Below are positions 1 through 64,000 of a stretch of 64,000 nt of DNA, one piece after another. The notes beneath the pieces are model-generated. The model searched no databases, was not told the origin of the DNA, and was given only the letters and a program-made list of their open reading frames with translations. The DNA is from Linnemannia hyalina. Lineage: Eukaryota; Mortierellomycota; Mortierellomycetes; Mortierellales; Mortierellaceae. The first letter of the stretch is position 1. Each line of letters begins with the position of its first letter. Location of the stretch: NCBI GenBank assembly GCA_019671135.1, contig JAHRHY010000018.1:806001-870000 (forward strand), given 5' to 3'. The position numbers and the translations under genes are program-made.

Positions 1-1336
1 GCAGAATCGAAATGTGTTTAAAGTGGACAAAGGGCAAAAGAAATAGTAGGCGGTGATAGAAAACGGTTGATTTTTGCAGCAAGAAGGAAACAAAAGAATA
101 AAAGAACAAAAGGAAGAACCAAAAAAAAAAACAAAACAATGTGGGTGATAGTTTATGAAGAAGTGCATGAGTTCCTTACCTTTGTCCACCCTCTCTTCTA
201 TTCCCCCTCGGCAGAAACAGTGTCCGCTTCCTTATCAGATCGTATGGCAGATGGACTCTTCTTTTGGCAGTGATACAGGGATACACAACATACCCCTACC
301 TCGTGAGAAACAGCCGTGACCATGGAAACATCTCTCCTCTTTCCTTACCCCCCCTCCCATCGCCTTACCTATGCCGACCGTGAGTCCATGGAAGCGTCCT
401 TGATTGGAAGAGCGAGAGAAAAGCAAGCACAACATCACAAAACTCAAATAGCCAAAGCAAAAAAAGAAAGGACGCTCACAAATCTTTTTCTGTCATGCGT
501 TATGGTTTTCTTTCTCTTCGTGTGCCTCATTTCTTCATCCTCAACCAAATCGCTCATTTGCATTTTCGCGTCTCTGTCCTTGTCAACCCTGGAGATGGCG
601 ATCTTCTTATGTGTGTACTGGTAGTGGTATGGTATTGTGTGGTTCGGTGGATAGGGCTCGGCAAATTGGCTAAGAGAGAATTAGAAGGAAAGAGAAACGT
701 TACCTAAAACGACTAACAAGATGCAACCAACAAACACAAATCAACCTGCACGAGAAAAAAAAAAGTCAATGCTCTCGTACCTCCAACTCTGTCGCCGCAC
801 GCTTCCATTTGACGCTTCCTTTTTCAGGAAAGAGGAAAAAAGGGAGGCTATAGATTGCAGGGGGTAAGAAACAAAGGAGTAGGGGTAAAATATAAGGAAG
901 GTGGTTTAGACAGAAAAAAGTGTTCTGTGTCCACATGGGCTAAATTGGTCAAAATAACATATAGCAAACGGTTTTCGTTTTCTCCCGTCATTACGTTTAC
1001 CCAGAAACTGGAGATTACCAAGAGAATAAACAAGAGCGTTTCCCTGCCTCGCTTCGACTTGTTCCTCCTTCTGTTCCCTTTACTGCGCAAGGCTGGTGGA
1101 ATGGTTTCCCCTTTTCCTCTTTCTTTTCTACCTTTACGCGTTTTTGAAGTAAGGGAAGGTGAATGTGTAACGGCAAAATAGAGGAAGGGGGAGAGAGATG
1201 TTCTCGAATCGTCCTTTTTTTCATTTCAGTTTGTCCGAAAGGGCGAAAGGAGGGAGAGGGTAAACGTGCAATTAAAAAAATAAAACACCCCGACGATGAA
1301 AAGAAGAGAAGAGTGGGGAAGAAGAGATCGAAGATC

Positions 1337-1364
1337 AAAAAAAAAAAAAAAAAAAAAAAAAAAA
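1337..1364. repeat. Poly-A tract (28 A)
   Basis: An uninterrupted run of 28 A. Its exact length is unreliable in any assembly. No adjoining element or target-site duplication is visible that would mark it as a retroposon tail. Confidence 0.8.
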
Positions 1365-2117
1365 GGTGCGCAGACACCAGGTGGACAATTTGTAAAGCGA
1401 TGACGAGGCAAGATCGGCATTTTTTTTTGTATTTCTTTCAAGGGGATCTGACAAAGACTGTACGAGAAATGAACAGGAAGCAAAGAAACGAGAGACAGCG
1501 ACTCAAGATCACAGTCGACAAACATGTCGCGATTTTAAAAAGAGTGGGAGGGGGGCTAAGCAGGAAATGAAAACGTAAGAAAGCCATGAACAAAAAGACG
1601 AGAACCGGAAGAATTGCCATTGCCTGGCAATGGGGGGAACGGAGACTGTATGATTTATCGGGAAGAACTTCTTTCATCGTCCTGTTCATAATTACAAATC
1701 GATCAATACAAACAACAGGGTTGCTTCTTTTTTGCTTTGTTGTCGTGTGTTTGTGTATATGTTTAACAGGGAGTACAGTACCCTCCTGTTCGCTTGCTCA
1801 AAGTTACTCCTTTTGGGCATCATGCCCTCTGCTTTTATCCTTTCTTCACCACCCTCTTCTCTCTTTTTTCCAACCTTCTTTTCTTCTCTTTTACCCAGCT
1901 TCAGCACCCTCTCGCCTTAAAGACTAATATAAAAGAGCATCCCCTACCCTGGTTTCTTGTCCTCCTTTACCTCTTTTCCTCTTTTCTTTCTTCTCATTCA
2001 CCTCTTCCTCTTCTTCATTCTCCATCTCAACAATCACTTTCGTGTTGATCTCCTTTTTTCTCCCTTCATTCGTGTCCAACCGAGGTCGTGAACACGCAAC
2101 TCCTTTTCCCCTCTCTT

Positions 2118-2139
2118 CCCCCCCCCCCCCCCCCCCCCC
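2118..2139. repeat. Poly-C tract (22 C) in the ABC transporter leader
   Basis: An uninterrupted run of 22 C about 140 bases upstream of the transporter ATG, inside a C/T-rich stretch. It could form i-motif/G-quadruplex DNA. The length is likely polymorphic. Confidence 0.8.
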
Positions 2140-2277
2140 TTCCACTTCGCCCTCTTCTCTGCCTCTCGACTTTACCCCGGATAAACCCTCCCTCTCCCCC
2201 TCCTCTCAACTCCTAATACACATACCCAACAACAACCGATACCCCTACCTTTACCTTTACCCTTGTCTATTCGCAAT

Positions 2278-5200
2278 ATGTCAAAGATCTTCAAGAAGAA
2301 GGTCCCCCCACCAGTCCCAGAACCTGGCACCACCCCTGGTGTCTGTCCTGAAGAGACCGCCAACTTCTTCTCCCGTCTCACCTTCACCTGGGTCCAACCA
2401 CTCATGTCCATCGGCTCAACTCGTCCTCTGGAAAAGGAGGATATCTGGGAGCTGATCGAACGTCGACGCGCCGAGTACCTTTCGGCTCTCTTCCGTCAGG
2501 AGTGGGCCAAGGAGATGGCCAAGCACAATGCCAGTCTCGACGAGGAAAAGAACAAGGATGCCGACCTCAACAACGCCTCCTCTTCTGGATTGAAGAAAAA
2601 GAACAAGAACAAGAGCAAGGAGTACAGGCCCAAGCTGTGGAAGGCGTTCAATCGCACCTTCTTTTATCAGTTCTGGTCGGCTGGTGTCCTCAAGGTTATC
2701 GGAGATTCACTCCAGGTAAAGTCCACCTCATCCATGCAAACGTACAACCTTGTTTCTTCTCTTATTGCTTCATTCTTCAGCCCTTGATATGGTTATGATC
2801 TCAGTTACTTTGTTGCTCATTACGCTTGTTGGACCATCCTTCCTCCCTTCTTCTCTTCTGTTCCCCTGCAGAGTTGACAGGAACGGATATTCTCCCCGTT
2901 CATTTTGATCTGTCTCCTCTTACTTGGCAATCATCACGTTGTAACGTGTCTTTTCCGTCTCACTCACACCCCCTTTTTTTGCACACTTGTTCATTGCTAC
3001 CATAGGTCTTCCAACCCCTCGTTACCAAGGCCATCCTCAAATTTGTCACAGAGAGGTAAACACAATGCTCGTATTCAATTGATGACACACAGCCACTACC
3101 ACATGGCAGTTCATGGCTCTGACTAACGTATGTACTTTATCTCTCTCGCAATTAGTGTGTTGAAACGTCCAGCTGGAGAGGAGCCACCATTGTGGCATGG
3201 TATTTTGATGGCCATCGGTCTCTATTTCATGGGTATCTTTGCCTCGCTCGCCCTTCACCAGTTCTGGCAGCGCTCGACCAGCACTGGTGTCGGTATCCGT
3301 ACCGTCCTCATCACCAACATCTACCGCAAGGGCCTCCTCCTAAGCTCCAAAGCCAAGCAGGACTTCTCGACTGGAAAGGTCACCAACCTCATGTCAACCG
3401 ATGCTACCCGTCTCGACTTTGTCGCAGGATACTTTCATGTCATCTGGACTGCGCCCCTTATGATCGCCCTCATCCTCATCCTCCTCATCGTCAACATGGG
3501 TCCCACGGCCCTGGTCGGTTTCGTCTTCCTCCTCATCGTCGGCCCACTCCAGGCAAAGATTGTCGCCGCCCTCTCCGTCATCCGTCGCAAGTCGACCCTC
3601 ATCACTGATGCTCGTGTCAAGCTTACACAGGAGGTTCTCCAGGGTATGCGTGTCATCAAGTTCTACGGTTGGGAAGATGCCTTCTTGAGCAAGCTCGAGG
3701 ATCTTCGAAACAAGGAACTGAAGTACGTCCGGACCCTGCTGATCTCCCGCTCCGGTATTGCCGCCATCAATCTGACCGTCCCTGTCCTGGCTGCCACCTT
3801 GACCTTTGTTGCCTACTCTCTTGCCGGCAACGAGCTCACTCCCGCGATCGTCTTTTCATCCCTTTCTCTGTTCAACATCATGAGAATGCCCTTGATGATC
3901 TTGCCCCAGATCGTCAGTGCCATGGTCGATGCTCAGGTCTCTGCTCGCCGTATCGAGGATCTCTTCATGGCTGAGGAGCTCGAGGACTTGCCCCCCGTCA
4001 ACCCCGATCTGGAGCATGCTATTGACATTACCAACGGCAACTTCCATTGGGAGACCACCCTCAAGACTCTGACTATGGAGGAGTTGCAGAAGCAGGAGAA
4101 GGAGGAGCGCAAGCGCGGAGCCAACAAGAAGGAGCACAAGAAGGAACTCAAGGCCAAGGAGAAGGCAGAGAAGAAGGAGATCAAGAAACTTGCCAAGGCC
4201 AACGGTATTTCGCAGCAGGAGGCCGAGATGCTTTACCAGGAGGGTCGAGAGAAGACTACCTCGGAGCAGTCGAGCGAGACTATGTCGATCCAAGAAAAGA
4301 TGCTGTCCAAGCTTCAGGAGAAGGACCCCTCACCCGACACCGAGTCGATTTTGACCTCTTCCCATGAAAGCGACAATGGCGAGAATTCCCAGCAGGAGAG
4401 CGGTGTTGAGCGCCAGGGATCGATCCACTCGGAGGAGAAGGGCACTTTTATACTCAAGAACATTGACCTCAAGATTCCTCGTGGCCAGCTGGTTGCGATT
4501 GTCGGAGCTGTCGGAAGCGGAAAGTCGTCGCTATTGAACGCCTTGGTCGGAGAGATGAAGAAAGTCAGCGGCACAATGTCGTACGGTGGCACCATCGGTT
4601 ACTGCCCCCAGTCGGCCTGGATTCAGAACGCGACTGTCAAGGACAATATTCTGTTTGGTCTTCCCTTGGACGAGGCCCGCTACCAGCGCGTCATCAAAGA
4701 CTGTGCCCTTGAGCGCGATATCCAGATCCTGCCCGACGGAGACCAGACCGAGATCGGAGAGCGCGGTATCAACTTGTCTGGTGGTCAGAAGCAGCGTGTT
4801 AACATTGCCCGTGCCGTCTACTATGATGCCGATGTCGTCTTGCTGGATGACCCTCTGTCGGCCGTTGATGCCCACGTCGGCAAGTACTTGTTCAAGAACT
4901 GTATCTTGGGAGCGCTCCAAGGAAAGACCCGTGTTCTGGTCACTCACCAGCTCCATGTCTTGCCCCAGGTCGATTATGTTATCTGCATGAAAGACGGCGA
5001 GATTGTCGAGCGCGGAACCTTTCACGAGTTGATGGGCAATGACGGCGAGTTTGCCTCGTTGATGAAGGCCCACGGAGGTATCGAGGAGTCCGAGGAAGTT
5101 GCCGACGATAACAGCGTCGACTCTGCTGCCACTGCAGCTGGTGCCGAGAAGGTTGCCGGTGAGGTCTCGGAGGATGCCAAGGATGAGAAAACCGATGAAA

Positions 5201-7299
5201 AGAAGGAGGGTGGCAAGGCCAAGAAGGGGCTGATGTCCCAGGAGGAGCGTGCTACCGGATCGGTTGACGGAAATATCTACAAGACCTATGTCGAAGCTGC
5301 CGGTGGCAAGTACCTTGTCCCCCTCTTACTGTTCATCCTCATCATCACCCAAGTTGCCAAGGTTGGGTAAGTACTCTTTTTTGTCATTCATTCTTCGGTA
5401 ATATTGCTCTTAAGTCTCTTTTTTACACACTCCTAATTTTCCTTACTTGCCTCGAATAGAAACGATCTCTGGTTGAGTTGGTGGACTGCAAACACCTTCA
5501 ATCAGTCGCAAAAGTTCTACATGATTCTGTACGCCGTCTGGGGTATCGCACAGGGAGTCTTCCAGTTCATCAACGGTTTCTTCTTCTCGATTGCCGGAGC
5601 TAATGCCGCCAAGGCACTCCACCAGCGTGCCCTCCAGAACATCTTCCGCGCTCCCTCATCTTTCTTTGACACCACCCCTCTCGGCCGTATCATCAACCGT
5701 TTCTCCAAGGATGTCGACGCCACGGACAATTTGCTCTCGGAGGCCTACAGAATGTTCACCGGTACCGCTGCCATTGTCCTGTCGACCTTCATCTTGATCT
5801 CGGCCATCTTCCCTTACTTCTTGATCCCTTTAGTCCCCATGCTGATCTTTTACTACTATGCCGCCATCTACTACCGTTCATCGTCCCGCGAGATCAAGCG
5901 TATCGACTCGATCCTGCGTTCGTCGTTGTATGCCCATTTCTCAGAGACTCTCAGTGGTTTGGCTACCATCCGTGCCTACCGTGAGCAAGAGCGGTTTATT
6001 GGCCGCAATGCTTACTTTATCGATCTGGAGAACCGTCCTTACTTTATGAGTTACTCGATTCAGCGCTGGCTCGGTGTCCGCATTGAGACCATTGCCAACA
6101 CCTTGGTCTTCTGTACGTCTATCCTCGGTGTTTGTGGACGTTATACCATCGAACCCGCTACCATTGGTCTTGTCCTCAGTTACTCCATGTCTGTCACTGG
6201 TACCTTCAACTGGTGTGTCCGCCAATTCGCCGAAGTCGTAAGTCCTCTTCATCATGCGTATAGATGTTTGGCTATGATTGTTGGTATGAGCCTTTTCATG
6301 AATTGATATCTAACATTTTGAATATGTTGCGTTAACAACTATTTCAAATAGGAAAACAACATGAATGCAGTTGAGCGTTTGTACCACTACTCCGAGGTGC
6401 TGGCGGTCGAGGCTGATGCTGTGATTCCCGACAACCGCCCCTCGGATAACTGGCCCAGCGCAGGTGCGATCTCCATCCGCAACCTCGAGATGCGTTATCG
6501 CCCTGAGTTGCCCTCTGTTCTCCACGACCTCTCGCTCGACATCCAGGGAGGCGAGAAGATTGGAGTTGTCGGTCGTACTGGTGCCGGCAAGTCGTCGATT
6601 ATGATGGCTCTATTCCGTTTGGTCGAGCCCACTAAGGGTACGATGAAGATTGATGGAGTCGATATCTGCAAGATTGGGTTGTTTGATCTCCGTACCCGTT
6701 TGGCGATTATCCCCCAGGACCCTGTCCTGTTCAGTGGTACCATCCGGTCCAACTTGGATCCCTTTGAGAAGCGCACGGATCAGGAGCTGTGGGAGGTTTT
6801 GGAGCGTTCGGATCTGAAGGCATATGTGACCTCGTGTGATGGCGGACTTGACTCTCAGGTGACCGAGTTTGGCGAGAATTTGAGTGTGGGTCAGCGTCAG
6901 CTGTTGTGCCTTGCTCGAGCCATGTTGACGCGCGCACGGGTGATTATTATGGACGAGGCGACGGCGTCGGTGGATGTGGCCACGGATGTGATGTTGCAGA
7001 AGGCGATCCGTGTGGATTTCGCACAGTCGACGGTGTTGACGATTGCGCATCGGCTGAACACTGTGATTGATTATTCTAGAGTTCTTGTGTTGGACCATGG
7101 CGAGATCAAGGAGTTTGATACCCCTGCGAACCTGTTGAGCAGACCCGACTCTGTGTTCTCGAGCATGGTGGATGAGACTGGCCCAGCAAATGCGGCGCTG
7201 TTGAGGCAGTTGGCCGCTGCGGCTGCTGCTGGCAATGTCATTGCAGTCGAGGAGGTCCTTGGCGCCACTGAGTCTGATGTCAAGGGCTATGACGTGTAG
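2278..7299 (+). CDS. ABCC-family (MRP/Yor1-like) ABC exporter, 5 exons, about 1474 aa
   Basis: Exons 2278-2715, 3006-3055, 3156-5366, 5460-6237 and 6352-7299 join in frame with GT-AG introns. The ATG at 2278 is the first in-frame ATG after the pyrimidine-rich leader. The protein is a full TMD1-NBD1-TMD2-NBD2 transporter without the extra N-terminal TMD0. NBD1 has Walker A GAVGSGKSS near residue 613, signature LSGGQ near 703, and the LLDDPLSAVDAH Walker B in which Asp replaces the catalytic Glu, as is usual in ABCC. NBD2 has Walker A GRTGAGKSS near 1233, signature LSVGQ, and MDEATASVD with the Glu intact, so the two ATP sites are asymmetric. A Lys/Glu-rich, partly coiled-coil linker of about 130 residues lies between TMD1 and NBD1. 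Length and architecture match yeast Yor1 (1477 aa), a plasma-membrane exporter of organic anions and drugs. The substrate cannot be read from sequence. Confidence 0.93.
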
Positions 7300-7912
7300 T
7301 TTAGCTTCTTATTCTTATTTATATCCCTTTTTTTTTCTTGCATCCCCTACTTATCCCTTTGCATCCCCTAATTATGTTTGGTACCTTCATAGTTAGTTCA
7401 CCCTAATATACAATTTACTATGACATGTGTATGGTTGATAGATATGAATGAATGGATGCATGGGAGCCTTGGGTTTTATAGTTGTAGATCTGCTCCTGAC
7501 AATGACGAGCAAGGGTGGACCAGACTGGAGATCCAATGATTTCCGACAGGTGTGTGCAAAAGACCATTCCTCTAGAGCGCCTTTGAGGTTGATTTCGTGT
7601 AAGACCTTTTTATCAGGTTTCTTCCCCATCTTTTCTTAAGCCCTATCCCACGACAGGGTGTCAGCCACCGATTCATCCCACACATCCACGTATTCGTGCC
7701 AATAAGCCCTCTTTGATTCCTCTTTCTTTCTTTCTCCCTCCCGCTTTTTCCTTTTCTTCGTACCATCCCACACTCACACTCTCACTCTCACTCTCACTCT
7801 TCCTTTTTACTTCACTCCCACAGCCACTTTTCATTCCCTCTTTTTGCATTCACTCTCACTCACAACCAACACTCACACTCACTCACTCTCACACTCACTC
7901 TCACACACAGCA
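7300..7912. other. 3' flank of the ABC gene and promoter/leader of the hydrolase gene
   Basis: No gene seen. The first half is T-rich 3' UTR-like DNA. From about 7766 to 7911 there are imperfect cactct/cactca repeats that end directly at the hydrolase ATG, so they probably lie in its 5' leader. Confidence 0.55.
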
Positions 7913-10900
7913 ATGTCGACCACATACTCGCGCAGGCAGCGCATGTGGCTCGCCTTCCTCGCTTCCTTCTTCCTCCCCGTCTGGATCGCACTCACCTGTA
8001 CGCCTCTTCCTCTTATTCACACTCATACAATCTCCTCTTGAGTCTTGGCAACAACAAACAACAAACAACTAACCCCGGTTCCTTCTATTATCCCCTTCTC
8101 TCTCTCTCTCTCTCTCCCTCTCTCCCTCTCTATCTCATTTTACAGGCGTGGTGTACGTTGTCGCATGGCTCATCTATCTCCGCTATGGCAAGTATCTACC
8201 CTCGTTTTCCCTTTCATACGCATACACTCTTTCGCTATCTCAGTACCCCCATCCATAATCAACATCTACATCAACACATACATCACAGACATACACAGGG
8301 GTCCCTTACCCTTCCTTTGCACAAGCACCCTGCCTTTTTTTTGCATGAAGTGTGAACAAACCAACCTCTCAACTCTCTTTTATATTCTGCAATACCCTGT
8401 TCAGCTCCGAACTGAAAAAGAAAAATACTCCACATCACACTCTCTTTCCTCCACTTTACAACACGCTCTCGACTCCCTCCACTCTCTCTCTAATATCAAT
8501 TCATACTCCTCCGCCAGCTCTCTTCACTCGGTTGGCTGGCATGGACTTGGACCTGGACCAGGGCAGGAGCTGGTCTTCGGCTCACTAACTCAACTCGTTT
8601 TTTTGATCCAACTCAATCCGACAAAAATCGTAACTAAAACGGGGGCAGAAGGAACAAAGAGGGAGGTGTTGTAGAAAAGTGGTGAATGGGTGGGGTAGCC
8701 TTTTGCTCTCACGGGCGCATAGTTTAATTGTGCTCGCTCACAGTTGCCCTTGCGGCTATTGTTGTTGTTTTTGTTGTCTTTTTCAGTCCTCCCCGAGTCA
8801 GCCATCCTTCCCCCTCACTTTGCTCGCTCTCATGCTAGCAAAGAAAAAGTGTAAACAAAGCATGCCAACAAATCATCTCAACAAACAGCAAAGCGTCAGA
8901 ATACCATTTGGCTTGTTGCCTAAGCGTGATTCTGGAAGCAAGGGTCTCCACGCTCCTCCCGCACCCTTTTTTCACACCATAGACATGTGTCTATGGTAAG
9001 GCCTCATCCCTTCCTCCCTCATCCCTTCCTCCCTCATCCTCCTTCCCACTTTCGTGCGTGCGTGTCTATCCAAACCGGTGTTCGGTTGATATGCACTATC
9101 GCTGGAGCGTGCTATTTTTTGTTTGTATGTATGCCAGACTTGCCGATTAGGTGATGAACGAGCGCCTCCACTTCTTGTATTCTACTCTCCCCATAAACCC
9201 CTTACCGCGTGGTCCAGGAGGAGAGATAGAGTGAAAAAAAGAGCGAGACGATAGGTTTCCGCAGATAGCCAGCAAGATAGAAGAGTGGAGGATCATCATT
9301 GATTGCATAGTGATGGCTTGGGGATGGTTCTAGGCCAACCTATCTCTGCGATAGAAAAGAAAAAAACACCCTCTTCATGCCCTGTGTCTTGCATTGGCTT
9401 TATCTTCAAGAACGAACTATTTTTTTCTCTCTCTCTCCCAGATCTACTTGTCATTCTGATACGACGCGAACAAACGAAGAGGAGGCTCCCCTTTCACCCT
9501 TTCTTTTTCTTTTGTTGCTACAACTCCCTCCCCCCCTATATCGCGTTATTGTTTTCTGTAACACTATCGAGACAATTGATAACACCGAAAAATAACTAAC
9601 GATCACCTTCTTATCTACTTCTTTTCTCTTCGGCTCTGTTCTTTGAAATTGGATGAACTGTGCATCGTTGCATATTGTGCTCTCATTCATCTCCACGACG
9701 TCGTCGACCTGTCCTTTTGTCTGTTTGATGCCAATGCGACCTTTCTACCCCAACAGCTCAGACAGGTAAGAAACAGTGTGTTGGTTACACACGACCCAAC
9801 ACTCAATGCAATGGAACTCTGCTCATTTATATCGTTTCCTCCCTCTCGTCCCTTGGGCCCGTCTTGCACATGAAATTTCTTATTCGGCACATATCAATAT
9901 GACTTGGCTTGGCACTGTAGCAGTGGCCATGTCTCGTTTCATTGCGCCGACCATTTTTTTTCTCGACTGTCGCTTTCATGTTCAGAGCAATTTGGGTTGT
10001 CTCGCTATGTCGGAGTCCCTCATTCATTGAATACACGTTTCGCAAAATGGCGACTTTAGATAGGAGCGATGAAGGAAAAAAAACTTGGATTAGGAGCAGC
10101 CAAAATAGAGGTGTAATAGCGCATGCCTAAACTAGCACCTGGAAAGAAAAAATCTCATGCGACTCACCATTCTTTTTTTCCCTAAACACAGACGCACCTC
10201 AGGCATATCCATATTTGCCATACCATCCTATCCGTGTGTACAAGGTGGTCAGCACATATGCCGAACTGCAGTTCAACAAACTCATGCGGCTCGTGCCCAT
10301 GTTTGGTCACTTTGCACGCTTCCAACTCACCAATGGCAAGAAAACCGACATGATCAAGTAAGTGTCCACCCACACACACCGTCATTCCATTATTAATCCC
10401 TCTCCTTTCTCCTCTCCTCGCTTTGCTCTATCCTTGTGAATGATCAACCTGACATCATGTAGTATCATGACCATAACCATCGAGTCAATTCCCCCCTTCC
10501 CCATCCCTCCACCTATCTATCATATCACATCTACTATTCGTGTTCTATTGCTGACCAAATTGATACTATACTAAACATAATAGAAATGTCGCATACGGAC
10601 GTGGAAACAACTTGTTGGACATTTATATTGGCGGCCCCTCGCCTGCTGTGACTTCACTCAGCAGCCATGCCGATGATGATGCAGAATCGGACCACACCGT
10701 CGAGTCGAACGGAAACCCAGTGATCATTTATGTCTATGGAGGCGCGTGGGATTCGGGTCATAAGAGCATGATGATGCCCATGGCCCAGAACCTCGCCAAC
10801 CAAGGATACATTGTGATCGTCCCTGATTACACACGGTACCCTCAGGCCAAGATTGAGGGTATGGTCCGGGATGTTCAGGATGCTGTTGTGTGGACGTCGC

Positions 10901-11721
10901 AGAACGCGACTCGGTATGGAGGTGACCCATCGAACATCTACCTCATGGGCTCTGGATCTGGTGCGCATGTCGCTTCATTGGCGATTATGAATGATGCGAT
11001 TGAGCAACTGGGAGGTATCCCTGCCCCCGCTGTCGAAGGTGACAGCTCGCCTTTGGTCAAGATCCCCTCGTGGCCCGATCAACTTGCCAACTTGCACACC
11101 ACCGCCCAGCAGCAACAAAAACAGCCTCGACTCAAGGAGCGTGTCCAGGGATTGATCCTCTTCTCGGGAGTGTTTGATATCACATTCTACTATGCATACC
11201 TACACAAGCGCGGAATCGAGGAGGTCTCGGCGATGCCCCGAGTGATGCACCATTCTGCCAACAACTACCTCGCCTGCTCGCCTTCCTGGATTCTGTCGAC
11301 CGCGACCGAGAACTTGCAACAGCCCGAGTTGTTGGAGCAGGTCCTCCCCAAGACTATTCTTATCGTCCATGGAGAGCAGGACCGGCTCATCCCTGCACAC
11401 TCGTCCCAGACCCTGTTCAACCTGCTCTGTGCGGCTGAGATCCCTAACATCAAGTTCAAGGTCTACACTGGCCAGTCGCATCTCGACCCTGCGATTGATT
11501 TGATCCTGCCGTCCAACGCGATCACGGCAGCGTTGTTGAACGATATTGCGGACGTTGTGCGACCCTCGATGGTTCCTGGAACCGGTGCCAGTACACCGAA
11601 CAGTGGGGTTGATGATGGACAGGGCGGCGAGGAGGAGCATCAGATGTTGAAGCAGCAGCAGGATCAGTACACCAAGGACTTTTCTGCCTCCCTCATGAGG
11701 GACTCTGCTCTCGTGTTTTAA
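7913..11721 (+). CDS. Membrane-anchored alpha/beta hydrolase (esterase/lipase-like), about 476 aa
   Basis: Proposed exons: 7913-7997, 8146-8187, 10192-10357, 10584-11721. Exons 1-2 encode a hydrophobic N-terminal anchor. The rest is an alpha/beta hydrolase of the HGG/prenylcysteine-methylesterase-like group: a YGGAW oxyanion-hole segment in place of HGGGW, PDYTRYPQ, a GSGSGAH nucleophile elbow, an acid in HGEQD and a histidine in GQSHLDP. The join from exon 2 to exon 3 keeps frame only if intron 2 uses a GC donor (8188, followed by AAGT) and acceptor AG at 10190-10191. The intron is then about 2.0 kb. A GT donor 4 bases downstream gives the wrong phase unless an unseen exon intervenes. The serine expected at the third elbow position is Gly, with Ser one place later. 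The hydrolase fold is secure; the 5' structure is not. The gene is convergent with the carrier gene. Confidence 0.75.
8976..8997. repeat. Perfect short inverted repeat (10-bp arms, 2-nt centre)
   Basis: Arms 8976-8985 (accatagaca) and 8988-8997 (tgtctatggt) are exact reverse complements around TG. It lies inside the proposed large intron and could form a hairpin or be a dimeric-protein site. Confidence 0.7.
9003..9040. repeat. Tandem ctcatcccttcc repeat (about 3 copies)
   Basis: A 12-base unit repeats about three times right after the inverted repeat. It is simple pyrimidine-rich sequence. Confidence 0.6.
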
Positions 11722-12046
11722 ACGATTTTGTTTGTTTAGAACACTCTCTGTGTTGTGATTGATCCTATGATCGCAACCCATCACCACCACCTCTACCTGT
11801 ATATACCTCTTTCCACCCCCCCCTCCCCACCATGCATCCAACCAAACCAACCAACCTTTCTTTTTCTCTTTTTTCTTTTTTTTTTTTCGATTCTTCACTC
11901 TGACAAAGTCTGGCAGCTTTTGTAGTTTTGTAGTTTTGTATTGTTCGTTCAAGTTCTACATAAAAATACACGGGTTTCGAAAAAAGAAAAAAAAGGATGC
12001 AAAAATGCGAGGTTGAATGCAATGTAAGAAAAGAGAGGGGTTTTGT

Positions 12047-14192
12047 CTACACGGAAGACGAGGCGGTGGCGACACCAGCAAAGCGTGCAAAAGTTGTGGT
12101 CCGATCACGCATCAACAGCACCTGGTCCTCTACTCCACCAGTTGATGATGTTCCTGAACTGCCAGAGGAGGAGACCGATGCCGATGGCGAAGATCCCGAG
12201 GATGAAGAGGAGGAAGAAGAGGAAGACGAAGAAGATCCGTCAGAGGGATCCCCCAGCCCCCACCAATGCTCCGAAAGCGCCTTCTTACCAATCTCATAAC
12301 TCGAAATCATGATTGCACAACTCGGCGCGACCTTAGCAACCCTCGCCGTCAACCCCCTCCACAACCCGCGATAACCTTCCTCCGCAACAATGGCCTTCAT
12401 CATCGAAAACATTTTTGTATGGACCGGTTGCAACAGATCAACTTGTCGTCTAGTCTTGGCGACGTCAAACGGCGTTGTGAGGGTTGCTGCGATCATGCCT
12501 GAGAGGGCGCCGGAGGCAAAGGCGACTTCGAATTCATTCAGGATGGGTTCTCGGTGGGTCTTTTGGCGGTCCCATGCTATGATTCTCTTTTTGATATTCT
12601 CATATCCCACCCAGTACAACGCTATTCTCCAGAGTCAATGAAAGCAATCGGATAACCATCGTTAGTATCAACCATTCGCAGTGCTACATTTGATCATCAA
12701 CTTCAACAATATCAAATAAGAAGATACGTACCACTAAAGGGAACGTCGCGCCAGAGGGTAGGTGCAAGGCCACGCCAGAGGGACAAGACGCCTTCCGTCC
12801 GCACCATTGCAACAATGCCTTGGGAAACACCCCGAAACAGTCCTGCATTGCCCTTGGTATCCGTGTGTACACTCTGCATCCTCGTCCTGAACAACTCTAT
12901 CGGTGAAATCACCGTTGCCGCCACAGCTAAAGGATCGAAAATAACAACCATGCATTGATATTAATAATAAGGACCCAAAATACGCCATAGTGACACGATA
13001 CGCGAAACGAACGTTGGAACCTCCGTTGAAAAGAAGGAAAGACTTACTGCGTGCGAATCCTCCGGCGACCAAGGGCGCCAAAGACTCTCGGTAGTCATAG
13101 AAAAACGTCTTCCCAAAGACGAATCCAGGAGACAAAGCCGCCGCCTGTTCCGACAACACATCCTTGAGGTAATCATACCCCACAAAGTAAATCACCGTCG
13201 CTGGAATGGACATGGCAAGAGTCGGCGATAGACCTCTCCAAAGCGATGAAGCGCCCTCATACCGAGCAATCTTTTTCACACCATCCCAGGTCCCATGGAA
13301 ATACCGTTCCTGAGCAGCCCTAGCCGCATGGTTGTTCTCTACACAGCTGGCCGCCAGTTGCTCCAATAGTTGTTGCTGGGCTCTAGAAGCCTTCATTCCG
13401 ACCACAGTGCCCTCTCGGTGCTGTTGCAGGATACTCGGTCCACATCCAGCCGCTGTTCCACGTGTATGACGATGGTTATGGGGATGGTGGTGATCGTGGT
13501 TATGAGCTCTTCCTGCCCCTGTTACTCCTGCGAAGACACCTGCAAGGTTCTGTCTGACACCTGCCGTTCCTGCAGACAATGTTGACGAATTCGAGGGTGC
13601 AAAGAAGACTTCTCGACAGCATGTGCAGAGTTTCTCGTAGGCGGAGGCGTTGTTTGTGTAGGTGAAAGGGGCGGCACAGGTTGGGGTCGCGACGACCGTT
13701 TGTGACTGAAGCCTTGTCTTGACAACATCGAGTGGTGTCACTACGTTAAGTCCGAAATAGAAAGTAAAAACGTAATAAGGGTTAGTCAGTGATGAGGAAG
13801 TAAGGAGAGAGAAAAAGGAGGGATTCAGATCAATCGTATCATACAGCACCGTGTGTCCTTCTCGAGATAACGATAGGTGATATCTCTTCGTCCTTCTTTT
13901 ATGCAAAATACGATAATCAGGTGAAAGGACGATAAGGCGGAACAGCGACTATACGAGAGTGTACACTAGACTTACCGAGGAGGGATGTGAGAAGGGAACC
14001 AGCGCAGGCAGATATCATTCGATGAGCTGGTGAGGGTTGAAGTGGAGCTGAACCCTGACTGACTTCTGAGTTGGGCGCTGTTGTTGTTGTGGAAGTTGCT
14101 GTTGTGGAGGAGGAGGAGGAGGAAGAGGGGAGCTGTGCAATTGAAGAGACCAGGGCAGGCCGTTCATGATTCGCCACAGCCGTTGAAGGCAT
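12047..14192 (-). CDS. Mitochondrial carrier, SLC25A39/SLC25A40/MTM1 type, 4 exons, about 559 aa
   Basis: Exons in transcript order: 14192-13976, 13740-13048, 12926-12732, 12621-12047, all GT-AG and in phase. Three carrier signatures are visible: VTPLDVVKTRLQ, ISPIELFRTRMQ and TTPFDVAKTRRQ. Further matches to this subfamily are VAGGFAR, WRDVPFSG and APSCAIMISSYE, which correspond closely to human SLC25A39. SLC25A39/40 import glutathione into mitochondria; yeast Mtm1 affects manganese/iron handling. After the first signature lies a loop of well over 100 residues with a cysteine cluster (LCTCCRE) and a histidine-rich run (HNHDHHHPHNHRH). The C-terminus carries a Ser/Gly-rich extension. A Ser/Thr-rich N-terminal segment of about 55 residues precedes helix 1. 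The protein is longer than animal homologues (about 340-360 aa) because of the tails and loop. Confidence 0.92.
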
Positions 14193-14831
14193 TACTATTT
14201 GTGAGAGTTGTGTGTGAGTGAGAGAAAAGTGAAGGAAGAGGCGAGGTGGGAAGGATCGGGTTTGATTCCACCGAGTCGTGAGAAGAAAAAAAAATGAAGG
14301 AAATGTTTATCCTTTGTTTGTGCAGATCGATCAGGGAGAGATACACAAAGAAAAATGATGCGATGATGTGCTTAAGACGAATGCAACGAGACTGTCGAAA
14401 TCAAATGGCTGGTCGATCGAAAGAGTAAGCCGAGGATGGTTGCTGGTTCAAAGGTTGACGAGGAGCACAGTCGGGTTGTTTTGGACGTGTGTGACTCCTG
14501 AGGATGGTGTGCTTGACAGATGTTGAGCTGAGAGTGGTTTGTGATCGTTGGGGTTGAAGACGAAGAAGGGAAGGGAAGGGAAGGGAAGGAGAGGAAGGAA
14601 GAAAGAGGGAGAGGAGTTTGGGCGGGTGATGATGATAATGATGTATGGACAAGGACGACGAAGCTGAGTCAGAAAATAACGACAACACTAAAAACGTTGA
14701 GCTATTTAATGTACAAAGAATAATGAGAGATAGAAAATCAAGGTGAGTAAAAAGAGGGCACCGCTGCGGAGGGGAAGAAAACAACGATATGGTGCTGACG
14801 CTGACAGCATACGAGGGCCATTTGTTGCCCA

Positions 14832-14874
<43 letters not shown>

Positions 14875-15992
14875 CTCTCTTGTTGTTTCGTCCTTGAGGT
14901 TGCGTCTGTCGGTGAAGGTTAAAGGCACTCACCAGGCAGGTCAGGAGAGGTTTGTTGAGACAAATGGGGGAGTGAGAGTGTGCGTCAAGGAAAGTGTGTA
15001 AATGTTGACAACAAAGACAGGAGTATGCTGGTGATTGCGTCGAGTATGTCGAGGAGGGTGGTGGGAATGACAAGGAATGGGCGTAAAAGGAGAAAAGTGC
15101 AATAGGATTAGCAGGGAGAAAGAAGTAGCGGGAGAAGTGAGTGTGAGCACAAACAAGTTTTTTCTTTGCATACAAACAAAAGGATGCACTAGAAGACACT
15201 ACAGACGAAAAAGGCGAAAAAAAATAATTATATCGATATCCCTAAGCCACAACGAGTGCCACTAACTTTCCCAAAGTGGCGAATGTGTGTCTTCTTATCT
15301 CACCCACACCCCCCTTTTTCTGCTCCACAGCGGCCCCAAGAGCGCACGACGTTCAAACCCTCGAAATCCCGTCTCCTTAATCTTCCGCGTCCTAGGCCAT
15401 CTCGGTACCCCCTCGCACCTCGAATACTCCAACCTTCTTTGTACTCGCTTCCGCATAATCCCTACTACTAGCCGTCCAAGTTGATTCAGAGCAGGGTGAA
15501 CATGCATACTTTACCTGACACCACAGCGCATGTCAATGTCCCCATTTAACATGCCCCAAGGACACCGGAGGTGAATTATGTGTCGCGTGCCCGATTATTA
15601 TTTGATTGCGCTGCTGTTCGCTGGATCTCAACGATAAGAAATACTACAGGTAGCTCCGACGCGACTTGAATATTTAACGTAGGCAATCAACACCTGTACC
15701 TGAAACCGAGCTTCGAACACGAGACAACTATCAGTCTCAATATCCGCACACTCACGCTCACACTTACACCAAAGGTACTAAGCACCCCCCTCAAACCTCT
15801 TCGATCACCCATTCCCAGAGCATCGCACCATATAACACACGAGAAGCGAAAGTAGAAGCCAATGTTACATAGAAAAATAAAGAACTTTCAATTTTTGTGC
15901 AAAGGTTTTTTGTTTGGAATTCTTTGGGCTGAACATCAGTATTGTTGTGAAGATGTACGAGTACACTAAGAGGTCTAGAGATAAACATCGCT
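14193..15992. other. Gene-free gap with simple repeats
   Basis: No supported gene. It holds an aaggg-type tract (about 14567-14595), a CTG tract, and purine-rich DNA on the + strand that is probably leader or promoter of the carrier gene. A stretch near 15335-15475 has no recognisable product in any frame. Confidence 0.55.
14832..14872. repeat. CTG/CAG trinucleotide microsatellite
   Basis: About 13 triplets of TGC with one interruption (TGT). On the minus strand it would read as poly-Gln, but the frames around it have no coding character. Confidence 0.8.
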
Positions 15993-17282
15993 TTACTTCT
16001 TGGCAACAGCAGCCTTGACCTTCTTGGTGCCACGGAGCTTCTTGCTGCGGTTCTTGCGCTCCTTGCGCTGCTTGCGGGAAGCCTTCTTGATCTCCATAAG
16101 ACCGTGCTATTAGAGGGATGGCGATATTGAATAGGATATAAAGGTTAGTCTTCTTTCTATAGTTATGTAGAGTGACTGTGGTTGTGTTGTTCAATTTATG
16201 ATCCTCAGAAATGAGTTTGCCGAGGTTGCTGCGGCGGGTCAGATAGTTTGTGAATGTTGTGGCGATCCTACGCAGCAATGGGGCCCTGGAGTAAATTGAA
16301 CCTCCAGTGTTGTCGAGAACTTTGATAATGGGGAGTGTCGGTGCAGCCTCAAATGTCAAAGGGCGATTGCCATTGATACGAGTAAACCGTGTAACATCAC
16401 AATGTCGATCCCGTCAGGCGGTCAAGTGTTGCAAAAAAAAGGATCCCGCTCCTGATAGATACTGCTGTCGTCTGTTGATGAAGTTCCCGAAGTATGCTTG
16501 AAACAAGAGAGAAAAGAGGCGAGAGATTACGTACACGGACGAGGCGGTACTTGGGCTCGAACTTCTTGGCAGACTCCAAGTTGTCGTAGATCAAAGCGAA
16601 GCCAGTGGACTTTCCGCCTCCGAAAGCAGTGCGGAAACCGAAGACGAAGACAACCTCCTTATCGACCTTGTACATCTTGGCGAGCTTCTCGCGGAGCTCA
16701 TCCTTGGAGATGTTGGCGCGGGCAGGGTGGATAATATCCACGACCTAAAGGTTTCAATGGGAGGAATAGTGAGAGTTCACGGGTGAGTATGTGGTTCCTT
16801 CATGGTTCCTTGTGGAAGCGCTGCTGTGTGTATTCGGCGAGTGTTCGTGTCGGAGGTGTAGTCGGCTCAAGGAAGGAGAGTTCACGTCGTTTGAACGGTG
16901 GTGCGAAAGAAAATGTTGTCGAAGGGAAGGTCCAAGGAGGACAAAAACGCGATGCAAGGTGCTGGTTCAAGGTGGAGGTGGGAAAAGGAGACGTGTCGTC
17001 CACAGGATGTCCGATCGCTGTCCTGATGCTTGAAGGCACTCCTAGAGACGACCATTGCTAGGCTCCTGCCAACAAAGACGTCCCTCGAAACGATCCCGAA
17101 GTTGTAGTCGTCTTCCTTACCATTTGCTTTCTGGCCAAAAGGCGGTTGGTCAAGAACTTGCGGGTTCTGATGGTAGCAGTGGAATCAGCCTAATAAAACG
17201 CACATTCACGATGTAATAGAACACTAGAGTCAGCACAATCGTTCTTGTGGTAAAGGTGATCCCGAGATGTAAGTGCCACCAT
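15993..17282 (-). CDS. RPS24: 40S ribosomal protein eS24
   Basis: Exons 17189-17121, 16744-16535 and 16106-15993 join in phase 0. They give the eS24 protein from [12 protein letters not shown] through [20 protein letters not shown] to the basic C-terminus [10 protein letters not shown], about 131 aa, the usual length. eS24 is a small-subunit protein needed for pre-rRNA processing. The coding exons begin at Ala2, so the Met must come from a separate exon. The best candidate is the ATG at 17282-17280 (context accaggATGG), which would be a start-codon-only exon. Its donor (GTGGCA) is weak, so the first exon is tentative. Introns of 376 and 428 bases are long for this window; ribosomal protein introns often host snoRNAs, but I cannot identify one. 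Confidence 0.93.
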
Positions 17283-18002
17283 CCTGGTTCACTGTTCATG
17301 TCTCCCGAAAGTTGAATAGTTCCTGGAATCGCCCTCTTTCAGCATTCCTCCGTTCTTCCTGACGGGGCTTCGACAGCATCCTTGAGACAATCGAGGGAAG
17401 TGGGCGAGGGGTTCCTCCACTTCCTCCCTGCCCTTGACCTCTGTCCGATGATGAATCCTCCTCCCACCTAGAGCCCTCTCCGGCCTCCCACCATCTCGAC
17501 GATTTTGTTTCCTGCTACCAAGTCCGATATAAGTGCAACAATTGATTCTGGTGCATGGTGCCGAGACGATGATGAGTCGATGGTTGTTGCCGAGTGTATC
17601 GGTCGATACGTCGTTGGATGGATGGTTGTCGAGGTGCCCATGGGTGGGATCCTCCTCTCCTCGATGCTCTGTTGTGACTGCCAATCCTTTCCTAAGGACT
17701 TGCCATGGTTTTTGATCAAAAGAGGGAGTTCAACTCTGTGCGCGCTGCGACACTCCTCAAATCCTTGTTCTCCCCGCTGCTCTCAACTGGCGGACAGAAA
17801 ATTTCTTAAGGGCGCCTCCTACTCCGATCGCACATTCCCACTCCTTCATACATTGATGGACAGACACAACTCTTCACGACAAATGGACATAGTTGTATGT
17901 ATGTTGTTGCTTATTTTTTATTGTACACGCTTCAATGTTGAGGCTGTTTTCTATTGTGTAAAAAAAAAGGTCATGCCGGGTCCTGTGTTGGTGTGTTTTA
18001 CT
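17283..18002. other. Gap upstream of RPS24
   Basis: This is the RPS24 promoter side and the 3' flank of the thioredoxin-like gene. A + strand frame from 17505 runs antisense into the last exon of the thioredoxin gene. It has no recognisable domain or splice support, so I do not call it. Confidence 0.5.
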
Positions 18003-18887
18003 TTATGCGCGCTTGACAAACTTGTCCAGCTTGGCAAGGTCTTCGCAGTCGTTCTCAACCAATTGAGATTTCTATCATACAAAAATAATGAAGAGTAAGT
18101 ATCGCGTTCAACCACGTCAGGCTTTCTCGGTCCAACTGCGATCCGCACAATCCATTGTTCTTACCGTGGTCCAGTTGACGAGGGTGGGGACGGCGGTGAT
18201 CTTGAGAACGTTGTCGTGACGGAGGAAGTGGTTGGGATCCTTCCACCTATGATATCGTGGGAGAAAAAAAAAAGTTGGCATCAGTTCTCTTTATCATTAC
18301 TTCCTTGGCATCCTTGATATCAACTGAGTCCAACGGACAGATCCAGCTGCATCGCAAAATCTTGAACTGTTCCTTGCTCGATGCGATGCTTACTTGGGGC
18401 GATCACCAACGGGGGCGTCCACAAGGACGGCGTTATCGATCTTGGAGAAGTACTCCTCAACAATGGGACCAGCTATTCCATCATACAACAATACATAACG
18501 ATTAAGCCGTTAGTATTCATAGTCCTGTCCAGTTGAACCTTTAAGGGTAAAAGTAACGAGGGTTGAGAAGAGAAAAAAGAAGAGGAATGAGAGATGTTTA
18601 CCGGTGACACAGTCGGGGCACCATGACTTCCCGGTGGCGGGATCGATGGATGCGTAAAAGTAGACAAAGACGTCTTTGTCCTTGTGGTCATCGACGGCCT
18701 TGTTAATGGCGCGGTGGATGTCTTCGATGACGGGGACCTTAATGATGGTGGCAGGCATGTTGTTTGTTGGTGTGGTGTGAATAAGTCGAAAAGGGAGAAT
18801 GAGAGTGGAAGTGAGAGAGAAAGGGGAGGAGGAAGAGAAGGAGAGGAAGGTTTTTGCGGAGAAGAGAAGGCGGCGACTGAAGGTCAT
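18003..18887 (-). CDS. TXNDC17/TRP14-like thioredoxin-fold protein with alternative starts
   Basis: Exons 18887-18602, 18472-18394, 18246-18165 and 18071-18003. The core protein (start 18758, MPATIIKV, 128 aa) matches the TXNDC17 family in length, the active site WCPDC, the DAPVGDRPKWKD segment and the VPTLVNW strand. These are thiol oxidoreductases that reduce disulfides and cystine and act mainly in the cytosol. A second ATG at 18887, in frame and with A at -3, adds 43 residues: Arg/Ser/Leu-rich, almost no acidic residues, ending RLIHTTPTNN, typical of a mitochondrial presequence. I give the longer form as the interval because both starts are open. Leaky scanning could then yield mitochondrial and cytosolic forms. 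The family call is strong; the use of each start is inferred. Confidence 0.88.
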
Positions 18888-19139
18888 TTTTGAACGCTTT
18901 TTTTTTGTGAGTGTGTGAGTTGCTGTCTCTCTGGGAAAAAGTGCGGGTTAGTGATTCGTTCTACGCACGACGATTCTTGCTTGTTCGCACGTCATGGTAC
19001 ATTGTGTATGAAACTATGATGACAAAGAGATGTCCTCTGTCAGCCAAGAGAAGAAGCAAACAATTGAGCAATGTGCGAAACATACGCGCATACCTTATTA
19101 ATTAATAACTATTCTACGAAGAGTTACCTTCGTCGCGAT

Positions 19140-19900
19140 CCAACAAAAAGCCCTCCTAACCGCTGTGCTCATTCTCCTTCTCCTTGGCGATTGCAAAGTT
19201 CTCGCAAAAGGCATCCGTAACAGGTGTAGGCGCACGTTTGGTCTTGGTCCAATGACGAACACATCCAACATCCTTCGTCGCCATGCCAACCGTCATGTTC
19301 TCTCTCGCTTCATCGTCTGTCCTCCCACAGTACCCCATCAACACCGGGACCGGCAAGAAAGCATCAACCCACGAAATTAGGTGCTGTGGATCGATACCCG
19401 ACTTGCGTGCAATATTGACAGTCTCAGACAGGATCGACGTGCTCGATATGATAGTGTAGCTCGCAGCTTCAATATCGAGGCAGCAGCAACATCGGTCGTC
19501 TTGAGGTCCAGAATCTTGCGCGACATGGTTTCGAAATATGGGAGTCTGTCAACCGCGTTCGTGCCACCACTGACGACCCAGAGCAATTGAGCTGCTCGAG
19601 CGGAGTCTGGTCGACTAAAGACGGGACACTGCAAGTAGACATGGCGTGGGACAAGTCGGCGAGTTCTTTCTGGAGGCGGAGGCTGAGCTCGGGGCGGAGG
19701 GTTCCGGCCTCAACAAAGACGATCTGCTCCTGAGCAGTCGCGGCACAGCGGAGGGAGGTCTCGATGGCAGCGTCGTTAATGAGGGAGGTGAAATTGATGA
19801 TGGCCTTGGCGCAGGACCCGTCAGGGTAGAGACGAAGAATTCCTCGAGCGAGTAGACGACATGAACTCCGGGGCGGAGAAGGTACTGAAGTTTTCTGCCT
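19140..19900 (-). pseudogene. Decayed tandem copy of the neighbouring beta-hydroxyacid dehydrogenase
   Basis: Read on the minus strand, pieces in shifting frames match the intact gene at 20222-21145. A piece like NFTSLINDAAIE precedes QEQIVFVEAGT. QCPVFSRPDSARAAQLLWV and ILDLKTTDVAAAS match the middle, and a piece like GMATKDVG matches the C-terminal helices. The N-terminal Rossmann GxGxxG region is missing or beyond recognition, and several frameshifts and stops separate the pieces. It lies in the same orientation directly downstream of the intact gene, so it is best explained as a dead tandem duplicate. Confidence 0.8.
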
Positions 19901-20221
19901 TGTTGGCGGTGCGGTTACAGTCGGTGATATTTTTGTTCTATGATCGATTTCTGATATTTTCAGGTGCTCTTAGTAGCTTCTTCATCAATGCCTGTTTATC
20001 CTCCTCGACCTATCATCTCTTCAGCATGTACTGCGCGACCCATGATACCCGTTTTAAACTCTCGTTGACAGCTCTTGTGCTTCGCTCCCGGCGAAGCCAG
20101 GTGAACGTGTTTAACGGCATGCGCAAAGCGAACGAGGATGTATATTTTGTTCGATTGTTCTTTATTTATTGCAATTGCTTGTTGGACAAATATTCTCACG
20201 CTCTCTTCAGTTGGATGTTTC

Positions 20222-21145
20222 TCACTTCTGTCCCTCAGGTCCCTCCCTCAAGACCTCAATGATAGACGACCAATCCTGGTCACCCTTGCCCTGAGCCTTC
20301 AGCTTCTCCAAGTTCCTGTACGCAATATCAGCAGTCGGCAAGGTCGCTCCATGATCAGCAGCCAATGTCCTCATGTGACCCACATCCTTCAACCCAAGAG
20401 TAACTGGGAATCCGCCAGCCTTCTCTGTCGATCCTGCGGCAATCTTTTGACTGTAACCGATCCAGGAAGGTGTAGGGAAGAAAGACTCGATAAATTGCAG
20501 CATCGCATTCTTGTCAATGTCGACCTTCTCTGCCAACGCGAATCCTTCTGCGAGTAACTCAATCGTCCCAACGACGAAAAAGTTGCCCATCAGTTTGAAC
20601 GAACTGGCCTTGCTCACGTCGGTGGTCTTGAGGTCGATGGTGTTCTTCGACATGGATCCAAAGTAGGGCTGGAGCTTCTCGATCGTCGCGGAATCTCCAG
20701 AGGCGACCCAGACAAGTTGAGCGGCATGAGCACGGTCCGGGCGACCAAAGACGGGGCACTGGAGGTAGCGGTGTTGAGGGTACGCGGCGACGAGCTGGCT
20801 GACTTTGGTCGCTGTGGTTGGGTGTATGGTCGAGGTATCGACAAAGATGATCTGTTCTTGGACCTTGCTGGTCAACTGGACGAGTTGTTCGTAGACGTTC
20901 TCGACGGCGGCATCGTTGGCGAGGGAGGTGAAGATGACGTTGGAGGTCGAAGCGAGGTTTTCGATGGAGGTGGCGACATGGGCTCCTTGTTCCTTGATGG
21001 CGTCGGTTTTTCCGGGGGAACGGTTCCAGACGGTGAGGTGGGATCCGTGGGAGGCGAGGTATGAGTGGAGACTCTTGGCCATGCCGTATCCCATCTCGCC
21101 CAGTCCGATCCAGCCGATCCTGATGTCCTGTGTTGTCTGAGCCAT
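20222..21145 (-). CDS. NAD(P)-dependent beta-hydroxyacid dehydrogenase (HIBADH/GLYR-like), 307 aa, single exon
   Basis: An N-terminal Rossmann domain opens with WIGLGEMGYGMAKSL, giving the GLGxMG dinucleotide-binding motif, followed by TVWNRSPGK; the Asn-Arg after the second strand favours NADPH. A C-terminal helical domain carries KLMGNFF, with the Lys and Asn spacing of the catalytic GxxxKxxxN region, here altered. The family's substrate-binding SGG segment reads CPVFGRP instead. The family oxidises 3-hydroxy acids or reduces semialdehydes such as succinic semialdehyde or glyoxylate; the substrate here is unknown. The start at 21145 (MAQTTQ) is preferred over one 48 codons upstream because the extra residues are not conserved in character. 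The gene has no intron, unlike most neighbours. Confidence 0.85.
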   Translation of the reverse strand: MAQTTQDIRIGWIGLGEMGYGMAKSLHSYLASHGSHLTVWNRSPGKTDAIKEQGAHVATSIENLASTSNVIFTSLANDAAVENVYEQLVQLTSKVQEQIIFVDTSTIHPTTATKVSQLVAAYPQHRYLQCPVFGRPDRAHAAQLVWVASGDSATIEKLQPYFGSMSKNTIDLKTTDVSKASSFKLMGNFFVVGTIELLAEGFALAEKVDIDKNAMLQFIESFFPTPSWIGYSQKIAAGSTEKAGGFPVTLGLKDVGHMRTLAADHGATLPTADIAYRNLEKLKAQGKGDQDWSSIIEVLREGPEGQK

Positions 21146-22006
21146 AGTGTGTTTGTTGAGGGAGTGTTGTTTTGCTGAGGAGGGATAGTATTGTTTGGAT
21201 GTGAAAGAAGAGGGGTGGAAGCGTGTATTTATGCAAAAGAGAAGACCAATTGGGTGTTGGTGTGGCTGCAATGGGTGGCTTGCAGACAAGATTTCTCAGC
21301 ATCACACTATTCACCCATTGACCAAAAAGAAAGAGGTGCTCACAAAGAGACCGGGCGTTGCTTATTCTTCTTTAGCTGACACATACACACTGACAGAAAG
21401 CAACTCAATTCGCTTCGTGTCTCCGGTTTGTTCCCCCTCTTGCGCATCTGGTGGTCTCTGATTTCCTTTTAGAGAAGAAATAGAACTTGAACCTCCGGTC
21501 TTTTCCCTTCTCTCTCTATTTTCTGCAATGGCGCGCTTACATTGGTGCGTTCAAGAAACTACGGCAGTTTGTGTCGCTGATTCAATTCTGTCTTGCTGAC
21601 ACTTGGTGAGCGTGGGGTTGATAGTTTGTAAGGTTAAAAGGTTGCTAGACTCCATGGTGCTTGAGTAATACATTTGGAAGAGAAAGCAATGGTCAACATG
21701 ACTCCTCTTCTACTTATTGATATGGAAAAAATGTTCAAGACCGGGGTCAGAAAGAGAGAGAGAGAGAGAGGAGGTTGGGGGTGGAAAACCTCTGTCCCCA
21801 GATACACCCTCATTGCATTGATTTCTTCCAGGAAGATTCCAGTGTGGCATTTGCTGTGTACGTATCGACACCTCACCACAGCACCTTGATAACTGAGAGC
21901 AAGCAGGACAAGGAGACCACCAAAGTCAATAACACCATCAATATCCAACAGCCTACTGGCAACTCCTTCACTGACAGCAGCAGCGTTCCCACCAGCAACA
22001 ATACAA
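21146..22006. other. Gap containing a segment shared with the flank of copy D
   Basis: No gene seen apart from the dehydrogenase promoter side. Positions about 21822-21860 are nearly identical to about 30109-30148 (sharing tccaggaagattccagtgt), which marks one edge of the duplicated DNA around the array. A short GA tract lies near 21755-21770. Confidence 0.5.
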
Positions 22007-22393
22007 ATGGCGATGATCATCGTCGATACCCTCGCCGCCGCTACCATCCTTGCCAGCCTCGCCCATGCCTCAAACACCCTGTCTCGCGCGTCGTCCAGCG
22101 TCGATGTGGTTTCTCAGACGCGCAACAGTTACAGGGACTTCTCGGACAAGAGCACCTATAGCAACCGCGCCACACATTTGCTACCTTCCATGGCTCTGGC
22201 AACCAATTTTTCCGACCTCAAGCAGGGTGGCCGTGCGCCTCTCGCTCATGTCCCCATCAACAGCAACACTAGCAATATCAAGTACAACGCCCACAGTGAC
22301 GACAGATACGGCAACGGCACGAATGTCATTCAAAGTAACGCCTATGGTCGCTCCATCAATTACCGCCGCAGCCGCCGTCACTATCAGTTGTGA
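22007..22393 (+). CDS. Possible small secreted protein, 128 aa
   Basis: A single-exon frame begins MAMIIVDTLAAATILASLAHAS, which looks like a signal peptide with a cut after AHA. The mature part is rich in Ser, Asn and Arg, has no cysteine, and I recognise no domain. The ATG has A at -3. It lies in DNA of about 0.9 kb that is present here but absent from the matching flank of copy D. It could be a real small secreted protein or a chance frame. Confidence 0.35.
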   Translation: MAMIIVDTLAAATILASLAHASNTLSRASSSVDVVSQTRNSYRDFSDKSTYSNRATHLLPSMALATNFSDLKQGGRAPLAHVPINSNTSNIKYNAHSDDRYGNGTNVIQSNAYGRSINYRRSRRHYQL

Positions 22394-23323
22394 GGAATGA
22401 TGCCCTCAGGACTTGACGTCACTGCCGACAACCGCCCACACATCTAATACCATTGGTCCGTCTCACATCACTCGCGTTGCCACCAAGGCGCACCGCCAAT
22501 TGTAATCTCCCTCCCGAGCCTTCATCCTCATCCTCATTATCCTCTTTATCACTCTCTCTTCATTCTCACCACGGTCCTCGTCAAGGAATCCACCCTTTTT
22601 GACCATTTATGGCCGTTTCGACTTGTACTCTACTCACTCTTGATTCTTTCCTCCTAGCTCATAGTAATCATAGTAATCATTACTCTTTTTTTTTAACTCG
22701 CATTCATAACTTTCATCATTGGTTTGTCATCTTTGCTATCCATACACAAACGCAACAAAACATGAAGTCCTCCAAAATAAACCAAATAAACCAAATAACC
22801 CTCAAAAACATTGTACTTTTACTTTGCATAATCCATCTTTCTTGAATAAACAACCTTTCTCTTTCCCATTCGAAAAGGACTCTTGGAAATAATGATGACA
22901 TGAAAAAAATCGCGCGACTTGATGCTCTGCAAGAACGAAAAGGTGTCACGAAACATGAACGTGAGCATCAAGAAGATTTTGGCGGCGCTTTGACGCGCAA
23001 TGTGAAACACGAACCACGTCGTGAACGACCTACGCGAATCAAGAAAACTTACACAAGCACTTGGAGTACACCCATGAGAACGACAAACAGCAGTCAAAGT
23101 AGATCAAGTGAGAAGGAAGCAAACAAGTAAGAAAGCAAGTGAGGAATGCAGGATCGTGAATCTTTGATTTGTGTGAACAAAAGCTGTCTATTTTTGCTTG
23201 AAAATAATAATGGGACTCCAGCATGGGCCGATTCACGCGTCTGTGTCAGGCTTATTATTTTTCATGCACCTAAATGATGTTCTTGTGTTCGCTGAGCAAG
23301 GCTTGCTTTTCATTAGGTAGTGC

Positions 23324-23369
23324 ACCCTGCTCGGCGAACCTGAATAGAACTTATCGGTCATGGGACCCA
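23324..23369 (+). promoter_or_regulatory. Conserved upstream element, copy A
   Basis: A ctgctcggcgaacc core followed about 20 bases later by gtcatgggaccc, about 235-280 bases before the ATG. The same two-part element precedes copies B, D and E. Function inferred only from conservation. Confidence 0.4.
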
Positions 23370-23481
23370 TCCTCTATTTCCATCCACTCGACCCTCATGC
23401 CACCAGTCTCGATTTCTGTTTGATGGCGCGGGACGTCTTTTTCCTTGCATGTTCGATTACCTTTCGTAATTATTTTCTTGG

Positions 23482-23487
23482 TATAAA
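23482..23487 (+). promoter_or_regulatory. TATA-like box, copy A
   Basis: TATAAA in the context gtataaatgg, about 115 bases before the copy A ATG. Equivalent boxes sit at 24855, 27283, 30832 and 33802 before the other copies. Confidence 0.55.
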
Positions 23488-23602
23488 TGGCAAAGGCCAA
23501 TGCCTCTTGTTCTCTTTCATTTTATTCCTATCTTTTCTCACCATCAATCTTTCTCCTCACCCTGACACACAGATCCACCAAATACCTACCATTTCATCCG
23601 CT

Positions 23603-24152
23603 ATGAAGACCTCTTTTGCCATCGCTGCGATCCTCGGGTAAGCAACGGTTTTTACATGACAGGTCTTGATTTTTCCACTCCACTCAACATATCCACATCT
23701 GCACCCCCTGAAACTGACCATCTCCACACATCCCTTTTTCCTACTGAAGCGCTCTCCTGGCCACTGTTCCAACCGTCACCACCCTTCCTGCCGCGTGAGC
23801 CCCGATGAGAGCTCCTGAGCAGCCCGTCCACCGCGACGTCGGCTCTGGCATGAACCAGGGATTCCCGGAAGGATTGGAGCGTATCGCTCGCATTTCCCTC
23901 CTGGAGATTCACCGAGTTCCCAACGTCAACGGCCCTGCTACTGCCGCTGAGCCTTTGGTGCTCAACCTCTCCTCCGGCGCCATGTTAGAGGCGATCAGGA
24001 AATTCGCCGCGGCATGTGAAGAGCTTGCCAAGGAAGCCGTATACCGTGAAACCTCCTCTGAGGAGACCATGGTCGAGTCCTTCGAGACGGCCAAAGCACT
24101 TGCGAATGGGGTGTGCGTTAACGTTGGTCCTTTCGTTAGAGTCTGTGTTTGA
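23603..24152 (+). pseudogene. Array copy A: internally deleted, stop-containing member of the secreted family
   Basis: Exon 1 (23603-23637) encodes a signal-peptide start, MKTSFAIAAIL, and ends in a split Gly codon before GTAAGC. Exon 2 opens at 23750. Codon 28 is TGA (23796-23798), where other copies have Gln. The frame then stays open to the stop at 24150-24152. The piece GSGMNQGFPEGLERI matches the family N-terminus; soon after it passes to a tail ending MVESFETAKALANGVCVNV, which otherwise occurs only in copy D. About 500 codons of the full-length layout are missing. The acceptor (gaag) differs from the tag/cag of other copies, as if the original site decayed. A product could start at 23805 without a signal peptide. 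I treat it as a deleted pseudogene. Confidence 0.7.
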
Positions 24153-24734
24153 AGTAGTTCTTTCTTTTTATTTGTTTCTTTCGTCCTTTCCTTTCTCTGC
24201 CTTTTTTTCGAAGTTAGCTGAAGAGGCTGGACAGAGGTCATAATAAATGCACTTCAACTCATCGTGACTATGTTTACAACTTGTTCTCCCTGAGGAATTG
24301 GATTACACGGGGTTTTGTTTATAGTAGCGAATGGTGTTGTGGTGAAATAGGAGTGTGGTGAGGAGGATTAGAGGCATCGTTTTTCTATCTCAGTCTTTTT
24401 TTCTCGCTTGGTTCTGAAAGAGGAAAAAAAAGGGCACCGATAATTTTTTTTGGTGGCGCTTGATCACCTTGTCGACTCCATCAGTAGCCATGCTCGAACT
24501 TTCAAAAGGAAGCGCGATACCAGGACTGGAGATTAGTGTACACACTCAGTCACTCTCTCACTCGCAAAGAGTACTCAGAGTAGCGAAATGAAGATACGGA
24601 AGCAAAGAAGTAAGCAAAGAACGCATGGATTCTAGGCTTCCATCTTTCTGTGGCAACGGTGGCTGGTTGCCCATAAAAATGGTTAATGCACGCGCAGTGT
24701 CAGGTACAAGCCTTTTTTTCCTATTTCCTGACGT

Positions 24735-24779
24735 ACCCTGCTCGGTGACTCAAGTGAAAAATTATGGGTCAAGGAACCC
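24735..24779 (+). promoter_or_regulatory. Conserved upstream element, copy B
   Basis: An accctgctcggtgactcaag segment followed by ggtcaaggaaccc. Nearly identical to the copy E element at 33669-33713. Confidence 0.45.
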
Positions 24780-24854
24780 CTCTGCCTTGACTGTTGTGGT
24801 GGGGTAAACGATTTTTTTTCCGGCATGGCAGATATTTTTGTCGTTTTGTATTTG

Positions 24855-24860
24855 TATAAG
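24855..24860 (+). promoter_or_regulatory. TATA-like box, copy B (degenerate)
   Basis: TATAAG where copy E has TATAAA in otherwise matching DNA (ttttgtatttgtataa), about 130 bases before the ATG. Confidence 0.4.
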
Positions 24861-24957
24861 TGGTAACAACAACAACTATTATTTGTTTTCCTCCTCTCTT
24901 CCCCCAACAACCATCCACATTCTCTCTCTCTTCTCATCTCCCTCTCCCCCCCCCCCA

Positions 24958-24979
24958 ACACACACACACACACACACAC
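24958..24979. repeat. CA dinucleotide tract at the start of copy B
   Basis: About 11 CA units ending 8 bases before the copy B ATG, within its leader. A poly-C tract lies just before it. Confidence 0.75.
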
Positions 24980-24987
24980 GCTTCATC

Positions 24988-26775
24988 ATGCGTGCTTTAT
25001 TCGCCCTCACGGTGATCCTCGGGTAAGAAAAAATGTTGCACGACAACCTTGATTCCTTCAATTGACATGTCATTCTGCCACACCCTCAAGCTGACCATCA
25101 TATCCTTCACTACGTCATGTTTTTTTCCGTTGTAGAAGCACATTGCTAACCGCCATTCCAACCGTTACCCCACTTCCGCCTCCCCAAGTTCCACTTAAAG
25201 CTCCTGAGCATGGAATCCAGCCCCATTTGCCTCAAGGGATCATATGTGGCAACAGCATCCGAGTCGTCCTCCGCCAGATCGCCTCAGGTCTGGACCAAAG
25301 CTATCCAAACGACTGGGAAAGTCTGATGACAAACCTGACTACCAATGGATCTTCAAGTACCCAGACAATTGAGCCGTCTGATCTCAAGTCCGTCATGCAA
25401 ACCTGGGGACTCGACATCGACTTGTTTGGCAAGGCTTACCACGATGTTCAGGTTTTAATTCGGTCAGCTGTTGATGAAGGTATCTACATTGCCCAGGGCC
25501 TTTCGTACAACTGGTCGCGCTGCCTGGGTCATACGTCTCATCACACATGCTTTTCGACTCTGATGGTTGTTGCGAGGGTGCCGTATGTGGTCAGTGGCTA
25601 CGTCTGGAGAGCCGAAGTTGGACACGTTTACATATCTTCAGGCGCCAAAACTTACATCTGTCATCAATGCATGTTTGGCTTATGCGAGGCTCGCTGTCAC
25701 GACCACGCCGAAGACCCTAAAAGACTCTTGCATATTATTGCCGTCATGTCAGCCTCCCAGGCCGGCTGGGCTCTAAACCATCTCCCAAAGCCTCCAGCAG
25801 ACGTACCCTTCGCCACTACCGACGTTTCTCATCCCCAATCTTTGGCCGCTCCTTCATCTCCTCTTCGGCGTAGTCGATTCGACCGCCTGTTGCGGCTCTT
25901 CCGCAGAAAAGCGGCAGAGAATCGCGATGTGCGCCAGGCGTACCGAGGAGGTTTGCTTGCAGCGACCCTAGACCCCAAGGTGCTCATGGGGTTTTTGCGC
26001 GTTGCGTCGGCGTCGTCTTACTTCAAGATCCCTATCTATGACAAGATCCCAGTCGATGACCAGCTCCCCTACCCTTTTCAGCAGTACCAAGTCGTCGGTG
26101 ATTCTGATACCTCCACAGCTGCATTGACGATGAGCCCTTCCTTTGACGCCTTGAAGGAGTCGATTCACAAGTATGCCGAGTCCTGGGGAAAAGTCATCGG
26201 AGAGGTCGGATCCAGAGTCAACTCGGACGTCCAGCGACGGGTATGTCTCGGCTTTGATGCCCTCGACTACCAATCCACCTCAAACGTGCTGCAGGGAGTG
26301 CCGACAAGTAACATGCCGCGCCTTGTGAATTATGTCGTTGACAGGGACAGCCTCCCCCGACAAGAAGACGTTAAACGCCTCATGTCTGGCGTCAAGTACT
26401 CGACTGACTTTACTTGGACGGCCGAGTCGATGACATTCACCAACCCGGCCGGTGAGCAGTCTTATTTCATTTTTGCAAAGTATGGTGGTAAAGAGGGCTC
26501 GGAGAGGTCAGATGTTGTGTACTCGTCAGTTAAGAGCCAGTTTGTCCTTGCGCAAGACATGCTGATTCTTCATCGCCAGTCGAGTTCGTTCTGGGGCTCT
26601 TCGGCAGCGAGGAGACATATATCGAGTATGTGCCACATACGATGACGTTGAACGATACGCTGGTGTTGGAGATGTACTGGGAGATGATTGCGTTCCGTCA
26701 GATTATGATTAGTCTGGGAGAAGAGCCGCCCAAGACCCCGGATATGAGCGGACTTTGCAATCGGTCCATGCTTTA
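24988..26775 (+). pseudogene. Array copy B: family member with in-frame internal deletion and 3' frameshift
   Basis: Exon 1 24988-25022 (MRALFALTVIL, split Gly); exon 2 from 25136. The frame is open for about 500 codons, with the N-terminal region, a Cys-rich patch (CHQCMFGLCEARC) and most of the C-terminal region (RRVCLGFDALDY, LMSGVKYST, FTNPAGEQSYF). Compared with copies C and E it lacks about 190 codons between GLLAA and VLMGFLRVASASSY, an in-frame loss that removes the EEWWRRVY region. Near 26590-26605 a one-base shift makes the frame end at 26645. In the next frame the conserved tail (IEYVPHTMTLNDT to LCNRSML) continues to TAG at 26773-26775. If real, the shift removes about 60 C-terminal residues. 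Apart from that shift it is the least interrupted copy. Confidence 0.72.
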
Positions 26776-27423
26776 GAAGAAAGTTGGGAGCTGTCCTCTT
26801 TTTTTCCCGTTGATTTTTTCATGTGTTCGTCTTCGCCATTTTCTCCCTCTTCCCACTCCCACCTTTTCGAACTAGCTGCAGCGGTATTAATTCGAAGTAA
26901 ACAAAAAAATAATCTCAAAACAACTTTGTGAGGCAGGGTAGGCAAACAACATGCATATATGCAAAAAAGCGAGAAAGCAAGTGCGCAAGGCATTTTTTTT
27001 TGTGACACCAATGGGCCACCCATGAAAAAACAACCCGATTTGCATGAATGGGACAGCAAATGGATCCATACGTACTTCTCTGCCACCCACAGTATTTTCT
27101 TCGGTGTGGATGCGCCATTTTTTTTGTTTGTTATTGATGTTGCTGTGCCAAATTTTGCTAGCACAGGGTCCAAATACCCCGATCCCGTTCAACCATCTAC
27201 CACTCCCCCTTTGCACCACGTTTGACAGTCCCCGGTGTTCCATCGCCTGTCGACTTTGCAATGGCGAAGACCTCATTTCCAGTATAAAAGCAGTCATATT
27301 TTTTGGTTTATTTGTCTTTCACCACACAACCAGTCCTATTCACACAAAAATAAATCCGGTCCTCTCACACTAATAGAAACATATACAGCCCTTGCAGTAC
27401 ACCCTGGCCCCCTTTCTCACTCC
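26776..27423. other. Spacer between copies B and C, promoter of copy C
   Basis: No gene seen. It holds a T-rich 3' flank and, nearer to C, a TATA box and C/A-rich leader. It resembles the flanks of A/B/D/E less than those resemble each other, consistent with C lying outside the duplicated pairs. Confidence 0.5.
27283..27288 (+). promoter_or_regulatory. TATA-like box, copy C
   Basis: TATAAA in agtataaaag, about 135 bases before the copy C ATG. Confidence 0.55.
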
Positions 27424-29847
27424 ATGCGGTCCTTCCTCGCCCTCACAGCGATCCTTGGGTAAGAGGCTCTCATCACACTACCAGGCTCTTTTTTATTCGA
27501 GCTGATCCTCCTCAATCAAACGTTCACAACTTGTCATTCATACCTTTATAATTTTTGTAGGTGCATTCTCATATGTGCATCCACCAATGTGTTCGCCATA
27601 CCGTCTCCTCCACAAGTACTTATGAGAGCCCCCGACGACAACGTCGTCATCCCTATCAACCGTCCATCATTTTCCGCAAGCACCGTCGATCAAGGCAACG
27701 ACGTCCAAGATGTGTTATCCCAGATCGCATCCCGTCTCAACCAAGGTCTCCCCGACCGCTGGGAACGTCTCACGCATGCACCCATCAGCCAAGGGTCCTC
27801 GAGTATTGACATGATAGCCTCCTCTGACCTCGAATCGATCATCCGGTCCTGGGGACTAGACAACGACATGTTCGACCAGGCCTACCGCGACATCAATACG
27901 CTGATTCGACTCGCTGTCGGTGAGGGTGTTTATATCGCACAGGGGTTCTCGTACAATTGGTCGCATTGTCAAGGAGGTGGTAATCATCCTGCATGTCTCT
28001 CGACTCTTATTGTAGTCGTGAGAGTGCCTTATGTGCCGAATGAGGGAAGTGACGGTACTGCTTCGAAAGCAGAGCTCGGACACATTTATGTCACTACGAC
28101 TGCCGAGACAGTGCAGCAATATATCTCTTCTCATCCTTGCCACAGATGGTGATTCAAGACATGCTGCCACGACGTTTACACCCCAAGGAACCTTGACACG
28201 CAGGAACTCCAGGATGTCCAGGCGGTCATGTCGACCTTTCAGTCTAATTGGGCCTTGGAGCTTCTCTCGCAGCAGCTGCATCAGGCTCAACCAACCTTGT
28301 ACAGTGCCAAGCCTGGCACATCTCTGTTTTCTGCTTCAGACGACGCTCCTGTGTGGCCTGGTCTATTCGATCGTCTGCTGCGTCTGTTTATTGGCAACTC
28401 TGCCGAGAATCGTGATGTTCACAAGGTGTACAGAGGAGGTTTGCTCGAAGCCATCCAAAATGCTACCCTCTCCCGCCGGCAAGGCTTTCACAACATGCAA
28501 TTGACTGTCTCTGAGCGAGGGATCGTTCCGCTGTTGGAGGATATGTTGTCGAGTTGCTTTGACAGAGCAGGCATCGAGGAGTCAGTCGAGGAGTGGTGGA
28601 GGCGTGTCTATACCGAGGACCAAGGCGATCCAATCTCCCTTGAGTGCGAATTTGCCAGTCAGAGGAGAGTCTCGATTGTGCCTCCAAGAGACAGGTGCAT
28701 CACCAGCACGAATGTCACGATCGACAACTCGTACTCTTGGATCCTGGTTGCGCCGCATGACAATGGTCTGTTTGATATCTTATTTATGGAAGTCGATCTT
28801 GGAATGGCTTTTGAGGGCTGCGAGCCCGAGGAGGAGGACAATGATGAGGAAGATCTGGGTTCATGGACGACTCCTGTACGCATTCCAATGGCTATCCAAG
28901 AATCCGGCTCGATGATACGCTGGGGTTATGTCGACTCCAATGATGGCTCTTTCGGTTCCGTGCAGTATTTGGCAAAGTGGGAATCCTATCCGAGTCATGT
29001 CAGCAAGGTACTCTTGGATTTCTTGCGCTTTGCATCCGCTGCATCCTATCTCAAGATCCCAATCTACAGGAAGACCTTGTCGCCTCCGTCTTTATCTCCG
29101 TCTCCTTGTCCTCATCGACATCCCATCTTCCATCAACATCAACGGCAGCAGCTCCGACTACAAGACGCCAGCACTGGTGCCGTAGTCGCACCCTTAGCCA
29201 TGGACCCGTCCTTTCTCGCCCTAATGGAGTCCATCAAGTTGTTTGCCGAGACCTGGGAGAAGCTTGTCAAGGTGATCGGATCCACGACCTCGACCACCAT
29301 CAAGCGCCGCGTCTGTCTCGGTTTTGACACCCTCGACTACAAAGCAAGTTCGAGCGTCATGCAAGGAGTCGCTCACAATAACCTCGCTGAACTTGTCGAA
29401 GAGGTCGTCGACTTGGAAGAACTCCCCCGCCGAGAGGACATCAAACACCTCATGACCGGCATCAATTACTCGACCAATTTCACTTGGCTCGCCGAATCGA
29501 TGACGTTCACCAATCCCGCCGGCGAGTCGTCGTACTTCTTCTTTTCAAAGTACGGAGGCGATGGGAGCACTGGTATGGCTAATGTGGTGTACAGTGCGGT
29601 AAAGAGTAAATTTACCCTGGCGCCCGATATGTTAATCGTCCGGCGCCAAAAGAGTTCGTGGTTTGGGTTCCGTAAGAGCGATGAGACGTCGATTGAGTAT
29701 GTGCCGCACACGTTGACGCTGAATGATACGTTGGTGTTGGAGATGTTCTGGGAGATGGTTGCTTTCCACCAGTTGGCGATTACTCTTGGAGGCGACCCGC
29801 CCATGTATCCAGATCTGAGCGGGTATTGCGACCGATCCATTCCTTAG
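27424..29847 (+). pseudogene. Array copy C: full-length family member with one in-frame TGA
   Basis: Exon 1 27424-27458 (MRSFLALTAIL, split Gly); exon 2 27561-29847. The layout would be about 773 residues with one interruption: TGA at 28150-28152 (codon 209), where copies D and E have Trp in the Cys-rich patch (CxxC, then CC). Downstream the same frame is open for more than 560 codons, through EEWWRRVY, RRVCLGFDTLDY, FTNPAGESSYF and IEYVPHTLTLND to LSGYCDRSIP. It alone carries a Pro/Ser/His/Gln-rich insert (about 29090-29165). N-terminal signal and cysteines imply secretion. I recognise no domain. The one stop could be a young nonsense mutation, a sequencing error, or read through; a downstream ATG at 28228 would give a product without a signal peptide. 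Confidence 0.72.
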
Positions 29848-30487
29848 AAATAAGTTGAAGTGGTCTCCTCCCTCATTCTCTTCCGTCACCTTTTCTTCTC
29901 AGTGTTGTTTTTTTTTGGATTTGAATAAAAACCACCTTTGTTGTTGTTATTGTTATTGTTCATTCGTGTGTTTGTTTTTGTCTTCCTGTATGATAGGAAA
30001 AGCGCTCTGAGGGAGTGTTCTCTCGGTGGATGGGAAAGGCAAATAGACAATGCGGAGGAAAGCTGTGTTCGTGTGCTTGTTCCCCTTGCCCATTGCCTGG
30101 TCTATGTATTTTTTCCAGGAAGATTCCAGTGTAGCATTTACTGCGTAACAAGCAAAAAAAACGACGTAAAGTCGCCGTATTCTCCAAAAACAATTATACT
30201 TTACTTTGCTCAATCCTGAATAAAAAAGCCTTCCTCTTTCCCATTGAAAATGGATTCTTGGAAATAATGACGACATGAAAAAGTAATGCGACTGGTGCTT
30301 TGCAAGAAAGAAAATGTTTTGGGTAACGCGAGCGCGAGTATCGAGAAAAATTTGGTGGCGCTGCCCTTTTCGCGGCTCAACCAATAAGACCGTGTCGCGA
30401 AAGAACCAAGCCGAACTGAGAAAACTTGCAAAAGCATTGTGAGTACACATACGAACGAACGGACAACATAGATATCAACGCACCTCC

Positions 30488-30515
30488 AAAAAAAAAAAAA
30501 AAAAAAAAAAAAAAA
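30488..30515. repeat. Poly-A tract (28 A)
   Basis: An uninterrupted A run in the upstream flank of copy D. It is absent at the matching place before copy A. Confidence 0.75.
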
Positions 30516-30681
30516 GAAAGGCGCCAACAAGTAAGCAATCAAGCGAGGAATGCAAGGCTTTGATTTTTGTGGTACTTGTGGATGGTGACCCTTGATAAAT
30601 CGACCTGTGTTAGGACCTTGTTGTATGCACACTTTTAATGTTTTTGTTTTACTGAGCAAGGCTTGCTTTCGGGTTGATGAT

Positions 30682-30726
30682 ACGCTGCTCGGTGAACCAG
30701 AGTAGAACATATTTGTCAAGGACCCT
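30682..30726 (+). promoter_or_regulatory. Conserved upstream element, copy D
   Basis: A cgctgctcggtgaaccagag segment then gtcaaggaccc. It is the closest match to the copy A element, and both are preceded by a gagcaaggcttgctt-type sequence. Confidence 0.45.
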
Positions 30727-30831
30727 GTTTACTACGCATTCCATGCATCCTTCATGCACCCAATGCTCGACGTTTTTTGATGGGGCTTGGCGGTTTTTTA
30801 TAGCTTCTCGATTTTTTTCGCATTTGTTATG

Positions 30832-30837
30832 TATAAA
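30832..30837 (+). promoter_or_regulatory. TATA-like box, copy D
   Basis: TATAAA in gtataaaagg, about 125 bases before the copy D ATG. Confidence 0.55.
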
Positions 30838-30959
30838 AGGCAGTGACCAAGAACTCTTGTCCTCTCTCTTTTTCTTTCTTTCCCCATCCTCCACCATTCT
30901 CTATCTCTCCCATCTTCACACGCACACATTCGTCAAACACCAACCACTCTTCATCCACT

Positions 30960-33012
30960 ATGAAGACTTTTTTCGCCATCGCGGCGATCCTCGGGTAGGA
31001 GAAAGTTTTTGTATGGCAAGCCTTGATGATGTTTATTCCGAACTGTACTCCCCTCATATTCTCAAACTGACCATCACACTTCTATCTACACATCCCGTAT
31101 TATTTTTCTTGCAGGAGCGCCTTTCTAGCCGCTACCCCTACTGTCATGTCCCTTCCGCCTCCTCAGGTCCCGCTGAATGCTCTTGAGCTACCTGTCTCGC
31201 GCCTTTCCGCCTCTGCCTACATCCAATGCGACGATGTTCAGCAGGTCCTCCGCAACATTGCCTCAGGTCTCAATCAGGGTTACCCAAATGGATGGGAGCG
31301 TTTCACTCGTGCTCCTGGCAGCAGCGGTTCATCAAGCATCGAGATGGTCACGGCGGACAACCTCAAGTCGGCCATGCAAACCTGGGGTCTTGACGGAGGT
31401 GTTCTTGGCCAGGCCTACGACCGCGTCCATATGGCCATCGAACTTGCTGTCAGCGAGACCGCCTACTTCGCCCAGGGGTTTTCGTACAACTGGAGCCCTG
31501 CCAAGGTGGCGGTGATCACCCCGCCTGTTTGGCGACACTCATGGTTGTCGTCAAGGTGCCCGATGCGATCGGTGATGACGGTGCTTGGAAAGCTGAGGTC
31601 GGACACATCTACATCTCCACAGCCGCCGAGACGCTGCAGCAGTGGGTTCCCTGGCACAAATGCCACAATTGCTGGTTCAAAAGATGTTGCCATGACGGTG
31701 CGGATCCGAGAAACCTCAGCACTGGGGAACTTGAAGTGGTCAAGGCCGTCATGTCCACTTTCCAGGCCGATTGGACTTTGAATCATTTCCCAAATCCCGC
31801 AGCAGAGATGTCTTTCACCAGAACCGACGTTTCTCTTTCTTCAGCCTTGGACGCTACTTCTTCTCTTCTTTGGCCTGGCCGGTTTGACAACCTGTTGCGA
31901 CTCTTCCTCCGCAACCCGGTCGAGAACAGTGATGTGAGCAAGATCTATCAAGGAGGTTTGCTCGCCGCCATCCAAAACGCGACCCTGTCCCACCGCCAAG
32001 GCTTTCACAACATGGAGTTGACTGTTCGCGAGTAAGGCGTTGTTCCAATGTTGGACAACATGCTGTCAACTTGCTTCAGTAATGCAGACATCAAGGAGTC
32101 GATTGAGGAGTGGTGGAGACGCGCCTACGTGAAGGGCCAGACCGAGCCCATCTCTCTCGAGTGCGATTTTGCCGGCCAGAAAAAGGTGTCCGTCGTGCCT
32201 GCAAGAACCGGATGCACTACCAGCACCGATTTTGCTGTCGATACCTCCTACGCCTGGAGCCTGATCGCACCACGTGACGATCTCTTTGACATCCTTTTCA
32301 TGGAGGGCGATGTCGGCGTTACATTCGATGAATGCGTGCCTCTCAAGGGAGACGATCAAGATAGCGACGGCGAAGTCCATACGTCCTCCGTTCTTCTTGA
32401 CGACCAAGAGTCCTCTGGTTCGATGGTCCGCTGGGCCATTGTCGAACCCATCGACGGTTCGTTCCGATCTATGCAGTACCTGGCAGAATGGCGTGAGTAC
32501 CCTAGCTATGTCACCAAAGTAGTTCTCAATTTTTGCGCCGTGCTTCCGCGTCGTCGTACCTCAAGATCCCTATCTACGACATGCCTGCCGCCAGCTTTCA
32601 GAAAAGCCAGGCCCCTGTCAGCACTGCTGCTGTCAAGGCACCATCAAAGTGGTGCTCCATCCTTGAAACTCTGAGGAAGACTCTCAAGATCTCTGGCGAG
32701 GACTGGAGAATGGCCGCCAAGTTGTACGGATGCAGTGTAACACCTACCGCCCAGTCTATCCTCATGCACCTGCAAGACCAAGTTCCAAAAGGTCCTGCTA
32801 CCGCCACAGAGTCTTTGTTGACGATCCCCTCCTTCGATGTTATTTTTAAAGAGATCGAGAAGTATGCCAAGTACTTGGAGAGAATTGTCTATGGAGGCAG
32901 ATCCGGCGTGAGCCCCTCCGAGGAGGCCGTGATGGTTGAATCCATCGAGCCCGCTCATGTTCTTGCAAATGGGGTGTGCGTTAACGTCGGCCTCGTTACA
33001 ATCTGTACTTGA
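30960..33012 (+). pseudogene. Array copy D: family member with multiple breaks and a different C-terminal tail
   Basis: Exon 1 30960-30994 (MKTFFAIAAIL), with a weakened donor (GTAGGA rather than GTAAG); exon 2 from 31115. Relative to copy E there is a one-base loss near 31525, a TAA at 32033-32035 where E has CAA (Gln), and a further frameshift near 32525-32545. After the last shift the frame reads ASASSYLKIPIYD and then leaves the family layout. The RRVCLGFDALDY to LCDRS region is absent and is replaced by a tail ending VMVESIEPAHVLANGVCVNV, stop 33010-33012, shared with copy A. The N-terminal two thirds clearly belong to the family, including the CHNCWFKRCCHD patch and EEWWRRAY. It is almost certainly non-functional as one protein. 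Confidence 0.78.
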
Positions 33013-33668
33013 AGTAACTCTTCCGTTTATTTTGTTCTTTCCATGCTCTCCTCTGTCTTTTTTTTCGAAAGTAGCGGCTGGGTATAGAACTTAAAATAAA
33101 TATGCTTCAACTTTAGTCACAGAAATTGTTTGCACACCTTGAAATAAGGAATAATGCATGTTGTCTGTTGACTAATCTTATCTCGAAACAGTCGATGGCA
33201 CGACTATGGCTACACCCAGTTCCCCCCGAAGAATTAGATTGCATGGAGATTTTGTTTATGGTAGCGAATGAGAGAGCTCTCTCTCATTTTTTTTCTTTTT
33301 TTTTGCACGGTTCTGACCAGGAAAATATTAAGTATCGATAAAAAAAATTGGTGGCGCTTTGATCGCCTTGTCGACTCCACCGGCAGAGACCATGCTCGAG
33401 CTATCAAAAAGAAACGCGGCACTTGGACAGGGACTTGTAAACGCACTCACTCACTCACTCACGCAGCCACTTAATCATTCATACAGGGCACTCAGAGCAG
33501 CAAATAGAAAAGTCAAGGTAGCAACCAGGCAAGCAAAGAATGCTGGATGCAAGGCTGGGATTTTTGGTGACAATGGTGACTGGTAGCCATGGAAAGGCCA
33601 ATGTACGTATCAATGTCAGGTATATTTTTTGTTTCTTTTGCAAGCCTTTTTTTTTCTATTTCTTGACG

Positions 33669-33713
33669 TACCCTGTTCGGTGACTTAAGTGAAAAATGAT
33701 GAGTCAAGGAACC
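33669..33713 (+). promoter_or_regulatory. Conserved upstream element, copy E
   Basis: An accctgttcggtgacttaag segment then gtcaaggaaccc, about 190-235 bases before the ATG. Confidence 0.45.
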
Positions 33714-33801
33714 CATCCTATATATTCATCCATTCACCCCGTACTCCCTCTACTTCAGCTTTTGTGATGAGGCAGACGATTTTTTTTTCGTTTTGTATTT
33801 G

Positions 33802-33807
33802 TATAAA
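33802..33807 (+). promoter_or_regulatory. TATA-like box, copy E
   Basis: TATAAA in gtataaaagg, about 100 bases before the ATG. Confidence 0.55.
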
Positions 33808-33903
33808 AGGCTGTAAGTGTTACGTTGTTTCCCTGTATGTCTTTCTTCTTTTCCTCAAACCATCCTCATCCTCTCTATCCTCCACAAACACACACCTCGT
33901 CTG

Positions 33904-36173
33904 ATGCGCGCTTTATTCGCGATCCTCGCGTAAGATTTTTTTTGTGTGGAAAGCCTTGATTCCTTCTTTTGACTTATCTTCCTCTCATACTGTCAAATTG
34001 ACCATTCGCTCACCGCGCACTTTTTTCTTTTCTTAGGAGCGCACTACTAGCCGTCACTCCAACCCCAGCTTCGCTTCCGCCTCCCCAAGCTCCACTGAGA
34101 ACTCCTGAGCTGCCAGTCCAGAAACACCTCTTGCCGTCGAATCTCCTCCATGGCGATAACGTCCAAGCGGTCCTCCACCAGGTTGCCTCCAATCTAAATC
34201 AAGGCGTCTCAGACGGCTCGGAGAACTTACTGCAAGACCTCTCGACCACTGGGTCGTCACGCATCGAGATGGTTGCAGCGAATGATCTCAGACCGGTCAT
34301 GCAGAACTGGGGTCTTGAAGACGGCGCTCTTGATCAGGCGTACGATCGTATCCACAAAAGTATCGAGCGTGCTATTGGGGAGGCTGTCTATTCCGCCCAG
34401 GGGTTCTCACTCAACTGGATCTCCACTCAAGACAATGGTGCTGAAACCACACGCCTGTCGACTCTGTTGGTGGTCGTGAAGTTGTCCGATGTGCATGGCG
34501 GCGACGATGCTTGGATTGCTGAAATCGGACACATTCCCGTATCTTCAGATGCCAACACCATTGTCTGCTATCGGTGCTGGTTCAAGCCTTGCTGCCGCAA
34601 CACGGCCGAGGACCTACGAAACCGGGAGAATATTATCGCTGCCATTTCCACCTTCCATGCCGATTGGGCTTTGAACCATCTCCCAGACCCGCCAGCAGAC
34701 TTATTCGCTGGCAGAACCGAAGTTTCTCTGTCGTCGTCTTCTGAGGCACCTCTTTGGCCTGGTCGATTCGAAAGTCTGTTGCGTCACTTCCTTGGCAACT
34801 CAGCCGAGAACCGCGATGCGCGCAAGACCTACCGATCGGGTTTACTCGCCGCCGTCCAGAATGCAACTCTCTCCCACCGTCAAGGCTTTCACAACATGGA
34901 ATGGGTTGTTCGTGAGCAAGGCGTCGTTCCGATGCTTCAGGACATGATGTCAACCTGCTTCAGCATGGCTGGCATTGAATAATCGATTGAAGAATGGTGG
35001 AGACGAGTCTATGTCGAAGGCCCAAGCGATCCTGTCTCTGTCGAGTGCGAGTTTGCCACTCAGGAAAGGATGCCTACCGTTCCGTCCGGAATAGGATGTG
35101 TTACCAGCGCCAATGTCACTACCTATACCAAGTATACCTGGGCTCTGATCGCGCCTCGTGACGATCTCTTTGACATCCTTTTCATGGAAGGTGAGGTCAG
35201 CGTTACATTCAAGGATTGCGAGCCCTTGGAGTATGACGACCAAGATGATGTCGCGGGGTCAGTCCATGCGCGATTCGCTTCTGTTGACGATGACCAAGAT
35301 TTCACCGATTCCATGATCCGCTGGGCCTATGTCGAGCTCGCCGAAGGCACTTTCCGATCTATGCAGTACATTACGGGATGGAAGGATTACCCCAGTTATG
35401 TCAGCAAGGCGCTCATGGATTTTTGTCGCATTGCCTCCGCGTCGTCCTACCTCAAGGCCTCAGTCTATGACAAGCGTCCGTCCTTCGTGCGGCAGTACCA
35501 AGTCCCCAAATATACTACTTCTCCGACGTCGAGCCTCTCCTTTGACTCATTGATGGATTCGATCGGCAAGTTTGCCGATACCTGGGAAAAGCTTGCCAAG
35601 GCGATCGGATCCAGCTCCGTCACGACTATCCAACGCCGCGTTTGTCTTGGCTTTGATGCCCTCGATTACAAGGCGTCGACAGGTGTGATGCAAGGTGTCG
35701 CGTCCAAGGACATGGGTCCCCTTGTCGAAGACGTTGTCGATTTCGAAGACCTCCCCCGCCGAGAAGACATCCGGCAGCTCATGTCCGGCGTCAAGTACTC
35801 AACCAATTTCACCTGGATGATCGAATCGATGACATATACCAACCCCGACGGCGAGCAGCCTTACTTCTTCTTTGCAAAGTACGGAGATGCGTTGACGGAC
35901 ACGGTGGATGTGGTCTACAGTTCGATCAAGAGTAAGTTTGTCGTCGCCAAGGACATGTTGATTGTCCATCGCCAGGAGACTTCGTTCTTTGGGTTGGACA
36001 GGAGTGACGAGATGTCGATTGAGTACGTGCCGCATACATTGACACTGAATGATACGTTGATTCTGGACATGTTCTGGGAGATGATTGCGTTCCACCAGTT
36101 GGCGATTAGTCTCGGAGGCCAGCCGCCCAAGTACCCGGATCTGAGCGGTCTTTGCGATCGGTCCATTCCTTGA
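33904..36173 (+). pseudogene. Array copy E: full-length family member with one in-frame TAA
   Basis: Exon 1 33904-33929 (MRALFAIL, split Ala); exon 2 34037-36173. The layout is about 720 residues with one interruption, TAA at 34980-34982 (codon 324), where C and D have Glu just before the SIEEWWRRVY-type region. The frame is open on both sides: 323 codons before, with signal peptide and Cys patch (CYRCWFKPCC), and nearly 400 after, through RRVCLGFDALDY, LMSGVKYST, PYFFFAKYG and IEYVPHTLTLND to LSGLCDRSIP. Because C and E keep long open frames on both sides of a single stop, loss must be recent or the stop is not fatal. Product unknown: a secreted protein without a domain I can name. Confidence 0.72.
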
Positions 36174-37189
36174 AATTCTGGTTTTTCCTTTGGTGTTCTT
36201 TTTGCCTCTTCTCTCCTTTCTTCCCGTTATCTCTGCTTTCCCTCTTTTCTTCTCATAGGCCTTCTTTTTCGCGGGAAATTAAAGTTGGTGGCGTCTTGTT
36301 TCTTGTAGACGGTGACATCTTCCAAGGCATACAAAAGAAAATAACGCTCTCAGCACATTGTGTCAGCGACAAGAAGAAGCACAAGAAAACGGGTAATGAA
36401 TGTCGCTAAGTTTGTTGGAAAGCTGTCTTCTATTTTAACGAGATGGGCGCCACCTGAATGAGGATAATGGAGGGAAAAAATAAAGTGGGCAGGAAGCGAG
36501 TTTATTTTTGTATTGTGCGGTCCTCATTCAGCTGTATGGGATAGTGGAGCTTGAGCTGTTGTGGTGTCCCCCATTGTTGATATTGTTGAGAGCACTCAAC
36601 GAAGCTGGTGCTCATTTTTTTTTCTTTTTTTCTTTTTTTTCGGTTGTTTTCCATACACACGGTCTGGCATATTCATTTGTCATGTCGATTGCGAATTGGG
36701 ACAAAGGGAGGGACCTGAAGCTCACTGTTTATTCTTGTTTGGCAGGCGGAGGAAGGGAAGGAACGGAAGTGTGAACAAGCTGCTGGTCAAGAGACGACGT
36801 GTCGTTGGCTTGTTGAGAGAGCTTTTCCACGAGGGCTGTGTACCAATCGCCATATTTTTTTTGTCCTTGACCGCGGAGTGTTCAAGGAGGAAGAAAAAGA
36901 AGTGAGCGAAATAGATGTGATAGGAATAAAAGAAGTGGGAAAGGAAAAAACCCGGCCGTTTGGACAGAGGTCGAAAAAAAGAGAACATTCTTGTTAAAGG
37001 TGAGCTGGATCTGCAAATGCGATTAGCTTTGGTTCTTTTCATAACAAATCGGAGCCTGGCTGGAGACTGTTTGCTTTTCCTATTCTCCTCTGAAGGGGAT
37101 TCAATTATATTTGTGATATTCTCCGACGTGTGGTGTCCCCAGGATTCTGTATTCAGCGAGGCAAGAAGAGAGAAGGAGACGAGAGAAGA

Positions 37190-37228
37190 GGTGGTTTGGT
37201 GGTTTGGTGGTTTGGTGGTTTGGTGGTT
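37190..37228. repeat. Tandem ggtttggt repeat (8-bp unit, about 5 copies)
   Basis: Exact 8-base units in tandem with no coding frame around them. Confidence 0.75.
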
Positions 37229-37390
37229 TATTATTCTTGAGAACGCGACGTCGGTGGTTATTTTTGAGAACGCTTTCTTTTTTTGCATTGTTTTGTCTTT
37301 GCTTGAGTAATAATAAAGAAGGAAGGGTAGGGGATACACATATGCAAAAGCCCCAGAGTAATAAGAGAAGAATGGCAATAATTAGAATGG

Positions 37391-37443
37391 CACATGGACA
37401 ACAAAACAAACAAAGAAACAAACAAACAAACAAACAAACAAAA
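37391..37443. repeat. (AAAC)n microsatellite
   Basis: Repeats of aaac with a few interruptions near the start. Confidence 0.75.
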
Positions 37444-39383
37444 CATTGGGCCCAAGGAGAGGATGTAAGGTAGTAGGTACTCTTTGAAGAGAAGAAAGTA
37501 CTTTTGCAAACAGCTCAAATTCAAGAACGAGATGATCTTTTTGCTCACTTCCCTCCTCCCCTTGGTCTATCGGTTCCTGTTGCTCTGCTCTCCAGGTTAT
37601 CGTCCTCTTTGTATTTGAATATTCAATCGTGTTTGTTTCCTTCCATTGTTCAAGGGAGAGACAAAAGGATCAGGTACACCTGGATAAGTAGCATGTAGCA
37701 TGAATAATTAGCCATGTTTCGCTGACAGGTAGGGTGGGTGCTCGAACTCCGCATTAGAATTAAGGAGTCAAAATGGTAATAATGGATGTCTTCGCGCATG
37801 CTTTAGTTTTGTTCAAGTGTGTTGTGTTGCACCCTTCTGGCTCTCATTCACCACCCATCCATCCACCTACATGTCCAACCCCAGTCAAAAAAGACGGAAA
37901 GAGAAAGGGAAAAAGTTAATTGAAACTGCAACAGATGCAATCAACCCATACGTTTCTCATCTCAGTGGCAGCGGCGGTGGGTTCTGCTCACGAATGTAAT
38001 CTTTTTAGTATTGTCTTGGTTTCTACCACGAAGTCATTGAAAGAACAAATGTACACCCCAGGGAAGAACAAAGGGAAAGAGACAATGAGCAGCGATGTTA
38101 GCGCGAATGCTAGTAAAAATGAGAGAGGAAGGAAGAAATAAAATGGCAACCCCACTTTATTCTTCGTTTTCAGGGTTTGACTGACAATTGTCCGTGGGCA
38201 GCAAATTGAAAAGAGACGAAAGAAAGGGGTCGAAAACCGGTTGGTATGGTAAACAGAAGGAGCAGCCTTGGTTGTTGTCGTAGTTGTTGTAAGCTATTGT
38301 TGTTGATTGTGTACGTCCTCTGTTTTCTCATGCAAAGAGCTCATTGCAAAGGTTATGCTCTGTTTATTACGTTTGTGTTCGTGTATTTGTTTGTGTGAAG
38401 AGGAGGGACGATGAAACGGACGATGAAGGTATAAGATAAAAAATAACCGTTGGGACACAAAATAAATGGCCGAGAGGATAGATTTGTTCATTTGGGTTGC
38501 ACTAACACCCAGGCGATTAATTGTCAATGCAATGCAGTGATGAATTGACGCCCAATCGATCGCTGCGATGCACTTTTTTTACTCCATCCGTGGCGATTAC
38601 GAAACGATGGTGGGGAAAGTGAGGCTATTGCTGGTTGACTGGCTATGCTCCAGAAGGCAATCCTTGATCCTGCTCTCTCGGTTACGTTTGATACACAGGA
38701 GGACACTGTGTACCTGAGAGAGTGCAGGGGTTGAAGGTGATGGAGGATAGTAGTAGGGGAAGGGCGTGCATCAATGACAGTTAGAAACAAAAAGGGGGTT
38801 GGGTGCATGTTGTGTGTGCTCTTTGCACTATTATTTTTGCGATGGCCAAGTGGTCAGTTTTTTTTAGGACAGTTTGGATGTCTCGTCCTATAGAGCTATG
38901 ACCATTCCATGTTCGCTTTCTCGAAAGGTACAAAAGAGACAAAGAGACAGATAGGAAAGTGACAAAATGGAAGACCACAATGAAAAAAATGTTGTTTCCT
39001 TTGTTGCGTTTTCAAACCAGCGCTCATTTAGGGAGGGATGAACAAAGTGCTCTCAGGAACATTCATTCATGCCCAGGCAAAGAAACTCTATCGAGACTAG
39101 TTCTTCCTCTACCCACCTTTAGAAAACATGAAAGTAGAAGAGTAAATGGCATTTTTGGGCGTGTCTTTGTAGTTGTTGTTAATGCTGTTATTCTCGTTGT
39201 TCGTTGCCGATGAATGTTGTATGAGTAGAAGTGGAGAGTAGCGAGTGGTTCTCTTCATTATTTTTTGCGGGTTACAAAGGAGCACATTGACGAAGAGAAT
39301 AAACATAACAAGGAAGATTTGAAAGCTCTCATTGTCATCGACATACAACAACAATAACAAGAACCACCGAGGTGGAGAGTGGA

Positions 39384-39411
39384 ACATGAACATGAACATG
39401 AACATGGTGAC
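39384..39411. repeat. (ATGAAC)n hexamer repeat
   Basis: Four to five consecutive hexamers. Confidence 0.7.
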
Positions 39412-41462
39412 AACAACAACAGGCTCTCGTGTTTATTATTTTTCTTCCGTCCACCCTAATAAAGTTGGACACTCACCCAGATTCGTAGGTGTGTCGAGGT
39501 ATACAATACCATGTAGTCTATCCCATGGCAGGGCATGGTACACCTTCACCATAGTAATAAGGCAGTGAGGATTGAGGAGAGCTGAGTCGAGTAGGGGAGT
39601 GAAAGAAGAGGGAGGCGGACACAAGGTGGTGGGATATGACTGGCATTGACCACGTTTTTTATGTCCTCTCACTCCCTGAACATGCCGTCTCCCATTCGCC
39701 AGATGTCCACACAAAGTATACGAGGCGGACTTGTTTTAAGGAAAATGGGATGGTGCCTTAAGGAATGAGAAAGTGTGGACATGGGATACATGACAGGTAA
39801 TGGTCCGTCCTTCCATCACCCAAAAGAATAATCGACGATCAATCCCCATCCAGGCACCATCATAACTCTCTGTCTCTGATATTGATGTTGAGGTTGTCAT
39901 AACTGATGCACCCCTATGGGATAAGACACAATTGTTGATCAAATATAAAATACGGTCGTCGCAGAAGGGGGAAAAAAGAGGGCAAAGTCAACAACCATAC
40001 CATACTGAATGGAGCAAACGTGCGCTTGTTCCAGTCCATCCTCTTTGTGTGTTTGCGTAATTTTCTTCTTCCTCGGTGCACTATCCTCCCTTCGTCCTCT
40101 TTCAACCCTCAACCCTACCTCGTTCTTCTTTTCTTCCTCTCTCCTTTTTCCGTTCTCCTCTTCACCTTTCTTCCCTCTCCTCTCCTCTCCATCCTTCTTC
40201 ACCCTACTCTTCCTCCATCCCTATCCTTCTCCCCCATCCATCCTCCTCCATCGACTTTCATCGGCTCTCATCCTCTTCTTTCCCGCCACTTCATCACCTC
40301 ATCACTCTCTATTCCCTTCACTTACTTTCTCTTCTCATTGACGACTCATCCACTCCCATCCTTGTCCAACAGGTATTGCACCCACTCACCCACCTACTCT
40401 CACCACTCAAACCCTATCTACTATACCTTACGCCTCAAGCCAACACAACTCGACTCAGCTCATCCCTTCCTTCCGTCTCCTCCATGAGAGTTGGGTCATC
40501 ACGACGCCTACTTGTCACTTTGTACCAATCGGTGGATTTTCTGCTCCTCTCCTTCTTCCTCCACTGCTTCTTCCTCTCCTTCCCCTGCGTTTCTGTTCAA
40601 TGCGTATGGGTCATTTATGTTTTTCTATGCGTCGGAGACGGTGTAAAGGTGCAACTCCTCTTACCCTTTCTTCCACTTCTTACCCTTCGACACCTGTCCC
40701 TGGTTAATATCCATGACTTCCTCCCTTTGGCCCAACCTGCCCCCCTTTTTCGCATAGTCTCTTTAGTCTTCTTCCCCCTTCCTTCCTCTGTCTCCTTTTT
40801 TTCCCTTTGGCTCTATACTATCATTCGAGACCACTTTTGGGTCCACGTTTGGGCGGCAAAAAAAAACTACCCTTAGCCTCGCCTACCTTGCTTTCTCAAC
40901 TCACGAAACACTTTCTGACCTTTCCAACCTGATTCAGTTCAGCTTGTTGATCGTTTCGTTGTTTTTGTTTTTGTTTTTGTTGTTGTTGCTGTTGCCTGGA
41001 TGTCGCTTCATCTCTCCTCTCTGCCCCTGGTGTTACTGCATCTCTCACTCCTTCACTCTTCTGCGAACAGCAGCTCCTTCCAGTCTCTTTCTCTCTCCTC
41101 AAGTGGAGTGCTCTCTGTTTGTACCCATACACAAACACACAATTAATAGCCATTGTGCCACCTGCACCACACCGCTCAATGCTTATTAGCGTTCTTTTTT
41201 CTGACACACTCTCTCTCTACTTTTTTTTTTTGGCTCTTTGCGTAACCTACCCACCTAGAAGACATTGACAACAAAGGACAGATCCAATAGAGAAATAGAG
41301 AGAACGTGCCTGCTCCACAATCCCCGACCTGTACAGACACTCGAACACCCCAACCTTCCCTCCTTTTTTGTCACTCTCTCTTTTCCTCTTCCCACCTTTC
41401 ATCCTGACAAGTGAGTGAATTAGTGCTCTCAACCCTGGATAGACTGACGATCGCCCTTGACC

Positions 41463-44400
41463 ATGTCAGAAAAGCGTAAAGGTAAGAAATCGTCCATAAT
41501 TACACACTCAGATTAGTGTGCTGTATAACAAGCATTTTTTCGAACCTGACCGTTGGGAGGGCGTCGATTCGGTACTGATCAAGAGTCGCCCAATAATCTC
41601 CGGGATTGTCGTAGCCGAGGCCCCCTCGCTTAATTGCACGCGTCCAGTCCACTAATTGACCGACCTTTCTTCCTTCTTGCTTATCCTGTCTACTGCTATT
41701 ACAGAGGTGCGCTATATTGCCCAAAAATTTGCAAATGCCATCCTAGCAGACACATCCTCCTACATCATCTCCACAGACGGTCTGCAGGCCCTCAATGCTT
41801 TCCTCGACGAACTCCTCTTCATCCTCGTCGATACCGCAAAGGGCCTCGAAACCACCAGGATCAAATCCGCCGTCTACCAAATATTCCCCACGGCCCTCGG
41901 AAAAAACGCCATCGTCGAAGCGGAGCTGGAAGCCAAGAGCTACATCGACATGGGAGGCAAGGACACCAGTAACCATCTCGGGAACTCAGGCCAGTCAGCA
42001 ACGTCTTCCTTATTCAACGCAGACTCAGATGAAACCCGTGTGGAACAAGTCTTCGAACAATTCCGCACAAAATGCCAATACTACAGCAAACTGGGCGAAC
42101 GTCTGGGATCACCGGCAGGGAATCCCAACAATGCGATTGCCGTGCCAACCTTGATCGCCATCTATGTCACCGCAGTGCTGGAGCATATTGCAGAGTATGT
42201 GCTTCAAATCGCCTCGACAATTGCCGACCGTCAAGACCACGCCGACATGGTGACCGTTCGCGAGATTTACGTTGCTTTATTGGAGGATCGTCAGATCGAG
42301 CACACCTTCGAGATCATGATTCTCAAGTCTCAACTTCAAAAGCGATTCCGCCATTCACTCATTATGCCAGGAACAGGTCCACGGCGTACGTATTAGCACC
42401 ACTTGTTTTGTCCATGTATCTCTGAAGTGTCCTGTTGTGTGAAACTGCTATAATATGGGCTGCGAAATGAGCCCATGGATAAAAGACAGGGAGCTAACTA
42501 ATGTGCTGTTCTATTTTATTTTATTTTTCATTAGCGGAAGAGCTGCAACCTGCAACTGTCAAGCGTTCAGGAAGTTGGGGCAAGCAGCTGCGATTGGGTA
42601 ATGCCGACAAACCCAAGCTGGATGTTCAGTTGCCCACAGATGTCGAAGAAGATGATACCCCAATTGACCCAAATCGACCCCAGTTCGGTGACTGGGATGA
42701 ACCACCAGTACGTTTCACTAATGTATATGAGATGCGTCTGAATTCCAATAGCAAGTGAGGCCTTGTTATTAACAACAGTTCCCTTCTTTCTTGACCGAAA
42801 TAGGATGAGGAAAACAAGGCAAAGAAGAAGAGCGATTTCGAGATGCTGTTCAGTTCTGGAGAGACTATGAAAGTCTCATTGACGCCCAATCGTCTTCGTA
42901 CTATCGAGGTCCATCGCAAGGCTGGAGGAGCTGGTGGTGCTATGGCACGTTCACACTCACGGGCTGCCTCTGTGATTGGTGGCAAGGACGGCAAATCGCA
43001 CGGCCGTCGTCCCAGTCATGGAGCCACTGCAGCAGCAGCAGCAGCGGCGGCGGCCAATGCCAATGGCCCTCCAGCTATTGGAGCTCGCAAGAGTAGCCAA
43101 GCACCAACGGCAGTCGATACCCATGCACAACCTCCTCTCCCAGCAACACCCAACGTACCCGCCATCCCAGCGAACTTTGGAGTGTCTCAGCCTATTTTGA
43201 AAAAACAAGGGCAGCATGGCGCTACACCGGATGCACCACCACTCACGCCCATGCAAAACGTGCAACTCCGCCAACAGCAGTCCGCCAAAGGTCAACAGGC
43301 ACCCGAGCACCATGGTCTCGGTATTGCCAACAAGTCATCCGGCACCCAGATGGAGAACGGACGCGCCTCTACGTCGACCTTTGAATCTCAACTCACTTTG
43401 TCGACAGCAGGTGCTTCTAGCGTGGCTGCTCTCTCACCAGTCACCTCCAGGAGTCCCGTTTCGCCTACTGGAAGCATAAAGTCACCCGCCCAGGCCACCA
43501 ACGACCTGGTCAACCTTATCGGCGGCAATTCATCTCAGTCTATGTTCCCGGAGCACGGCGAACCCCCCATGTCCCCCACATTCGAGGCCGGACAAGCCAA
43601 GAAGGAAAACCCGATCAAGAGCTTTATGGGTCGTTTGGGTCGCAACTCACTCCAGAGGACATCCATGGACAGCAATATCAGCAACCCGGCTCCTTCACCA
43701 ACGTCCATCCGCAGCTTCAATACAGGTGCACCAGGATCCGGATCAACCTCTGGATCGACGAACGGAAGCGTCAGCAGTGGCCACTCTGGGCAAACCTCTG
43801 TCACGACGGCGCCTTATCAGGGTTTGGGACAGAACGTGTATGATCAGCCCCCATTGTCGCCCAGCAGACCTTCCCCCACTGACCAACGCCAAAACATGGG
43901 CTTCCCTTTGCCACCCGACAGCTCGTCTGCTAATAAGAAGCCTTCCTCTGGTGCTTACAACAAGCCTCCACCAAGCATTCCCACGCCTCTCAACGTGGTT
44001 GCTGCTCACGCCAACAACTTTGCCGCATCTCCTACAGCAATGCACCATCAGCATCAGCAAAAGCCCATGAGCCCCGATTTGAACGGATTCCCCATCCCCT
44101 CGCGTAATGCCTCGTTGAACCACGACTTGACTTCACCCACCAAGACGACATTCACCAACAGCTATGATGCGCGCACCGGACTTGAGGCTGGTCTTCCCCG
44201 TCCTCTTTCGCCTCGTCCCCTTTCTCCTCGACCTGCTTCTCCTCGGCCAAGCTCACCGTCGCAGTCGCCCCAAAATCACCACCCACACCCACTCCGCAAC
44301 AACTCCTTTGAGAGCAATGGCCAGGGGGCTGGTCCCGGTGGTATCCTTGCACCTTCACCCTTGTCGAACTCGATCTCTGGAAGCAACGTAAGCCCATCGG

Positions 44401-46679
44401 GCAGCAGTACCAGTCTGATCATGTATGGCAAGGTCAGTAATATCCAGGACCAGTTGACCAAGATTGCGCAACCACCCGCCCATGGATTCAAGCCCCAGGA
44501 GCACCTGCAGAAGCACCCCAACAGGATCTCGCTCGAAGGAACCATCCGTGCCAACCCCTTCTACCAGCAGGACCGTTCATCGGTTCGCTCCAGTCTTGCA
44601 GACTTGTCGTCGACTGCAGGATCCAGCCCCAACTCTGCCGAAATCCCGGCTCAAGGCAACAACTACAAATCTGGCTCTACTCCTGGCACGCCCCCTGCTC
44701 TGCCTACGAGCGCATTCCTCAAGGTCGCAGCCACTCCTACGCCTGGAACTTCAGCAGCAGTCGGATCTAACAGTGACTCGGACAGCACCGACATGAGGGA
44801 TGATGATGAGAAGCGTGGAATGTCCATCAGGGACGGTATGGTTTCGCCTGCCGCCTCTCCTGAATTGGGTACTCTCAAGGATCGCCTCCCCTCGGCTACG
44901 ACCAGGACTTTGGCTGCCACCTCTGCATCCGCCGCCGCCCTCTTTGCCGGCAAGCACCAGCACCAGCAGCATCAGACGGCCACACCCCCTGCCTCCGAGA
45001 GCAACCAGCAGTTCAAGTCAACCGAGGCTGCCGACCAGGACGACGACGCCTCTCTTTCTTCGCCCACTAAGAGGAGAGGCAGTGTCGGATCCCAGAACGC
45101 TACGACTAACAGACAGTTCCATGTCTACGCCGACAATAATGCTGCTGGTGAGGAGACTCTTAGCCCCGAGGAGGAAGAAGAGGATGAGGAGGAGGAGGAG
45201 GAAGAAGAAGAGGAGACTCCATATGTCGCAGTCGTCCCTCGCTCTGTACCTGGTGGAGCCAACCGTCACTCGATCTTTGTCGACGAGGCCGCCCAAGCCA
45301 TGGATGCCCTGTCCAGAGCTCGCCATCGCCAGAGCATGCGTCTTGAGGGCGAAGAGGTCGACGATGATGACGACGAGGAGGATGACGATGAAGACTATCC
45401 TCACGGCATTACCCCTCCAGAGAAGTGGCACTACTCTGATCTGGAGGACGAGGAGGAATACGAGGAGGAGGAGGAGGACGAGAACGATGACGATTCTGTA
45501 ACCGGAGAACGCCGGAGACGCCACGAGTCATTCATGTCGGCCAAGAGCACATTCATGCCCAACGGCTCCTCTGTCAGTCTGGTTTCGGCCTATGCCGGTC
45601 AGGACGACGACGATGACGATAGCAGCATTGAGGGCGGCAACAGCAGCAGCCGCCGCCGCCTTCACAAAGATACCCAGGAGGAGGTCGAGGGAGACCAAAT
45701 CCGCGAACGAGAGATTCAGTCCCTGGAAGTCCAGTCCTCGCCCGAGAAACAGCAGCAACAGGATATGTCCTCGCCCCACCAAGATCTGACACCCAGCGAT
45801 TTCGTCAAGGGCGACGAATACACGGCGGACCGTTTGATCCCTGTCGGTGGATCGGACGACGAGGAGGACAGGAATGGTGAGGACGAGGATGAGAGTGAGG
45901 ACTCTGAGGATCTGGAGGATAACGATGACGAGGAAGGTCAGGACCGTCGCATCTACCTCCAGCAGCTCCGTCACCAGGCCCGCGAGGCCCGTCGTCAGGA
46001 ACGATTGGCTAACGGCGGAGTCGACTCTAAGAACAAGAAGAAGAACAACAGCAACAACTACAGTAATGATACAACAACAACAACTACCAGCAATGCAGGC
46101 GGTCGCTTTATCAAAAAGGTCCCCAGTCTTGATTCGACTGGTGGCAGTGGTCTCAAGAAGAAGACCCTTCGGAAGGGCCATTCCAAGGAAAACCTCCGGG
46201 ATCAGGACCGACCTCAGACCCCCACTACACCTGTCCCCACCACTCAGATCATCCCTCTTACGCCAACGGATTTTGTTCTCATCCGCCAGAAGCTCTTTGC
46301 CGCTGGCAACTTTGAGGCGTCGATGCGGATGCTGGACACGATCTTCCATGCCGCTATGGCCAAGATGGTCGAGGGTCGTGAGCGTGGTATGCAGACCGAG
46401 CCCATGACTGTTTCCGATGTCCAGGCCCAGGTTCAAGAGAAGGCAGATGTTGCCGCCGTTACCGGTGTCGTCGCTGTCGATGAGGCCAAGAAGGGCGAGA
46501 CCCCTATCGTCAAGGGCGTCTCTGTCTCTACATCGACCTCTACCGAGACTGATGATTTGCAACAGGGCGACAAGAAGAAGACATGGGTCGATGCCGCTGT
46601 TGAGACCCCAGCCGTGGCACCTGTTGAGGACGACGACGATGAGGACCGGGTTGTCGAATGGCTCCTTGCGGGCTGGTAG
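41463..46679 (+). CDS. Large protein with histone-fold-like N-terminus and long disordered acidic region, about 1582 aa
   Basis: Exons 41463-41481, 41705-42385, 42535-42707 and 42804-46679, all GT-AG and in phase. Exon 1 encodes only MSEKRK and a split Glu. Residues 7 to about 230 are helical: VRYIAQKFANAILADTSS, ALNAFLDELLFILVDTAK, then ALGKNAIVEAELEAKSY, and VREIYVALLEDRQIEHTFE. The helix-strand-helix rhythm suggests a histone-like fold; I cannot name the family. The following 1200 residues are rich in Ser, Pro, Gln and Asn, with RPLSPRPASPRP-type repeats, several runs of Glu/Asp (about 45170-45500 and 45860-45935) and basic patches near the end. A short predicted helix, FVLIRQKLFAAGNFEASMRM, sits about 130 residues before the stop. 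It looks like a regulatory or scaffold protein. Gene structure is well supported; function is unknown. Confidence 0.82.
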
Positions 46680-46866
46680 AATAATGACCAAAACAAAAAA
46701 CGAATCTCATATTTATTTATACATAATTACCCCGTGTAGCAACAAACACCCCTTTTACATCATTTCTCATAAAAAAGCAATAACTCACATGCTTCAAATC
46801 TTCTTTTACTGATCTTGCTCAAGGTGAACGACTCAACGGCCGGTTTCATTTCTAATAGTCTCACTT

Positions 46867-47043
46867 TTAAACAGTGATCGCCGTCCGTGGAATATGATCA
46901 GTCGTGGCATTACTGTCTGTCATTGTCAAGTCCAATGCGTCCCTATTCTTTTTGATCTCTTTTTCTAGTTCGCGTTGTGACAAATGCATGAAAAGCAGAC
47001 GAGTCGGCGTAACGTGTTTGTGCGCGGTGAATGCATCCATATC
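46867..47043 (-). other. Possible 3'-terminal coding exon of an unidentified minus-strand gene
   Basis: A strong acceptor (ctctgtacag) precedes a frame of 58 residues, beginning DMDAFTAHKHVTPTRLLFMH with a Lys/Glu-rich helix after it, ending at TAA 46869-46867. Composition is protein-like. I found no upstream exon between here and the KIN17 stop, so it may be an alternative last exon, a tiny gene with a distant start, or chance. Confidence 0.25.
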
Positions 47044-47373
47044 CTGTACAGAGCAACGTGAAGGTCCAAAAACAATTAGTTCTTCCTTCCTTCCTTTCTC
47101 AGAAAGATAAGAGTTCAGTCCCAAATTGCCATAGTGGAGTTGGAAGTACAAAGGTTTATAGGCCTCTCGAAGCCCAGGACAACCAACATTCCAAGACCAA
47201 AGAAAGAAGTTATATTTTTAGTGGCTCTGGTTTCCAACACAAAGCTATGACAGAGCTTAGGAGAAGCAAACAAGGATGCACCAATAGAAAAGTGGCCTGT
47301 CCCCATCCTATCTCCAGAAGCAACTCCTTGGTTTGCAAAACGAAACAAAGAAATAGAAAAAGAAACTGTTTCT

Positions 47374-49069
47374 TTAATCACGACCGCGATCTCTGTTGCT
47401 GCTATCGCGATCCCGTTCCCGGTCCTTGAAATCCCTGTCAGGACGAGAGTCTCGATTTGATGATCCATATTCGCGACCACGATCACGATCATCTCTGCTG
47501 TCACGACTAGACCTGTAACTCTCTCTGTCACGGTCGTCCCGATTAGATTTGTAGTCTCGGTCCCGATCGTCTCTGTTGTCTCGACTTGACCGGTTATCCC
47601 GATCCCTGTCATCACGGTCATCTCGACTTGTGCGATAATCCCGATCCCGTTCCCGATCTCGAGTGTCTCTGCTGTCTCGACTGTCACGGCTTGACCTGTA
47701 GTCTCGGTCGCGGTCATCTCGGGTCGAATCTCTGGATCTATCCTTCTCCGGTTCTGGTTGCTGCGTAGCTGAGCGCCCACTACCGCTATTGTTCAATTCC
47801 TCCAAGCGCTTCTTCTTAGCCATTTCCCGCTCCATGATCTCTTCGACTGGCGACCGCTTCTTGGTGGGTGTTAAAGATGTGGTTGTACTTGCCACATTTC
47901 CATTTCCAGAGACGGCGGTAGCGGTGGATGTAGAAGCGTTCTTGGACGAAAAGGGGTTCGGCTTTTTGGCTGCAAGCGCGTTCAAACTCTTGGGTTTCAG
48001 CAACCCACCGCCGCCCAACTTGATACCAAGACCACCAAGACCACCAGTCAGACTAACCGACTTAATCGAGATATCCAGCTTAATCTTCTCCTCCTCATTC
48101 TCCCTGACCAACTCTGTTGTGACACCATCAGTCTCGTCCTGTTGTTGCTTGAGTGCCAAAGCCTTATCGATCTGCTGTTGGATCAATCTTTGCTCCCGCT
48201 GCTCGTCGTCGAGCTCCATGCGCTCTTTCTTTGCAATAGCTTCCTGTCTTGCCAGAGTCTTGGGTGAGTTATCGATCCACTGGATGAACCATCCCTTAGG
48301 GGTCTCATCTACTATAGCCAGTCCTTCTTTTCCAAGGTTCATTATGAACTCGGAGAGGGTCGCCCATTTGGTGGAGTTCATGTGGAGATGTGTCCGGTCA
48401 GCAATGAATTCCTGGTACACGAGGTTTGCATTGACTCGACGAGTTCCGTATCTATGAGCGGCAAACAACGGGCAAGGGTTATAGTTAGAGATGATGTTTT
48501 GATTTGTCATCCAGGTAGTTGTTTTGCGAGACGAGGCAGTAAAGGGGTTTGGCGAACAGCGGGTTGAAAGGTACCTGGTGGAGAGCAGCTTCATAAAGTC
48601 CTTCAGAAACTCCGCAGAATAGTCATTGATGTATTTCTCGGGAGACTCGGCCACCAACAGGATCTTGCGCTGATGCGACTCTGAAGCGCAGTGGCACTAA
48701 TTTTCAATGAAAATAGTAATAAAAAAGCTGTATGTGAGAAAGAAGAAAAGTCTTCAACAGAGATTACCAGGCATAGTAATATACGGTGTACCGTCGCCGT
48801 CCTCTTCGTAGGCTTCTGTTGGTGTTATATATACCTTGAATCCGTTCTCGTCTCGGCATTGCTTCTCGCAGATCTGGCAGTACCATCTCAGTTTCTGAAG
48901 CCCCTTTGATTTAATGCGGTTGCCAATCTATTTTATGTTGGAAGGAAACGTAGACGAGAAGATGAGTCTTTTTTTTGCATTCGTGGCATTGTGTGACATG
49001 CAAGGAGGCGAGAGTCAATGAATGCAGTGAGCTTACAGCTTTGGCGGTCAAGAAGCCATCTTTTGCCAT
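47374..49069 (-). CDS. KIN17: KIN17-type DNA/RNA-binding zinc-finger protein, 4 exons, about 441 aa
   Basis: Exons in transcript order: 49069-49037, 48927-48835, 48696-48575, 48451-47374. The N-terminus matches KIN17: MAKDGFLTAKA, then LQKLRWYCQICEKQC with a C2H2 zinc finger (Cys28, Cys31, His44, His50). The winged-helix domain follows with RYGTRRVNANLVYQEFI, HLHMNSTKWATLSEF and VDETPKGWFIQWID. KIN17 is a nuclear protein linked to DNA replication and repair and found in spliceosomal B complexes. The C-terminal tandem KOW/SH3-like domain of animal KIN17 is not visible. Its place is taken by a Gly-rich patch (GGLGGLGIKLGGGG) and about 130 residues of Arg/Asp/Ser repeats (RDRDYRSSRD type) to the end. 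Such repeats suit RNA-processing proteins. Confidence 0.9.
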
Positions 49070-49266
49070 GGTTGATTGTGGTTGTAGAAGAGGTGAGTGT
49101 TCGAAGGGAGAAGTGCTGCTCCCTTGGACCCTTTAAAAAGTCTTGGTGGCTTAGCCTTTTTAGGTCTTATGGCCCTAATGCCGCATGTTGCACAACCCAA
49201 AGATAGTCATTGTTTAAGAGTTCGGCGAAAGTGCAACAACTTCAAGTTTGCTGTTTTATTAGGTGT

Positions 49267-50384
49267 TTACTGTACATATTTGTTCATGAACTTGCGGTGA
49301 AAGTCCGAGCGAAGAGTATCGTTGATGAACCGCTTCTTGGGCTTATCGTCCATGCCACGGGCCTGGTTCTTGAAGATCACATCCTCGTCCCATCGCCTCT
49401 TGACCGAAAAGTCTTTGGGTCCTGATGATGCCGCAGATGCCTCAGGCATTTCCAACAGGGGGTTTCCTGCAGCAACCTGTGCCTCCCGTGCCTTTTCTTC
49501 TTCTTCGCGCTGAATCCTCTCCTGGCGCTCCTTCTCCTCTGCACGTTCCCGCTTGATCTTTTCCAGCTCACGCAACAGCTCTGCAGTGTCATCTTCATCA
49601 TCGCTACTTTGGTATAATGAAAAATGTGACAAAGATGTCAGTTTAACTAGGGCAAAATAGTAGCACATCCATTTCATATCCATGTCAACAAGACAAAACT
49701 CTGCAAATAACTCGAAATCACACGCACCTGTCACTGTCATCACTATCACTGTCGTCGCTACCCTTGTTTGCATCGCTGTCGTCGCTATCATCCTTGTCTA
49801 ACCGCTCGGCCTCCTGCAACAGCCTCTGTTTCCTCTCAAGAGGGGTCTCTGTAGAAGACTCTGCTGCTGCTTCCTGCTCTTGATCGTCATCATTGACGTC
49901 CTTGAAGGAATTGGAAAGTCCGGCGCCCAACTTCGCGACCTTGTTGACTTTTTCATAATGATCCTGTTCTGCCTTCTTCAGCTGAGCCTTCAAATCCACA
50001 CGGTTGAGTTCATCCTGAGTTGTCTGACCCGTCTGTCTATTAGAGTTGTCCACAAAAAAAGAGAGAGTCAAAAACGCTATCAACTAAGTGTTCATGGATA
50101 CAAATCGAAAGTCTAGCGACACAAGACTATCTTCGAGTTTGTCATGAAGTGCATACCTGAACTTGAGCTTTGTGTGGGAGGCGAGATCGCGGGAGCTGTA
50201 GATGCGAGTGGGAGCTTGGCTTCCCTTTCCACGGGCTGGATCAAATGTGGGCCTAAGTTGTTTTTAATTGAGATTAAGAATGGCCAAGTTAGTGTCTCGT
50301 GTAAGTCGTGTTGACAGTTTTGACTGACTGGAAAAGAGCAACGAGGATTTGAAGTTGAGGTACGCACCTGGCAGCGGTAGTCAT
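49267..50384 (-). CDS. CWC15: Pre-mRNA splicing factor CWC15/Cwf15, 4 exons, about 253 aa
   Basis: Exons in transcript order: 50384-50368, 50252-50157, 50036-49728, 49606-49267, all in phase. It starts [20 protein letters not shown] and ends with the family hallmark [15 protein letters not shown], then [20 protein letters not shown]. Between are a Gln/Lys helix, an acidic Asp/Ser run ([20 protein letters not shown]) and a charged coiled coil ([20 protein letters not shown]). CWC15 is a component of the Prp19/NineTeen-complex part of the active spliceosome. Length fits the family (about 175-265 aa). It lies upstream of KIN17 on the same strand with under 200 bases between CWC15 stop and KIN17 start. 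Confidence 0.95.
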
Positions 50385-51764
50385 TGTGCGATGGTCGGTT
50401 GTGTGGAGAGGCTGTTGAAGAGAAGCGTAAAGACATACAACCTGTCCAAGGTAGAGACACTTCCGTCTTGGTACTCTGAATAATCGCAAGCGATGCACAT
50501 TTCAGGAGTTATTTGTTGTCGCCACCAACCCAGGAACCTGGATCCAAGAACTGATAACCTCACTTAACGACGGACCGTTGGGATCTGATTAAACCATACG
50601 TTCATATGCTGATAGCGGCGAAGGCAAGAATAACCGCGTTGCTGCTGGCGATATAAAACGTTCCTTGCTACTCTTTCGCTCTGGTTTTTCTTTGCATGAC
50701 CTTTGTTGAAATGCAGCCATCCCTTCTGGGCTGAACCTTCCTTCTGGGCTGAACCTTCCTACTCTCGTTTTCTTCTTTCTTGGTTGGCTGACTCCGACCA
50801 TTCAATGACTAAGAGAAAACAAAGAAAAAGCGAGAAAGGAGAATGACAAAGAGTATGCGTTGAGAGAAGGATGGAACATGATGGAAGTGAACCAAGTAGT
50901 TTATTGGGCGTGTCTGTCGTGTTTTAGTGTGGGCTTGATTACTTATCCGCGGAAGTGTCTACAGGTGAGTGCAAGTGTAAATTACATGACCAAGAAAAAG
51001 AGAAAAAAGGGGCGGAGGAAAATAGAACGGACCTTGGGATCGATGCTCGGGTATGAAAAAAATTCAAACAACTGACCTGACAGCAGCCTGCCTTTCGATG
51101 CTTTGTGCTCACAGTGCAACAAAGTAAGCAACAAGACCCACAGTCGAAAAAAAGGACAGAAGAGACTTGGTCTTGTATTTCCACAGCACTGACTGTCTTA
51201 CTAAAAGGACCATTGTCCTGCATGCTATCATTCTTTCTTCTTTCTGTGCCGTCCCTTCTTTCTGGCCCTCTGTCCTTCCACCTTGACCTTCCTTCCTTCA
51301 CCCTCCTGCTTTGTCATATACGCCCCTTGACCCCTCACTAGATCATCATCTCTTTCTCTTTCTCTTTCTTTCCCATTCCAGGCTGTACCCCTCATCGCCA
51401 CACTAGCCCATCCGCTCTATATATACTCTCTCACCTACCCCGCCCACACTTACCCAAACTCTCCACTTTTCGTCTTCTCTTTCCACTGTCACCCATCTTC
51501 GCCTCATCACACCTCAAAACAACTACAACTGAAGTATACATTTCGTCTTCTTCTTTTCTTTCTCTCTCCCCTTTCTGCTTCCACGCTCATCGCATTGTCT
51601 CCCATCTCACCACAGGTTCTTTTTCCATTACATTCAAACTCGACTTAGTCCCTTTTACCTTGTCACACTCCAGACACACCTTCTTTTTGAACCCACGAAA
51701 AACGCAAAAACGCAAAAAAAAAAAACCCCTCCGCTCACACCAACAAAAAAAGAGAAAGAGAGAA
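50385..51764. other. Gap between CWC15 and the first kelch gene
   Basis: No gene seen. It holds the CWC15 promoter, a 15-base direct repeat (ttctgggctgaacct near 50726 and 50742) and a long pyrimidine-rich leader (about 51220-51660) ahead of the kelch gene. Confidence 0.55.
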
Positions 51765-54412
51765 ATGATACCATCGCTCTGCAGCCACTGCAACGGCTGC
51801 CGGTTACGGACAATGCATAGGACCACAAGCCCGCAGCGGAGCAAAAGGAAACAACAATATCAACAACGGCGAACACTTTTTGTCCCACACCAACGTCTCT
51901 CCCTCGTCGCCGCTAGTCTGATCCTATCCCTCTCCCTTTCCCGCCCGATCCATGCCCAACAGCAAACACCATCACCACAGCCTTACCTTTACAAACCACG
52001 CTTCTCCTCCGGCTCAGCCATCGCCAACAATCGACTCTATATTGTCTCTGGCTACACCTCTGAGTTTTTTCCCTCGGACGCAGTAGGCGACTCCATGTTT
52101 GTGCCCCTCGACCGCCCCTTCTCCAACGACTCTGTCCCCTGGACGGCCGTTAAACCCCCTTGGATCGCAACCAGACCATTTTCTATGAACGGATCCGATG
52201 CCACCGTCGTACCAACAATAGATCAATCCCACCTCGTTTTCCTGGGCGCAAGCGGTCAAGGCGATCCCCTCCTCATGTCCTACGACATCGGTGCCGACTC
52301 GTGGGCTCCCTTCCGTTCAGATCCCGACCCACCACGCTCTGCTGTCGGTGCGGCTCTCGATCTAGAGACAGGCGTCATTGTCGTCCAGGGAGGCTTTATC
52401 AGGAACTTCGGTGCCCCTCTGTCGTCAGAAATCGACATTCTAACCTCAAATGGAGGTATGGCCCAGTGGGCATGGAGAAAGGGTGCGCCAACGACGCCAT
52501 TGAGACCCATCTTTCAGCCCATCGTCGTCTACCTACCGACACGAAAGGCCACCCTCATCATTGGTGGCACCAATTTTGAAAACAACAACATCGCAGGACT
52601 CCAAAAACTCGACTCTGGATACCTCGTCACCACTTCCACCGTCAAAGGTATCACAACAGTGAGCAACGCCATCGTCAATCTCACAGCATCTGAAATGGCG
52701 GTGCCCGTGAGTCGATTGTCGCCCTGCTATACTGTTCTGGAAAACGGCGACCTGTTTATGTACGGAGGAGCGACATTCTCAAGCAGTTTAAACGAAGCCT
52801 GGATTCTCAATGCTGGCGACCTGTCATGGAAGATGATGTCTATCGGCCAAAACCCTACAGCAGGGCGAGCAGGAGCTACCTGTCAACGGATATCACCAAA
52901 CCACATCATGGTTGTTGGAGGCAAGTCCACCTAAATTTACAGTGTAAAACTCTTGTTGAGAGGCTCATGCTCGAGTAGAAAACTGGGATATCAAAAACAT
53001 AGGAGGGGAGTGAAGACCGATGGTCGCTCTCCTTTTTCCTTGGGATCTCATACTTTTTCTTGTTTGTTTGCCTGGTGACTGGTCCAAGCTACACCTTTTT
53101 AACCCCAGTTTGTTCACACTGCTTGTATCTTTAAATAGGATACAGTGCGGTGATTAACAATCCCGTACGAACATTTTCTCAGCCCCAAATTGGCATCATT
53201 GACACTAAACAGTGGGTGTGGACAGCAACATATACACCACCGCGCCCAGGACTACCACTCGGCGCCATCATCGGGATCATCGTCGGCAGCTGTCTATTAT
53301 TGGGCATCGCCTTGTTCTTTGCAGGACGCACGCTCTGGAAGAGACGCAAGTCCGACACCGACAGGAAAATCAACCGGGATTCAGTCTCGGCACACCCACT
53401 CATGGGCAGTGACTCGGCCCTCACGAACGACAGCAACGACCGTTTCCACAGCACCCGCAATCTGATCTCACCCTCACCTTCCTCAGGCCCTATCTCCGGT
53501 AAAATGGGATCTGAATTTCATTCGGCATCTCTGACATCGACCAAGGACGGGAGGTCACTTCCTTTGATGATCATCCCCTATCCGGCGTCGACCACCTACA
53601 ACTCCTCATCGCTTTCAGTTGCAGGAACAGATTCGCCCGAGCGAGGATCGACCCCGACCTGGAACAGTTACAAGAGCAAAGGTGCCAAATCCAAAGGGTC
53701 GCTGCCCGAGAGCGAACGGTTGCCGCAGACAATAGCCGATATGCAGTACGGATACTATGTCAAGACAACACTACACAACAAGCAGTACGAGAAGCGGCAG
53801 ATCGATCTCAACCGACAACAGCCTAACAATGGACTCAACCGGAAGATCACGTCGAACCAGTATGCGATCCTCAATGACGGGTACCACGACGACATCGAGC
53901 TGGCGACGGCGGTTTTGCAGTTGAAGGACGTGGAAATGGGCGAGGAGTCGATCATGACTCCTCTGCAGTCGCTCGAGACAGGGACGATCTTGGTGTCGAG
54001 TCATCTGGACGATCAAGGCAGTTATCTTATATCACCGACTGGACCTACATCGCCGATTGGACATACACCGCCGATGCCGATGAGGGGGATTTCACATAGG
54101 TTTAGTAATATCCCCTCCAAGGCCGAGTTGAACGATGATGACGATGAGGAGCTCTATCAGCCAGGTGTTGGAGGGTCGATCACGAAGCTCAATGCCATCA
54201 AGGCTGCCAAAGCTAAGGCCAAGGCTGCTGAACTATCCGGAGCAGGGGCAGCACCAGGAGCAGGACAAGGCAAAGGACAGCAGAACCAGAGCCAGAACCA
54301 ATCGCAGCAGCAGCAACAATCGGGAAGGCGTGCGATGCCACCATTGTCGGAGGAACTCATCTCGGAGGAGAGTGAAGCGCTTGCAGACAACCGCCGAGTC
54401 AGGCGGCCGTAA
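51765..54412 (+). CDS. Kelch-propeller single-pass membrane protein, about 809 aa (paralogue 1)
   Basis: Exons 51765-52920 and 53139-54412. Frame is kept only with a GC donor at 52921 (GGAG|GCAAGT), at exactly the place where the paralogue at 56499 has GT. The N-terminus is basic, then a hydrophobic segment (LSLVAASLILSLSLS) ending PIHAQQQ as a signal peptide or anchor. Kelch-type blades follow (RLYIVSGYTS, LVFLGASGQG, VIVVQGGFI, ATLIIGGTNF, DLFMYGGATFSSSLNEAWIL, HIMVVGGYS), giving an extracellular beta-propeller. A transmembrane helix at about residues 425-448 (LGAIIGIIVGSCLLLGIALF) is followed by KRRKS and a 360-residue Ser/Gln-rich cytoplasmic tail. The layout is receptor- or adhesin-like, at the cell surface. 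Ligand unknown. The ATG at 51813 is an alternative start. Confidence 0.83.
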
Positions 54413-56498
54413 TAAACAACTTCGCATACCACTTTTTGCATATCTTTGAATACAATGATGACTGGGAGCTGTTATCGGTTCACAATTGTATGAACAGGCT
54501 TAGCTGAGAATGATTAAAATGTAGTGTGTGAGGTGGATTAGGTTGGTACCTCGGACGTTGTATGTTGCTTGCATCATCACATCATGTTTCTCATTGATCT
54601 CGATCGGAAGTGAAGAAACCGAGGGCGGGAAACATGGGTGAGAGGGACAAGAAGAACTAGAATGGGTAGGACATGGACTGATGTTCCCAAAAGAAGACAT
54701 TTCGGCGCCTGTGAACAGTGTCAACCCATCCGCGGTGTTTTCTCTGTTGTTATTTTTGGGCGCTCTTTTCTTTCAGAGTGATGAAGGGAAAGGCACTAAC
54801 TGGAGAAGGAAGAAGTGGATCAGGGGGATGATGCAGATTTGTTTGTCTCGGTCGCATCTTGGCACACAGGCATACCTGCCATGCATCCTCCTTCGATGCC
54901 ATGTTCTTCTTTCTCTCTCTTTCTCTCTCTTTCTCTCTTTCTCTGCCTTTCTTTCTCTTTCTCTCTTTTTCTCTCTCTCTTTTCTCTTTCTCGCACTTTT
55001 CATTGAACAAAGAAGAGGATAAGAAGAAAAGAACACTTCAATCGCTTCAATCGACGAGATTTGCTTCTGCTTTCGCTGTTGTTTTGGTTCCCGTTGTTGT
55101 TATTGTTGTTGTGTATTTCCCTTCAAAGAGTGTTGGCTCTCAAAACTTCTGTCTCCCTCTCTCTCTTTCGTCTTCATAGTCCCTCCAATTGACTCTGACG
55201 CCCTTTGTCCCTCTTTTTTTTTTTTCTTCCTCGCATAAAAAAAACGGTACACACGCATCAATCGCTGCCTACTATCCCTGTGTCAATAGCAATTGCGCAC
55301 GACGTGGCGGCTACTTGTTTACCCCCTCTCGTCTTGTTTGCGGGATGAGAAAAAAAGTAGGGAGCACGACAGTGAACGAAGACGGCTTAGAGTCCATATC
55401 GAGCCAATGGGGTCTGCCAAGAAGGGGAGACAGTAGAGGGAATTTTGCCAAATGCATCCCTCGTCTTTTTTTTTTTTGAGAGCATCACTTCAAGAAAAGT
55501 CAGCACTTCCATCCAATACTCTTGCACACACTTCTAGGAAGGATTGACAGATGAACACAAACGACGACAAACTAGAGTCTAAACAAGAAGCAACACTGGC
55601 AATGTCAATGATAAGGACAATGGCTAATAAACAAACAGCCAGTCAGAGATCGGAAAGAGAGCCGAGCACCAAATAGACGAGAAGGAAGAGGCAGAGAAGG
55701 GGCAGAGGAGAGGCAGAGAAGGGGCAGAGGTGAGGCAGAGAAGAGAGATGAGAAAATGACTGCCTTGGGCAAACCCTGGGTAATGAATTGAAAAGCTGTA
55801 AGTGGCAGAGAACGGCACTAAAACAACACACAACTGTCCATCCACACATCTCCCTGTCCAATAATGACACTCGTGTTCAACAAGAGAGACAGTTAAAGTC
55901 ATAAAGGGCACACCTTCCTCTCACTCTTACGTCTTCTTTCCTTCCTCTTCTGTCCATCATCCTTTCCCCTCTCTCTCCTTCATCCCATCCACCCCTCTAC
56001 TCTCTTCCTTTCCATCATCAACTTCCTCGTCCCCCTTTGCCCCCCATTGCAACAATCAACAAACACACCCCCTTGCTGTTCGTTGACATCATCTCTCTCT
56101 CTCCCTTCCTTCTTCCGACTGGATCCGTCTTTTTCTGCTGTTCATTACAAACACACTTCACACACCCCTCACTCACCCACTCACTCACTCACTCTCCTCT
56201 CCTTCCTTCCTTTTTCTCTTTTTCACTCAATCGCCTTCCACATCACAATCACCATCCTCTCTCTCTTTCCTCACACAACAAACGAAAAAAAAAGCCTCAC
56301 AGATAACTAAGGGCTTTATATTTCAGCAAACATGTGCTGAGCATCTTGCTTTCCCTCGGTATTCTCCCCCTCTATCAATTCATCTTCCCCAGACCCCCTT
56401 TTCCCCCGGTTACACCCCTGGCGGCACTTCACACTCACCTCCACAGAAACCAACTCGACCATCCCTTCACTCCAACGCCTTTTTATTTCACTATCATC
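54413..56498. other. Gap between the two kelch genes
   Basis: No gene seen. It contains CT-rich simple sequence (about 54905-55000), a GA/GC-rich minisatellite (55687-55745) and a pyrimidine-rich leader (about 55915-56260) before the second kelch gene. Confidence 0.55.
55687..55745. repeat. Minisatellite, 22-bp unit, about 2.5 copies
   Basis: Unit aggcagagaaggggcagagg plus two variable bases, repeated twice and then truncated. Confidence 0.7.
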
Positions 56499-58363
56499 AT
56501 GGTCCGCTCGACCCACCCTTTCTCCCAACAAGTCCCTGCAGGTACAACTCCTGCTGCTCACCAGGGACTCGTATCTCGCACTATTGCATTGACGATCGCT
56601 CTGGTAGCCCTTGTCAACCCAACTTCTGCAGGAACATACCAACCCGTGTCCTACCCTGCCACAGCCGTCCTCGAGAACCGGCTCTTTATCTATGGAGGCC
56701 TCACCAATTTATCGTCACCCACCTCGTACACCTCCCAGTTCCTGACCCTCCAACTCGACGACGATTTCGACAATGACAAAATTCCTTGGGAATTCCACAC
56801 CGAGGGCTCTTCCTCGTATTCATCCATGGCTACAGCAATGGCGTCTGGCTCGCCTAGTAAGGACTACAACCGATTCATCGTCACCGGTAACCGCAACAAC
56901 ATTGGTCGCTCACCAGCAACCGTCTATGATACCGACAGTCATACTTGGAGTTCGGCAGCGGATCTTCCGGAGGTTGCAGGAAACGCGACGACTCGAATGC
57001 AGGATTACAGAAGCGACTCACCAGGGGTAGCTTTGGACTCGAAGAATGGGATGCTGATAGAGTTTGGAGGACGCAACGCCACAGCGATTACCAATGAAAT
57101 CTCGATCCTCAATACCACCAAACCTTCGGATCAGATGACCTGGTCCTACAGCGGTTACCTCAACGCAGTGCCGGCCCTCTACGCCCCTATCCTGACCTAC
57201 TTGCCATGGCAGAATGCGACGTTGATCATGGGTGGATGCAACCATATGGGCGCAGACGAGATCCCTACCCAATGCGCGTCATTCGATACCGTCTATACCC
57301 TCTCGAGCGACAGTGTTCTCTCAGCGACTCCTCAGGCGACGCAGATCAGTCTCCGTGGCACAGTGTTTCCTCCTCCACGTGTATTTACGTGCACCTTCTT
57401 GCGCAACAACAACATTTACATGGTTGGTGGTGGAGAACCCTTGACGATGAAGCCTCTTGCGGACGTCTGGATTTTGAACACCAAGAACTGGACGTGGACT
57501 CAGACAACGATGTCTAACTCTCCTTCCAAGGGAATCATGGGACACAACTGCCATATTGCCAACTATGACCAAGTCGTCGTTGTAGGAGGTAACACTTAAT
57601 GATTTCTCTTGTTTTAGTGGCGTTGCAAAACAAGCTGATGGTCCTGAAATCAAATTTCAGACCCATCAAGAATTGACATTAACCTTGAAACATGTCCCAT
57701 GCTTAATTTTCTTTTTGCAATGTAGGTCACGATACTGATGGGTTTCTCCAACGACCACTCTCGGTAATCAAGCTGCACAATATGACCTGGTCAGGTAACT
57801 ACTATGCCCCCGGGGTATCCATCGGAGCCAAGGTCGGCCTAGGTGTCAGCTTTGTTGTCGTCCTTGGTGCAATTGTCGCAGGATTACTCCTCCGTCGGAG
57901 GCGCGCCAGGGCTGCTGCTGCTGCCAACGCATTGAAGAGACAGGCCTCGGTCGATCGACCAGAAAACAATACTGGACGGAGAAGGCGTGTCAAGCGGTCT
58001 CAATCCAGTCGCAGTGGCGACGATGTCCTTCCCCAGCATAACGACCATCACCGCCAGCATCATCAGCATTACTCATCCGAACCGTCGTCGCCCATCTTTC
58101 CGCACCAGTCGCATAACAGCAACGACGGTATTCCATTGGAGCCATTGGCAGATCATGAGCGGACATTGCGTAGTGGCACAGAGTGGCCCCACGCCTCTCA
58201 TTCTTTTGGAGTCGATAAGATTACGAGCCATAGCCATAGCACGCGATCGATGAATGGGTCGACTTCGAGCACGGTCGTCGAGCCTACTTCGCCTCGGTTC
58301 GAAGGCCGGCAGCAGCAGCCTGGTGCTGCTGTTGATACGGTACCGCCGACAAGATCTTCATAG
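56499..58363 (+). CDS. Kelch-propeller single-pass membrane protein, about 575 aa (paralogue 2)
   Basis: Exons 56499-57588 and 57726-58363, GT-AG, with the intron splitting the same VVGG codon as in the upstream paralogue. I start at 56499 (MVRSTHPFSQQ) because its context is good and a signal-like hydrophobic segment (IALTIALVALVNPTSA) follows at a normal distance; an in-frame ATG at 56334 would add 55 residues. Blades include RLFIYGGLTNLSSP, GMLIEFGGRN, ATLIMGGCNH, NIYMVGGGEPL with ADVWILNT, and QVVVVGGHD. A transmembrane helix lies near residues 397-420 (GVSFVVVLGAIVAGLLL) followed by RRRRAR and a His/Ser-rich cytoplasmic tail much shorter than that of paralogue 1. It is probably a cell-surface protein from a tandem duplication. 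Confidence 0.85.
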
Positions 58364-61300
58364 CATTTTCTCATTCTTGTACATATTAAAATATCCTCTC
58401 CCTTCTCTCCCCCTTGGCCTGTCCTCCTTTTGTCCTCCTTTTGTCCTCCTTTTGTCCTCCTTTTTGTACTCCTCTTGGTTCTTCAAGCTGGCTAAGTAAT
58501 GACGCGTAAACGGCTGAACAGTTTCAACAGCAGCTTTTATTTTTTATGGTGTTGGGGTTGGTTGGTTGTATGCCGCAATTCGTTATTTTTCGCGGCAGTT
58601 CTGTTTTTGGACTTTTGATACAAAGAGCAAAAAAGTACTATTGAGAACAATCAGAAAACAACGTGTGGCGTAAATGAAGCACTCTTGAAGTGGGCTCTTT
58701 ACAAAGTCCGTCTTGTCCGCTCACCGCCACAACTCACACGAAATCTCACCGCCACCTCTTTGGGCCCACTTGTCGAATGTCCTGGAGCTAGAAGCTAGAG
58801 AACTAGCGAGAACGGAAAATGGGTCTAACGAAGAGCACACGCTACCTCGGTCATCCTGCCTTCATCTTTTTTTCGCGCTATTTATTTTCATAGTCCCACA
58901 AGCACAAGGTATGACCACCGCATGAGGGGAGGGGAAACACTGCCGCGCGTTTTGTTTCGACTAGCGCGTTTAGAGAATGGAGGGACATTGAAGGACGCGG
59001 GACCAGGACGTCGTTCAGTCTCTTCAGTCGGGTACCTGATCCGCCTAGAGTTCACTCTGTTGAACAAAAGAAGGATGGGCTGTTCAGCTTTTTCGGAATG
59101 GTCTGGGAACTGGGCGAAAAAGGGCGAATAATCAAATCACTGTGAGGTATAGGGGTGGGCGATGATAGGAATGAGGGAGGTCGGGACAGGGGTCAGAGTA
59201 AACGGATCAAAGAGGAGAATTGTAAGAATGATAATTATGTATGTAGAGTACTGTGCGACATTTTTGTGTTCGTGTCCAAAAGTGCTTTGCTTCACAATTA
59301 TGACTTATCTTTAAAGGGACGCAAAGGAGAGGGGGACCAGAGTCGTGACTCCCTACTTTGACCCTGGTCTGGTCGCACTGTTGCTCCGAATAAGCGCGAT
59401 AAGCTGGCTGTGTGTGTTTTGTCGCTTGTCGGTGCTTTGCATTTTGTTTGTTGTTTGTGATTTGTTTGTTGGGCGCGTGATCTTTTTTTGTTGTTGGTGT
59501 GTGCATACCATGCCATGTACCATGGGCCACAAGAAGGACGGAGGATGGAGAGAGAGGGGTTACACAGCGGACGGTGAGCCTGGAGGAAGGAAGAGAGGCA
59601 GATTCTGCCCAAGGGTGTGTATTTCTGGACAAGTACAACACGACAAGCACCATTGGACTCACTCTTTTTTTTTTATATACAGCACAACAATAAAGACAGT
59701 GACCCCTTACCCCATCCTTTCCTTCTTGTCCTTGCTTCTCCCTTCTCTCCCTCTCTCTCTCTCTCCTGTTCCCTGGGAGATCTTCTTTCCTTCCATCCCA
59801 TCTCCCGTTTCCTGTCGCATCTAATTATTTTTTTTCGTCCCCATCCGTTCCTTCTACCAACGTTAGATACATCTTTGAGAACGAGGGTGAGAAAAAAAAA
59901 GTATAGTATCATTATTATTGTAGAACAATGGAGGTGTCCTTCTATTTTCTACATAGTACCCCTCGAACTATCTCGCCTTATACTCATTATCTCAGGAGGC
60001 TAGACCATTGAATATGTACCGACCGTTGAACAACAAGAACAAGGGGCATTGAACACGTTCTAAACAAGCGTGAATGGAGACTAGCTAGAGATTGTATGTT
60101 CTCCTTCCTTTGATGCCTCCGATCTCCTGGTCACACTAGAAAAGTAAAACAAAAGGAGAAAAAGGGTTCGGATGTTACAATTTGATGACGATAGTACCAT
60201 AGACGATGCTCCCCTTCGTCCCTTTCTTTCTCCTTTTCTACTATACTCCCTGTCCCCTTTCTCCTCCCTGCGTTTCTTCCCCCCTGTGTTCCATTTTTTT
60301 ATACCGCCTTCCCTTACATCCCTCTACCCTCTCTCCTACCTCTCTCCCCTTAGTATACACCTCTGGGGTCGCATGAACAAATACAACTCACTAGACCCGC
60401 TTATTTTCTCCAAGGTGGCCCTAGATGACAAGCGCCTAATGTTGACATCTTGTTTTTCCTTTTGTTGATAGAAGGTTTTTGTGCAACCATTTCTTCGAAG
60501 GAAAAAAAAAGCACAGAAACAGACCGTTGAGAAAAAGAAAAAAAAAAAAAAAAAGCAATCTAATTCCTTAATGACGATGGAAGGTTGAAATAAAGATGGA
60601 GAGAGAAGTGTACTAAAAATACGAAAGGAACATTGGGCGTTCTTTGTTTTTATTATCGTTGTTTTTGCTGACAGTCTTACTTCATCAACAACGTCCGTGA
60701 TTGAACAGGGGACCCTCTTTTTTTTTGAAAAAGGATAAACAAAGCGCGTGAGCCATTGAGGATAATTTGGAGGAACGGGAGTGAGTGGTGAGCAGAGTGA
60801 GCAGTAACGATCGAAGGGAGAGCCAAGGAAGAGGATGAGAATGAGGAGGGGGGAGGGGAAAGGGAATAAGGGGGAAGAGAGGGTTGTAATGGAGATTGCT
60901 TATGTTTGCATTGCAGATGTTATTCTCAACCACATACCGAGACGAAACTAAATGTTCTTTTTACTATTCTTTTTGATGGGAGGGTGGACGGCTCCTCTTC
61001 GGAAAAAGACGACCATTTCGGTATTCCGATGGGAACAGCGACGCGAGTAGATGGCATGCATAGACGAAAAAAAAGACGAAAAGAAGCAAAAGGACAAAAC
61101 ATTGTAAACGTAAAAGGGCTATGATTCGAATGGAGGATGGGAGCAGACAACTTACGTCCCTGCAGATCCCACGAAATAATCTGGGAAGGGGAGAGGAGGA
61201 GAAGGGAGAGGGAAGGGACGAGAGACATGGTCGACAAACGGCGGACCATTAACAATGCAGAAGCAACCAAGAAAACTTTTTTAATAAATAGCAGGTCACC

Positions 61301-61457
61301 CCCCACTTTTACGCTCCTCTTTTCATTCTTTTTATTTTCTTTCCCCCAACACATTTCCATAACCACAGTGTCTCCTCTTCTTTCGCCTTTACTACTCATA
61401 ACGTCATCTTCCCAGCTCAATCTTTTCACGCCACCTACAAGAACACAAAGTCTACAC
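58364..61457. other. 3.1-kb region with no gene seen
   Basis: It begins with the 3' UTR-like repeat of kelch paralogue 2. The rest has only short low-complexity frames, several T- and A-runs (for example about 60539-60555) and, from about 61280, a pyrimidine-rich leader for the phosphatase gene. Confidence 0.5.
58420..58467. repeat. Tandem tgtcctcctttt repeat (12-bp unit, 4 copies)
   Basis: Four consecutive, essentially exact units about 60 bases after the kelch paralogue 2 stop, so probably within its 3' UTR. Confidence 0.8.
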
Positions 61458-63324
61458 ATGTCACCTACGAATATGACCTCACCCACGATCGCACTCCGCG
61501 TCTATACCGACTTTGACAGCACGATGGTCCTGACAGATACTGGGAACTCGATACTGGCCCACCAAATAGGACACAAGGAGCTGGACCGAATCGACCGTCT
61601 GCCCGAGACCGAGCCTGGACGCGTCTCTCTCCGTAAAGCCGAGGACATGAAGTGGGACCATCTCCGGTTATCGGTCAAGGAGGCTGCGGATATCCTTGTC
61701 AGCCCCAAGGATAATATTTTGCGTCAACAGGAAGGCGTTTCCACAGGGGCGACGAACGGAACAACAACAGATGGATTCAACAGGGTGCCATTTGATGACA
61801 GGCAACAACACTCTGAAGATACAGAGGACGAGGAGGTGGAGGCGTTGAATGACAAGTACAGGATTCGACTGGACCCTGGGTTCCGCCAGTTCCATGCCTT
61901 CTGCCAGGAGCACGGGATCCCGATTACTGTTGTTAGCATGTAAGTGATAAATAAGACTATTATGGTTTTGGATGTTTCACTACCTTTGTAATGACAATGG
62001 TGATGGTACCTGAAAAAAAACCGAAAAAGAGACGGCGTGTGTCGTTGCTAATTGAACGTTATTCTTGTCATGATTCACTGACGTATGTTTCTTTCTCTCT
62101 TTTATTTTTATCTGCTTCTTGCTCTTTATCACTTTTGTTTGTGGTTCTGATATTCTCTTGTGGCGACAACTTAAAATAGAGGCATCCAACCGTTGATCGA
62201 GGAAATGCTCGACAGGTACTTGGGCGTAAACCACAATATCATCGTCCGCGCCAACGGTCTCATCATTCGCCCCGACGGAACTTGGAGGATCCTCTGGCGC
62301 GACAGCAGGTAATTTCTTTTTTCTTTCCGAGGAAGGATGACGACACACGGTCCAATATTTGTTGCCATCCTTTTGCTTTTGTTTGTTGTGTTGCGTTGTG
62401 TTGTGTCGTGTCATTGTGTCTCTGGGCTTTGTACCGGGTTGTTACTTTGTCCGTTCTCGTTTTTATGCCCAGCTCTTGCGCAGTGGGCGTTGCGCGTGCT
62501 TTGCTACATGCCACTTGACTCGCCAATAACAGCAGAAAAGGAACCATTTTTCGCCACTTCTCGGCGCAAAGTTAAAAAGGAAACCTAAAGATTATCTCTA
62601 ACCACCTTTCTACTTTTCTCTCAACTTTATTCCCCCCTCGCCCTCTTTTTCTTCGTCCTCTCAACATACAGCCCATACGGTGTCGAAAAAGGACGTGGTA
62701 AGTTTTCCAGAAAGAACAAAGAACAATCCTCCCACAACCCCCCATCTTTCACCTCTCTCCCCTTCCTCGCTCCTTAAACCTAATCAGAGCCTCGCATTTT
62801 TGATGGCCGCTCGCCTGTTTCGTCAAGTGCGCCTTCAGGACCACAATCGAGCATCCAATGATATTCCGCCCCATGTTCCCCCTTCTCGCCATGACTCCAC
62901 CCCTGCGTGTCCGCCCAGTGTGCTCTCTAATTTCTTACAGTCTGTGCAACAGACCACCTCAAGCCAAACAAACAAAAAGTCTCACCACTTTTTTTTTTCC
63001 TCCTTCATTCCTTCCCCTTCTGGTAAAACCTCAATGATAGCGCTCCGAGAAGCACGAGCAAACGATCTCCAGAACCCAACAACAGACAAGATCCTCTGGT
63101 GCGGCGACGGCAGTTCCGATTTCCCAGCAGCGCTTTGTTCAGACATTGTCCTTGCCCGTCAGGACACGTCGCTCGAGAAATTGTGTCGTGCCAATTCGAT
63201 CAGGCATCGATCGTTTGTTACTTTTGAGACCGTTCAGGAGGTTACTCAAGAGTGGCTTGATCAACAGCAGGAACTTTCGACGACGATGAACTCCATTAAT
63301 GGTGGTGGTGATGTCGAGCCATGA
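61458..63324 (+). CDS. HAD-superfamily phosphatase, about 306 aa, 4 exons
   Basis: Exons 61458-61939, 62180-62308, 62672-62697 (only 26 bases) and 63041-63324, all GT-AG and in phase. Motif I is YTDFDSTMV, with Asp18 as expected nucleophile and Asp20 as acid. Motif II is the Ser of ITVVSI. Motif III is CGDGSSDFPAA with Asp235 and Asp239 for Mg2+; a conserved basic residue may come from EKGRALREA. This pattern fits the HAD-IB group (phosphoserine phosphatase-, PHOSPHO-, MtnX- and fungal Pyp1-like enzymes) that cleave small phosphate esters in the cytosol. The exact substrate is not readable. A low-complexity insert (about residues 90-135, STGATNGTTTDG to acidic) interrupts the cap region. The start at 61458 has a second Met five codons later (61473). 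Confidence 0.85.
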
Positions 63325-63648
63325 GGACATGAAGCGCGAGTTCTTTTGTTGTCCGGGGAACTAACCAGGATTGTCTTTCGTGCCATTTTTTGTATATACC
63401 CTCCGTTACTACCTTTCACCATCCATCATCCTTCGCCTCTTCTTGAGCGATGAGAGTTCTATAGATACAAAAAGTTCATTCGGTCTTAATATTTTAGTCG
63501 ATGTAAATATTTATCGCGTTCCCTTCCTCCATTCCATATCCATAAAAGTGTCCTATACATATATATATATTAAGCTGCCTGCTATGTTGTTTACTTGTTG
63601 GTTTTTGTCCGATGTGTAAAGAAGCGAAAACAAAGAAGGGAGAAAAAC

Positions 63649-64000
63649 TTAGACGGAATTGGCGTCAATGGAGTAGCGTTTGGACGGCACCTGCGGCAGA
63701 GTCTCGATCTGACCTTTTTCAGGAGCCAGTTTCAAGAAATTGGCTTGTGGTTGGTAGGCGCAGGTCTTGTCCTGCCGAATTCTATTGAAGGATTTTGGCA
63801 TGTAGGCCAGTACCACCTTCCTGATCAATGCCTCCGTCCACGTCTACAATATCAAAGTAACAAGAGATGAGAAGAATAGGACGAGGAAAGTACAGTAAAA
63901 AAAATCATACGCGTCAGTTTGTTGTGTGTTTGTTGGGGTGGTGGTGAACATGAACACCGAACCTTTCAGTCTCGGGCAGTGATATCTTACCTGACCGCCC
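63649..64000 (-). CDS. Partial 3' end of an unidentified gene
   Basis: The last exon 63843-63649 encodes 64 residues and a stop: TWTEALIRKVVLAYMPKSFN, then a Lys/Pro/Gln-rich segment ending KRYSIDANSV. A penultimate exon touches the window edge (64000-63991) with donor GTAAGA at 63990, and the phase agrees. The rest of the gene lies beyond the window. I do not recognise the family. Confidence 0.5.

Follow-up and report, generated by a model that had tools for sequence, protein, structure and literature searches.

A tandem array of a probably undescribed, probably secreted protein family of Mortierellaceae, with every copy interrupted in the assembly of Linnemannia hyalina SCG-10

The closest described counterparts of the proteins considered here are the Cyt delta-endotoxins (Cyt1Aa, Cyt2Ba) and volvatoxin A2, single-domain proteins of cytolysin fold for which Pfam holds a Cyt-type profile. 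Two other folds that arise in structural comparison, those of SecB and of PYL/PR-10 (START-like) proteins, belong to cytosolic single-domain proteins. The cytolysin fold has also been ascribed to Evf (PMC5390079). The locus described here lies in a 64-kb stretch of the genome of Linnemannia hyalina SCG-10 (Mortierellaceae, Mortierellomycota), at C10:806001-870000 of a 51.5 Mb assembly, analysed as a whole and referred to below as the window. The strain was obtained from cornfield soil, and its 51.6 Mb genome was assembled with HGAP4 from PacBio data only (PMC8444964). We consider it probable that the locus is a long-established tandem array, now decaying in this strain, whose genes belong to a secreted protein family so far met only in Mortierellaceae.

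Layout of the array

A sequence-only reading of the window had proposed a tandem array of five copies, and this proposal is confirmed: copies A to E occupy positions 23603-36173, all on the plus strand (Table 1), and share a first exon and a single phase-2 intron. The first exon starts with ATG and is 35 nt long in copies A to D and 26 nt long in copy E, both lengths being 2 modulo 3. The introns of all five copies are bounded by GT and AG and measure 102-120 nt, with a splice donor of GTAGGA in copy D as against GTAAG in the other four, and an end stop is present in every copy. Exon 1 probably encodes a signal peptide, as judged by eye. The spliced start of copy E is the same in its deposited protein, P0050, which is itself a prediction and not RNA. 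TATA boxes had also been ascribed to the copies; TATA[AT]A is indeed found at 23482, 27283, 30832, 33719 and 33802, but copy B has by eye only a variant.

Table 1. Features of the array, in window positions
Feature	Positions	Strand	Description
Copy A	23603..24152	+	exon 1 23603-23637, exon 2 23750-24152; in-frame TGA at 23796
Copy B	24988..26776	+	domains 1 and 3, without the core of domain 2; frame change near 26594-26597
Copy C	27424..29847	+	all three domains in full; TGA at 28150, within the Cys-rich part of domain 1
Copy D	30960..33012	+	domains 1 and 2, truncated and different C-terminus; TAA at 32033 and two frame changes, near 31496 and near 32527
Copy E	33904..36173	+	full three-domain layout; TAA at 34980
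A-B block with flanks	22803..25963	+	matches the D-E block in four pieces, 63-72% identity (self-comparison)
D-E block with flanks	30185..34852	+	counterpart of the A-B block, 63-72% identity
Domain 1 of copy E	34131..34712	+	folded alone, pLDDT 87.5, pTM 0.83; weak cytolysin-like fold matches

Copy A is a remnant that keeps the N-terminus and a short C-terminal piece and nothing else; residues 1-12 and 14-127 of the family protein P0037 align to it. Copy C sits between the A-B and D-E blocks, and the match between these blocks suggests that part of the array probably grew by duplication of a two-gene unit. The domain cores of A, B and D would then have been lost later.

Two other apparent duplications were seen in the window. 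A gene resembling 3-hydroxyisobutyrate/6-phosphogluconate dehydrogenases (20222-21295, minus strand; region 19469-21295) adjoins a partial, diverged copy, with 19489-19638 matching 20616-20768 at 68%. The two adjacent Kelch-repeat genes at 51342-58363 are apparently tandem paralogues, and behind each of them comes a frame that, by eye, contains a transmembrane-like stretch.

Membership, orthology and constraint of the family

The copies had been assigned to an unrecognised family of large secreted proteins, and this assignment is supported, with secretion as probable. At least 52 proteins belong to the family, including the deposited models of copies C and E. They derive from three protein searches (47, 2 and 3 proteins), the first two of which limited scoring to the candidates sharing most words; the third used domain 1 only, and its three proteins are the deposited model of E itself, one from M. 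alpina and one further. A species name is carried by 39 of the 52, and all of these are Mortierellaceae, in the genera Linnemannia, Mortierella, Dissophora, Haplosporangium, Podila and Entomortierella. Our alignment comprises 47 of the 49 proteins then found, P0001 and P0007 having been left out and the later P0050-P0052 being absent. Three alpha/beta domains are each covered to more than 85% in 27 of the 47 aligned proteins, which are 678-923 aa long (most 690-775), and in 20 of the 47 the N-terminal signal region is covered as well, at 90% or more. Within the 27 full rows, 12 cysteine positions are conserved in 22-27 sequences, six of them in all 27, and mean pairwise identity is 0.63 for domain 3, the most conserved of the three, 0.55 for domain 2 and 0.50 for domain 1. 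This layout of a signal region (by eye), three alpha/beta domains and 12 cysteine positions is followed along their length by C and E, each with one stop, and in part by A, B and D.

No credible match to a known family was obtained by profile search against Pfam (best E 0.18 for eight window segments; among 26 relatives a single one reached 0.01, the others all lying above 0.09), NCBIfam (26 relatives, one at E 0.0034 and the rest at 0.043 or above) or PHROGs (four relatives, best 0.025), and none by sequence against the PDB. Pattern-based scans of viral contigs, using the family alignment, and of prokaryote genomes found no relative, and a description of the family was not found in the literature searched. 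In the genome of L. hyalina itself, four queries (the C-terminal segment of E, P0039, P0037 and P0036) matched the array only, in searches that scored the best candidates and could miss a very divergent member. We conclude that this is probably an undescribed family of Mortierellaceae, large and probably secreted, which occurs in common soil fungi and escapes the sequence libraries searched.

Domain trees place four of the five copies with proteins of other species. Copy B groups with P0043, P0041, P0037 and P0044 in the domain 1 tree and with the first three of these in the domain 3 tree. Copy C groups with P0002 and 11 further rows in the trees of domains 1 and 2, the only ones in which it was placed, and copy D, placed by domain 2 only, groups with P0045, P0038, P0019 and P0032. 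Copy E groups with P0023, P0021 and P0046 on domain 1 and additionally with P0022 on domain 2; copy A was not placed. Copies B to E thus cluster by orthologue and not by species. The exception is P0019, whose domains 1 and 2 are of D type but whose domain 3 falls with the E type. Paralogues with nearby locus tags occur in M. hygrophila (EC957_002587/2589/2591), L. schmuckeri (BG015_007447/7448) and L. elongata (BGZ91_003684/3687), which suggests that the array is shared. A comparison of Ka/Ks between copies, which had been proposed as a check, gave NG86 dN/dS values of 0.13-0.44 in nine of nine paralogue segment pairs (dS 0.7 to 2.8). These values are those of a family long under constraint, so that L. 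hyalina probably suffered its losses late.

Interruptions and their interpretation

Every copy had been called broken, and as assembled every copy is: alignment to orthologues (tblastn) reveals seven lesions across the array, four of them in-frame stops and the other three frame changes, with at least one in each copy. Copies A, C and E have one stop each, B is interrupted by a frame change alone, and D has a stop and two frame breaks. Both C and E align along their whole length to relatives of full layout (tblastn), and the Cys-rich stretch beside the stop of copy C differs from the orthologues at one cysteine. The sequence-only reading had held that intact, syntenic single-copy orthologues of ordinary function in relatives would speak against an undescribed system; of this, the part on intact relatives is borne out, in that relatives with the full layout do exist. 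The missing middle of B and the odd C-terminus of D both recur in relatives. The core of domain 2 is likewise absent from P0043 (M. hygrophila), P0037 (L. elongata) and P0041, and the unusual C-terminus of D is common to P0045. These layouts are therefore old architecture rather than damage peculiar to the L. hyalina strain. On domain 1 copy B also groups with P0044 (H. gracile), but this protein retains domain 2. Recoding of the TGA of copy C, as selenocysteine or otherwise, was considered and then set aside: the copies use both TGA and TAA, and the orthologues have ordinary residues at the position.

In the deposited annotation, the stops of C and E are dealt with in different ways. The open segment of copy C at 28153-29847 is a 100% match to KI688_005084 (P0001, 662 aa), a model that starts at an inner methionine and omits the stretch with the stop. 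By eye, it leaves out about 80 codons that are kept in relatives (approximately 27948-28180 in the window) and so avoids the TGA; the skip is either an annotation artefact or alternative splicing inside the exon. P0030, P0042 and P0019 lack stretches that overlap this one, P0042 otherwise resembling P0039. Copy E is deposited as KI688_005087 (P0050, 323 aa), which ends at its TAA. With C deposited with its stop skipped and E as a short protein, automatic annotation can mask gene decay.

These models raise the question of whether the copies are shortened but functional, with E encoding a secreted protein of 323 aa that contains the whole of domain 1, C and B working as deposited or by splicing, and the array shrinking its products rather than dying. 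The spliced start of the deposited E protein, the capacity of domain 1 of E to fold alone with high predicted confidence, and the occurrence of short layouts of B and D type in relatives are all consistent with this. However, the product of E would lack domain 3, the most conserved part of the family, and the deposited model of C omits conserved core and cysteines and relies on splice sites that, by eye, seem weak. We consider shortened functional copies rather unlikely. It is less likely still that the genes are intact and that the frame breaks, perhaps also the stops, are consensus errors. An assembly from one long-read technology would allow for such errors, as would the frame changes, one in B and two in D, but in-frame stops account for four of the seven lesions, and these are not made by indel errors in an otherwise continuing frame. 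Nor are the frame changes found specially in long runs: no homopolymer within 15 nt of them exceeds 4, 3 and 5 nt, respectively, and when 31-nt windows were drawn at random from the array, 5000 in all, 36%, 75% and 14% contained runs at least that long. The position of the frame changes therefore speaks neither for assembly error nor against it. Elsewhere in the window, frames of 747 and 1291 aa are open from stop to stop, and the lesions of the array therefore do not seem to reflect low sequence quality throughout.

The sequence-only reading had instead seen a lineage-specific family turning over rapidly by birth and death. Some turnover is evident in the remnant copy A, in the domain cores lost from B and D, and in the grouping of domain 3 of P0019, which can be read as a sign of exchange between copies; P0047, the M. 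hygrophila orthologue of D, ends after 399 aa with an unaligned tail, an early end for which we infer a frame change. Tandem paralogues with interrupted copies fit birth and death as such, but the species-wise clustering expected of it is not seen. A young family is in our view very improbable, as the family spans six genera, B to E each have orthologues in other species, and the paralogues bear the marks of constraint described above. We therefore favour an old array in decay. SCG-10 would no longer make the full-length protein, since every member found in its genome is interrupted, and the presence of a single lesion in four of the five copies suggests that the loss was recent. The locus may thus offer a natural loss for comparison with relatives in which the full layout is kept.

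Fold of domain 1 and comparison with described proteins

The normal product would be secreted and disulfide-bonded, given its hydrophobic N-terminus, its 12 conserved cysteine positions and the lack of a matched enzyme domain. Structure prediction followed by Foldseek, as had been proposed for the open segments, yielded a good model for domain 1 of E, but its cytolysin-like matches are weak. In the model of the protein the same order of elements, H-E-H-H-E-E-E-E-E-H, is met three times, provided that the blocks are cut by hand and two short linker helices are passed over. An internal threefold repeat is an idea only, and comparison of sequence profiles lends it no support, with hhalign probabilities of at most 1% and scores reached by 27, 30 and 43 of 60 shuffles. 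Among the leading Foldseek rows for the whole model were perforin-2, vitellogenin and fatty-acid synthase, along with others, at probabilities of 0.15 or below, and these were not used.

The best matches of domain 1 in BFVD are two viral proteins of uncharacterised function, A0A650DA38 and A0A3G5A862 of Hyperionvirus (E 7.2e-6 and 1.7e-5; probability 1.00; TM 0.48 and 0.42), at 10-11% identity. Behind A0A650DA38, the highest-ranking viral structures are uncharacterised giant-virus proteins, from Hyperionvirus, moumouvirus, Edafosvirus and Terrestrivirus. For the SecB matches listed the Foldseek probability is 0.44-0.51, and for the PYL/PR-10 fold it is at most 0.69. Evf is absent from the best 50 Foldseek rows for domain 1, and no Cyt-type family appears among the Pfam matches at E<=1 for the eight window segments and 26 relatives.

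The product might act outside the cell, most plausibly by touching the membranes of competitors or grazers through the cytolysin-like domain 1, a role that is suggested by the model of this domain and that we hold to be tentative. The fuller proposal, a new secreted family of three cytolysin-fold modules confined to Mortierellaceae, which is deployed against competitors or grazers in the soil and which L. hyalina is now losing, is more doubtful again. To the Cyt delta-endotoxins and volvatoxin A2 domain 1 shows a weak fold match, with a TM of at most 0.39. Were domain 1 a cytolysin, the known range of the fold would come to include a fungal phylum that branched early, and a chain of several domains. 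Unlike the one-domain Cyt proteins and volvatoxin, the proteins of this family comprise three domains in about 740 aa, with 12 conserved cysteine positions and a lytic activity that is putative.
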